From Tubulanus polymorphus (lineage: Eukaryota > Nemertea > Palaeonemertea > Tubulaniformes > Tubulanidae): a DNA stretch of 64,000 bases. The position numbers were made by a program, and so were the translations under genes. The notes under the pieces were generated by a model. That model was not told where the DNA came from. It did no database searches and worked only from the letters and a program-made list of their open reading frames with translations. Positions 1 through 64,000 of the stretch are shown here, piece by piece (positions within the stretch are counted from its first letter, which is position 1; every line of letters begins with the position of its first letter). Where the stretch lies: the NCBI RefSeq assembly GCF_964204645.1, contig NC_134030.1, positions 22,449,210 through 22,513,209 on the forward strand, given 5' to 3'.

Positions 1-68
1 AGATTCTGAATGACAGTACACCAACTGTGTGTATGCTACTGAACTGTGGAGCCAGCGCTTTTCAAAAG
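1..68 (+). CDS. ankyrin-repeat gene, internal exon (partial)
   Basis: Open from base 3 (ATT CTG AAT GAC ...) to a donor AG|GTATCT at 68/69, ending in phase 0. The peptide contains the ankyrin-type stretch VCMLLNCGASA, the usual second helix and turn (xLLxxGA). It joins in phase to the exon at 396, whose first residues DDKSGQTAIHFA are the start of the next ankyrin repeat. The gene begins to the left of the window, so total length and family are unknown. Seen directly: reading frame, donor and ankyrin signature. Inferred: that it belongs with the next exon. Confidence 0.6.
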
Positions 69-395
69 GTATCTTTTATACTCATGAAACTTTATAAATT
101 ACGGGAGTCAAAATTTGGACACTTTTGCCAATTGTACAAAAATAAGTAAACTATTTCGTAGATTCTTATGGGAGGCCCAGAGAAAATTCTGTTTGTTGAA
201 ACAAATGCGAATTTCAAGAATGAGTTGCCCAGTTGCAAGTTTAATCCATTTCATTTTGCCTTTCTGGGCAACTTGACATTTTAGAGGGTGGGTGCCCATC
301 CCCTGCACCCTCCCTTCAGATCCACCATTGAATCAGAAGCCCAGAAAATCTAAAATGTAGAGGATTAATTTGAATAAATTTGCATATTTAATTAG

Positions 396-725
396 GACGA
401 TAAATCTGGACAGACGGCAATTCATTTTGCCGTGGCAACGCAGGACTACCGTCTCGTACATGAGGTTCTCCGCATTACGCCAAACATAGCGGAGGTAATA
501 AATATTCCTCGCATGGATAAGAACACGCCGCTCCACCTGGTGGCCGGAATGGAATTCAGAACGCCAGACGAGCACGTGCACATGGTTCAGATGTTGCTGC
601 ATTACGGGGCCGAGCGTGAATGCAAAAACCAAGAGGGGAAATATCCGTATCAAGTCGCCAAAGGCAACCAACAGGTCGGTTTGAAAAGAAAACGTATTCG
701 AAATTTCGTAAATACTCGATTCTAA
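396..725 (+). CDS. ankyrin-repeat gene, probable last exon
   Basis: The exon starts after an acceptor (TTAATTAG|GAC) in phase 0. It encodes about 93 residues with two ankyrin repeats: SGQTAIHFAVATQDYRLVHEVL and, after a linker, KNTPLHLVAGMEF...HMVQMLLHYGAE followed by the start of a third (NQEGKYPYQVAKG). It then either reads on to a stop at 723-725, adding a basic end (LKRKRIR), or splices at the weak donor CAACAG|GTCGGT at 674/675. An AATAAA overlaps the stop codon (724-729), which favours the terminal reading but would give a very short 3' UTR. The long second loop and basic end recall IkB/NF-kB-type ankyrin domains, but this is only a resemblance. Ankyrin repeats mediate protein binding; the partner cannot be read from here. 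Confidence 0.65.
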   Translation, partial: DDKSGQTAIHFAVATQDYRLVHEVLRITPNIAEVINIPRMDKNTPLHLVAGMEFRTPDEHVHMVQMLLHYGAERECKNQEGKYPYQVAKGNQQVGLKRKRIRNFVNTRF

Positions 726-2290
726 TAAAAGATGGCGCTGCTGCTACATTTTTCTTTCGTTTGCACATTCAGATCGAAACCCTGTTGAATTTGAAGAATC
801 GATGATGTTGAATTCTGTGTCTCCGAACAAAATGGCCGTCGAAACAAGATCCAAAGTGAAATATAGAAACTTTAACCCCCCTCTGTCAGTGTGATGCTGG
901 CCCGCTGCCCGGGCAGTGTGATGCTGGCCCGCCACCCGCCTGCAGAAACAATGAAATTGTAAATATCTATTTAACTAGTTCTATAACGGTGAAAAACTAG
1001 AGATTGAAATTGAGATTTTAGAGAATTTTTTTGTTAAATGTAATTTGAGGGATTTTTAAGGTAAATCGATGCAATTTTAAAATTGAGGGGATTTTGAGAG
1101 GTAACTCATGAGGTTATTGAAGATGTAACAGAGGCAACACATTATTTACTTCATTGTTAGAGATAAGTTCCGAGCCAATACTTGTTGTCGATTGGTCGGT
1201 GATAGATGTCAAGCGTTGCGATTGGTCAATAATGCAGTCAGGAAAAGCTTATGATTGGTTTATTTTGTTGATGTCATTGTGAATAATTATGATTAATGTT
1301 AAAATTATGCCATCCATTAATGAATGTTCTCCTACTTGTTGTGTTCAGACTGTGCCTGTTTTTAATACAGTAAACTCCTCCTCGCTCGATACTGGGCAAC
1401 TTAGGGAACTGTCCAAGTCTTGGGGGAATTTTACCGGTATTTTTTTGGATACATTTTCCAAGTTTCCTGATTCTTGACTAGATGAAATATTTACAGCAGT
1501 CCCAATGCTACCAACCTTTCTCGGGCTGGTTCCTTAGTCATCAGACCTGTTGAAGATCATCCGAGTTCTGCGTAATCCAATTTTAAACAACTTAAGACCA
1601 GGTTAATAACCACTTTTCGACAAGAACCAGACCCGGATTAAGGCAAAGTCTACATTGTACTAGGCTTGCTAATTCGATATGTAACTACGCCTTTCATGAA
1701 GTACATGTAAATATCACACATGCATGCAGAATAGGAGGGGATGACTCATGTTCAATGTAAATACCACTCTTTTTAACGCACCTTTCTCGTTAGAATACCA
1801 TGTTTTCTATTGGTGCCAGCAGCAGCAGCAGCAGCAGCAGCATTATAAAGGACTTTAACTTTTATGGGTTGTTGAAGATTTTTGCAAACAAACTTGATGA
1901 CGACAGAGCTGCCAAAAACCATAATATAAATCATAGAATTGGGCATTATGATTATTATTCATATAATTATTATTATTGTAAGAATTCATAAATTCTATTT
2001 AATTACAGCAACTATTATTTGCACATCACTGAAGATATGTATTTTACAAACTCTATACATGTGAGATATTCTTTAGATTAATGAAATAAACTGCCAAAAC
2101 ATTGTTCAAATGAAATTCGTTTTCAATGTAAATAGAAAAATAAACTGTTTTATCTGTGCTTCTCATATTTATGATTAAATTAGTTCGACTACTGAATTTA
2201 TAGAATCATTTAAGAAGCGAAATAAAAATATTTTAACGTTTTTTGAAAATGATTTATTTTGTTTTCGTGATTCAAGTTTCTAGAACTAAA
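726..2290. other. spacer without recognisable gene
   Basis: No convincing exon seen. It contains a short direct duplication around 885-940 (CAGTGTGATGCTGGCCCGC occurs twice) and an (AGC)n microsatellite of about 8 units at 1818-1843. Otherwise it is AT-rich sequence. Confidence 0.6.
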
Positions 2291-2307
2291 GTCAAACTCG
2301 CTGTACA

Positions 2308-3235
2308 AACATCAGATATTAGACATTTTATCAGCACAGTTTTAAAAACGGAAGTTCACACTTCACATGTGTTCAGTGCTTCACCTGAGACATTTCTAAT
2401 TGAAAATTAACTACAAACACCAGACATTAGATATTTTATCAGCACACTTTCAAAAACTGATCGTCCACACTTCACATGTGTTCAGTGCTTCACCTGAGAC
2501 ATTTCGAATTGAAAATGAACTACAAACACCAGATATTAGACATTTTATCAGCACACTTTCACAAACTGATCGTTCACACTTCACATGTGTTCAGTGCTTC
2601 ACCTGAGACATTTCTAATTGAAAATTAACTACAAACACCAGATATTAGACATTTTATCAGCACACTTTCAAAAACTGATCATCCACACTTCACATGTGTT
2701 CAGTGCTTCACCTGAGACATTTCTAATTGAAAATTAACTACAAACACCAGATATTAGACATTTTATCAGCACACTTTCAAAAACTGATCGTCCACACTTC
2801 ACATGTGTTCAGTGCTTCATCTGAGACATTTTTGATTGAAAATGAACTACAAACACCAGATATTAGACATTTTATCAGCACACTTTCAAAAACTGATCGT
2901 CCACACTTCAAATGTGTTCAGTGCTTCATCTGAGACATTTTTGATTGAAAATGAACTACTAACACCAGATATTAGACATTTTATCAGAACACTTTCAAAA
3001 ACTGATCGTCCACACTTCACATGTGTTCAGTGCTTCACCTGAGACATTTTTGATTGAAAATGAACTACAAACACCAGATATTAGACATTTTATCAGCACA
3101 CTTTCAAAAACTGATCGTCCACACTTCACATGTGTTCAGTGCTTCATCTGAGACATTTTTGATTGAAAATGAACTACAAACACCAGATATTAGACATTTT
3201 ATCAGCACAGTTTCAAAAACTGATCGTCCACACTC
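2308..3235. repeat. 109-bp tandem satellite, about 8.5 copies
   Basis: A unit of 109 bp recurs head to tail; identical landmarks (for example AACTACAAACACCAGA) recur near 2727, 2836, 2945, 3054 and 3163. Copies differ by only a few substitutions (AAAATTAAC versus AAAATGAAC, TCACCTGAG versus TCATCTGAG). Because 109 is not a multiple of three, each copy shifts frame, so the overlapping 68-81 codon ORFs are a by-product and not genes. Confidence 0.95.
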
Positions 3236-3822
3236 CACTGACAAAATCATCATTATTATGATGGTTGCCAATAGGAAACAGATCCAGGCTTTAGATTGAT
3301 ACTGTTATCAGCAAAATGCAAAAACTAATTTGCCGAGTCGAGCCTGATTGAAGAAGGCCACAGTTTGAACTACTAGGAACTGTTAAAGCAAAGCATACAT
3401 CGACAAAGCGACTGGAGACAACTAGTTGCTAGTGAGTGAGTACCCACACACATCAAAAATCTAATGAAAACCAGCAACTGCATGGCTCATGCCAGTCGCT
3501 AGGTCCATAGCGCGTACATTCAGCAACTGAGATGTGTTATCTAGCAAATATTCTAAAGGCATCTCAAGTCACGTGACTCATTGCTTTGTTTTAGTCAGTT
3601 GCAACCGTGTGTTGTTGATTGTGGAGCGCTCACATCGACGGATATGACGGCAACTGAGTACAACTAGTTGCTCAAAAGTAGAACATGAGCAACTGGCTGG
3701 AACTGGAGACAGATGGACGCTAACCAATCATAAGCAAGCTCACACTGATTGTATCCAGCCAGTTGCTCTCATGCCCCGAAAACGTCGCTAGGCTTTAGAA
3801 CGGATCGAAGGAACGCTAAATT
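3236..3822. other. spacer 3' of TEN1
   Basis: No exon-like sequence. It contains several dispersed copies of a short motif around CAACTGG / CCAGTTGCT (3410-3770) in both orientations. This looks like a decayed inverted-repeat element. Confidence 0.4.
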
Positions 3823-4401
3823 TCACGTCATCGTTTTCTGATCAAGTTTTTCCCGCTCGGTTAAAAATCGTCTCTCGTTTTCGACCGCTAACTCGTAGAG
3901 TTTCATATCTAACCCGTCGACGCACCGGCTGACGAACGCCTGCAGCACCAATCCGCCGCTGTCGTCGTTCAACGATAGTTCACCGAGGAATTGAAAGAGG
4001 GAGCCACCGGCCGAATGAAACGGTTCTATAAACGCGGTGTTGACGGTTAGTAGGTGATTTTTAGCAGACGGATCCTCGATTAGAACCAGACACGACGAGA
4101 AATCGTGATCGACTAGTCTGAAACAGAAAACGAGGAATCAATTAAATCGGGAATCTGAAAACAGGAATCGGCATAAAAAACAGGAATCATCAATCTGAAA
4201 ACGTTAGGAATATGAAAACAGGAATCGGCATAAAAAACAGCTGAATCATCAATCTGAAAACGTTAGGAATCTGAAAACAGGAATCAGGATAAAAACATGA
4301 ATCAATAATCTGAAAACATTAGGAATCTGGAAACAGGAATCAGTAATCTAAAAACATGAATGAAGAATCTGAAAACATTAGGAATTTAATATTCAATTCA
4401 T

Positions 4402-4433
<32 letters not shown>

Positions 4434-4654
4434 TGATGACATCATCCAACCGAAATTCGTAGCATCGCTTCACTTCAACTTAATATTTTGCGGTTTTAGA
4501 TCGAGTGTCATCGCGAAATAATGAATTCAGCGTTAAAACATAATTGAAAATACCTGCCGGTTACTCGAACGATGTTCTCTGATCTTTTAGTAACGATATC
4601 TGGGCGTAATTCTCTGACGAAATAAATTCGACCGGTCGAACAAACCGCCTCCAT
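3823..4654 (-). CDS. TEN1: TEN1-like CST complex subunit, complete, two exons
   Basis: TEN1 is the small OB-fold subunit of the CST (CTC1-STN1-TEN1) complex, which binds single-stranded DNA at telomeres and helps DNA polymerase alpha fill in the C-strand; it acts in the nucleus. Exon 1 is 4554-4654 (ATG at 4654, 33 codons plus 2 nt, donor GGCAG|GTA). Exon 2 is 3823-4117 (acceptor TTTCAG|A, stop TGA). Together they give 131 aa, close to the roughly 120 aa usual for animal TEN1. Family hallmarks: VTGRLVDHDF near residue 31, then IEPFHSAGGSLFQFLGEL (vertebrate members have VEPFH...GSLY..LGEL), then SRCVDGLDMKLYELAVENER, matching the conserved C-V-[ED]-G-[ML] and the C-terminal helix. The splice phases agree exactly. 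The 436-bp intron carries repeats described separately. Nothing about regulation is visible. Confidence 0.9.
4140..4435. repeat. intronic repeats in TEN1
   Basis: Degenerate tandem copies of a motif around AATCTGAAAACAGGAATC (three to four larger units of roughly 60 bp), followed by an (ATC)n microsatellite of about 10 units at 4405-4433. Lies inside the TEN1 intron. Confidence 0.8.
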
Positions 4655-4679
4655 TTTTTGTTAACGGACGCTGCAGTAT

Positions 4680-7640
4680 GGCGAATTACGGGATTCGAAC
4701 CCGATCAGCTAATCGATGACAGCGATGTGAAAATCTGAAAAACATAATCTTATAGATCCTGTTTTAAATTGTAACCTAAATAAGCAAAATTCCTTGACCG
4801 ATATGATAATAGAAAACATTTCTATAGATTTTAAATTGATTGAATTGACTTGAAGGGGTAGCAATAATAATGCGGATGCGGACACGACAACCGGACTAAT
4901 GAAAAACCGGACTAATGAAAAACCGGGCCATGATTCGGCCGGGACGTTATCCTCACTGCCGTTTGGCTTGGTTGACTCTAGTCCAGCCGAGGCAAAAAAA
5001 ACAACAAAACAAAAACAGCGCGAGATGACTTCAAAATAAAACAGCGCGAGATGACTTCATCAAAACAGCGCGAGATGACTTCAAAATAAAACAGCGCGAG
5101 ATGATTCATCAAAATAGCGCGAGATGACTTCATCAAAACAGCGCGAGATGACTACAAAATAAAACAGCGCGAGATGACTTCAAAATGTGGTGAAAGGCAC
5201 CGCGTGATTTATCAATTCGATTTGAATTAACAATTAAACCAAATTTCATCATCAAAAAACTGCATCTTCTAAAAATATACGCGAAAAAATCGACATCAAA
5301 ACAAACAGCGCGCGACCAAAATCAGCCAAGATATCAGTAAATAGATTCAACCAAATTGACCAGAAACCTAGGTACCACAGGAATAGGGCCCGACCGGGAG
5401 GGGTTGAGTTGGGTGGATGCTGTCTGAACCTGAAACCAGTTGTACGTAAATGTCATTTGTATTTTATAAGAAGTAGAGTTCAACAGTTCAACTCTTCATC
5501 TTACTCAAATCACACTTAACTCACAAACTGTCAAACATTTTCAATCAAGTTCAATTGTAAATAAATGCAACTTTTAGTGTTAAAAAGTTCCGCTTGAAAT
5601 TACAATTGTATTTTATATTAACAGCTGAAATTATGTTCTAATTTATGGATCATCTAACTATTAACTAACTTTTCTAACTACTGAGGCAGGGTGAGGTTGA
5701 TGTGAGGGGATACTGAAATAGAATATAAACGATTAGACATATTATATACAGGTCGCACCTGAATTCTTCAGTCACTCTGTCATCATCATTCAACTTCAGA
5801 TTCAATCTTCTGTGACTAGGGGGTCTTGTTCTTCTCACTGAAATAGAACATACAGGCCGCACCTGAATCGGGCCACTCTGTTGTGTGCTGGGGGTGAAGA
5901 CACGTACTCTGTGGCCTAGTTTTCTGGGGTCTTGTCTCAGCGATGACCCTGAAATTGTTCTGTTTATTTCAAGAAAGTACATAATAGGCGTTGTCTAGTA
6001 AAACAATGAATTTGAAAAAACGGAAATTCTTAAAATAGAAAAAAACACCTGAAAATAGAGAGAAACCCTGGAAAAAAGAACGATGAAATACGGGATCCTG
6101 AAATGAAGATATTAGGCATCAAAATAAACAAATTGCTTCCTCCAACTGATGTCCACCTGAGATCTCCCAGGTCCCTCGCCGCTTATAGCACCCAAATTTA
6201 TATTTACTTAAACAACCGCATTTTATTTGATATATTTTGTACTAATTTCTATAACTTACTAACTCACCGAGTAAGTTCCTAATAAATAACTAAACCTATA
6301 AAACATAATTTCAGCTGTTAATGTTTTTCTAACTTACAGTTTATCCAATCCTGTGTGTGTAATGTATGAATCCAGTCATAATCATAGAGTCAATTTGAAT
6401 CCTTGTGTTTTTAACAACAGTTCATTTTTTGAGAACAGTTTATATTATATAATCCTGAATTAGTTTGAACGCGATTCCATTCCAAATAAATCCTGAAAAA
6501 GCAAGAAATTCCCAGAAATTCATAGGCCAATAAAAATGCAATTTTTGACTTTACATGTATGTGAAATGAACCTACCGGGTTTGGGTGGCGCTTATAACCA
6601 AATACAGGAAAAGGATCCAAAATCGCGACCAAACGCGAAACCTACAAATAAAATCATACAATACAGATTTAAAAAATGAATTGATTTTTGGCAGTTGTAC
6701 AAAATACAGAGTTTTCACCGCTTTCAGAAAATATTTTCAAATCGTCAATTAAAGTGTACTCATTCCAATTACGGGGCCTCCATTGAGTCCCGTATTGTTA
6801 TTTTTCGTCACTACCTCCCCGTGCCGGGAGTGGGTAATAGAATCTTCAAATTTGGGTCAGAAAATTGTTGAAGAAATCAACATAAAATTGGTGGCAAATA
6901 TTTCAATGTTTGACTTTATTAAAACTACGACAAACTCACCTTTACCAGTTACATCTTGAACTATTTAGAATATGTGTAACTCACAAGAGGTACATGTGAT
7001 ATTTGTCTGATTTTACGGGAGACATGTGCGAGCACCTCTAGGTTTGAAGACATACCAGTTGTATAAGAGGTCTATCTATGGTACAACGCCACGTACGACA
7101 AGAATGGTCGAACAATGCGTTACATTTTACATTATCTAACTATTGGGGTCAGTAAACTTACACATGTCCAACTGTTATAATCCATCTTCGCTCTATAAAC
7201 TGCGGAGCTTTACTTAAATCAATTCATTCCCCGATTGAATAAGGTAAACATGTGTGTATCAGAGACTTAAAATATCTTATAGCAATTGATTTGATTTAAT
7301 AATTAATATTTTATGACATCAACACCGGGTCCAGCTCCTAAAACATCATCATCAGTGATTGGACGCATAATCAGTCAAATACTCGTCACTGATTGGCTAA
7401 ATTAGAACAAAATCTGCATATCTAAGTAGAGATAGCGAAACTGGTTTAAACCGGTTTAGCGCGTATCACGTGACCTCGTATTGGCCGAGAACAAATGAAT
7501 GACATTTTAATAATTATTTAGGATCGAGGACGTTTTGAGTCACCGAAGTTTTATGTGTATATCAACCCACTTTAGAAATAAAAAAAGTTTTTAAATAGCG
7601 TGACCTGTAAACATCTGAGTCGCCAGTGACCCCAATCCTA
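4680..7640. other. spacer with short repeats, no supported gene
   Basis: No ORF here has both coding character and splice support. 4885-4930 holds a short duplication (ACCGGACTAATGAAAA). 5708-5790 and 5838-5890 are partial copies of one another (GGTCGCACCTGAAT / GGCCGCACCTGAAT). The 73-codon minus-strand ORF ending at 6411 has no homology I recognise. At 7448-7457 there is a perfect AAACCGGTTT palindrome. Confidence 0.5.
5015..5182. repeat. short tandem repeat, unit about 26 bp
   Basis: Six to seven copies of CAGCGCGAGATGACTTCA followed by AAAATAAAA or TCAAAA. The same CAGCGCG core returns once more near 5309. Confidence 0.85.
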
Positions 7641-7675
7641 GCTATTTAGTAACCCTAACCCTAACAGGACTCGAT

Positions 7676-7733
7676 CCTGACACCTTCAGCATGTCAGCCG
7701 AGCTTGCTAACCACTAGACCATAGATCAGTGGT
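7676..7733 (-). repeat. tRNA-like SINE head
   Basis: Read on the minus strand this has an A-box-like TGGTCTAGTGGTTAGCA and, about 35 nt later, a B-box-like AGGATCGAGTCC, with the order and spacing of an RNA polymerase III promoter. The stems are too degenerate for a working tRNA. It resembles the tRNA-like sequences at 18.9, 23.3 and 29.1 kb. Two to three CCCTAA-type hexamers lie directly beside it at 7651-7668. Confidence 0.5.
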
Positions 7734-7754
7734 GACTGACATAGGATTTAAGTT

Positions 7755-7905
7755 TGTCTGGTCAGTGTGGTGACCATTTCGCTGTGGTGACCAGTCGGGC
7801 GTGGTGACTGGTGATCAGTCAGGTGCGGTAACTGGTGGCCAGTCAGGTGTGGTGTCTGGTGATCAGTCAGGTGTCGTAACTGATGGCCTGTCAGGTGTGG
7901 TGAGG
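7755..7905. repeat. degenerate minisatellite, unit about 40 bp
   Basis: Repeats of CAGTCAGGTGTGGTGACTGGTG-like sequence, four copies with substitutions. Confidence 0.75.
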
Positions 7906-8116
7906 AGCTCAAACTACTCCCACTTCAATTCTTAATGATGAAAAAAGTTTCTGTTTCTGCCAGAGATTTAAAGTAAGGCCCTTTTGTCGTAAATTGTCTA
8001 AAATCAGAGTTTGAATTCACTCTTGATACCAGATACCTTGATATAATCTCAAACTGGATCGAAACCTCAGTTGCCCTTTAGATACTGAATGTATCTGTGT
8101 GGTTTTGTACACGCCG

Positions 8117-8262
8117 CGACTCCTATACCCGTCAGGAGACAAGACTATTCTCCTATACCCGTCAGGAGACAAGACTATTCTCCTATACCCGTCAGGAGAC
8201 AAGACATCCTCCTATACCCGTCAGGAGACAAGACTATTCTCCTATACCCATCAGGAGACACC
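8117..8262. repeat. 30-bp minisatellite, about 5 copies
   Basis: CTCCTATACCCGTCAGGAGA plus CAAGACTATT repeats head to tail. Because 30 is a multiple of three it stays open in several frames on both strands, which explains the overlapping ORFs of 60-85 codons there. I do not call these genes. Confidence 0.9.
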
Positions 8263-8813
8263 GTGGTTGAGAAAATGGTCCCATATGTGTAACAAGTGGG
8301 AACTGATGCATTTGTGGCTACTGTTTCATGTTTATTTTCGACTCATTGAGACATGATGATTCAACCCCCTGTTACCGAAAGATTTGGAGTCTTTTCTAAA
8401 ACAAAGAATAACCCTAGAATTATATATACACTGGAAAACAATATCCATAGACTAGAACTCTCGTCAACAAAACCCCGGAGCGCATAGTTGATTTAAAATT
8501 TGTCTTTTTATTTTAATATTTCAAAAAGCAGTAACGAACAACATTGACTTCAGATTTAGGATAGAATATTCTATGATAATCCAGCAACAGATAAACCCTA
8601 TATTCGCTGAACAACCAACTTTCTTATCTGGATGATTAATGGGAATCAATGAAATTAAAAAATGCTAAAAAAGCAAGAACGAAATTCATCGTTTTAGAAA
8701 ACAGATTCGTTATCAAATAAAGCTTTTGAATCGACAACAATCGATTACTTTTTTGATTAAACCTAAAACCCAAAATTCGTTTTTGCATGAATAGATCCTG
8801 AAAATTAGACTAC

Positions 8814-9205
8814 GTAGAACCAGGGAGGTGGGAGTGAACGAAGAACCAGGGAGGTGGGAGTGAACGTAGAACCAGGGAGGTGGGAGTGAACGTAGAACCA
8901 GGGAGGTGGGAGTGAACGTAGAACCAGGGAGGTGGGAGTGAACGTAGAACCAGGGAGGTGGGAGTGAACGTAGAACCAGGGAGGTGGGAGTGAACGTAGA
9001 ACCAGGGAGGTGGGAGTGAACGTAGAACCAGGGAGGTGGGAGTGAACGTAGAACCAGGGAGGTGGGAGTGAACGTAGAACCAGGGAGGTGGGAGTGAACG
9101 TAGAACCAGGGAGGTGGGAGTGAACGTAGAACCAGGGAGGTGGGAGTGAACGTAGAACCAGGGAGGTGGGAGTGAACGTAGAACCAGGGAGGTGGGAGTG
9201 AACGA
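8814..9205. repeat. 26-bp VNTR, about 15 near-identical copies
   Basis: The unit GTAGAACCAGGGAGGTGGGA plus GTGAAC (26 bp) recurs about 15 times with almost no changes; only the first and last units carry GAAGAAC. Such homogeneity points to recent expansion or active length variation. The strand is purine-rich. Confidence 0.95.
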
Positions 9206-9439
9206 AGAACGAAGTTAATCAGAGACCCGAGAGGCTGCGCGCGCAGGTTACTTGATCAGTATATAATAGTATGGTCTGGAAATTTTGGTGCATAATCCTG
9301 AATTCGCTAAAAGTTCAAGTTCAAATCTATTTCATAGAATGCTTAAGTTTAGTCGTCGATAGAATTATTCATTCAAAACAAACTAGTGAGGAATAATGTG
9401 TGGAATTTGACTCTAGTTTATTCCTCGCATGCCACAGTT

Positions 9440-9652
9440 AGATAGCGAGGCCGTGTTTCATCTCAACCGTTCAGTGCTGCCCCTATGAATGACGATAGCG
9501 GAATTTCTGTGAACTAAGATCTCCCCGATTTCATCAACGTCAATGATTTATCTGGCACGCGAGTATAATGCTAGTTCTCGTTTTTTCCGCTGTCGTTATA
9601 CGCAGCGGCAGCACCGGACGGTCGAGATCCGACCTCCTCGCTATTTTTACGG
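9440..9652. repeat. diverged inverted repeat, arms about 65 bp
   Basis: The plus-strand arm at about 9441-9510 (TAGCGAGG ... ATCTCAACCGTTCAGTGCTG ... AGCGGAA) matches the reverse complement of about 9575-9650 (TAGCGAGG ... ATCTCGACCGTCCGGTGCTG ... AGCGGAA). The arms differ at several positions, and the region is more GC-rich than its surroundings. It could be a foldback element or two opposed copies of a structured RNA gene. Confidence 0.6.
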
Positions 9653-10037
9653 TGGCGGGTGAATTGTTTCAATCATTATGATTCCATCAACGCTTAATGC
9701 GTTATTTCATAAAATACATCTTTGAATGAATTCTTAAAGCTTCTTTTGATTAGAAATGATTCTCAATTTGTGTTTTTTTTCGAACTAGACGCTTCACTTC
9801 ATACTCATCTAATCATTTCTGAATCCAGCGTGTCTGAGTGGTTGTCGTGTAAAATTAATTGAGTTCGGCAAGAATTTTATTGATATTTTATAGATAGGAG
9901 ATATGAACAAGTTAACAGTCAATTCTTGGAGAGCGCTATAAAATACCGATAAGTCACCCGATCACTTGATCGACACAAACGAAATTGAACTCATTTTTTT
10001 AAATCATCAAAACAAACTCGATATTCATAATCTAAAT

Positions 10038-10104
10038 CACGTGTTAATATTACGTCTGTATTTAACGACGACGACCTATTTTTGAAACGGTAAAATTCTT
10101 ACCG
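10038..10104 (+). promoter_or_regulatory. conserved upstream block of family X gene A
   Basis: A block of about 80 bp is nearly identical upstream of both family X genes. It contains a CACGTG E-box (10038-10043) and, 45 bp further, the imperfect palindrome CGGTAAAATTCTTACCG (10088-10104). A TATA-like TATTTATAG follows at about 10144. Conservation may only reflect recent duplication, so promoter function is inferred from position. Confidence 0.4.
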
Positions 10105-10264
10105 AACTGGTTTTTGCCGCGCAACCCGCACTTCGTACAGTTACTATTTATAGACGCATATCACGGAACCCTGGAAATACCACTTGATTGTTCTTATTGG
10201 AAACTTATGCAACGCCTAAAAGGTATTAGTTTGTTTTTGGTGGGCGTATGCTGAACGTCTGAAC

Positions 10265-12056
10265 ATGGCTACCAGTAATCCTGATCGCTTTGAACTTTCC
10301 GTTTCTTTCCAAGGACGTCGCGTTAATGTTTGGTCCGATGAGGATAATGTCTACAGGACGATACAAAATTACTTTTATCAGCCGTTGTTTAATTTGGAAT
10401 CAGATCGGATAACTGTGGATGGAAATTTATTACAACTAGATATAATTATGTGGAGTGAAGAATTAGAGAATGTAATTAAACACGAACTGAACACCATTTA
10501 CACAGGACATGTAATAGCGGTGCAAATGATGCCGTTTGATGAGGTAAAAATCTATCATTTTCATTTTCACTTTCATCGTCATCCGCGTATGATACTAGAT
10601 GGGTTACCACTGCGAGGTGAGAGACAAATAAAACTATAGTTTTTTTTTCTTTCAGGTGAAATTATCATGGAGAGGAGCGCCACCTGGTGTCGAGATACCG
10701 GATCATCCCATCCCGTTCAATCACCAACCTCAGAATCATGTGTTTGTCGTTAGATGTGAAAGTAAAGAAATGTGTGAAATCTACAAATCGCGACTTCAAC
10801 AATCACCGCAATCGATAGGTTCGGGTCTTGTGATCGGTGCTAGTCGTCACGGGAACGAATACGTGTTTAGAGTGAACACTGAACCGATCATTGGAGCGCA
10901 GACAGTTCGACCAGACATTGATGAATGTCACGATCATGTTAAACTGTTTCATGATAATTTAGTAAATCAATTCTGTCAAATGAAACACACTTTAGAAACA
11001 GTTGAAGAGAGATTGAACCAGGGCTGTACTGAACACCAGCTTGTAGCATTGGAAGCAAAACTGAACAAAACTATCGATGACGCGATAGGGGGAACTACTG
11101 GTGACGTCATAGGGAGAATTGATGAATTAGAAAGATCTACTGATGATCTCACATGCCATATGGAACATGACGTCATCGATTCATTGATGATCAATACACA
11201 GGTTCAGATAGACTTCTCACCCGTTCTAGTGACGTCACTACCTGGTGGGCACGTGGGTCGACAGTCACGTGTAATATGTGCGGACTGGGGGTCCAGCAAT
11301 ATTTATTACATGGATGATGATAACGTAATGAAGAGATACGTTAAGTGTAATGGCCGTGTTATAGGACTCCTTAATGATAATTACGGACATCTGTTTGTAC
11401 TCGTGAAGAAAAAGACGAAATTCTACCTGAGAAAATATAAAAATCGAGACAAACTGATTCAAGATGGTATCAATGATATCCTGCCTCATTTTACAACCCT
11501 AGTAATCAGTGGTGACAATATCTATATACAGTCAGGGAGGGACATTCGTGTTTTACATTTACTAGAAAACCCTAAAAACAGTTTGATAGATAGAAACCGA
11601 GTGAATAAATATCAGCTCCCGGATGGAGAGTACAGTCATTTCAATTGTTTCACTGTCGACTCACGGGGACGGATGTTCGTTTATTGTAATCGTACGAATA
11701 GTTTTTTATTTTTAACAGCAGAAGCAAAACCGATCAGTTCTATTGATATCAAAGATTGCGGGCTTACATTCGATCCAAGGCGGGGACGCCCGTGCATTAT
11801 AAGTGATAAACACGTATTATTATCGGTAAACCCTGGATACCCTGATTGCAGAGGAGCTGTGATGAGTTTCAGATATAATGATCAGGGGTTCATAGATCGC
11901 CCGCGTATAGTACTGAACTCAACAGACAGTGTGACATGTCAGATATATCAAGTGCGTGACAGCAACACTGTAGCTATCCGTCACTATGATGACAGAAATG
12001 ATCGACACTCATTGAGAATTTATAATATAAACAATATACATGCTCTTACGAAATAA
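10265..12056 (+). CDS. family X gene A: coiled-coil plus propeller-like protein, two exons
   Basis: Not a family I recognise. Exon 1 is 10265-10543 (93 codons, donor GATGAG|GTAAAA) and exon 2 is 10656-12056 (acceptor TTTCTTTCAG|GTG). The 112-bp intron restores the frame, which the GAG|GTGAG site further down would not. The product is 559 aa, with no signal peptide or membrane segment. Residues 1-93 are a compact acidic N-terminal domain (FELSVSFQGRRVNVWSDEDN). Roughly 94-170 is mixed alpha/beta with VVRCESKEMCEIYKSRLQQS. About 190-270 is predicted coiled coil (LETVEERLNQ, LVALEAKLNKTIDDAIG). From about 290 to the end there are repeated strand-like segments (GRVIGLLNDNYGHLFVLV, NCFTVDSRGRMFVYC) resembling an NHL/WD-type propeller, so it looks like a TRIM protein without RING or B-boxes. 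Function is unknown. A close paralogue lies at 15.3 kb. Confidence 0.8.
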
Positions 12057-12072
12057 AATCAGTTTACATGTA

Positions 12073-12141
12073 GTTTACCGAACTATACAGACAGTGTGGT
12101 GTGTGACAGTAACACTGTAAGTGCTGTCTATCGCTATGATT
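12073..12141 (+). pseudogene. decayed copy of family X 3' end
   Basis: Directly after the gene A stop, TTACCGAACTATACAGACAG ... GTGTGTGACAGTAACACTGTA ... CTATCGCTATGATTAAG repeats, in shortened form, the last part of the gene A coding region (TGAACTCAACAGACAG ... GTGCGTGACAGCAACACTGTA ... CGTCACTATGATG). It is a remnant of a tandem duplication. Confidence 0.6.
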
Positions 12142-12591
12142 AAGTAATAAACATGAATCACTTGTATAGAGTCAACAAGAGACCAGCCGGTTTGAAGTAT
12201 AGAGACTTTATAAAACCGGTGTACAATCGAGTAGAACAGATTTGACCTCCGTAATCAATCATCCTGATTTCATACCGATATTGATTAACAACAAACGATA
12301 AGTTTCTAAAGTTTATTACTGTAATAATAAAAAGATGAGGAAAGTACGTGTCACGTGACATATTCTTAGCTCTATAAGGCTGAAAAATGATACCATGTTT
12401 CTCCAAATTGGCCGGGTCAATTTTGTAAACTGCAATAAGATTTGTAATCAGTTTATTTCTATAGCTTATATGGGTCTGTTCTGGCAAGCCTGAATATGAT
12501 TTTTTTTAAAGTTATGTACAGGGTAGATATAGGCAGCCGGTCGGGTCAATTTTTAAACTCAGCGGACGTAGAGACAAGGTATCATTTTAAT

Positions 12592-12826
12592 ACGATAAAA
12601 ACCCACTATCTACAGATTAAAAGAATTTAAAAACAAGAATTTATTTATTCAATCTAAAATATATAGAATACACGACGTTTCGATCTCACCCTAGAAATCA
12701 TCGCCAGGTGTGATGATCTCTAGGGTGAGATCGAAACGTCGTGTATTCTATATATTTTAGATTGAATAAATAAATTCCTGTTTTTAAATTCTTTTAATCT
12801 GTAAATAGTGGGTTTTTTATCTTATT
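12592..12826. mobile_element. foldback (MITE-like) element with hammerhead-like centre
   Basis: Two arms of about 105 bp are near-perfect inverted repeats. The left end begins ATAAAAACCCACTATCTACA and the right end is its complement (TGTAAATAGTGGGTTTTTT). The arms meet at 12671-12743 in two opposed motifs of the form stem-loop-GAAACGTCGTG. No ORF. The same terminal sequence bounds a second copy at 29329-29455 and a half copy at 26605-26770. Confidence 0.85.
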
Positions 12827-13515
12827 ATCCGTTCACCACGTTTCAGTGCACAGGTTATCGTTCTATAAGGTATAATTTTATTAGCGTAAAATGATAGTTA
12901 ATAAAAGTTCGTAGAGTTAATTTTGATGATCTTCAACTTTACAGGAAATACATGTATCTTATCGCCATTAAGAAGCAACTCAGTTAGAAATGTTATCTTT
13001 AAGAAAACTAGGAGTTCATAGGGACACTTGGATGGAGTGCTCGACGACTCCAATATTCAACAACCCGGTGAACGAATACCAGTAACCACTTAACCTTAGA
13101 ATTCATCACAATAATCTGCACGTGGATCTGATACATTGACAGTGACCGATTCTTGTGGGCGGGTAAGAGGGGGACTGCATGGTCCACGGTTATAAACAGT
13201 AGAACCATCTGGTCGCTCGGAAGGCTTCCACCTATAAGGCGCTGATGATGTATATTGTCTTCTAGGGTATTCAATTTGTTGTCTTAACGAATAATTTTTG
13301 TATTATAGAACCTGCCATGAGCTAGATTTAATTGCGGTGACAAAAAGTGCATGGTGCCAATTTATATCTGGAAATACCATGTGGGCTAAAAAGGTGCACT
13401 TTTAGAAGATTTAACTTTGACTCATTTATTGTAAATTGGTGAAAGAGTATAAACACCAGATTCGACAAAATAAATGAATTTCATTTTGATAGTTCTATAA
13501 TATTTCGACACTTTT
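12827..13515. other. spacer duplicated at 32.6-34.5 kb
   Basis: No gene seen. 13008-13180 is clearly similar to 33125-33305 (CACTTGGAT, ATTCAACAACCCGGTGAACG, CACAATAATCTG, CTTGTGGGCGGGT in the same order). 13430-13515 is similar to the 3' flank of the dynein tail exon at 34420-34515 (AAATGAATTTCATTTTGAT, ATTTTGACACTTTT, GTTGGTTT). Confidence 0.7.
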
Positions 13516-13549
13516 TTGTTCAATTTTTGCGCAACAATGTTGGTTTTAT

Positions 13550-14032
13550 TCAAATCTCGGAATCATCGAGCTGGCCATTATCCTGATGATCTTGTTGCTC
13601 CTCATCCTGATGATCTTGTTGCCCCTCATGTTGATCATCCTGTAGCCCCTCATACCTCTCACCACGTTGCCCCTCATTGTGATCATCCAGCAGCCCCTCA
13701 TGGTGATCGTCCTGCTGCACCTCATGATCATCCTGCTGCCCCTCACCCTGATCACCATCATGCTTCCCCTCACCAGTCACCTTGACATATTGTATTAACT
13801 CAATTTTCAAATTCTGCTGGAAATGATTTTGAGCCGCATTTGAGGTTTCATCCTGATCACGATCTTCAAATGGGATTGGCCCAGACTGATCAGCACCATC
13901 AGTTTGTGATCTCAGGGTCGCTTCTTCAGCATCTGTATCTTCGGCTGCTGCAGCAGGTGCGTGACTCGTGCTACATCGAAAATTCACCACTACCAGAAAA
14001 ACGACGAATTTCAGGGTTGTCATCAGATACAT
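13550..14032 (-). CDS. chimeric ORF: copy of dynein tail-exon end with signal-peptide-like N-terminus
   Basis: A 160-codon single ORF. If translation starts at the second Met (residue 4), the N-terminus is a good signal peptide: basic start, hydrophobic FVVFLVVV, then small residues CSTSHA. The middle, SHAPAAAAEDTD...LRSQTDG and DQSGPIPFEDRDQDETSNAAQ, matches the dynein tail exon (SDAPAAAA...PRSQTDS and DQSGLSPSTERDLHETSNAP). After the shared KVTGEGKH (KVTGDGQH in the parent) comes a new acidic Gln/Asp/His repeat (QQDDHEG-type units, residues about 90-155). The 3' flank also matches that of the parent. Homology stops near 13,960, so the hydrophobic start comes from unrelated sequence. No splice site, TATA box or expression evidence can be seen, so it may be a pseudogene. 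Confidence 0.45.
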   Translation of the reverse strand: MYLMTTLKFVVFLVVVNFRCSTSHAPAAAAEDTDAEEATLRSQTDGADQSGPIPFEDRDQDETSNAAQNHFQQNLKIELIQYVKVTGEGKHDGDQGEGQQDDHEVQQDDHHEGLLDDHNEGQRGERYEGLQDDQHEGQQDHQDEEQQDHQDNGQLDDSEI

Positions 14033-14060
14033 TAATTATTCGAGACCAAGTAAAGAATGA

Positions 14061-15060
14061 CTGAAATTATAAACAAACTAAATCTCAGTTGTGTTCAGCA
14101 TATATAAATATACAATATTGAGAGGGTGTGGTCTATCTGATATGTAGCGAGTGTGACAATGACTGTCTTATGCGGCACTGGCATGTAGGTAATTCTAACA
14201 TACTCTGGCAAGTGAGGAATTTAACTTTTCTCATTTTACGATCATCTCCCGCCAGGGATTCGAACCCGCTACGCTAAAGCCGTTCCCATCACGACTGGTC
14301 CTTACCAGCCGCAAGAACTGGCCTAAGCAAACTGATATAACACTGTTCCCTACGAAACAAGATCTGACACTTTAGTCATGTTATTTGAATATCTAATAGT
14401 AAAATCAATAACCCGTTACTTGAACACGTACCTTACTACGTCACACTCTCGCGGGCGATAGGTAAACAACACTCACCTTCAGCTTCCGCGAGTTGTTACT
14501 TTAAACGTCTGTCTATGTCAACTCCGAATAACACCATCTGTTCCCCATAAAATACAATTCAAATTCTTTTTTAAACAGTCATAACTGTCATAACATCGGA
14601 TAGTGATCGCAATATAACTATAAATTTTTTCAGTTAGATAAATGAGAAACTTACGAGTTCTCTAATTCTGCAGCAGCCGTTTCTACGATATCATCATCAG
14701 TCAGCAGATCGAAGATAACTAGACACTGATAATTCAACCACACATTTATGAAGATGAAAATTCTATACCATATGTGAGTAGCCTCTACAATTGAGACCCC
14801 GAACGTGAATTATTCGCTCGAACTGTTAAACCACGAAATAAGAAGTGTAACCTGTCGTGTCGTTCGAACTAAGTATATTCAGAGTAAACAAGACGAAATC
14901 AAGTTTACCCAGTAATTGGTTGATTAACACCATCGATCTCCACAAGAGTCTCTGCACCGAGCATCGAACTGTTCGACTATATTATACAACGCCTAAGTGT
15001 ATTTACATAATTTCTGGTGTTGGAGGTAACAACATTTAAAAATGGTTTCATTTGTTTATT
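14061..15060. other. spacer upstream of family X gene B
   Basis: No coding exon supported. A single B-box-like GGGTTCGAATCCC (minus strand, 14245-14257) is present without a matching A-box or cloverleaf. Confidence 0.5.
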
Positions 15061-15069
15061 TTTCTAAAT

Positions 15070-15136
15070 CACGTGTTTGTATTACATCTGTATTTAACGA
15101 CGACGACCTATTTTTGAAACGGTAAAATTCTTACCG
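15070..15136 (+). promoter_or_regulatory. conserved upstream block of family X gene B
   Basis: Same block as in front of gene A: CACGTG at 15070-15075 and the palindrome CGGTAAAATTCTTACCG at 15120-15136, about 160 bp before the ATG. The downstream TATA-like sequence is less clear here (TATAATTCATAG). Confidence 0.4.
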
Positions 15137-15292
15137 AACTGGTTCTTGCCGCACCCGCCTTTTGTATAGTTATAATTCATAGACGCTAAACAGAACCCTG
15201 GAAATATCACCCGATTGTTCCGATATAAAAGTTATGCAACGCCCAAGTTGTGTATTTAGTTTATATTTGATGGTCATCAATAACGCGTCAAC

Positions 15293-17069
15293 ATGGCTAC
15301 CAGTAATCCCGATCGCTTTGAACTGTCCGTTCCTTTCAAAGGGCGTCGCGTTAATGTTTGGTCTGACGAGAATAATGTCTACAGGACGATACAAAATTAC
15401 TTTTATCAGCCGTTGTTTAATTTGGAATCTGATCGGATAACTGTGGATGGAAATCTATTACAACTTGATATAATAATGTGGAGTGAAGAATTAGAGAATG
15501 TTATTAAACACGAACTGAACACCATTTACACAGGACATGTAATAGCGGTGCAAATGATGCCGTTTGATGAGGTAAAAATCTATCATTTTCACTTTTACTT
15601 TCATCGTCACCCGCGTATGATACTAGATGGGTTTCCACTGCGAGGTGAGAGACAAATAAAAATGTGGTTTTCTATTTCAGGTGAAATTAGAATGGAGACA
15701 AACGCCACCTGGTGCGGAGATACCGCATCATCCCATCCCGTTCAATCATCAACCTCAGAATCACGTGTTTGTCGTTAGATGTGAAAATGAAGAAATGTGT
15801 GAAGTCTACAAATCGCGACTTCAACAATCACCGCAATCGATAGGTTCGGGTCTTGTGATCGGTGCTAGTCGCCACGGGAACGAATACGTGTTTAGAGTGA
15901 ACACTGAACCGATCATTGAAGCGCAGACAGTTCGACCAGACATTGATGAATGTCATGATCATGTTAAACTGTTTCATGATAATTTAGTAAATAAATTCTG
16001 TCAATTGAAACTGTCAGTAGAACAACTTGAAGAGAGATTGAACCGGTGCTGTACTGAACAACAACTTGTAGCATTGGAAGTAAAATTGAACAAAACTATC
16101 GATGACGCGATAGGGGGAACTATTGGTGATGTCATAGGGAGAATTGATGAAGTGGAAAGATCTACTGATAACGGCATATTTAATTTAGAACTTGACGTCA
16201 TTGATTCATTGATGACCAGTCAACAAGTTCTGACAGACTTCAGACCAAACCTAGTGACGTCATTACCTGGTGAGCAGACGGGTCGACAGTCACGTATAAT
16301 ATGTGCTGACTGGGAAACCAGTGATATCTATATTAATGCAGTGAATAAATACATAACATGTAGTGGCCGTGTACTAGGACTCGCAACTGATAGTGACGGG
16401 TGTCTATTTGTACTCGTGTGGAAAAACACGAAATTCTACCTGAGAAAATATAAATATCAACAGAAACTGTTACAAGAAGATATTACTAGTATCGTGTCTA
16501 GATTTCAAACCTTAGTAATCAGTGGTCATAGTGTCTACGTGCAGTCAGAAAGAGACGTTCATGTTTTACGTTTGCTAGAAAACCCTGTAAACAGTTTGAT
16601 TGATAGAAACCGAGTGAAGAGATATCAGCTCCCGGATGGGGATTACCGTTTTGTAAAGTGTTTCACTGTCGACTCACGGGGACGGATGTTTGTTTATTGT
16701 ATTCGTTCAAAAAGATTATTATATTTAACAGCAGAAGCGGAATTAATCAGTGTTATTCATATGATGAATTGCGGGCTTACATTCGATCCACATGCGGGAT
16801 CCCCGTGTGTTATAAGTAATAAACATGTATTACTATCGGTAAACCCAGGAAACTGTGATAACAGAGGATCTGTTATTAGTATCAGATATAATAATCAGGG
16901 GTTCATAGATCGCCCGCGTATAGTACTGAACTCTACAGACAGTTTGACATGTGAGATACATCAAGTGTGTGACAGCAACACTGTAGCTATCCGTCACTAT
17001 GATAACAGTAATGAACGACATTCATTGAGAATTTATGATATAAACACTGTTCCTGCTCATAGGCAATAA
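15293..17069 (+). CDS. family X gene B, paralogue of gene A, two exons
   Basis: Exon 1 is 15293-15571 (donor GATGAG|GTAAAA) and exon 2 is 15681-17069, giving 555 aa. Intron (109 bp) and exon 1 are nearly identical to gene A, so the duplication is recent, yet both frames are intact. Divergence is concentrated in two places: the end of the coiled coil (gene A DDLTCHMEHDVID versus gene B DNGIFNLELDVID) and loops of the propeller-like half (NRTNSFLFLTAEAKPI versus IRSKRLLYLTAEAELI). The core strands (FTVDSRGRMFVYC, NQGFIDRPRIVLNSTDS) are unchanged. Reading through the intron stays open until 15778 in this copy, but into a frame that is not homologous to anything, so I treat it as intron. It has the same unknown role as gene A. 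Confidence 0.8.
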
Positions 17070-18463
17070 GGAGGGCCTGTCCAGGGGCAGACTTTGACAG
17101 GAGCAAAAAATGAAAAGGGCATATTATATACTGAATAGGGCAAGCTAAGTATCCACGCAGCCCAAAAAAGGGTCTAGAAAATCCGAAATTTCAGCACAAT
17201 TTCATGCAATTTTTAGGCACTTGAGGGACATAAGAGAAACCTCAAGGCACATTTGTTTGAAATCTGTTTTCACAAACCATTTCAGTTAGTAGGAAAATCG
17301 TCTTTGTTTATACCAGTTTACAAACCGGTTTTGCATAAACCGACGTCTTTATTCAGCCGTAAACGGTTTGCGCAAACCGACTAAAACGTTCACGGAGCAA
17401 CATCAAACCGACTTTTCCAAGATGGCGGAATAAGGAAATTTTCGATGTCAGCTGACTTAAATTGACTTTTCGTTCAGTCCCAATTGTTCACAGTACGGCA
17501 AACCGATTTATGACGCAATAAACCGATTTAAACCGGTTTATACAAACCGATTTCAAACAAATGCGCCTCCGACTCTACTTGTTTAACGGTGTGTTGTGCG
17601 CAAGACGCTTTGTTTTCTACCCGGTTGCGAAGATCCTCAGTACTAAACGTCACCGTGCTTCTGCGTTACATATTTTAAACGTATAATACTAAAATAGTTT
17701 CCATTACACTCATCGCTATAAGACAACCGTTAATTGTCGTTATACAGAATTGTTTTATTTTTCATACCGAACAAAATGAGAAAATATTTTTCAAGATAAT
17801 GTTAGATTTAAACGTTAGAAATACGCAAATTTTGAGAAAACTCAACAGCGCTTTCAATCCGAACCATGTCTTTATTGTCAGATGTACACATGGAGTAGCT
17901 GGCTACAAGGGTAGGACTGTCTAATTTCAGTATGACTTTCCCTACGCCTCTCTTGGACCAGGTCTGCACTTCCCTGTCGAGTACCGACACATAGTTTCAG
18001 TCTGGTGCAGTGATGAGTTTGGTAGAAAAAAACTCCGTGTATTTTCAAGGTTCAAATCAAACTGAATTTGGATTAAAAACGCAGATGAAATTAGTTCAAT
18101 CCTCGTTCGGGTACCGGCACACACTTGATGGCGTAAAAATACACCGGGTCATCCGTACTGGAAATTGGTTCATTTTCAATGAGATTCTAACTGGATCTTT
18201 AGACGTCCAAATCCGAAAAAAGATGCACTTTCACACTCAGTGATTATAGATTTCACTGAAAATCTATTTACTATTTGGAAAAGTTGAATTCGAATTTAAG
18301 TGAAATGTAGAAGTGAGACTGAAGCTTGATAACCCAGTAACTATTAGGGATACCTGGTAGATCCTCGCATAATACTCACAATGCCACACAATAGTGGTGC
18401 CGGTAACCTAATTGAGTAAAGAGTTGATGAAAAGAATTAGGTGACGTTTATGTCGTCTCGCGT
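17070..18463. repeat. start of lectin cassette 1, CGGTTT-rich block and conserved flank
   Basis: 17270-17560 is dense in CGGTTT/AAACCG words in both orientations, including a perfect AAACCGGTTT at 17530-17539. The whole block recurs at 27900-28240, and its right-hand end recurs at 22085. The following sequence (17565-18000) is repeated at 22085-22560. The minus-strand ORFs it produces change between copies and carry no recognisable domain. Confidence 0.6.
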
Positions 18464-20024
<1,561 letters not shown>

Positions 20025-21800
20025 ATTCAAGTCAATATTTTCCTTTATCTATAACTGATAACAAACACGAATAGATAGAACAGTTTTAGCTTTTGAATAA
20101 ATTTCGCTGTTTTAATTGCTAAAAAATCTAACAGAATGTTCGTCGTCGAAAAGGAACTGCTTCCAGTGGTTACTGGGAATTATAGGGCTACCGCGAGTAG
20201 CGCATGCGCGTGAAATGTTCAGCGAGTTCTGAATCATTCAAGGATCTAAGGAAAGCGTGAAAAAAAGATACGCGTGAATTATCAAAGTATTTTGTACATT
20301 TCTGTCAGGTTGCTACAAACAATCCTCGAAAATGAATATTTACCTGTCTCCAGCGTCCTTAGGGAACTCGATGAAAACTGAACTGTCATCGATATTTCAT
20401 CGAATTTAGAATTAATGTAGATTTTATTTGTTAAATAGACTTTTGCAATTGGCGTATAATCGAAAGGCCATATTGTTTCAAAGTCGATTGAAAATTGAGT
20501 GAAGAATCAGAGGTATATTTACTTTACATTTGTAAAAATAATTCAAGATAGAAAACTGTGAGTAAAAGCTATTAACTTTCAAAACAGTTTGTTTAAAAAT
20601 CGTGTATGTTCCCGGTGTTATTTTACTTACGGTTTCTGGCAGCGAATTCCACGATTTGTTAAATGATTATTTTACCGGAATTATATATATGCGTGGTATC
20701 GATTTTGCTTGAAAACATGTGCACCAAAAGCAAACACGAAAAATGCTTTACTGTCGCTTAATTTTGAAAAATATCCCTGAGAGCGGCTAGGTGATCAATA
20801 GCTTTAAGCTATTTACTTCATCAGGCTCAATATATATTACTTAATTTTCTATTTAAATGCGTATCTTTTTGAATGGTCTTTTATGATTTAATCGTTGATA
20901 AAGAACAATAACAGAGGTTTTAAATAGACTATAATTTTATTTGGAGGAATCATTCAATTATTAAACGTGTCAATCTGCTTTCTGGGGCGAGATGTTCCAT
21001 TCTTCCCATTTTTCCAACCTCGATACTCCATATACTTCACGTGCGTTCGGGACTACATCTTTAGACATTTTCAATTGGCCCTTCCGAGCTCCCATCAGGG
21101 CCGTAGCTAGCGTTTGAATTTTATGGGGGCAGAGAAACCCGAAAAAGGACTGTTATATAGGATATTGTTTTATAACAATAGTATTTGCAAAAATGGCACT
21201 TTTCCAAAATGTGTAGGGGGACACCACTGCCCCCTGTTTAATACGACCCTAATATATGTAAGGAGTTGTACTATTGCCCTTCTCGGGTCCCATAAACGTG
21301 GTCTTGAGAAATTATCGTATGTTCAGTTCTTATTCCTCACAGGTTTTCTGTTTGAAACATTATAAGAATAAACACCAGACTTCAAGTGTTTCACCCGAGA
21401 CATTCTTAACTGAAAAGAGCGTACACGCGTACACAAACACCAGACAATATCATTTCAGCGATTAAACGTCCACAAATTCATAACGGAAGTTTAAGAGTCT
21501 ACGGATTGTTAGGTTACACTATGTTACAGATGGTTACACTCGGTGGTTAAAGACTGCATTTAATAAAATTATATTTCAAATGGAAAATTATTGAATAATA
21601 TCATATGATATGTCTGGTATCGATTATGCGTGAAAATACATGTCCTGGAAGCAAACATGGGTGAAGCTTTGTAAGGTACTTGATCTGAGCAAATACTAAT
21701 GGGCAGCGGTTGTCTCCAGTTTTAATCGATAATAACGAGAGAAATCCCACTTTAAATTCAGCCAAAACATTTAAAAGTTCTATGGTAAAATGGTATATTA
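20025..21800. repeat. upstream part of lectin cassette 1
   Basis: The sequence just upstream of the lectin ATG (GTTATCAGTTATAGATAAAGG on the minus strand) is conserved in all three cassettes and may be the core promoter. 20603-20760 (TTACTTACGGTTTCTGGCAG, ATTATTTTACCGGAATTATA) recurs at 25511-25690 and 30736-30900; only copy 2 keeps it open for 66 codons. 20930-21480 recurs at 25780-26160 and 31010-31440. No further gene supported. Confidence 0.6.
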
Positions 21801-21845
21801 CGAGCAACGTTTCGGCTTAATACTATAAGCCATCATTGTGCGTAC
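21801..21845 (-). ncRNA. degenerate hammerhead-like motif
   Basis: On the minus strand: GATGGCTTATAGTATTAAGC (stem-loop), then CGAAACGTTGCTCG. The 3' half of the core (GAAAC) is intact, but the CTGATGA side has changed, so it is probably inactive. It abuts the family X fragment on its right. Confidence 0.45.
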
Positions 21846-21855
21846 TGTGGAAGGT

Positions 21856-22088
21856 ACGTGCGTTATAAGTATAAAAGAAAGTGATGAAGAAGTATTTCTA
21901 TCGGTAAATTATGTCTCCTTAGTAGTATATAGGCTGTGATAAGTTTAAGACATAATGATCAGGGGTTTATAGATCACCCGCGTATAGTACTGGACTCTAC
22001 ACACATTAAGACATGGGAGATGCATCAAGTGTGTGACAGCAGCGCTGTAGCTATCCGCCCCTGGGATAACAATAATGAACACCACACA
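21856..22088 (+). pseudogene. family X 3' fragment 1
   Basis: Starts at a sequence matching gene B near 16808 (TTATAAGTxATAAA) and runs through AATGATCAGGGGTTTATAGA, CCGCGTATAGTACT and GTGTGTGACAGCAGCGCTGTA. It is frameshifted and interrupted early (GTAGTATATAGG) and lacks the natural stop. It ends where the CGGTTT-associated flank begins. Confidence 0.8.
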
Positions 22089-22830
22089 CGATTTCAAACA
22101 AATGAACCTCTGAACTCTACTTGTGTAACGGTGTGTTGTGCGCAAGACGCTTAGTTTTCTACCTGGCTGCGAAGATCCTCAGTACTAAACGTCACCGTGC
22201 TTCTACCTTACATATTTTAAGCGTAAACATTAAAATAGTTTCCATTAAACTCATCGCTATACGACGACAGTAAATTGTCGTTATACAGAATAGTTTTACT
22301 TTTCATACCGAACAAAATGAGAAAATATTGTAGTGGAGATAATATTAGAATTTAACGATACACAAATTTTGAGAAAACTCAACAGCGCTTTCAATCCAAA
22401 CCATGTCTTTATTGTCAGATGTACACATGGAGTAGCTGGCGACAAGGGTAGGACTGTCTAATCTCAGTATGACTTCCCCCACGCCTCTTTGGATCAGGTC
22501 TGCACTTCCCTGTCGAGTACCGACACATGGTTTGAGTCTGGTGCGGTGGTAAGTTTTGTAACAAAAACACCTTGTATTTTCAAGTTTCAAATCTAACTGA
22601 ATTTGGATTAAAAACGCTGAAGATTTATATATATAAGATAGACTGGTTGCTGCTGAGTCTATATGTTTGCCCAAGAAATCGTGGGCGATGTAATAGACCA
22701 ATGAATGGTTTGCAGCAAGGGTTTGTGTTGGCGCGAGCTTCAGTGGGCGGCAATCAAACCCCGGCAAGTGAGGATGAATAGGTGAAGAGTTGATGAAAAG
22801 AATATTAGTGGCGTTTATGTCATCCGGCGT

Positions 22831-24403
22831 TTATTTCTGTCGACAGGGCTTCGAACAAATAGCTGTCAAAAAAAGCGCGCATGAAACATCGTTCCACAGA
22901 CCACTACTTCGATACAATTCAACGCAAGGTTCATAAGAAGTGCCCATCAGATAACCATTTCCATTCGGTTCTCCATTGTTCCATCGCATAAAACCCTGCA
23001 GCAATATGAATGAAAAAAATATAAATAACGTTTTCGCTGCGTATGGTGAGCTCAGCCCGCCATAAATATTTGATGTGCGCAAAACGAGCTCAGCTCGTCG
23101 ATATAGTATTGTACGTATATACATTGTACAACGTTATAACTCATGTACGCGCATACCAGACGACTACTGCTAGTCCTGATTTTTCTGAAAGATGAAAAAG
23201 TGTCAGCTGCCGATGCACAAAACCTTATATCCATTGTTTATACATGTGAAGGACCCGCTTGGATAACCACAGAACTATAATCTTATAATTCTATAGTGTA
23301 ACCACCGGTCAAACGAATTTGAATTGAATTGGTAAATAGGACTAGTTCTATTGGTCTACTGGTTAGCACGCATGCTGTGTACGGGACCCGGGTTCGATCC
23401 CCGGTGAGTGCGCGTAATTTCACTATCAATCGTTACATCTATTCACGGGAATATTCCTACATACCGAAGGGAAGGTGAATGGTCTTCTAAAACCAAGCCA
23501 AACACTTTTGACGTTAGAAGGTATCAGACCTGAAATGATGACAGTATTGTGTTAGTTAAACTTCTATCACCCTCCCCTCTTCTGTAAAACACAGCATCAT
23601 TCAAACATAACGTATAATTACTTTGAGCTATACGATTCTCCTCCATGCTTTCGATTCTGGCTATTTGTGTAGAACGACAATGGTGGTATGCGTGCTTCCA
23701 TCCCGGAGAAAACTTGAAGCACTTGTTGTTTCCAGCTTTTGTCCAACCAGCATCACAACACGGTATTGTAACACACGCCGAATAAACTACATCACAATGC
23801 CAACAAAGATTAGCAACCTGACTTGTTAACCTGAGGGGCCGGTTCCGGTCATGGCTTAGACTTAAGACTAGTCTAGGACTATTTTAGTTATATAGCTAAT
23901 CTAACAGCTTAAGACCAGTCGTAAGATTTAAGACCACTTTTGGACTTATGTCTCGACTATGGAACCGGCCCCTGGGGTCACTTGCCTACTGTGCTTAGTT
24001 TGGTCAGAGCCTAACCCTTGGTTGACCATTATTTGCCCTTTGATCCATTCAATCCTTTATATCATTTTTCGTCATCCCTTTTGATATATAACACATATAC
24101 AACACAATAAGGCCTACCCCTAGTTTACTTTTCGTCTTTTGATTGGTTTAGTTGCGTAAAGTTTTTATTTTGTAAACTGCCCCTAATTCGTACCACATCT
24201 TATATCTTCATTAGTCTGTTTATTCAAAATTATTCAGAATAATTTTGTGACGACGATAGTACGCCAGCAGGTGTATTCGGTGCACGATAATATCCCCAAA
24301 AGGCTGCCTGATAGCTATATTTATGAATGTGGACATTGATATTGATATATTTACCTGTCGCTGTAGAACAGACCAGTAACAGAGTCGATAACATCAGTTT
24401 CAT
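22831..24403 (-). CDS. secreted C-type lectin, copy 2 (four exons)
   Basis: Exons: 24355-24403 (MKLMLSTLLLVCSTAT), 23622-23786, 23465-23529, 22831-22995; 147 aa. Domain features: ACVTIPCCDAGWTKAGNNKC, ARIESMEEN, VWLGFRRPF, WNNGEPNG, GLWNDVSC, AICSKPC, so EPN and WND are kept. Odd point: the acceptor used in copies 1 and 3 (TTCAG) reads TTCGG here. The next upstream AG (GATGTAG) keeps the frame and adds about five residues at the N-terminal side of the domain, which looks like compensation for a lost splice site. The role is inferred as for copy 1. Exon 2 is the most divergent part, including its loop CFKFSPGWKHAYHHC. Confidence 0.85.
23345..23412 (+). repeat. tRNA-like sequence in lectin intron, copy 2
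   Basis: Same A-box and B-box arrangement as at 18933, with a few substitutions (ACGGGACCC for ACGAGACCC). Duplicated as part of the cassette. Confidence 0.6.
23835..23972. mobile_element. short TIR element (MITE-like), 138 bp
   Basis: Perfect 12-bp terminal inverted repeats GGGGCCGGTTCC ... GGAACCGGCCCC, and a core of imperfect inverted repeats built on CTTAAGACC/GTCTTAAG. No ORF. Absent from the matching positions of cassettes 1 and 3, so it inserted after the duplication. Confidence 0.8.
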
Positions 24404-24619
24404 ATTCAAGTCAATATTTTCCTTTATCTATAACTGATAACACACACGAATAGACAAAACAGTTTTAGCTTTTGTATAAATTTCGCTGTTTTAATTGCTA
24501 AAAAAATCTAACAGAATGTTCGTCGTCGTAAAGGAACTGCTTCCAGTGGTTACTGGGAATTATAGGGCTAACGCGAGTAGCGCATGCGCGTGAAATGTTC
24601 AGCGAGTTGTGAATCATTC

Positions 24620-25020
24620 AGGGATCTAAAGAAAGAGCCAATGGGGCATAATCTAACTATGGACTTCTTTGACTGTATCCAACACTAGATATAATCACCA
24701 GAATAACAAACGAGTTTTCTGCAAAATAATAGAAGATAATAATAGAAAATGCAGAAAATAATAGAAAACCTTAATGATATCGATTATTATGCAAATCAAA
24801 GGGGTTTTCTAATCACATTCACCTAAGGATCCTAGAATCTGTAATTGGAATGTATTCATTCATAGTTGGTAACGGTATATCAAAAACAAAACTTAATTGA
24901 AAAACATTCTTTGCCTTAAAGATAACACATTGCTTACTATTATCGACAGTAAATGAATTATATAATATTAAGGATCAAAGTTGTTTTGCATTCGAATATC
25001 GATAATTGAATTTAATTGAG
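24620..25020. other. insertion specific to lectin cassette 2
   Basis: About 400 bp of AT-rich sequence separates two blocks that are adjacent in cassette 1 (near 20250). No ORF or terminal repeat recognised. Confidence 0.4.
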
Positions 25021-26467
25021 TCACCGACAAAAAAATGATACGCGTGAATTATCAAAGCATGTTGTATATTTCTGTCAGGTTGCTAAAGAAAAATCCTCGT
25101 AAATGAATATTCATCACCTGTCTCCAGCGTCCTTGGGGAACTCGATGAAAACTGAACTGTCATCGATATTTCATCGAATTTAGAATCGTAGATTTTCTTT
25201 GTAAAATACACTTTCCCAATTGGCGAATACTTTGAATAATCGAAACTACTCAAGGAATTCAAACGCCATAAATTTAGATATAAAAACTGTGATGTGCCTT
25301 GTAGGCCAAATCTTGACCGGTCGGTTTAAGGTTTTGTTTTCTATGTGTATGTGGCTTGTAATTATATGTAAATGAACCGAGTTTCGCAATAAAATTAATG
25401 ATAATAATAACAAAATATTTTCTTTTCACTTGTTAAAATAATAATATGATATCGATAGAAAACTGTTGATTAAAGCTATTAACTTTCAAAACATTTTGTT
25501 TAAAAATCGTGTATGTTCCCGGTGTTATTTTACTTACGGTTTCTGGCAGCGAATTTCACGATATGTTAAATGATTATTTTACCGGAATTATATATAGGCG
25601 TGGTATCGATTTTGCTTTAAAACATGTGCATCAAAAGCAAACACGAACAATGCTTTACTGTCGCTTGATTATGAAAAGTATAATATCTCAAACAAAGGGG
25701 GCTAGATGACCAAAACTTTAAGCGATTTACTTCATTAGGCTCAATTGATATTATCATATATATTTTCTAATTGAATGCGTATCTTTTTGTATGATCTTTC
25801 ATAATTTAATTGAATTATAAGGGGGTAGAGAAACCCGAAAAGGCGAGTTATATAGGATGGATTTTCAAAAAGGGCACCACTAAAATTTGTATGGGGACAA
25901 CATGCCCTCTTGCCCCCCTATGTAAGGAGTTGTATCATTGCCCTTTCCGGCTCCCATATCCGCGGCCTTGAGGAATAACCGTAGGTTAGTTTCTATTCCT
26001 CACAGATTTTCTGTTTGAAACATTATAGGAATAAACGCCAGACTTCAAGTGTTTTACCCGAGACATTCTTAAGTGAAAATGAGCGTAAACGTGAATATAC
26101 AATCATTACCGGACAATATCATCGGTCAGCATTCCGTCAGAGATTAATCGTCCAACAAATTCATAACGGAAGTTTGAGAGTCTACGGATTGTTAGGTTAC
26201 ACTATGTTACAGATGGTAGTTATAGCCTATATTGTCTATATAATCATAATTCAAATGGAAGATTATTGAAGATTATCATATGATATGTCTGGTATCGATT
26301 ATGCATGAACACATGCGTCCTGAGAGCAAACATGGGTGAATAAGCTTTGTAAGGTACTTACTTTGTTCGAGCAAATACTATGTATGAGTTTGCCGTTGTA
26401 TCAAGTTTTAATCAATGTTAACGAGAGATATTCCACTATGTATTCAGTCAAATAGTTCTATGGTAAA

Positions 26468-26522
26468 ATCATATGTTTCGAGCAACGTTTCGGCTAAATA
26501 TTATTGGCCATCATTAGGCGTA
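26468..26522 (-). ncRNA. degenerate hammerhead-like motif beside fragment 2
   Basis: Minus strand: CCTAATGATGGCCAATAATA ... TTTAGCCGAAACGTTGCTCG. The stem and GAAAC are intact, and the CTGATGA core has one change (G to A at its third position). It abuts the family X fragment. Confidence 0.5.
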
Positions 26523-26604
26523 CCGTGGGAGGCCCGTGTGTTATAAGTGATAAGCAAGCATTGCTATTGGTAAATTCTGGTCACCCTGATTGCAGAGGAG
26601 CTGT

Positions 26605-26770
26605 GATTAGTGATAAGATAAAAACCCACTATCTAAAAATTAAAAAGAAATCTAAAATCGAGAATATGTTTATTGAAACAATCTAAAACATAAGAACACG
26701 ACGTTTCGATCTCACACTAGAGATCATCGTCAGGTGTGAGATATTGACTAAAAACAGGGGTATATACAGA
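26605..26770 (-). mobile_element. hammerhead-bearing element, one arm
   Basis: Begins ATAAAAACCCACTATCTAAA like the foldback element at 12592, carries a core at 26697-26740, and ends after GGTGTGAGATATTG without the second arm. Inserted into family X fragment 2. Confidence 0.75.
26697..26740 (-). ncRNA. hammerhead ribozyme candidate (best conserved core)
   Basis: Minus strand order: CACAC (stem I 5' side), CTGACGA, TGATCTCTAGTGTGAGATC (stem II, 6-bp GATCTC/GAGATC), GAAAC, GTC (cleavage triplet), GTGTTC (stem I 3' side). Stem I pairs for four base pairs (CACA with TGTG, reading outward), and all invariant core residues of a type I hammerhead are present. Stem III is reduced to the self-complementary ACGT, as in the short-stem-III hammerheads described from Penelope-like elements and retrozymes, which tend to act as dimers. 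Activity is inferred. Confidence 0.65.
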
Positions 26771-27299
26771 GGAGATTAGTGATTAGTATCTGGTATAATG
26801 ATCAGGGGTTTATAGATCACCCGCGTATAGTACTGGACTTTACAGACATTTAGACATGGGAGATGCATCAAGTGTGTGACAGCAACACTGTAGCTATCCG
26901 TCACTGGGATAACAGTAATGAACAGAACACATTGAGAGTTTATGATATAAACACTATACCCGCTCTTAGGCAATAATACTAGCCAGTTTTTAGGATTGAA
27001 ATATTGAGACATTGTAACCGGTAAAAGCCAAAGGGACTTGTCCCATTGATTGTGAATGAATAAAAACAGTATTAATGACCAATCCCAGTATCCCTGTATA
27101 ATAAAATACAAGGGTGGCAACTAATCGTCTATCTGAAAATGACCTTTCCACTTCAATCGACTGTAATTCCAAAAATCTCAACCGATTCACATGAAATAAG
27201 CTTTAATACAAACAAGGAGACTTTCTGCTTCCAACGAGCCTATAACCATTACTCTACGAAAAATATCTCACAACGAAATCGGCGTTTATTTATGGGAGA

Positions 27300-27800
27300 T
27301 AGCTCAAAATGGAGGCGTACTGCCATCAGGTAGTGGCGACGCCTGGACGAACATGTTTTGGGAAAATGGTGAATGTCTGTTGAATGTCTGAGGGATATTT
27401 ACAGACAACAGGTTAATTGCTGCTTTAGTAACAGTGGAAGTCTCCTGACCGCTCGGAACAATTGCACTGACGGTGATGACTGCAGTGTCTTCTAGGTTAT
27501 TATTGTCTTGATGAAGGCCGTTGATAACAGTCCAAGCTTCCTGATTACATGGAAGAATTGTCCCGATGGTGACGACTCTTGTGTCTTCTAGTGTCTTGAA
27601 GAAAGCCGTTTTAATATCATAGAACGAGCTAGAATTGATGGTCGTAGCAAAAAGGTGCCTGCAATTTCTACATGGAAATTCGTCCAGTTCGTGTATCTAT
27701 TGGCGCATACGCATCTGGCGCAATGTGCCTTGCCGATAAGTAGACCGATTTCTAAGTCACGCTCAGATAATTCTATATCCGATAGATGAACCCAATCTTG
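27300..27800. other. spacer, partly repeated at 33.3-33.5 kb
   Basis: GTACTGCCATCAGG and neighbouring sequence recur near 33473. Two internal partial copies of a motif around GTGTCTTCTAG (27481, 27583). No gene supported. Confidence 0.4.
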
Positions 27801-27899
27801 TGTATTCTTACCGTGAGATGAATAACTTTGTTACCGGGAGACTACCTTTACTAAAGACAAGATTCAACTATATACGTTTTACCGTTTCGCTCAAACCGG

Positions 27900-28240
27900 A
27901 AGAGAGAACTGAGGCACATTTGTTTGAAATCGGTTTGCACAAACCCGTTTCGGTTTGTAGGAAAATCGTCTTTGTTTATACCGGTTTACAAACCGTTTTT
28001 GCATAAACCGACGTCATTATTCAGGCGTAAACGGTTTGCGCAAACCGACTAAACCGTTCACGAAGCAACATCAAACCGACTTTTCCAAGATGGCGGAATA
28101 AGGAAATTTTCGATGTCAGCTGACCTAAATTGACTTTTCGTTCAGTCCCAATTGTTCACAGTACGGCAAACCGATTTATGACGCAATAAACCGATTTAAA
28201 CCGGTTTATACAAACCGATTTCAAACAAATGCACCTCTGA
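27900..28240. promoter_or_regulatory. CGGTTT/AAACCG-rich block, cassette 3
   Basis: About 15 CGGTTT or AAACCG words in both orientations, with AAACCGGTTT at 28198-28207; copy of 17270-17560. The palindrome AACCGGTT is the consensus site of Grainyhead-family factors. Regulatory use is inferred only. Confidence 0.35.
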
Positions 28241-28643
28241 ACTCTACTTGTGTAACGGTGTGTTGTGCGCAAGACGCTTTGTTTTCTACCTGGTTGCGAA
28301 GATCCTCAGTACTAAACGTCACCGTGCTTCTGCGTTACATATTTTAAGCGTAAAACCGCAAATTGTCATTTTACAGAATAGTTTTATTTTTCATACCGAA
28401 CAAAATGAGAAAATATTCTTCAAGATAATGTTAGATTTAAACGTTAGAAATACGCAAATTTTGAGTTTTAATATCTAGCCAATCAGATGCCTTTATACCA
28501 GTATGACGTTTGCTCTATAAATACCACGCATCTGATTGACTAGATATAAAGACTGGTTGCTGCTGAGCGGGAATCTGTCCGCCCGAGAAATCGAGTGAAG
28601 AGTTGGTGAAAAGAATATTAGCGACGTTCATGTCGTCCGGCGT

Positions 28644-30149
28644 CTATTTCTGTCCACAGGGCTTCGAACAAATAGCGTACCTCGCAGTCGAGCATGAAAT
28701 ATCGTTCCACAGACCATTACTTCGATACATTTCAACGCAATCTTCATAAGGAGCGCCGCGAATACCATTTCCATTCGGTTCTCCATTGTTCCATCGCGTA
28801 AAACCCTGCAGCAATATGAATGAAAAAGAAATATAACTACGTTTTCGCTGGGTTTGGCGACATCAGCCTGTCATTAATATTTGATGTGCTCAGCTCGTAC
28901 GTATATACATTGTACAACGTTATAACTTATGTACACGTATAGCAGACAACTGCTGCTAGTCCTGATGTTTCTGAACGATAGAGAACTATGAACTTATTAT
29001 TCTATGGTATAACCACTGGTCAATGAATTTGAATTGGTCAATAGGACTAGTTCTATTGGTCTACTGGTTAGCACGCATGCTGTGTACGAGACCCGGGTTC
29101 GATCCCCGGTGATTGCGCGTAATTTCACTATCAATCGTTACATCTATTCACGGGAATACTCCTACATACCGTAGCGAAGTCAAATGGTCTTCTAAAACCA
29201 AGCGAAGCAGTGTGCACGTAAAAAGGTATCAGTCCTGAAATGATGACAGTATTGTGTTAGTTAAACTTCTATCACCTTCCACTCCTCTATAAAACACAGC
29301 ATCATTCAAACATGATATACCGTTCATAGGATAAAAACCCACTATGTTCAAATTAAAAGAATTTTTTAAATCAAGAATTCATTCATTCAAAAAATGTCAA
29401 ATATAAAATCGATTTTAAAAATTCTTTTAATTTGTACATAGTGGGTTTTTATCTTATTATCCGTTCTTCACGTTTGAGTGTGGTTATCGTTCTATGATAT
29501 ATAGTTACTTTGAGCTACATTATTCTCCTCCATGCTTTCGATGCTGGCCACTACTGAACCCCTACAATTATCTTGAGGGGTCGTAAACGAATACATAAAG
29601 ATTAAACATTTGTTGTTTCCAGCTTTTGTCCAACCAACATCACAACACGTATCAGCTGAATAAACGACATCAATGCGAACAAAGATTAGCAACTTGACTT
29701 TTTAACCTGGGGTCACTTGCCTACTGTACTTAGTTGGGTCATAGCCTAACCCTTGGTTGACCATTATTTGCCCTTTGATCCATTAAATCCTTTATTTTGT
29801 TAAATCTTCATCATCTCCTTTCTCATTTGATATATAACTCATATATTACACAATAAGGCCTACGCCTAGTTTACTTTTCGTCTTTTGATTTGTTTAGTTG
29901 CGTAAAGTTTTTATTTTGTAAACTGCCCCTAATTCGTACCATATCTTATATCTTAGTTAGTCTGTTTATTCAAAATTATTCAGAATAATTTTGTGACGAC
30001 GATAGTACGCCAGCAGGTGTATTCGGTGCACGATAATATCCCCAAAAGGCTGCCTGATAGCTATATTTATGAATGTCGACATTTTTATTGATATATTTAC
30101 CTGTCGCTGTAGAACAGACCAGTAACAGTGTCGATAATATTAGTTTCAT
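28644..30149 (-). CDS. secreted C-type lectin, copy 3 (four exons)
   Basis: Exons: 30101-30149 (MKLILSTLLLVCSTAT), 29509-29655, 29170-29234, 28644-28805; 140 aa. Features: DTCCDVGWTKAGNNKC, ASIESMEEN, SLGFRRPF, WNNGEPNG, GLWNDISC, AICSKPCGQK. EPN and WND are retained. It differs from the others in exon 2 (CLIFMYSFTTPQDNC, a rewritten loop) and exon 3 (TASLGF where copies 1 and 2 have the conserved tryptophan, VWLGF). Losing that core Trp could weaken the fold. Acceptor and donor sites are all present, so I call it a gene and not a pseudogene. The intron before exon 3 has taken in the palindromic element at 29329-29455. Confidence 0.8.
29050..29117 (+). repeat. tRNA-like sequence in lectin intron, copy 3
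   Basis: Identical to copy 1 across the A-box and B-box (GGGTTCGATCCCC). Confidence 0.6.
29329..29455. mobile_element. palindromic element without hammerhead centre
   Basis: Ends ATAAAAACCCACTATGTTCA ... TGTACATAGTGGGTTTTTAT. Arms of about 50-60 bp, including AATTAAAAGAATTTTTTAAA and its complement, meet without the GAAACGTC core. This is a deletion derivative of the element at 12592. Flanked by ATCTTATTATCCGTTC, the same flank that follows the 12592 copy. Confidence 0.8.
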
Positions 30150-31564
30150 ATTCAAGTCAATATTTTCCTTTATCTATAACTGATAACAAACACGAATAGA
30201 CAAAACAGTTTTAGCTTTTGTATAAATTTCGCTGTTTTAATTGCTAAAAAAATCTAACAGAATGTTCGTTGTCGTAAAGGAGTATGTTGTATATTTCTGT
30301 CAGGTTGCTAAAAACAATCCTCGAAAATGAATATTAACCACCTGTCTCCAGCGTCCTTAGGGAACTCGATGAAAACTGAACTGTCATCGATATTTCATCA
30401 AATTTAGAATCGTAGATTTTCTTTGTAAAATACACTTTCCCAATTGGCGAATACTTTGAATAATCGAAAGACCATATTACTATAAAGTCGATTAAAAATT
30501 GAGTACAGAATCAGGGATACATTTATATATCATCCAAGCAAACTACTCAAGCAATTCAAACGCCATTTAACAGTAAATTTGGATATAAAAACTGTGATGT
30601 GCCTTGTAGGCCAAATCTTGACCGGTCGGTTTAAGTTTTTTTCCTATGTGTGTGGCTTGTAATGCTATGTAAATGAAACGAGTTGGAAAACTGTTGATAA
30701 AAGCTATTAACTATTCAAAACATTGTGTTTACAAATCGTGTATGTTCCCGGTGTTATTTTACTTACGGTTTTTGGCAGCGAATTTCACGATATGTTAAAT
30801 GATTATTTTACCGGAATTATATATATGCGTGGTATCGATTTTGCTTGAAAACATGTGCATCAAAAGCAAACACGAAAAATGCTTTACTGTCGCTTAATTA
30901 TGAAAATTGATATCCCAAATAAAGTGTGACTGGGTGACCAAAACTTTAAGCTATTTACTTCATTAGGCTCAATTTATAATACTACATTTTCTATTTAAAT
31001 GCGTATCTTTTTGAATGATCTTTTATGATTTAATTGTTGATAAAGAAAAAGACACACTAGTTTTTTTTGGAGGAATTATTCAATTATCAAACGTGTCAAT
31101 CTGCTTCTGGGGCGAGACGTTCCATTCTTCCCATTTTCCAACCTCGATACTCCATATACTTCACGTGTGTTCGGGACTACATCTTTCGACATTTTCAATT
31201 GGCCCTTACGGGCTCCCATCAGGGCCGTTTCTAGCGTTTGAATTGTATGGGGGCAGAGAAACCCGAAAAGGGCAGTTATATAGGATGTATTTGCAAAAAG
31301 AGCACTTTTCCAAAATTTCTAGGGGGACAATATGCCCCCTTGCCCCCAATATAAGGAGTTGTATCATTGCCCGTCCCGGCTCCCAAATCCGCGACCTTGA
31401 GAAATGATCGTATGTTAGTTTCTATTCCTCACAGATTTTCTGTTTGAAACATTGGCTTTCCACTAGTAATAAAAATAAAATGAAATAAAAGAAATGATGA
31501 TAATAATAATCGTTATATTAATGGTAATAACAAACATAATTATCATAATCAGTAGTAGTACATA

Positions 31565-31939
31565 GTGACCAACAATGAATCTTTTTCGAGAAAGACAGTG
31601 ATGAGGGAATTGCTGATATTTCTATCGAAGTTTCTATATATAATTAAATGTAGTTTATCTAAGGTTCGTTTCCTGAATAGATACGAAAGAGATTTGATGC
31701 GGGACGACAGTCGGCAGTGTTACGCCAGGTGCGTGGCATCTGAGCAAGAAATGATTTGCTATAAAATTTGTATTTGTGAAAAGCAGCTCTGGGATAATTT
31801 AGTTGTCTGGTGTTATGATGATGGAAGTAAGAGTTCTGCTGAAACATATTTACTAGGTGAATACACAATTAACGCCGTACAATATCAGTCAGCATACTTT
31901 CAGAGATTAAAAGTCGACAGATTCAAATCGGTAGTTTGA
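31565..31939 (+). CDS. hypothetical cysteine-containing ORF
   Basis: A 124-codon ORF present only in cassette 3. Residues about 44-75 hold six cysteines (QCYARC, ICYKICIC ... WC). The stretch 31666-31855 could instead be an exon: it is preceded by TATCTAAG|G and followed by CTAG|GTGAAT. No signal peptide and no recognised family. The region after 31860 is shared with cassette 2 (26090-26160), where it is not open. Weakly supported. Confidence 0.2.
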   Translation: MTNNESFSRKTVMRELLIFLSKFLYIIKCSLSKVRFLNRYERDLMRDDSRQCYARCVASEQEMICYKICICEKQLWDNLVVWCYDDGSKSSAETYLLGEYTINAVQYQSAYFQRLKVDRFKSVV

Positions 31940-32237
31940 GTGTCTACGGATTGTTAGGTTACAGTTGGTAGTTAAAGTCTGCATTTCATATATAATTACA
32001 ATTCAAATGGAAGATTATTGAAGAATATCATATGATATGTCTGGTATCGATTATGCGTGAAAACATGCGTCGTGAGAGCATACATGGGTGAATAAACTTT
32101 GTAAGGTATTTACTTAATTCGAGCAAATACTATGTATGAGACAGCCGTTGTCTCAAGTTTTAATCAATAATACCAAATAATAATGAGAGATATTCCACTA
32201 TATATTCAGCCAAAATGTTCTACTGTAAAATTATATA

Positions 32238-32284
32238 TTTCGAGCAACGTTTCGGCTTAATATATACTATTAGCCATCATAGGC
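32238..32284 (-). ncRNA. degenerate hammerhead-like motif beside fragment 3
   Basis: Minus strand: CCTATGATGGCTAATAGTAT ... TTAAGCCGAAACGTTGCTCG. One base of the CTGATGA core is missing; the stem and GAAAC are intact. Confidence 0.45.
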
Positions 32285-32562
32285 GTACCGTGGGAGGTCC
32301 GTGTGTTATAAGTGATAAACAAGCATTGCTATTGGTAAATTCTGGTCACCCTGATTGCGGAGGAGCTGTGATTAGTATCAGATATAATGATTAGGGGTTT
32401 ATAAGATCATCCGCGTATAGTACTGGACTCTACAGACAGTTAGACATGGGAGATGCATCAAGTGTGTGACAGCAACACTGTAGCTATCCGTCACTGGGAT
32501 AACAGTAATGAACAGAACACATTGAGAGTTTATAGTATAAACACTTTTCCCGCTCTTAGGCA
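32285..32562 (+). pseudogene. family X 3' fragment 3
   Basis: Same left junction as fragment 2 (GTGGGAGGTCCGTGTGTTATAA). It has an in-frame stop (ATGATTAGGGG), an extra base in TTATAAGATC and another TAG (GACAGTTAGACATGG). Its downstream spacer (32610-33300) matches the spacer after gene A (12220-13270), not that of gene B. Confidence 0.85.
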
Positions 32563-32794
32563 CCAGCTGGTTTTTAGGATTGAAGTATTGAGACATTGTA
32601 ACCGCTAAGAGTTGGTATCGAGTAGAACAGATCGCAACTCAGCAATCATTATTCTATATATCATAATTTTAAAATGATACAGTTTTACAGCAAACGCCAA
32701 GTTTCATTAATAACGAGACAGGAAGACTTGGTGTCACGTGACATATTTTAACTTTCATAAAATAGTAATTAACAAAAATCCATGTTACGAGAAA

Positions 32795-32930
32795 AATACC
32801 ACAATAAATTCAGCCAAAACGAGAAACTTGAGTAGGAGAGTATATGTATTTGCGCAACGTTTCGGCTAAAGACTATTAGCCATCGTCAGGCCTGATGATG
32901 GGATTTCTCTCGTTTTCATCATATATTGTG
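32795..32930 (-). mobile_element. hammerhead-bearing element, second family
   Basis: Contains the core at 32853-32898 and is bounded on the left by GAGAAAAATACCAC and on the right by ATGATGGGATTTCTCTCG. Related sequence flanks the motifs at 21.7, 26.4, 32.2, 49.0 and 57.6 kb (GAGAGAAATCCCAC). Confidence 0.6.
32853..32898 (-). ncRNA. hammerhead ribozyme candidate, intact core
   Basis: Minus strand: GGC, CTGACGA, TGGCTAATAGTCTTTAGCC (stem II GGCTAA/TTAGCC), GAAAC, GTT, GCGC. All core residues are present and GTT is a permitted cleavage triplet. Stem I is short (about 2 bp before a mismatch), so activity would depend on additional contacts. Confidence 0.55.
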
Positions 32931-33305
32931 TATCTTCTCGTCTAATCCATAAGGTTGGTTTTAATGATTGGTTTTTTCAACTCGCTTGTTCAATATTTGG
33001 ATTATACCCGGCCTGTAAAATTCGTGGGTAGTCAATATCGATATGAAACGCATGTATCTTATCGTCATGACGATGTAGCGAATGCCTATTATATGTTAAA
33101 AAACTACTCCGATTTGAAATGTTGTCTTAAAAAAAACTAGGGGTCCAGTGCCACTTGGATCAGAAGAAGTGCTTGACGATTCCACCATTCAACAACCCGA
33201 TGAACGAATACCAGAAACAAATGACCTTTAAAACTCATCACAATAATCTGGGCCTAGATCTGAATGTGATAAACCGACTGAGTGACCGGTGCTTGTGGGC
33301 GGGTT

Positions 33306-34515
33306 AGTGTGGACTGCTGTGTGGACTGCTGTGTTTCAGGGCATTGCTGCTGTCTGTGCCCACCCTCCTCGGCAAAGTCTGGCCGAACACATTTTTCACA
33401 AATGGTATGCCGTCTAGGTTCCGACATGACTACCTAATTCATTTTTGGCATTTTCGGAGGAAATGTCTGGGGTACTGCCATCAGGGGGTGGCATATGTCC
33501 GGAATAGCACGGGAGCTACGCTATTGGGAAATTTTGTACTTAGTACAATAGCAACGCTATTCTCAAATTCATCTCGGAAATCTCCGTCAGTCCAGAGTGA
33601 CGTCATCCTTAACGATCGACGAATGTACCACTCTGATGATTCGTTATATTGTATAATTCTAACACAAAATAAATTTTATTTCAATCATTCAAAATAAATG
33701 TATAAATGGAATCAGGTTTATCTTATAAATATCTAGAAATATATATTTGCTGCTACAGTCAAACTCGCTGCTGAAGAAATCGCCGACTTATTTCACTTAA
33801 TAAATTTAATTTGAAATGAAATTAGGACTCAAAAATAGATATGACTTTCAGTAATGTGACGACCTATAAAATCAATGACTTGAATTGCGAATAGAAATTG
33901 GGACTGAAAAATCATAGACGACTCCACAGTAATGTGGACAACTTATTCTTAGTGATTTCAATAGCAATCTTGTCCAGGACAAAAAATATTGACCACTTAT
34001 CCGATGACGACTTAAAACCGGGTTTGACTGTATTTTTGGACGGTTCGAAAAATGTAGCTGTATAAAAATTATGCTTTCTTCAGCTGTAACTAAACTCACA
34101 AGGCCTACAGTAGGCCTACTATCTGTGTGTAAAGACACTGTAGGACGTGGACGGCGGAATGATAATAAGAGACTGACAATATTCAAATTCTACCACTTTC
34201 CCTCACAACAACACATTTTACAGTCGAGGATATATGAATATTTTTCAATAGTAAATGTTGTTCTTTCGATCCCCCCTTTATAATCTTAAGTTTTAAGCGT
34301 CATAGGAGAAACTGATTTTAACCCCCTCTCCTCGGTTTGCATTTTTTAAGAAAATAATCTCCTTTAACTTTGAAACTTTGAATCATTGATGTAAATTGAT
34401 AAAAAAAATAAATACAGATTTAATTCGACATTGAAAATAAATAAATGAATTTCACTTTGATGGTTTTGTAATATTTTGACACTTTTCTCTAAATTTTTTG
34501 TATCACTTTGTTGGT
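33306..34515. other. spacer 3' of the dynein gene
   Basis: No coding exon supported. The 117-codon plus-strand ORF at 33344-33697 has no recognisable domain. 34420-34515 is the 3' flank of the dynein tail exon and is copied at 13430-13515; it contains AATAAA-like words on the minus strand only weakly. Confidence 0.5.
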
Positions 34516-35103
34516 TTAAACCTTGGGATCCTCCTGTTGTTCTTCATGCTGGCCATCACCAGTCACCTTGACATCCAGTTTGAAGTCAACTCCTATATTC
34601 TGTTGGTAACTCAGGGAATGAGTTGAACTTTGAGGCGCATTTGAGGTTTCATGCAGATCACGCTCTGTAGATGGGCTTAGCCCAGACTGATCAGGCCCAG
34701 CCAAGAGATCAGGCTCCGCAGATGGTTCAGGCTCTGTAGATGGGATTGGCCCAGATGGTTCAGGCCCTGCTGAAGGATCAGGCTCAGGAGACACTTCAGT
34801 CTCAGCAGATTGTTCTGGCCCAGCCAATGGTTCAAGCTCAGCAGATTGTTCTGGCCCAGCCAAAGGTTCAGGCTCAGCAGATGCTCCAGGCTCAGCAGAT
34901 GCTTTAGGCTCAGCATATAGTTCAGGCTCAGCAGATTGTTCAGGCCCAGCCAATGGTTCAAGCTCGGCAGACTGATCAGACCTGGCAGACGGTTCAGGCT
35001 CAGATGTGTCAGGTCCAGCAGATGCATCAGATGCGATATTTTTGCTATCAGTTTGAGATCTGGGAGTTGTATCTGATTTTGTAGCATCTGTCTGAACTTT
35101 ATC

Positions 35104-35145
<42 letters not shown>

Positions 35146-35906
35146 TGCATCTGACATCTCCGAGGATTTACTGCGATCCGTCTCCGGGACGACCGAATGG
35201 CGGCTGCTTCTCTCTGATTTCACCGATCCGACCTCCGAACTCTTTCCAATCGATTGTCGCGATCCACGATTAAGACTCGGGTTGCTATGGTGGCTGACAT
35301 TACTGCGGCGACTCGCTTTACTATGTTGACTCGCGTTACTATGACGACTGACGTTACTACGACGACTAGCAGCCGACACACGAGCACTATTGTTGGAATC
35401 GATCTCGGCGGCGACCGGTTTGTCGCTCGTCGATTTGTCCGTCTGCTCAGAACGAGTCGTGCTGCCTCCTGCTCCTTCCGGCTCCTCATGATCCTCGTAA
35501 CTCATCTGCTCCTCATGATTCTGCGTCTGGTCCTCATCAGTCGTCTGCAGCTGATTCTCAGAACTCGAAATCGTTTCTTTCGATTGCCGATTATTTCCGA
35601 ACTGAGCTTCGACGTCTACTGAAACTTCATCGAGGCCGAAATGCTGCTCGCGTCCAAGTTGTAATCCAGGGGGCAGCGGTGTTCCCTTCGGCGTGTAGAC
35701 TATATTCGACAGTTGCGATTGTTGCGACGAGTATTGTTTCGAAACGGTCAGGTTCGATTTCGATTGGTCGTTACCGCCGCTGACGTTCGTCTCTCGTTCG
35801 TCGTCGAGAATTTCCGACTCGTAATCGGGAATTTCTGGTGAAAGCGCCCCCTGGTGTTTCCAGTATCGTATCATTTTCGTTCTTTTTGGCGTGTTTTCAG
35901 GAATTC
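34516..35906 (-). CDS. dynein-gene tail exon, 462-residue low-complexity extension
   Basis: Acceptor TTAATTAAG|GA at 35906/35907, in phase with the preceding exon; stop at 34516. Composition in order: a short ordered start (NTPKRTKMIRYWKHQGALSP), an acidic/Ser region, Ser-Arg-His repeats of the type RRSNVSRHSNAS (about residues 180-240), a 12-alanine tract encoded by (GCA)n at about 35108-35148, then about a dozen 11-12-residue repeats of the type EPEPLAGPEQSA, and a distinct end (HETSNAP, DVKVTGDGQHEEQQ). No domain or membrane segment. The repeat array is slippage-prone. The 3' part of this exon was copied to 13.55-13.96 kb. A disordered linker or anchoring tail is inferred; no such extension is usual in dyneins. 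Confidence 0.85.
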
Positions 35907-38900
35907 CTTAATTAAACAAATTAAAAATGATTTTTTATTAGTTCATTATAGAAAAGAATAGATTGAATGCCAGTTCTATAAACCTTGGGCTGGTTCCATA
36001 GTTATGAATTATAGTTAACTCTGTGTTAAATCTTAAAGTGGAACTGGGTCCTGGGGTCAATTGGTCTTAAGTCTCATGAGTAGTCTTAAATTGCTAGATT
36101 GGCCTTAGAACTAAGACAAGTCTAAGACTTTGGGGCCAGTTGACATGCCATGACTTAAGTGGTCTTCAATCTTAAGACTGGTCTTAAGCTGCTAGATTGG
36201 CTATAGAACTAAGTTGGTCTTAAAGACTCTTCTTAAGTCTAAGCCATGAGTATGCAACCGGTCCTTGAGCGTAAGTTTCTAAGCCATGACTTTGGAATTG
36301 ATCTCACGATTCGCTGCCAAAGTTCTTGGTTGAAATATGGCTTGCGGGTTAAAACACTGCAAATAAAACTAGTTTCGACTTTTTAAAGTCTAACTAAACC
36401 TAGAACGGATGGAACCTGGTGGGTCCTGAGTGTGTTTAGTGAATTATACCTGGATCAATGAGTAATGCAGTTCCTGCTTGAATCCATTCATCAGTAGAAC
36501 TGTCTTCGACATTCAGTGGTAACGTAAATGCACAAACTTGTCGAGCCTACAACAAAATTTATACATGTGTGAAAATCATTGTTCATTCAATATGCAATTC
36601 ACATCATTTTGGCAGAGGCCATATCAATAAGGGTTGAATTGGAGATTGTGCATTTCATTATGATTTGAAGAATAGTTAAAATTCTACCTTGTTCATGAAA
36701 ACTGGACAGTAATATTTGTGAGCAGTCTCAGATTCGGTAGTTGTTGATATTTCACTTTCGTGAACAGCTTTCACGTACAGCATCGGTATAGGATTGATAT
36801 CACTTCTACAATAACACACAGAGAAACAAACATGCAATCATTCAGTTTACTGTTGAAAGATATGTCGTTATTAGCCGAGTTATTTTGCTAAATTAAGCAG
36901 AGGCAATAGTTGAGTCTACTGTAGATCAGAGACAATCCCACAGTCTACTGTAGATCAGAGACAAGCCCACAGTCTACTGTAGATCAGAAACAAGCACTCG
37001 GTCTACTGTACATCAGAAACAAGCACTCAGTCTACTGTAGATCAGAAACAAGCGCTCAGTCTACTGTAGATCAGAGACAAGCGTAGAGTCTACTGTAGAT
37101 CAGAGACAAGCGTAGAGTCTACTGTAGATCAGAGACAAGCGTAGAGTCTACTGGACCCAGTTCCACAGTTCTGAGTTAAGATTTAACTCAGAGTTAACTT
37201 GAAAATGAACTAATTTTAACTCAGAGTTAATTCTAACTCACAACTGTGGAACCGGGTCCTGTAGATCAGAGACAAGCCCACAGTCTACTGTAGATCAGAG
37301 ACAAGCACTCAGTCTACTGTAGATCAGAGGCAACGCGCAGTCTGAGTCTACTGTAGGTCAGAGAAGCAAGCGCACTAGCCACTTCAGTAACGATAAATCT
37401 TACCAAGTCATCATCATGGAGACAGTCGTCATTTATAGATTATCATAATTTTACTGACTCATAATCATAATTCTACTGACTCATACAGACGAGAGGAATG
37501 TTTTTAACTTACTCAATGGAATGTGATAGACGTAATGTATTATTATCCCAGTCAGCTCCTTGTAAGTATAACTCAGTAACAAACACTCCGGCTTCATCTT
37601 CCATTTCATCGGTTAAATTCTCCTCTCTTTCAACCACATCACACGTTAGAACAATCTACAAGCATATATCATCAACGAAATATTAATGTCACATTTCAAC
37701 AGAGGAGGGGGCGGTCATATCGACCCTTCCACAAAATATGGCTCACTGGTAGACAAATTTATGATATCATTGGGTGACTGGGCAACCATATTCTACAGAA
37801 ATGCATCCAATCACTAGTAGGCAAGTTGATGATGTCATAGGGAGATCTATGTAGGCAGACATCTTTTCTGGAAGTGTCTATAGATCAATTCGCTAGTAGG
37901 GAGTTTGATGATGTCATGGGGTGACTTATAGAAGCAACCATATTCTCACCGGTAATGTATCAAATGATAAGGGTGATTTATGGGATGCGGCCATGTTTTC
38001 CTACCTGATCTGCGGTGCAGCCTACGATGACAGCTTTCTCTTGTCTAAGGGCGGTGAATAACGATTGTGGATTGACGAATCCTCCTAACCAGACGGACTG
38101 TACGCGACCGTGAGGAGGTGCTTTATTCAGATCACTAACCGATGAAACCATTCCATATTTCACCCAGTAACGCATCTGATCGTAACGTTTCTTCACATCT
38201 ACAACAAAATAACCAAAATATCATTAATTTGTATCAAATGTCGATCTGGGCCCAATCTATATACCGGGTAACCATGGTTTGAATTTGATATTAGGCAATC
38301 ACAACTTAATGGTCTTTAATCTACGCGATTTATTATGCACAATCTGGTTTTAAATTTAGCTCAAGAACCAGGGGCCGGTTGCATAGTCATGGCTTAGACT
38401 TAAGACCAGTCAAAGACCAACTTAGTTCTATAGCCAATCTAACAATTTAAAACCACTTTTAGACTTAAGTCACGACTGTGCAACTGGCCCAAAGATACTA
38501 AGATATAATATCTATGTGATAAGAGTCGATAAACTTTTTAGTTACAATTCAATTTCAGCTATCACTGTATGACATTCATCCAGCAGTTTAACTTGAACTA
38601 TTGAGCAACTGTGCCCAGGTTTGACTTGATAAACCCTTCAATCCCACCCCTTGTTTATATAGCAACTTTGACCGGACAGTATTTTGTTATTTAGGTAGAT
38701 GTATATGATTTTCTGGTATCTACCTGTAAGCCACGTGAGTAACGTATGGGTGCACGGTTGACTGTTCGGATGAACCCACGACACCGGGATATTCTCACAC
38801 TGTAAACTACGCGCGGTTTCTACGAGCGTCTGCTGAATCGAATCTGGTCCCGTCAACAAACACTGCTGTAACTCATAGATACACTGTCTAACGTGACACA

Positions 38901-41900
38901 ACAACGAATTCATCCATAAACATTCCTGAAATAACGAACAAAATTACATCGTTTTGAAATAGAAAGAGCGAAATAAGTTAATAGCAAATGCAAAGAAATA
39001 GAAAGAATAAGAAATAACAAAAAAAGTCTATGACAGCTTGACACGTTCGCTGGGCCCAGTTTCACGAAATAGTTTAAGCCTAAAACTGTTAAGTTTGAAT
39101 TGTTGTCCTCATTGAAAACATGAAGTAACCATTGGCAATTGCAACAAAAATTTGAGTTTAACGAAACCGAGCCCTGCTGGCTTAGAATCTTGTAGCTGAT
39201 TCTTCCTATTTACAGTAAGATATTTGCACACGGGAATTCACAGTTCCGGATTGGCTGGCAATTTCAACAATCTCAGCTTCATTCTCACCGCTCATTGGTC
39301 AATTTCGAGTAAAGCCTGACTATATTACAGCTCCAGTGAGGATAATCGCAGAAACTGACATACAAATTATCTATTGATTATCTAGGACTATCCAGGTTAT
39401 CATCATGATCATCTAGGGCTTTCCAGGTTATCATCATGATTATCACCGGCACTGAACGATGCAAGATTCGACTAAAATCTTTTTTCCAAAGAACTAAAGA
39501 CGTACCTGAAGTAGGACGTATCCTAGTGATTCGGGCATGATGGTACTGGCGACGGTCGCGTAGCTGAGAACACTCGGTACGTGGTACGGGAAATCGTAAC
39601 GTTTCGTTTCGCCCGGTAATTTCGAACGTTCTCCCAACTCTAACAGCGGCGGTAACCGATCCAGACACAAGTCCAATGACGTTCTCAATCGATACATGTT
39701 TATCTCGTTAAAAGCGACGGTGGCGACTTCTCCGTCGTCCAGTTTAAACGTGTCGTATAGTCTGTTCAACTGTTCTATGAATTCATGAGCGCTGCAAATA
39801 GAATTAACATTTATATCAGTTTGCAATATATAGACTTCATTTAACATGTGCATGTGGGTCAACAGTAAACATGTGCATGTTTATTAGCGCTCAAGGTTCC
39901 TGCTCTTCATAATCGACGACCAAATTCCAAGACCTTTCTTCCCAATTTACAATTTTATTTCCTGACACTTCACTCTGAAACTTTCCGCATATTGAGGGAT
40001 CTCGTCGGAGATGATGATTATTAGGGCCAAAAAAAAATTACTCAATAAAGACTAGAAAACATGATAATATTGTTATTCCCTACATCCCATGACTTTTACT
40101 GACTCCAGTGCTATCTAAAGACTTCGAAATTTTCTGACTTTCAAAAACCTGGAAAACTATTTTCAAATTCTCTGATTTTGGGAAATTTTTGCTGACCGCA
40201 GGAAGCATGGATGGTAAACAGTGTATTGATATTGATAGAGCAGTAATTTACCAGCCGTCATTGAAGTGTTTTTCAGCGCTGTGATGCATCGCTAACCCGT
40301 CGACGCTGGCCGTATCACACGTAGACATCTTCTCATCCAACCAATCAGCAAATCCACTCGGCACTGTAACAATATTACAACACTAAATAGATACAGTCAT
40401 TTACTATAACTCGCAACCAACTACAGAACCATTAGATAAGATATCTAACTTGATTCAGGAGTGCATAAGTGCGCCCAATGACCCAGTTTTTAAGTTCTGG
40501 GCAACTGTACAACTTGAGCTTTGGGCAGAAGATCGTCATTAGTTCCAAAGCCAAGCTGATAATGTAAAACTAGTCTTAACTTTTAAGAACACTTTTAGTC
40601 GCGACATGCAACTGATCCTTGGGCTATAAGGTTAAGGAGGCGTGGTTTCTGAGATTTCGAAACAGATGAACTTACCGATATCCTTCGGCGGTTTCGGTAT
40701 TTCCATGTTTCCCAATCGGATGCTGTTTGAACCGTTTCCGATGTTGCGTAACACGTAACCAACAACGGAATCGATGTAATCTCGATCCCAGTCGGAACAC
40801 ACTATATTTCCGTAAATCACCTGCGGAAAAAGTTTTATTTGAGAATTAGAAAGTGGGTCAGTTTTGATGGATAACTTAGGTAAGTGGTTGGATTTTTGAT
40901 TCTTGCCAATGCCCCATTTTTACTTTAGCCATCGTACACGGGCTGCAGTTGCTCAAAAGTTGGTTAAAGATAACCGGTGGATGAATACTATAGCAACAAT
41001 GAACTTTGAATTGTCGCTATGTCAACTATCCACTGGTTAACTCGTAACCAACCTTTGAGTAACTTAATGACTACACCTGGGTCAAATTTTCTTTTTTTCG
41101 TATCATTTGCCCTGGAAACCAAGACCCCAAAACTCCGGACCCAGACTCACTGAGTCAATGTTGAAGTTGGTTTAGACAAAAACTTAATATCGAATGAAAT
41201 GAAAAGTAAACTATAACTTGAAATGATGAATTCAGAAAATGCTGGAGTCAGTTGCACAAATGTTTCCTAAAATATCTAACTAGCAGGACCTTGTTTCCAA
41301 AGTTGTGAGTTAGATTTAAGTCTTCATCACTTTCAAATATTCAACTGACTGAGCTAATTCTATGAATGAAGATATGAACAGCTCGGTCATGATGAATGTT
41401 GTATGGAACTATGCTGTTTTAAATTGTCATGTATCCACTATGTACAACTTTTGAACAACTGACCCTGAAAACAATATTTCAACATCGAATTGCCACCTTT
41501 GTATTGTGTTGTATTGACGTTTCATCTTTCAATAGTTTGTTGTGGCTGGAAACTTGATATCTCAGTTTTATGATCGATGAGTGATACCTCTACCGGAACA
41601 GAACAAAATGTTAGAACCAACAGGTTTTATATCTGAGTGTGAAGCATTTCTGAATAAGAGGGGGCTTTTTCTTGACAATAATGGAGACAGCATTCCGAGG
41701 ACTGTTCCATTGACAAATAATAGGGTGGCCAGTTTTCCCTGATTTTTCCATGTGATAATTCAAAATTCCCCCTGAGTCACAATGGGAGGAATTTCTAGGT
41801 TTAAAATGTTACAATTAATTCATTTTTCATTGAATCACGTATCGATAAAGAAACACATTACATCATCCAAACTCCTATTCCAAGTTTTTAGTAAAATTTG

Positions 41901-44900
41901 TTAAATTCCTTGATTCTTCCAGATTTTCCAGGTTAAGACAATCATTCACAATGAAGAAGGGATTTCATTGACAATCAGATGATGGGTTTACGATAACGCA
42001 AATAAACTTACTTTCGATATTTTATCCCAGAGGGCGTTGACGTCTGCCTCTTGTTGAAGTTTCGCCGCGTCGAGTACGACGAGCGCCGCCTGGTGGATGT
42101 GTTCCGCACTAAACGGATACCACTGACTCAAACCGCGACAACCGAACATCTGCCTCGCTTTCAACATGCCGTGAATGATGGCGAGTCCGTAGAGTAACCG
42201 GTGTGAGTCGGCGGACTGACCGTCGAATTCCTGAACGAACTCAACCGGTAGAGTTCGTAAACTACTCGATATAGCTACAATTACAACATCAATGATGTCA
42301 TAGGGGGATTTATGGAGGCAGACATGGAATCTAGTTGGAATTTAATGGTGTCATAGGAGTAGTTTTGAAGGCAGACATCTTTTCTGGAAGTGTCTATAGA
42401 TCAAATCACTAGAAGGCAATTTGATGATGTCATAGGGGGATTTACGGAGGCAGACATCTTTTCTATTCTAGAAGTGTCTATACATCAAATCACTAGTAGA
42501 CAATTTGATGATTTCAGAGGTAGAGTCCTGGAGGTCAATCTTTAATTGAATTATCTATGATAAGATATAATCTTATGATGTCGCCCACAGAGGGATTTAT
42601 GGAGGCAGACATCTTTTCTGGGAAGTCCAGTTTAATGCTGAAATGTATTTCCTGAAATTGCAGCTACAACAAACAATATTTACCGATGGTGAGTATATTT
42701 TTCAGACTCGGATAATTCAGATTGAGAGTTGCCTCCTCCTCTTGCTGCTGCTCTTGCTGCTGCTCATCCTTCATCAGATCCAGCGTGATGCTATCCCACG
42801 CCAGTACGTGTAGATGCTGCAGCAGGTTGTCAGGGATGCTGTCGCTAGGTTCACTGACGATCCAAACACAGAATTTGCTGCTGCTGCGTTTTCCGTCGTC
42901 CAAACCTTCTACAAATACAAAAATTCCCACAATCCTCAAAAACTACTTCCACGTTCAGCGGCAAGAATTCCTGCCAATATGATTGTAATGTTTCTGAATT
43001 CCTCTAGATGGCGAATTGGTGCAAAAATACATTGTCGCTTCACTTCAAGATTAACAGTTTTCAACAGGGGTTCCATACATACCTCTAACTCTATTAACGC
43101 GATAAAGATGATAATACAGTTCTCTATAGAACTCAACCGGTGCCAGATGCAAGTCCTCAATAATCACCCAGCTATCTTCCTTCTCGGCGGTATCTATAGC
43201 GACGTCGACTCGCAACGTTAAACCTTCCGTTATTTTCACTGTTTCCACATTTATCGAACATTCCTACAAAATAAAATAATTTGCTGAGTTTTTTTTAGTT
43301 TTTTCCCGATTCCTTGATTTGTCTAGATTTTTCTGATTCCCAGACTTTCCAGGTCAGTGGCGCCACTCTGATTGTACTTACTTTAGCGAGCTGTTCCAAG
43401 ATGGCCACCGGAGACTGCGTCAGTTTCAAACTGGAGACGGTATGATGACTGTTCTGTACAGGAGGTAACAGCACTAGGATCCCGTATTGACGAGACGCGG
43501 CCATCGTTTCCATGATACTGTGCAGGCGCGGGCTCGACCCCGTCGATTTGATCGCCAGGTGGCGCTTCAGATATTTCAACATGGCCGTCGGTAATCGATC
43601 GGGACGCAGCATACGAATTATTATCAACTGATGCACGTCCGATAAACTATTTTCAGCGTCCAAATTATCATTTTTACCTGAAATCAAGAGAACAATATCA
43701 TTCAATGAGGATTCTGCAGTCAACTGTGGCAAGTGAGGATCCACCAGGTGTCGTTACTGTGAAGTAGGACACTGAAGTCAGATATCTACTTAGATTCAAT
43801 AGAAATCTATCCGTAATTCCTGAATTCAATCATTGTCAAAAAAAATCGATATTGGAACCCTAAACATCAATCTCAGTTTATCTATACTAGAGATGGGATT
43901 TGTCTGGATTTTTCAAATGATGGGCTGAAAATCTAGGAAATACAAAAGTTAACCAGAATTTTGGCGATTTTTAAACTGCGAATTAAATCTCATTCTTACC
44001 GCGATCTTTGCCAGCCCCGGTCGCGGACGATGTTGGATTATTTTCAGAGATGGGGATCGGTTCGTTTTCGGGTTCTTCACTCTTGTACCAGGTTCGCCAG
44101 ACGTCGGGTTGTTCCGCGATCTGCACGCACAAGTTCGACAGCGCCCCCGGTAGACACGAGATCGCGAGGATCTCCTCCCATTGGTCGCTCGGGATCCAAG
44201 TGGGCGTCGCCTCCTGACAGTCGAAATCCGCTAAACTCAACTGTATATTCAAACCAGGATTCCCTGAAATTCAACAAAGATAATTTTAAAGGGTGACCGC
44301 CACTTTTATTTCCTAACATACACGTTTTGCCTGATTCATTCAGAATTCAATGAATTAACACAGTCAAATGTGTAAGACATAGACGGAAGCTGTTTGATTT
44401 TAGCTGTGTGATCTAGCAATCTCAACAAATTACTCTGGAATGTTCCCTGATTTCTTTGAAATAGATGTACGATTTGATGATGTCATAGATCTTATGATTT
44501 CAACTATCTTTTCTGCAACTATTTTTTTTTAATTCCGTCAACCCACTGAGCACCAAGCAGGTCATTATTTGCGGGTTTTCTTTTCTGCAATGGTCTATAG
44601 TTCCAACTACCATTTAATTTGATGATGTCATAGGGAGTTTTATGGGGGCAGACATATTTCCTAAAGTGGCCAATAGATTTAACTTGATGGGAGATATTAT
44701 GAGGGGGTAATTTGAGGAAGATTATGTACCTTGCGTAAGGAGTGAAATTTCACTTTCGTTGAAACAATCGTCGGTTTCTGATTGGATATTCAAACACAGC
44801 ATCGTAGCGAATAGCAGACGATCTTCTTCATATAAACTCCTATAAATAGATCGAATCAATCAACACCAGTTTCAACCTCAACCCGCATCCACAGTTAAAA

Positions 44901-47900
44901 CCAGTCTGAGGCCATGTTAATTCTGTAGTCAATCTTACAACTTTAAGACCAGTCTAAGCTCATCTTGGGTCTTAAGTCAAGATCCGACAATTCAAGACTT
45001 GCTTAAGATTTGACACCACTTTTAGACTTGATTAAAATATTCTCAATCAAATTGGTCCAAAAAAACTGGTCTATTTAGTGATGATGTTCAATGTTATGTC
45101 AATTTCGACCCATTATTTTCGGACTGGTTGCCACACTTACTGATTAACGTATTCGTAAACCGATGACGTTAAATTCTCGATGATCTCGTCGACTTGCTCC
45201 GCGTTCAAACTGACGTATTCAACTCCGTCCGACGGCAACGTCGTGATCTGCTCGATTTGATTGGTCGGCGAGAAATCGCGCGATTGGACGATCGCTTCCT
45301 CGTGTAACTCGAGAACGAGGCTATCGTCGACCTCTAATTGGGTCGTTTTTTCTCCGAGACGTCGACTGCGAATCTGTTCTAGAACGTGAGACCGACTTTC
45401 GGAATCGCGAGCTTCGATCACTGCTCGAATAAACGATTCTTCACCTAGGAATCAAATCAAGGAAACTACAGAGGTTGTGCACATCATAGTTTGTTTGCCC
45501 ACCAAAGAGACTGAGTGCTGGAGACTGACCTTACAACAAAACATAATTAGGGCATTTACAAGCTCGGGTCCAGGGGGACTTGTATAAGTCCAACAAAATA
45601 TTTTTTCATCTTTTCAACAAAGATAATTGGCACTCAACTGGGAGGATGCCTATTGCCCTTGTGGCATCAAAGTGCCCTTTTCGGATGTGACAAGTTCTTC
45701 AAAATTAGCTTCTGGGTCCCGCCCCTGAAACTTTTGAGAATCTGTCATCTAAATCATTAATTGGTTTGGTGTAGTTACATTATCTCTTACAGAAATCAAT
45801 GGCTGTATGACCTCTACAATAATCACAATCTCACCGTTCAAAACGACATTCGGATAGAGCTCAACTGGAGCTCAACCTGTCGTTTATACTTACTGTCAAT
45901 GTTAGGTTCGGTATCACGAGCTTCTTCGATATCCGTTTGAGTCGGTTCTTTACTGAGTAATTCAGCTGCTGATTTCTCTTGAGTCACGTGAACTGTACTC
46001 ATACTGTCCAAACGTTCCTTCACATTCACATCTTTCAACTGTAATAACACCCAGACCAGAAAACAACGTTATACAACTCAAACTCAGAGCAAAAAGACTA
46101 ACTTTAAATACAATGACACATTCATGAGTAAAGACAATGGATTAGATAACAGTCACTCAGGAATTTCGCATTTTATTCTATCACCTAAAAGGCGAAGGCC
46201 ATATGATTTGACTGTCATCTGCTGGAACCTGAAGGTTATTTGACTGGTCATCTGCAGCAAGGTGAAGGCCATTTTACTGGTGATTCACTTCATGTTGAAG
46301 GTAATTTGACTCATTTGCAGCAAGATGAAGGCCATTTGACTGATCACCTGCTGCAAGATGAAGGCCATTTGACTGATCACCTGCTGCAAGATCAAGGCCA
46401 TTTGACTGATCACCTGCTGCAAGATCAAGGCCATTTGACTGATCACCTGCTGCAAGATCAAGGCCATTTGACTGATCACCTGCAGCAAGGCGAAGGCCAT
46501 TTGACTGGTCACCTGCTGCAAGGTGAAAGTTGTTTGATACAGGTCAAGCAAGAGGAGAGGTATTATTTACCTTATATTGTTTTTGTACGAAGAATTTGGC
46601 CGGAGGTTCGGTGCCGACAGCTTGATCGAACAGAGTGAGGAAATACGATAGATTGAACCGGTATTCCCGTCGGATACTGACTAAACTACGTATAACGTTA
46701 TATAACGTGGCTCCGCGACGAGATATCGCGAATAATTCATCTTTTAATTCGTCCAAATCGTTGAGAACTTTCTGCGTGTTCGAATACAACTCAGACACCT
46801 AGAATAACATAGCAATAATTACTTGATAATTACCTTTCCATGGAAAACTTATTCCAGTTTATGAAAACAATTTCAAACAAAGTGAAAGCTAATTCAGAAA
46901 TAGGCAGTTCTTCCAAGGAAAAGGCTTTACACGAGGGGCAGGATCCAGTTACACAATTTTCGGTTACAAGAACTCCAGAACCCAGTTCCACAATTCTAGA
47001 TCCAGTTCCACAGTTCTGGATCCAGTTCCACAGTTCTGGATCCAGTTCCACAGTACAGGATACAGTTCCACAGTTCTGGACCCTGTTCTACAGTCCCATA
47101 CTCAGTTTCATGGTACAAGATCCAGTGATCCAGTTCCATAGTTCTGGACCCTGTTCTACAGTCCCATACTCAGTTTCATGGTACAAGATCCAGTGATCCA
47201 GTTCCATAGTTCTGGACCATATTCACATTTCTCAGCTAAAACCACAGTCGATTAAAATCTAACCTGCGTTAAAAACATCGGAAATGAACTGGAACTACAA
47301 AACCAGGTTCAAGCATCAGTTGCAAAGTCAAAAAAAAGAATGAATTCATTTCTGCATTATTTATCCTAGACTCAAATGTTGACCAAAACTGTGAAACCGG
47401 ATCCAGAGATTTCAGAAATTATTTCCCATCAGAATTCAGAGGGAATGAAGATCTAAAATACCGAAGACAAACCTGATCTTTAACGTTGAACGCGTCGCCG
47501 ATAACAGCCACGTCTTCATCCAACCACAACGCTTTCGAATCGGCGTTTTTATAAATCTGCAACTTGACGTACGCGACCAACTTCACCATCAATCGTTTCA
47601 GATCCTGCAGCGTGTTCAGCGCGAGTTTGTGTTCGGCGAACAGTTGCGGGTGCAGACGCGCGAACGCTCGAGTCAACAGATCCTCCATCAGAGTCTCGGC
47701 AGACGTGCCGTAGTTGATCAACGAAACGGACGACGCGACGTACGGAGTCAACTCCGGTTTGGGGAGCGACGTCGATAAGTACAACTGGAAGTTTGGATTG
47801 CATAACAATCGGCGCCCGCAGAATTTAACCATCCTTAATTCTATAAATACAAACATTAATGAATGAATGAATGAATATATGATATATAAACATGTATGAA

Positions 47901-50900
47901 TAAATGAATGAATTCTCAATAGATATTAGATTGTGTAAGTAATTAGAATAATATAGAACATTGACATAATCTAATTTATTGAGTGGACACCGCAAAGTTT
48001 AAAGACTGTACCAAACGATGAGGGGGGCCGCAAAAGATAAATTAGTTTTCATGAAATATGAATTCAGTAAAATTATGATGATTATCATCATTGAAATGAC
48101 TGTAGAGACAAACCTTCATTTTGATCGTTCTCGTGAACGACGTTCCGGTGTGAAATCAGAGGTAACAGCGAACTATCGATTTCCTCGGTGCAATTCTTTA
48201 TCAGTAACGGTCGGCCTTTAATGATACACTTCTCGATACTGACTCCAAACTGAGGGTCACTCCTAGACGAAAACACAAATTAACCATATATGATCCATTT
48301 ATTGTTGTTTGTTTGATTTGAATATATCAATTCATTTCCGATGTTTTAACCGTAGTCTCTATATATCTCAAACCGACGTCTGCAGAACTGTCGGTCCGGG
48401 GGTCAAGGTTTAACTATTCCGGCAATGAATAATCCACAACCCTTTAAACTAAACACAATCATTGAAAATTACAACAAATTTTTAAACCTATTCTGGTATT
48501 TTTTTATTTCTAAAGTTGAAGGTTATATTTTACTCTGGAGATTTAGAATCAAGTTCATTTTCTATGTTTCTCCATATAGTAACCTGTTGAAGCTGAAGCC
48601 TGTTTTACTTGGGTCAAATTTAACTGTAAATTCTCATTTTCTATTATTAGTTATTCTAAAAATCTAAATAAAATGCCGGGCCTAGTCGCACAGTAATGGC
48701 CATCTTTGCTGTATAGCCAATCTAACCAGTTTTAGGATTTTGTACTCAAGCCACAACTGTGCAACAGGTTCAGGGCGTTTAGAATAGCAGACCTAATTCA
48801 AAGTTATCGCTTGGATTTGACTTCAACTACAAGCACAAAACTGAGAACTGAGATTCTCAAACTGGTTCATTAAAGCATGCACGATAACATAAACAACTAC
48901 AATATTACTGAAGGCTACAAATTATACTTTAAGCTGAGACGAGAAGATACACAATATCCGTGTATGATGATGACGAGAGAAATCCCACAATAACGAAGCC
49001 AAGATTGAAAAATTCTATATCAGAATGATTGTATTTGAAGAGCGACGTTTCGGCTAAACACTATTAGCCATCATCAGGCGTACTGATGATGGCTATTTAG
49101 CCGAAACGTCGCTCATAGAATTTTTCAATCTTGGCTTCATTATTGTCGGAGTTCTCTCAATACTTTAAGCTACCGCAGTATTAAAAGATGAATATTTTCT
49201 GTGAAGATTTCCATTGAAAAGTGGAGAAATTTAGAAAGGGGATTCGGGAATTTGAAAGAGCTATTGAGAAGTTAGAAGCTATAGACTGCTGATACATTTA
49301 TATCTATAGTATAAATTATACCTCCATTTGTCGTGTTCCATCGGGGAACCTACCGGTAGCATACTGTACCGACGAGAAAAACATACATCAAATAACTGAC
49401 ACTTTGTTGTTCGATTACATCATAAACTTTTTCCGCAGAGCAGGTGAGTCAGCTGGGAGTTGCAGTTAGCTAGTTGACCAGTTCATAACTATTGCGGTCA
49501 CCATTAAAACCGTATTGCAACCACTAATCTACTTTAACCAACTATCAAGCAACTGGCCTGAACTTCAAGACAAGGATCTGGACAGGGTGGCCACTTTTAT
49601 CTGACTAGTTAATTCCCTGACGTATACAGGGTCTGATCTAAGCCACTAATGAAAGCCACTTGCCCGGGGGTGGAGCATATCTGAAATTTCGCTTGCTCCC
49701 TCCAAAAGCTACTTGCCCTCCACTGGCAGTCTGATTTGTGGCACTATCATCTGTTGTATCGACTGGGAAAAAAGCTTTGAGACATAAAATTGCACTAGCC
49801 CGGGGGACAAGTGATAATGATAACCTATATGCCCTGATGATAATATACTTGTCCCGGGCAATCGGACAAGTGCTTAGATTGGACCCTTTATACATGGTTT
49901 TTTCTGATTTAATCTGCTAAGAATCCAATCAATTAACAGTCAAATACTTAAGACATAGACAGAAACTGTTTAACTTTACACGCGATCTAACAATCTCAAC
50001 TAATTTCCCCTGATTTTAGGTTTTTTTTTTTTTACAAAATTCCCCGAGTAATCCCTGATTTCCTGTGGCACCACCCTGTCTGGAGCTATAGTTTTTATAG
50101 TTCGACTCAAATGACTGATTTTAATTGAACAGTAAAACTATAAACCCAGATCTATGGAACCGTTGGTTGCTGGTTTTACACAAAACACTTAAACTCAAAT
50201 ATTTAGTCGGTGGGTCGAATTTTAAGTTCAGTTACGCCCGTACCTGGTATCAATGTCAAGGTCAATCAGTTGTTTCTCGTGCACGGTCGAATTTAACCAG
50301 TTCAACCAATCGATACCGTCGCCGACCGGATCAATCAACAATGGCGGCCGTTGCCACGACGACACCAATAACGCCGAATTCTCCATTTGCCGCGGTCCCA
50401 AATCTTAAATTCAGAACAAAAATTTGATTACATATCGTTATTAAGTGATTAGGTATAGAATCTATGAATATGGACCCAGTTCCACAGTTGTGAGTTAGAG
50501 TTAATTCCGAGTTGAAATCAGTTATCTCTTGAGCCAAATCTTAACTCACAACTGTGGAACTGTGGAGCTGGTGGATACAAGATGTATGTTCTGAGTTGGC
50601 TTCATAAGACCCAGGGAGTCAAACTAGAGCTCTTACGAGGGCAAGACGTATTCAAGAGATAGACGCATTTTTGTGCAGAGATTGTAAAATAAAAAGACAT
50701 CGAAATATATATTTTTGTTATATGATCTAAAGGCAACTCAACTACATTTATGACAATGGACATCAAAATTACATCATTGTGCATCAAAATTTCATCATAA
50801 GGATCCCTGTTTAGCAAAAAACCCAAGCCAAATACAACAATACGCTAAAAACTCGAAATAATAATTTATCACATAATTCTAAGATCAAATATTATCTTAC

Positions 50901-53900
50901 CGTTTTTAAGCCATTCTTGTAATTTAGTTTCTCCGACGATCAGTTTGATTAAACTGCGTATATAGTGGTTGTATTCCTCAATAGTTAACGCCGGTAAAGA
51001 ATTTTCACTTTCCGCGTATTCGAAATCATCATTCTCAACACGGCTGCCATCTTGAAATATACAATCGAAATTATTCTGAGCTGAGTTTAATTGATACGGG
51101 TTCACAATAATCATAGCTAGGAACATTTTGAATCATGTCAGTTATTACTAAGGTGTCTCATTGTTACTATTGTGGTAGTCACCCAATTTACCTCCAAAGG
51201 GAACTTTGGAAAACAGTCTTTGAAACCAGGCCCAGTTTCACAAGAAGGTTTTAACTCTTATTAAATCAGTTTAATTTCTTTGTTAATTCAGTTAACTTTA
51301 AATCGATTTTCAACAATTAACTCGGGTCTACAGTTATTTCATTCAAAGAGTCAAAATTAGTTCATTCTCCATTAAGTCAACTTGAACTTATTAACAGACC
51401 TATTCAACAAGGTGTTGGTTTAACTTACCGGTGGTCGGGGTTTTAATTGGAGGTTGGATCTGTTTTTCCGATTCTTCAGTTTGATCTTTCTCCACCTGTT
51501 CCTGCTCCTGCTCCTGCTCCGAGTGTTTCGAGCCGTGCTCCGATTCTGGAGTTTGTTTTCCGTCGACTTTATCATCCGTCTGCCCGTCCACATCCGTCTG
51601 CTTTGCTTGTTCTAATTGCTGATCACCCTGAAGAATTCCGAAAGACTTATTTCAATTTCAACCAGTAAACTCTATGAAATCACCACAGCACATTATTGAG
51701 GGAAACCCATAATATCAATTTAAACAAATATCATTGTTTATTTCTTAACATTTCGGGTGGAATCCTTCCACCAGTCTTCAGAGTTCATTCGAAAATGTTT
51801 ATTTCAATTATACTCTGAAGACTGGTGGAAGGATTCCACCCAAAACGATAAAATCATTAGAAATGATATTGTGGGTTTCTATCGATGATATTCATCAAGA
51901 CTTGAAAAAGTTTCAACTATTTATTACCTCAGGGCCCAGTTTCACGAAAAGGATAAAGGCCTAAATCGATTTAAGATAAACTGAATTAATGAAGAAATTA
52001 AATCGATTTAAAAGTTAAACATTTTTGTGAAACTGGGCCCAGAACTGTGGAGCTGGATTCAGGATCTAGTTCCACAGTTCTGACGTAAGTCTGACTATCA
52101 AAGTAATAAATAATCTCATATCCAATAGTTGTAAATTTTAGAGTAATATTTTCTCCCTGAAACTAGACTAGTTTAATCAGCCGTACCTGCACACTTCCTG
52201 TCTCCGATCCAACCTCCTTTTCAGCGTCCTCCTTTTCGCTGCGATCCGTTTTTTCGACTTCATCGTTTTCCTCGACGTCGTCCTCTAGTTCTCCGTCGGA
52301 ACTTCCGCCCGCCGAGAACAATTGTTCGCTGTCGATTCCTCGTGAACTGACGGCAGACGCCTCGTCGAAACTCCAGTCTAAAACTCGACCTGTCATCAAA
52401 AACAAATAATGATAATGCGAGAAAAATTATATGTCATGTTGTTAGCAATAGAACTGAGTAAGAAGATTATGGTGTGAGGGCAGAAAGAGGCAGAAAGGAA
52501 AAAGACAGTAGTAAGATTTTGTTTGGGTGCAGTTTTCCATAGACTAAAGACCAAGGCTAAGGCCATCAAAGTTCTATAGCTAATCTAACAGCATAAGACC
52601 AGTCTTAGGGTTAAAGACCACTTTTGGACTAAAGTCATGATTATGGAACCGGCCCCAGGAGGGGGCTGCATTCAGTAAGTGTATGGCATTGTGGCTGCTG
52701 TAGTAGCAAGGTTTTCTATCCCGCCCCCTCCCCTAAAAAAAATAAAGACAATTTAAGCTTAATTTTGAAGTAATCATCCATTTGTCGCATCAGTCTATTT
52801 ATTGATATATCTAAAACCAATTATGAGCATTGATAGAATATTGACATCCACCTCTGGTTTGGGCAGCAGATATTCTATAAGGGTTGGCTGATATTCAGAG
52901 GGGTTGATGTAAAAATGAAAGGGTAGCTGCAGGGTTTGGGGAGAAACTGGTGTAATTATTACAAAGAACAATTACGATTTAAATTACAGTTACCTTTATT
53001 CGGATCGATGCTATCGATGATCAGAGGAATGCCGCGTTCTTGTAAACATCTCGGCCATTGTAGCGTTAACATCTGTCGTCTGAAACTATAGTGATACGGC
53101 CCGAGATACGCGGTGAATCCGGCGGCCATCGCGACGCCCCCGGCGATCGCTTCTTCGCGTTTACTCAACGAATCGTAGATCTGTCGGTATTTTCGGTGCT
53201 CGGAACGAAGTATCTAAAAACGAAAAAAAATTTTTTCCAAATTTCTGAACTAACGACAAAACAACAAAATTTGTACGAAAAAGGGCACTGAAAAGATTTT
53301 GGCAGAGTTTAGGTGAACTCCTCAAACCTCCCTTGGTTTTCATCTCTCACATGGCTTTATCCAGAGATACTGATAATAAATGCTCCCTAAGTTTGTCGTT
53401 TATGCGACAAGTTTTGATTACAAACTTGTCCCTACTCTGAACTGTTGCATCTCAAGCTTTTTTCGTAAAAGTTAGACGCATTCTTTACAACGCAACGCAA
53501 CACAGCAATTACTTAAGTATATTTTGTTTTGTCAACATTTGGAAAATCCTGCGATTAAAATTCCAGGCCTGGGTTTCATAGATATAGAAGAAAAATAATC
53601 CCTGGGAATATTTTGAAATTTGTCAGTTATTACCATGGTTTCTCATTGTTACTACGATGGTTGTCACCCAGATTGAGGATTAACCCCTAGGGATAACTTT
53701 GATACTCAGTCTATGAAACCTGCCCAGAGATTTTTGCTTTTGTAACAAAATTTCAGGAAATTCTCGTTACCTTCTTCATGCGAGCAGACGTCTTCAACAT
53801 GTGTTCCATTTTAATTGTTTTCTCTTGTTGATTGTTCTTATCGATCGTCGCCTCCTCGAATCCTCGCGCCAACTCGGCCAAACGAATTTCCAACGACTGA

Positions 53901-56900
53901 AAGAAAAAGTTCAAAATTCAAAATTCAATCAAGAAATAACGACTAGTGACACCTGGTGGATCATTGCTTGTCGCGAGTGGAATTATCTTTTGCTGCAGTA
54001 GTTGATGTCCTATTGCACACTAGCGACACCTGGTGCATACTCCTGAATCCTTATTTGTTGCAATAACATTGAAGGTACTCCATTCCTATGGACCAAACTT
54101 GGTGAACAAAATCAGCCTAGTATTACGATCGTTGGGGCAACAAAACCTCAATTTTTCTGATATTACCTTTCGTTTGTTTTCTAATGAAGTCATTTTGTGT
54201 TCGGCTTCATCCACGGCTGCCAGAGTCTGCTCCACTTTAGCGTGTAGCGGTTTCACTTTCGAAATCATCATGCGATGATACCTATACGTATAATAAGAGA
54301 ATATATCTAGAAATTCATATATCGAGAAAATTTTTCCCAAAAAAAAAAGAACACAGAAACCATAAAATTTCAATAGTTGAAACGTAGCTTACTTGACGAC
54401 GCCTCTGACCCAGTTACACAATGATCCACACGCGTCGTTTCCTGTTTTACGGAGTAGCGTTTCCGGTTCAAACGACGGTTTCTTCAAATACGACTCAACG
54501 AGAGTTAGAGTCGACTCTGGCATGTGATTGTCGTCGAACGTTAATAATTCTTCTGTTAGTCTGAAATTTAGAGATGTATATATCATTTTTTTTTTAATTC
54601 GTAAAATTGAAAATAAGAAGCCTCCAGTTCAGCAGTACTGGATCAGTTCCATAGTTGCTGCACCACACTTTCACAGTTTTTTAATTCTAGAACCAAATCT
54701 TGAACTGTGGAACTGGATCCAGAACTGTGGAACTGGATCCAGAACTGTGGAACTGGATACAGAACTGTGGAACTGGATCCAGAACTGTGGAACTGGATCC
54801 AGAACTGTGGAACTGGATTGTACACTGGCGTTTAGGAATGAATTTTCTTACCTTTCCAAGTTTGCCATTTGACGTTTTGCTCCCTTCTGCCAGGTCAAAT
54901 CAGAAGTTGGTGACTTTACTAAAATAATTAAAAAATTCACTTTCACCGGAGCTTTATTTAGGACCAAACTGAACAGTTTGAGGATTCATAAAGAACTTAC
55001 GAATCATGATGATGGCAGCCATTAAATCTTCGATATCGATAACCGGTTTCTGCATCGCGCGTAATTCCTGTAGACTTTCTACGTTCATACTCTGTATGAC
55101 TTTCTTCGTATCGGCGACGATCGCGATAGCTTTATAAACGGCTCGCTCGTGGGCGACTTGATACTCGGGCAGCAGCTGGTGGAAAATAACATGTTACATG
55201 TTAAACTTACAGATACATGTTATAGATACATGTTATAAACACATCCTATAGATACATCTTATAGATGTTGTTCTTCCTTACATACACAAAGTAAATTGAG
55301 TTACATGTTATTCTTCTACGTAACATGATATTCCTACATGTTACATGTGATTCTTCCATGTTACATGTGATTCTTCCATGTTACATGTGATGATTTTCTA
55401 TATTACATTCGATTCTACCATGTAACATGTGATGCAATTTCTTTTCTACATTTCTAAAGAACATTGTTATACGTACATGCAATGTGTGACATGTACATGT
55501 TACATGTTACAATAGCATTGACATGTTCAAGTAAAGTAAAACAATCTGTAACTATTTTCAATTACCTTTTTCAGTTTCTTGATTTTCTCCATTTGTGATC
55601 GAACGATTCTGACTTGTTGTTCAGTAATAGCCGTGTCCTGTCCGATCTGAGACATGATTCTAATCGTTCCCTGGAAACAAACACTGACAATAAACATCCA
55701 AAATACTAAACAAATATTTGTAGTTTCTTCAATTTATCTTAACATTGATTTACAAGTTAATCATTCTTGCGTGTAACTGGGCCCTGTTTGATCTTAATCT
55801 CAACTAATATTTGAAAATCAGATTTCAAACATCCCTATTGTAAAACTGGTTATCATCATAGAAACAAACATCTAAACTTTGCAACATTTCTGAACCCAGT
55901 TCAGACCAGTTCAGCTGGTTTAGAAACTAAAGATGTTTGACTCTTAAATCTATAAAAGATAATTGATTTTAGGAGCTTAACAGTTTCATGATGAAACTGG
56001 ACCCAATTTAGAACGACCTCAACTCTTTCATACTATCAGCATTCAACCCCCCAACTGACCCCGTTGATGTTAGGCTTGCAATTGAGTATCTCATTTCAGT
56101 GTCCAATATTAAAAGAAAGATGAAGAAAGTTCAGCTGGTTTAGAAACTGAAAATGATTGACTCTTAAATCTATTAAAGATAAACTGAATTGATTTCAAGA
56201 GTCAAACAGTTTCATGATGAAACTGGACTCAATCTAAAACGACTTCTTCTCTTTCATACTATCAGTATTCAACCCCCTAATTGACCCCGTTGATGTTAGG
56301 CTTGCAATTGAGTATCTCATTCCAATGATTAAAGAAAGATGAAGAAATCTCAGCATGAAAGGATTTTAGTGAATTGAGTTTAAAAGACAGTCGACTCACA
56401 GCGTTTCGTTCTTGTAAAACCATTTTCTCGTGTTGTAACTGTTTATGCAGACGAGATGCCATTCGATTCTCCTGCTGAATTTGAGCCAATGAACTTTTCG
56501 CTATTTTATGATTGTGATGAATTTCGTCGTATCTCGCGTTCGCCAAAGAGATAAATCTGTAAATCAATCAACATTTGATGATGTCATAGGGGGATTTATG
56601 AGGTAGACACATTCTCTGGAAGTGTCTATAGGTGACATAAGTGAATAGTCCGATGATGTCATAGGGGATCTATGGAGGAAGTCATCTTTTCTAGAAGTGG
56701 ATCCATAGATCAAATTACTAGTAGACAATTTGATGATGTCATAGGGGGATTTATGAAGGCAGACATCTTTTCTACAAGTGTCTATAGATCAAATCATTAG
56801 TAGGTAATTTGATGATGTCATAGCGGGATTTATGGAGGAAGTCATCTTTTCTAGAAATGTCGATAGATCAAATTACTAGTAGACAATTTGATGATGTCAT

Positions 56901-59900
56901 ATGGGGATTTATGGAGGCAGACATCTTTTTGGGAAATGTCTACAAACCAAACCACGAAATTAGATGATTTCATAAGGGATTGCCAAAAACAGACATCTTT
57001 TCTATTACAAAAAATCTGTGATCAAATGATATCGTAGGGGACAGTAGTGTCTATAGATCACAAATGATTTGATGATTTCATATGGGGAAGGAACCATTTC
57101 TTCTTATTCTAAAAGGATTTAGAAACACTATGATGTCACAAGAGGGACGTACAGAGGCAGTAGAGGTGTAATTGATACCTTTGAATGAATTTCTCGTATG
57201 TAGTATTCGTAAGATGATTGTATTCTCCGGCAGACGTTTCCAGTCCGTCTTGTTGTCTGATTGATAGATGCATCGATGCCAACATGTGAGCGATGTTTTC
57301 CTTCTGCGTTTGCGTCAACCAATCAACATCTACATCAAACAAACGAACAACCAATCAAACAACTCGATTCATAGACATTCAAATTTCAAAAAAGATTCAA
57401 TTTTCGTTTAATGAACAAAGTTTCGATATCCTTGGTTCATCTTCATGTAAAAGGCTGTCTATTGAGAATAGGGGATTTATAGAGGCAGACATCTTTGTAG
57501 GGAGAGTTCATTGATTAAATAACTAGAAATTGATGATTTAAGGGTGGGTTTAGACAAGATTAGACGAAGTATGCCTGATGATGGCTAACAGTTGTTAGCC
57601 AAAACGTCGCTCCTCAAATATAATCATTCTGATATAGAATTTTTCAATCTTGGCTTCGTTATTGTGGGATTTCTCTCGTAATGGTGGGTTTATTGCAGGC
57701 ATCATCAATCGTTTCTGGTGTCACTGTGAAAATGAGTTATTTTCAAACCTTTAAGATGGTAGGCGGCGTTTTGAATGAGAACGGATTTCGACCAGTGATG
57801 CAACCAAATGAAGTTCGTATTCTGCGTCAGAGCCGGCATATCTCGACAGCGTTTCTGGAACAGAGCGCCACCACCTGTCGATTCGATGAAACACACTCGG
57901 AAATTACTGCGCACCATCCTGAAAAATAAAATCACAATATTTTTGGGGTCCATAATTCCTGCTGCTGGGTAGAGACAAGAGGGGTGCAGGGTACAGATAG
58001 CAGATCATGTGAGGATAAAACTTTAACTTCGACAGTTCCACAGTTCTAGGCTCAGTTCCACAGTTCTAGATCCAGTTCCAGAGTTCTGGACCCAGTTCCA
58101 GAGTTCTGGATCCAGTTCCACAGTTCTGCACCCAAATCTACAGTTCTGCAACTAGATCCACAGTTCTGGATCCAGTTCCACAGTTCTACCACAGTTCTGG
58201 ATCCAACGCAGTTCTGGATCCAGTTCCACAGTTCTAGGCTCAGTTCCACAGTTCTAGATCGAGTTCCACAGTTCTGGACCCAGTTCCACAGTTCTACCAC
58301 AGTTCTGGATCCAACACAGTTCTGAATCCAGTTCCACAGTTCTGCACCCAGATCTACAGTTCTGCAACTAGTACCACAGTTCTGGATCCAGTTCCACAGT
58401 TCTGGAATCAGTTCCACTGTTGAGGATCCAGTCTCAGTTAAAGTACTGTAATTGACAATGATATTAATTCAACTATTAACTATATCAAACGAACAACTTA
58501 CTTTAAGAAGAATTCCCAGGCGACGTCGCGTGTATAGGTTAACCCGGCCTGCGTTACTTCCGTACGAATCGAGTTGATAATAGTCGTCTGCTCCTCGTAC
58601 GTGAACAGTTGACTGATCGACGAACCGGCGATTATAAACTCCTCGATAAACACCAGGAAATCAGCATCGACCAATTCTTCAGAGTGAATCACGAACAACA
58701 GCTTCTCTCCCTGTGAGCGAAATAGAGTTTAAAACTATCAGTTCTTAAAGAAACCTTGGTGCAGGACAAATTCAGACATTCACTTTTCGTCCGGTTGATC
58801 AGGAAAAATAGGGCAATTTTCTAAAGTATATAGATTTACAGAAAATAGGAAATATAGGAAATGTTGGAGAGGCATGATATAGATGTGAATTAGAATTCAC
58901 ATGAAGTTAAAATCTTCATTTCTAATTAATTTTAGCCCAGAATTTAAGAATGGGGTCATGATACAGAATGGTGGAATGTTACAGAATGGTGGAATGTAGG
59001 ATATGATACAGAATGGGGTCATGATACAAAATGGGGTCATGATACAGAATGGGGTCATGATACAGAATGGTGGAATGATACAGAATGGGGTCATGATACA
59101 GAATGGGGTCATGTATGATGATATGCGGATGAACTGTACTTACTTTAACACCTGCACGCTGATAAGCTGAAACTAGGTCACGTTTAAAGTGTTCTAGTTT
59201 ATAATCGTACGTATTCGCGACCGGGCTCGGTATTATATTAAACACCGAGAAACCGCTTAGATTCGCCGATAACTTCACGAGAACAGACGTCGTCCCCGGC
59301 GAGCCCTCCGATACGATGATGTTATGAGCGCCCTCGTGTGGTGACGAGATCGTCCTCGCCAGACGACAAATAACTTTTATAACAACCTGCAACAATAATG
59401 ACAATATTAATCAAACACCCTAGTCACATCGAAACTATCATTGTCCCTTTTGATAGGACCTTTAACCATACACCCCCATGTTTTATGGCGACAATTACAT
59501 CTCTTGTAAGAGTCCCTCAAATCATGTACTCCCATCTACATCTATGGTGACATGAGTTTCATGATTCAGAGATTTTCACAATTCTAAAGCATCCCATACT
59601 TTTATTTTTTACATTTTCACTCTGACCCCGGCTACATCGTGAGGCAGCACTAATCATTTCAAATACATTCAAATTTTGTCAGTTGAACTGACATCATTGT
59701 GTTGATGCGTCGGTAAACTCACGTCGTAAAGCGGTAACTGAATTCTCGGATGAGCTTTATTATATTCTTCGATCGCCTCATAAAGTAACGCTCGCTGCTC
59801 ATTCACGTTCATCAACGCCACGTATTTATCGGTGGTCGTGTCCTCATCGGCGTCGAGACTACGCTGATAGTTGCCGGCGGTGACAATACCACTGTCCTGT

Positions 59901-62900
59901 AGTTTCACGCTGCTGAATACTGGCTCGTCGACGCTCGTCAACATCTTTATCTATACAAATATTCAATACCCTTAAAATCATTCTGCATCATCTTAGAAAA
60001 TGTTCATTTGCAAGAAATATACACTAGATAGAACTTAACATATAGAATTCTCATTTGCATAATATATGCACTAGAAATTTACATATAGAATTCTCATTTG
60101 CATAATATATGCACTAGACATTTACATATAGAATTCTCATTTGCATAATATATGCACTAGACATTTACATATAGAATTCTCATTTGCAAGAAATATACAC
60201 TAGATAGAACTTAACATATAGAATTCTCATTTGCATAATATATGCACTAGAAATTTACATATAGAATTCTCATTTGCATAATATATGCACTAGACATTTA
60301 CAATATATGCACTAGACATTTACATATAGAATTCTCATTTCCATAACATATGCAGTAGAAATTTAATAGAATTCTCATTTGCATGATATATGCACCAATT
60401 AATTTGCGTAATATATATGCACTAGATATTTAATTATAAGTGATTCATAATTGTCCCATCATCCAAACATCTTAGAATTTACGCATTAAAACCATGTTAC
60501 ATTGTCCAGGTAATCGAAATCTAATATCAAATTTACATCTATTTTGCATGATTTACAGAGTGGGAATACCAATAATCAGGACTCGATCTATTTTCGTAAT
60601 TCATATACTACAAATCTAAATAAATAAATCTCATTTACATAATCTATGCACTAGAAATCGAACTTGCATTAATGGTACATAAACTACATACAGATATACA
60701 TGCACATGTTTGACAACATGAGCATGTTTACACACACAGATGTTTGACAACATGTACATGTATGACAACATGTACATGTTTACAAATACAGATGTTTGAC
60801 AACATGTACATGTATGACAACATGAACATGTATGATAACATGTAAATGGCCGGTGTTACACATACCTGTTCATCGTCGGTGAATACTTTATGAACCGATC
60901 TATTGAACGTCTGCTCGTAACGTTCAACATCGACCGAATTAATCATCCGACATCCGTACGTCCAGTAACACTCGTGTCGCCATAACAACAATAAATGTTC
61001 CAGATTCGGATTCGGTTGCAGCGACAGGCACAAATTCCTACAAATAATGAATGAATTTACCGTACCACGCAAATGAGCTTTCAGAACGCCTGAACCCACT
61101 TCCATAGTTTTAAGTTAAGATTTGACTGAATTTAAGAGTTTCTGAGTTAACTCCAACTTGATGACTGTGGAACAGTGTCCTGGGGCGCCATCTGGTGGTT
61201 TACATGGGGCTGCAGTTGCTCACAAGTTGGTCGGAGTAAACCAGAGGATAGTTGACAATAATCAGAAGTTCACGGTATCCATCCACTGGACCCAGTTCCA
61301 CAGTTGTGAGTTAGAGTTAACTCTGAACTCTGGACCCAGTTCCACAGTTGTGAGTTAGAGTTAACTCTGAACTCTGGATCCAGTTCCACAGTTGTGAGTT
61401 AGAGCTAACTCTGATTTTAAGTTAGTTCATTTTCGATGAGTTAACTCTGAAGTCAAATCTTAACTCAGAACAGTGGAACTGGCTGCGGGTTATCTTCAAC
61501 CAGCTAAATATTAAGTTTATACATACTGTATGAATTGCTGCCAGAAAATGAACAGATGATCATTATTTACCTGAATATAAGTCCGAGGTGTCTCATATTG
61601 AATATATAATGTACGCGTTGCGCTATCGGTAAATACATCGTACGCAGTCTATGTTGTAATTCTATTGTAGTTTGAATCAGCAGCGATAATGTCGTTTTCA
61701 GGTTCTCCGTCGCCAGTTGACTCAAACGCGTCTGAAATAACGTAGAATCAGTAAACAATCAGACGAAACATTTCAGCTACTCCTACTGTGGCAATCAAGG
61801 ATCCTAAACGGCGCTGTGCGAAGCGTAATGGAGGACTTAAAAGGGATCACTAGGTGGCGCAATTGCCAGATTTGAGATTTTAGACATATTGCAAGCATGG
61901 GAAGAGTCTGGAAATTGTTACAATTCATCAGATATCAGATTTCATTATCTAAGATATGAGATATGAGATTTAAGATATCTGCGAGTACCTTCTCGTCAGG
62001 AACGTGTAACCCGGTCGAGGTGCCGGTAGAACCAGCCGTTACAACATCCTGCGCAACGAAGTGTAGATTCAACAAAGTTCCGAAAATCGTCTGCAGATCG
62101 TCGTTCCTGAAAACAACAACGAAATCAAACCATCGAAATATTCTAAAGAGAAACCTCTTCATTCAATCAGTTTTTAGTGATTGATGACTAAAATTTGTTA
62201 AATGTTCCTCGAACAGGGCCTAGTTTAATTCAAAATTTGAATTAACTGCCGAGAACAACCGTTTGAATGGGAAACAAATTCCATGGAAAAATATTCATTT
62301 TAAGCGCAAACATGAAATTACGTCCGGTTCCGTTACCTTGGATATGGACAGCCAAGAATTGCAAAGTGTCGTAGCAGACGGGCGCTGAGCTTCGAACGAC
62401 CTTGGGCCAAGGTCGGATTGATGGTGGTAACATAGCAGACGTTTTTGATGTAACGCCAGACGTTTGTTTGAGGGTCGTAGAAACCACCATCGTCGATATG
62501 TTGTCGAACCATTTCAACAGCCGTCTGATCGCCATAACGATCCGTCTGCAATATCAATACGTGTGCATGAGTATAAACATGTACATGTGACCAAACATGT
62601 ACATGTATATAAACATGTACATGTGTATAAACGTGTATATGTGCATAAACATGTAAATGTATATATCTTTAGTTCTAATTTGAATAATTTATGCACAACG
62701 AATTTACATCTACATTTCTCATTTGCATAACTTATGCACTAGAAATTTTACAAGTATTCTACAAGTTCTCTTTGATTTATCTTAGAAATTAGAACTTATT
62801 TGCTTGATTTGTGCACTTAGAATCTACATCTCATTTTCTTATTTGCATGTGCTTTCCTCATCTAAGCGAGGGATTCATTTTGATTGTATCTACTCAATCT

Positions 62901-63531
62901 ATATTTCCAGATGAGCAATTTGATGAATTCGTCTGCTGTTGTTACCTTAGCGAGGTTAAGGTCATCTATGACGCACATGAGTCGTTTGTTGCCTTTAGGG
63001 ATGAACGTTCGGCCGTGTTTCCACTCTAAACGTTCATCCAGTCGATCGTACAATAATCTACACGTCAAAAACCTTCAAATACAAAAACATTCATCAAATT
63101 CAATTATAGAATTTTTATCCTGTTTGCATTTGGACTTTTTATTGTTTGCGCAGACATTTTTTGTCCCATTCGCATGAACAACTTTTGTCCTGCATTGACA
63201 TTTTTTATCATTTTTGTGTGGATGTTTTTGTCCAGTTTGCTTGGACATTTTTTGTATTTTTGTCCTGTTTGCTTGGACATTTTCTGTCCTGTAAGACAAC
63301 TTGCGGTTGGATGGTATACTTATCTCCCCCTCGCCCCCTATCAATTCAGCACCACGGTTGCGATAAATACCTGTTAGTGTTGACGGTTAAAGCTAACACC
63401 TCTGCCACCTCGCCGGAGCAGACGGTTCGTATTCGTTCGTTGACGATCGATGACTTGCCGCAGCCTCTTTCTCCGATCAACATCACCGGTTTACCGTAGT
63501 CGGATAACAATCCCAACAGATAACCCAACAT
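34516..63531 (-). CDS. DNHD1: dynein heavy chain-like gene, C-terminal two thirds (43 exons, DNHD1-like)
   Basis: Forty-three exons from 63371-63531 down to 34516-35906, all with GT...AG borders and matching phases, give 3,021 in-frame codons plus stop; earlier exons (stem, AAA1, AAA2) lie beyond 64000. The order is that of a dynein motor: AAA3 (GERGCGKSS Walker A, VIDDLN Walker B), AAA4, antiparallel coiled-coil stalk with microtubule-binding tip, AAA5, AAA6 and the C-terminal domain ending CPVFMN...EWIQAGTALLID (canonical ...W..RGVALL.QL). Dynein motors use ATP to move on microtubules, in cilia or cytoplasm. The sequence is strongly divergent: AAA4 has lost its P-loop, AAA5 has an acidic insert, and a 462-residue tail follows the normal end. 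That divergence suggests DNHD1 more than a classical DNAH; dynein is certain, the subfamily is not. One donor (57749 or 57725) is ambiguous, and both keep the frame. Confidence 0.93.
36131..36270. mobile_element. TIR element related to the 23.8-kb copy
   Basis: Starts GGGGCCAGTTGACATGCC and ends near CATGAGTATGCAACCGGTCC, with the CTTAAG-rich core typical of this family. Intronic. A second partial copy precedes it (36050-36125). Confidence 0.6.
36450..40820 (-). CDS. dynein C-terminal domain (eight exons)
   Basis: Exons 40676-40820, 40252-40363, 39506-39791, 38724-38925, 38005-38198, 37513-37655, 36688-36805 and 36450-36546. It begins VIYGNIVCSDWDRDYIDSVV, equivalent to the YGG.V.D..D...L strand. 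Then come ECLWMNSLLCHVRQCIYEL and ENIPVSWVHPNSQPC...LLTWLT (P..W....YPS.K.L..W), MRYWVKYG...VWLGGFVNPQSLFTAL (W...G.P....L.GFF.P..F), FVTELYLQGADWDNNTLRLS (GL.L.GA.WD) and HKYYCPVFMNK. The match to a long-type axonemal C-terminal domain is clear. In a classical dynein the protein would stop about ten residues after 36450. Confidence 0.92.
36900..37375. repeat. minisatellite, unit about 29 bp, split by a TIR element
   Basis: About 13 copies of GTCTACTGTAGATCAGAGAC followed by AAGC plus a few variable bases. The array is interrupted at 37153-37259 by the element described separately. Lies in a dynein intron. Confidence 0.9.
37153..37259. mobile_element. TIR element inside a minisatellite, 107 bp
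   Basis: Ends GGACCCAGTTCCACAGTT ... AACTGTGGAACCGGGTCC, inverted repeats of 18 bp with one mismatch. The core is built from opposed GAGTTAA / TTAACTC words. Its flanks, GTCTACT and TGTAGATC, rejoin to a normal repeat unit. Confidence 0.88.
38371..38490. mobile_element. TIR element, 120 bp
   Basis: GGGGCCGGTTGCATAGTCAT ... GACTGTGCAACTGGCCC with the CTTAAGACC core. Related decayed copies lie at about 44885-45010, 48682-48770 and 52528-52655. Confidence 0.75.
39050..39175. mobile_element. TIR element, GGGCCCAGTTTCACG family
   Basis: GGGCCCAGTTTCACGAAATA ... TTAACGAAACCGAGCCC; ends are inverted repeats with some mismatches. Intronic. Confidence 0.65.
42012..46798 (-). CDS. dynein AAA6 block (nine exons)
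   Basis: Exons 46571-46798, 45894-46038, 45141-45444, 44730-44839, 44000-44263, 43382-43677, 43083-43263, 42684-42908 and 42012-42274. Landmarks: EYRFNLSYFLTLFDQAV (Y.FSL..F..LF); a long divergent acidic stretch in 45894-46038 and 45141-45444 not found in classical dyneins; SLYEEDRLLFATMLCLNIQS (L....KL.F...L); QLIIIRMLRPDRLPTAM (L...R..RPDR); SWVIIEDLHLAP (WV.L.N.HL); and FVQEFDGQSADSHRLLYGLAIIHGMLKARQMFG (LL..L.FFHA...ER..FG). Exon 42684-42908 contains a QQQEQQQEEE run. The normal order is kept throughout. Confidence 0.9.
42290..42640. repeat. intronic repeat family with GATGATGTCATAGGGGG core
   Basis: Three to four units of about 80-90 bp: GATGATGTCATAGGGGGATT, GGAGGCAGACATCTTTTCT, then GAAGTGTCTATAGATCAAAT and CACTAGTAG. 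Same family at 37700-37960, 44470-44665, 56578-57110 and 57465-57545, always in introns of the dynein gene. Confidence 0.85.
46205..46535. repeat. 33-bp minisatellite, about 9 copies
   Basis: Units of CATTTGACTGATCACCTGCT followed by GCAAGATCAAGGC. It reads open in both strands as 11-residue repeats because 33 is divisible by three. It lies in a dynein intron and has no start context, so I do not call it coding. Confidence 0.9.
46970..47215. repeat. 20-bp minisatellite of CCAGTTCCACAGTTCTGGAT type, first array
   Basis: Five to six units, then a larger 66-bp duplication (CTGTTCTACAGTCCCATACT ... ). Same unit as at 54.7, 58.0 and 63.7 kb, and the same sequence as the ends of the GGACCCAGTTCCACAGTT element. 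Confidence 0.85.
47473..53213 (-). CDS. dynein AAA5 block with acidic insertion (seven exons)
   Basis: Exons 52994-53213, 52187-52389, 51429-51627, 50901-51116, 50244-50403, 48114-48262 and 47473-47840. The first has AIAGGVAMAAGFTAYLGPYH (canonical GD.L...AF..Y.GPF). The normal continuation, IRSLIKLIVGETKLQEWLKN then WQRPPLLIDPVGDGIDWL (the W-P-L-x-I-D-P-Q of AAA5), resumes only after about 150 residues of Glu/Asp/Lys/Gln-rich sequence (ELEDDVEENDEVEKTDRSEK, SEQEQEQEQVEKD). That insert fills two whole exons plus part of a third. The last exon has FCGRRLLCNPNFQLYLST...PELTPYVASSVSLINY, the conserved NP.F.L...T..P.P...P. strand. An intrinsically disordered insert on the AAA5 surface is inferred. 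Confidence 0.9.
48975..49160. mobile_element. foldback element with two opposed hammerhead motifs
   Basis: The left arm (GAGAGAAATCCCACAATAAC, CCAAGATTGAAAAATTCTAT) is the inverse of the right arm (ATAGAATTTTTCAATCTTGG, GGAGTTCTCTC). The arms meet at two head-to-head cores. It lies in the dynein intron between 48262 and 50244. Confidence 0.85.
49041..49114. ncRNA. paired hammerhead ribozyme candidates, head to head
   Basis: Minus-strand copy (49041-49082): CGC, CTGATGA, TGGCTAATAGTGTTTAGCC, GAAAC, GTC, GCTC; intact core. Plus-strand copy (49080-49114): CTGATGA, TGGCTATTTAGCC (a shortened stem II), GAAAC, GTC, GCTC; also intact. Each stem I begins with at most two good pairs. The two share their 5' ends, so a transcript in either direction contains one sense motif and one antisense motif. 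Confidence 0.6.
50474..50563. mobile_element. TIR element, GGACCCAGTTCCACAGTT family
   Basis: GGACCCAGTTCCACAGTTGT ... ACAACTGTGGAACTG. Core with GAGTTAGAGTTAA and TTAACTCAC. It starts just downstream of a dynein exon acceptor, within the intron. Confidence 0.7.
51710..51880. repeat. inverted repeat around ATTCCACCAGTCTTCAGA
   Basis: GGGTGGAATCCTTCCACCAG ... TCTGAAGACTGGTGGAAGGA, with about 20-35 bp arms plus a flanking pair (ACCCATAATATCAATT / AATGATATTGTGGGTTT). A foldback element of unknown family in a dynein intron. Confidence 0.7.
51932..52040. mobile_element. TIR element, 109 bp
   Basis: Perfect 14-bp ends GGGCCCAGTTTCAC ... GTGAAACTGGGCCC. Core of opposed ATCGATTTA words. No ORF. Intronic. 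Confidence 0.88.
53771..56556 (-). CDS. dynein stalk and microtubule-binding tip (seven exons)
   Basis: Exons 56400-56556, 55566-55670, 55001-55175, 54852-54918, 54393-54560, 54167-54281 and 53771-53896. CC1 comprises SLAQIQQENRMASRLHKQLQ through VRIVRSQMEKIKKLKK. The tip follows: LPEYQVAHERAVYKAI, LRAMQKPVIDIEDLMAAIIM, DLTWQKGAKRQM and LLTFDDNHMPESTLTLVESY, ending with ACGSLCNWVRGVV, the conserved LC.WV of dynein tips. CC2 comprises HAKVEQTLAAVDEAEHKM and the next exon. Length and order are those of a normal stalk, so microtubule contact is plausible even though the ATPase modules are degenerate. Confidence 0.9.
54690..54815. repeat. 20-bp minisatellite, second array
   Basis: Six to seven near-identical units of AACTGTGGAACTGGATCCAG, the reverse complement of the unit at 46.97 and 63.7 kb. 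It opens frames on both strands by chance. Confidence 0.92.
55185..55535. repeat. ACATGTTACATG-rich intronic repeat
   Basis: Irregular repeats of ACATGTTAT / TTCTTCCATGTTACATGTGA. Related CATGTACATGT runs occur at 60690-60850 and 62565-62660. Simple sequence, no gene. Confidence 0.75.
56578..57110. repeat. largest array of the GATGATGTCATAGGGGG family
   Basis: About six units of roughly 80 bp, each with GATGATGTCATAGGGGGAT, AGACATCTTTTCT, GTGTCTATAGATCAAAT and ACTAGTAGACAATTT, with progressive decay towards the right. Confidence 0.9.
57179..59950 (-). CDS. dynein AAA4 block with degenerate P-loop (five exons)
   Basis: Exons 59723-59950, 59144-59386, 58502-58710, 57749-57918 and 57179-57329. 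The pre-P-loop helix IKVICRLARTI and the following NIIVSEGSPGTTSVLVKLSA align with the AAA4 segment that in classical dyneins reads GVGGSGRQSLTRLA. Here the glycine pattern survives only in part and the Lys/Arg is lost. KLLFVIHSEELVDADFLVFI takes the place of the Walker B strand (FLFTDxQI...FLEDI), again without the acidic pair. FRVCFIESTGGGALFQKRCRDMPALTQNTNFIWLHHW matches the 'V.CMSP.G..FR.R.R.FP.L...T.IDW...W' signature. Nucleotide binding at AAA4 is therefore unlikely. The donor of the fourth exon could be 57749 or 57725. Confidence 0.88.
57565..57680 (+). mobile_element. single-arm hammerhead-bearing element
   Basis: CCTGATGATGGCTAACAGTT ... TTAGCC then AAAACGTCGCTCC, followed by AAATATAATCATTCTGATAT and CAATCTTGGCTTCGTTATTG, ending GTGGGATTTCTCTCG. 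The core has A for G in the GAAAC element, so it is probably inactive. It lies in a dynein intron. Confidence 0.7.
58030..58430. repeat. 20-bp minisatellite, third and longest array
   Basis: About 18 units of CAGTTCCACAGTTCTGGATC with many variants (CCCAGATCTACAGTTCTGCA, ACCACAGTTCTGGATCCAAC), forming a higher-order duplication. Intronic. Confidence 0.9.
58945..59115. repeat. 18-bp minisatellite
   Basis: About nine units of ATGATACAGAATGGGGTC (variant: GGTGGA). Ends 30 bp before the AAA4 exon at 59144. Confidence 0.92.
59990..60430. repeat. intronic repeat, unit about 45 bp
   Basis: Eight to nine copies of TTACATATAGAATTCTCATT followed by TGCATAATATATGCACTAGA. A higher-order duplication is visible (60000-60120 versus 60180-60290). 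Decayed single copies occur near 60625 and 62685-62850. Confidence 0.88.
60866..63531 (-). CDS. dynein AAA3 block (six exons)
   Basis: Exons 63371-63531, 62946-63057, 62337-62545, 61989-62106, 61571-61731 and 60866-61037. The first exon carries PVMLIGERGCGKSSIV, a working-looking Walker A (GxxGxGKS). The second ends with RLMCVIDDLNLAK, the Walker B strand where dyneins have VFVDDLNMP. The third has HIDDGGFYD and CYVTTINPTLAQGR...ARLLRHFAIL, equivalent to the sensor strand and the P-R-x-x-R-H-F of AAA3. The fifth has AQRVHYIFNMRHLGLIF, matching the S-H-Y-x-F-N-x-R-D-L motif of the AAA3 lid. AAA3 therefore looks capable of nucleotide binding, although the canonical DDLNMP is altered. Confidence 0.92.
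61275..61490. repeat. tandem ends of the GGACCCAGTTCCACAGTTGTGAG element
   Basis: GGACCCAGTTCCACAGTTGT plus GAGTTAGAGTTAACTCTGAACTCT occurs three times in a row at the left. A single right end (TTAACTCAGAACAGTGGAAC) closes the structure. An element terminus appears to have been tandemly amplified in place. Confidence 0.8.
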
Positions 63532-63649
63532 CTAAAACACAACATAAAACATACATCATTTTCCGATCTGCGACTAATACCAAACAATTGATGATATTTC
63601 AAAGTTTATTCATTCAGGCAGTTTATTTGTGAGATTCCATGAGAGGCTG

Positions 63650-63945
63650 GACCCAGTTCTACAGTTATGGACGCAGTGCCACAGTTCTAGATCCAGTTCC
63701 ACTGTTCTGGACCCAGTTCCACAGTTCTGTATCCTGTTCCACAGTTCAGGATCCAGTTCCACAGTTCAGGATCCAGTTCCACAGTTCAGGATCCAGTTCC
63801 ACAGTTCAGGATCCAGTTCCACAGTTCAGGATCCAGTTCCACAGTTCAGGATCCAGTTCCACAGTTCTGAATCCAGTTCCACAGTTCTGGACGCAGTTCC
63901 ACAGATCTGTATCCAGTTCCACAGTTCTGGACCCAGTTCTATGGT
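63650..63945. repeat. 20-bp minisatellite, fourth array
   Basis: About 14 units, the central ones identical (CAGGATCCAGTTCCACAGTT), the outer ones variant (CTGGACCCAGTTCC). Intronic, upstream of the AAA3 exon at 63371-63531. Open in several frames with a 20-residue period, which explains long apparent ORFs. Confidence 0.93.
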
Positions 63946-64000
63946 TGTAAGTTTAAATTTGACTGTAAGGTTAAAACATTGGAACTTAAACTAATTTCAA

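Follow-up and report, generated by a model that had tools for sequence, protein, structure and literature searches.

In the genome of Tubulanus polymorphus, an open reading frame (ORF) of 160 amino acids shares a common ancestry with the last exon of a gene for a dynein heavy chain that lies 21 kb distant, as supported by alignment of their DNA. The ORF runs from ATG to TGA on the minus strand (13550-14032) of the 64,000-nucleotide stretch analysed here, referred to as the window, and is a candidate gene for a secreted acidic protein. Shared ancestry, a breakpoint, a tandem repeat and an open frame are established by the analysis. For the history behind them, we tentatively favor, at a little under even probability, a duplication of the dynein end that was joined to a local leader, with subsequent growth of a repeat and secretion of the product. 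Weighed against the reverse direction of transfer, which is rather doubtful, the dynein gene is probably the source.

Codons 1-24 of the ORF (13961-14032, minus strand) are signal-peptide-like and have no detected dynein homology, while homology to the last exon of dynein extends from codon 25 to slightly past VKVTG (13743-13960, minus strand). The C-terminal Gln/Asp/His repeat described in the earlier note is present as a 24-bp tandem array of 7.4 copies (13580-13754, minus strand), encoding EGQQDDH-like units. From residue 25, the putative mature protein comprises 136 amino acids with a pI of ~4.05, 40 Asp and Glu residues, 9 His and no Cys. The ORF protein matches no Pfam family and no PDB sequence at E<=1, and at that Pfam threshold neither an AAA motor nor a dynein C-terminal domain is found in it; across the genome searched (268 Mb, 77 contigs), it has three matches at E<=1, itself included. 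Two AATAAA motifs lie on the minus strand, at 13425-13430 and, overlapping the ORF stop codon, at 13545-13550. On the dynein side, ATTAAA (34424) is the sole such signal within 33900-34530, with no AATAAA. Upstream of the ORF, 14241-14287 is a dispersed repeat, 86-90% identical in 13 of the 20 genomic rows listed; it carries what we take to be a tRNA-like B-box and is probably a SINE.

Direct comparison bears out the earlier claim that the ORF shares ordered landmarks and 3' flanking DNA with the dynein last exon. Within the window, blastn aligns 13758-13893 with 34544-34694, the DQSG-DETSNA-VKVTG block, at 73% identity (E 5e-21), and the 3' flanks 13413-13546 and 34374-34517, likewise at 73% (E 9e-18). 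More sensitive scoring lengthens the matched blocks to 13743-13960 and 13389-13591, the latter (minus strand) being homologous to 34351-34557 and consisting mostly of 3' flank. The APAAAA/RSQTD stretch is recovered only by a placed test: its score in a free local DNA search is equalled in 17 of 500 shuffles, and in a protein test by a fraction of 0.298 of 1000 shuffles. At its collinear place (35030-35165), 13894-13960 scores 129, a value equalled by none of 2000 dinucleotide shuffles and none of 2730 control windows. With the alanine run removed, the same-place score is 87, reached by one of 2000 shuffles and none of 2730 control windows. As a placed test suits a collinear claim, homology was accepted up to 13,960; placing this stretch on the adjacent repeat at 34695-34790 instead gives a weaker fit (p 0.055). 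Upstream of 13960, the ORF resembles dynein at chance level (600 of 2000 shuffles), and 22 of 200 shuffles are as good when a wider dynein stretch is compared on the coding strand, confirming the break near 13,960. The ORF copy covers only part of the dynein gene, from codon 25 to the stop plus the 3' flank.

The dynein heavy chain gene itself is real, as judged from domain matches in frames on the minus strand. One frame (37981-38220) matches Dynein_C (Pfam, E 4e-8), and another (47419-47919) matches AAA_9 (Pfam, E 6.5e-11) together with 12 distinct PDB sequences at E up to 0.001, whose names or domain labels identify them as dynein heavy chains. A match to AAA_lid_11 stays below the Pfam threshold (22.6 bits, cut-off 31), and for five of the eight presumed exon frames, as well as two more, Pfam yields nothing convincing. 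This is a divergent gene and, at a guess, perhaps DNHD1-like. Its last exon occupies a stop-to-stop frame at 34516-35907 (minus strand; 34516-35874 from the first ATG) and forms a long C-terminal extension past Dynein_C; the label "dynein tail" used in the earlier note is inappropriate for it, as that term in dynein nomenclature denotes the N-terminal part. In Pfam, this exon is matched weakly by a single low-complexity family (17 bits, cut-off 100), and its protein has three genome-wide matches at E<=0.01, itself included. The portion that it has in common with the ORF runs from APAAAA to the stop (34516-35148, minus strand) and is also where third-position GC falls. At the homology edge, the alanine run of the dynein exon is encoded by a pure CAG array of 13 copies (35106-35144), possibly a break-prone site.

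Homology reaches beyond the dynein exon and 3' flank named in the earlier note. Further collinear homology connects 12968-13193 to 33096-33332 (strand unspecified), and the 3' end of a neighbour gene (11783-12052) also matches near dynein, at 32292-32562. With homology continuing downstream, the ORF therefore represents one end of a segmental duplication in a duplication-rich region. The neighbour gene is present in two tandem copies, 86% identical, both on the plus strand: copy 1 at 10031-12056, with frames 10265-10639 and 10656-12056, and copy 2 at 15063-17069, head to head with the ORF. Neither frame of copy 1 matches Pfam at E<=1, nor does the longer one match PDB at E<=1. Near the ORF this gene is close to full length, while beside dynein just a 3' fragment was found; relatives also occur on contig C12 at ~2.016-2.054 Mb. 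Comparison with two of these relatives of the DNA upstream of copy 1 (p ~0.01) and of copy 2 (p 0.31-0.35) was too weak to decide on a simple tandem duplication as the entire history. Between the neighbour gene and dynein, 17232-32611 contains three large blocks of duplicated DNA, and a neighbour-gene 3' fragment closes each of them; 19175-19389 consists solely of the dinucleotide AT, repeated in 107.5 copies.

A third copy of the dynein 3' end resides on contig C12. It is 90.9% identical to 32899-34929, more similar to dynein than the ORF is, and also matches parts of 29554-32766 in pieces at 89 to 95%. This copy breaks off inside the repeat of the C-terminal tail and runs on into frames resembling a mobile element. 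At L006:5108-5719 (~8.322 Mb on that contig), the tail copy forms one continuous frame of 204 codons with coding sequence of an apparently mobile, virus-like element, and neither Pfam nor PHROGs gives a match for that frame. The frame after it, L006:5723-6310, has a match to endonuclease VII (E 6.1e-6; E 6.5e-6 in a second search) and by eye resembles part of a family B DNA polymerase. Other frames of the element gave no match in four of five cases in one search and in two of three in another. Over the last 60 codons compared, dynein and the C12 copy differ by 1.5 silent and 7.5 replacement changes (pS 0.038, pN 0.054), hence the dynein tail shows no sign of constraint there either.

The front of the ORF appears to have a different origin from its body. 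The earlier note regarded the gene as a dynein end plus a newly captured secretion signal; the dynein-homologous end and the leader-like front hold, whereas capture is not supported, as no genomic donor was found. In a first-look DNA search of the genome (E<=0.001), which a weak donor could escape, 13945-14260 finds only itself, pointing to recruitment of local DNA. A leader captured from a donor gene is thus disfavored within the animal's own genome, and a leader of diverged dynein sequence is disfavored by chance-level similarity. Neighbouring DNA, not another gene, is the apparent source of the ORF head, whose uniqueness at the DNA level is what a partial duplicate with recruitment requires. 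Codons 1-24 include an eight-residue stretch with a mean hydropathy of 3.8, reached by two of the 86 ORFs that are at least 60 aa long, this one included. A cleavable signal peptide should have n-, h- and c-regions, with small residues at -3 and -1; a crude, home-made signal-peptide rule is passed by one of these 86 and by three of 275 ORFs of at least 32 aa, this ORF being counted in both. Among 20,000 random 282-nt upstream sequences of the same base content, a leader of this kind arises in 0.2% and an in-frame ATG in 21%.

The proposed N-terminal signal peptide is plausible by this rule, but its cleavage after SHA is doubtful, because Pro would occupy position +1, which is unfavorable for signal-peptide cleavage. 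Cleavage after CSTS or APA would fit better. Read by eye, neither ATG is in a strong context. A TATA-like stretch 69-80 nt before the ATG (14101-14112, minus strand) constitutes weak evidence, since matches are common in the window and their count is swamped by a microsatellite. An acceptor-like TTTATAATTTCAG directly upstream of the ATG raises the alternative that the ORF is the terminal exon of a longer spliced gene, with the leader partly intron and the true start upstream. We consider this very improbable, as a leader that reads so well would then be an accident.

In the favored history, a segment comprising the neighbour gene together with the 3' flank of dynein and the end of its last exon would have been duplicated 21 kb away, with the cut falling within the alanine run of the exon. 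Unrelated adjoining DNA would have given the truncated coding end an in-frame ATG, a hydrophobic leader and possibly a promoter, while the original stop position and the 3' flank would have been retained. The 24-bp repeat would then have expanded in frame ahead of the stop. Transcription, leader-directed targeting to the secretory pathway and cleavage near residues 23-27 are presumed to follow, and the mature protein would be disordered, extracellular and polyanionic, with a possible capacity for binding cations.

We consider it somewhat probable that the ORF is translated; less probable, at well below even chance, is a pseudogene fragment, in which a partial duplicate has acquired both its frame and its hydrophobic leader by chance. 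Over 60 aligned codons, ORF and dynein differ with pN 0.242 and pS 0.254, giving a pN/pS of 0.95 (bootstrap 0.56-1.92), with 0.56 in the first piece (14 codons) and 1.20 in the second (46 codons). The differences are distributed over the codon positions as 14, 13 and 17, and the 3' flank is 27% different, akin to the aligned codons. These codons behave as neutral DNA or unconstrained disordered protein would. A pseudogene would account for this pN/pS and for a shared part as diverged as the flank; moreover, the repeat region is also open in other frames, and many duplicated fragments surround the ORF. The seven repeat units, with the eighth, degenerate unit left out, have a pN/pS of 0.48, the lowest among six frames, but 12% of neutral simulations reach this value (P 0.12, not significant), and codon-position bias in these units is not significant as proof of coding. 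Against a pseudogene stands the fact that the frame has stayed open despite 27% divergence, a gap of 15 nt and a repeat array that varies, together with the ~0.2% probability of the leader arising by chance. In a neutral model with indels, the open frame of the last 58 codons of the dynein tail survives in 2.3% of runs at t 0.165, with 11% at t 0.10 falling to 0.4% at t 0.25; for the repeat array the figure is 2.5%. These values are to be read bearing in mind that the ORF was chosen for being open and that the indel rate was taken from one flank of 147 bp. When indels are omitted, survival rises to 0.37 for the last 58 codons (t 0.165) and 0.24 for the array.

The direction of transfer is a separate matter. 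The earlier note named the dynein gene as the source; common ancestry stands, while the direction was assumed, and a break in third-position GC (GC3) at codon 241 of the last exon fits dynein as the recipient. In the reverse history, a secreted acidic gene would have existed first, beside the neighbour gene; the pair would have been duplicated, and a deletion would have fused the body in frame onto dynein. That the acidic C-terminal tail of dynein stems from such a fusion with a neighbouring secreted-protein gene, the 13.5-kb ORF being the surviving intact relative, is in our estimate unlikely. GC3 of the last exon is 0.545 over codons 1-242 and 30/97 (0.31) in the non-repeat tail, close to the 0.335-0.373 of the neighbour genes. 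The best change point, codon 241, lies next to the homology edge at codon 243, none of 500 permutations being as strong, and holds without the alanine run as well as without both the alanine run and the repeat block. Stratified by amino acid, with the first 11 codons of the exon's own reading frame left out of the reference, the 97 tail codons include 30 ending in G or C compared to 45.0 expected (p 0.0002). Most of this deficit falls on the 39 codons adjoining the edge (7 compared to 17.8 expected), while the last 58 alone give a weaker signal (23 compared to 29.9, p 0.022). The GC3 break beside the homology edge counts in favor of the reverse direction. This direction would also agree with the neighbour gene being near full length at the ORF and found as a 3' fragment alone at dynein, and would dispense with ~1 kb of filler from 13,960 to neighbour copy 2. 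However, three other dynein frames are low in GC3 too (0.394, 0.407 and 0.435; the remaining four in-frame, 0.527-0.625), and a low-complexity tail could arise by repeat expansion inside dynein with a codon bias of its own. Under the reverse direction, it would be coincidental for the break to fall right after the leader; the repeat of alanine codons is a likely place for a break in its own right; and the upstream comparison of the neighbour copies (p ~0.01 for copy 1, 0.31-0.35 for copy 2) is weak.

If transcribed, the ORF would be a compact gene with body, leader and repeat each having an origin within 21 kb that is visible or can be bounded, allowing for tests in sister genomes of how the end of a cytoplasmic protein turns into a secreted one. 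A silent ORF would amount to an ordinary fragment of a duplication. The GC3 break, by coinciding with the homology edge, turns the direction of transfer into something that can be answered, and should the reverse be true, a motor protein has been lengthened by a piece of an extracellular protein. Among the papers listed by a literature search, none showed a partial duplicate of a dynein heavy chain gene turned secreted, which does not prove its absence.

Genes of this kind are already known. As defined in PMC3449122, a partial gene duplicate with recruitment is one in which part of one source gene is copied and the unique part of the ORF is unmatched elsewhere in the genome, with comparative genomics distinguishing the ancestral copy from the derived one; on this last point, the GC3 break calls for caution. 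Sdic of Drosophila resembles our ORF as a new gene incorporating part of a dynein gene (PMC3449122). Unlike Sdic, the ORF has no second parent gene that we could find and no motor part. Sdic is reportedly a two-gene fusion of dynein intermediate chain and annexin, with a product that is still a dynein subunit. The type III antifreeze gene of an Antarctic eelpout, derived from sialic acid synthase, likewise comprises a partial copy of a terminal exon with its 3' flank, and its signal peptide comes largely from flanking non-coding DNA, as proposed for the ORF (PMC3449122). That gene has two exons, some parental 5' part, more than 30 tandem copies and a known function, whereas the ORF is one open frame in one copy, with no 5' part and a candidate function only. 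The Antarctic antifreeze glycoprotein gene, derived from trypsinogen, also kept the terminal exon and 3' UTR and amplified a short repeat, but it retained the 5' part of its parent (exon 1), while the ORF leader does not come from dynein (PMC3449122 for the antifreeze gene). Finally, the flounder type I antifreeze gene, which derives from Gig2 and hence from a different parent, parallels the ORF in repeat growth and a signal sequence gained later, and according to PMC9122973 its origin was traced through the loci of other fishes.
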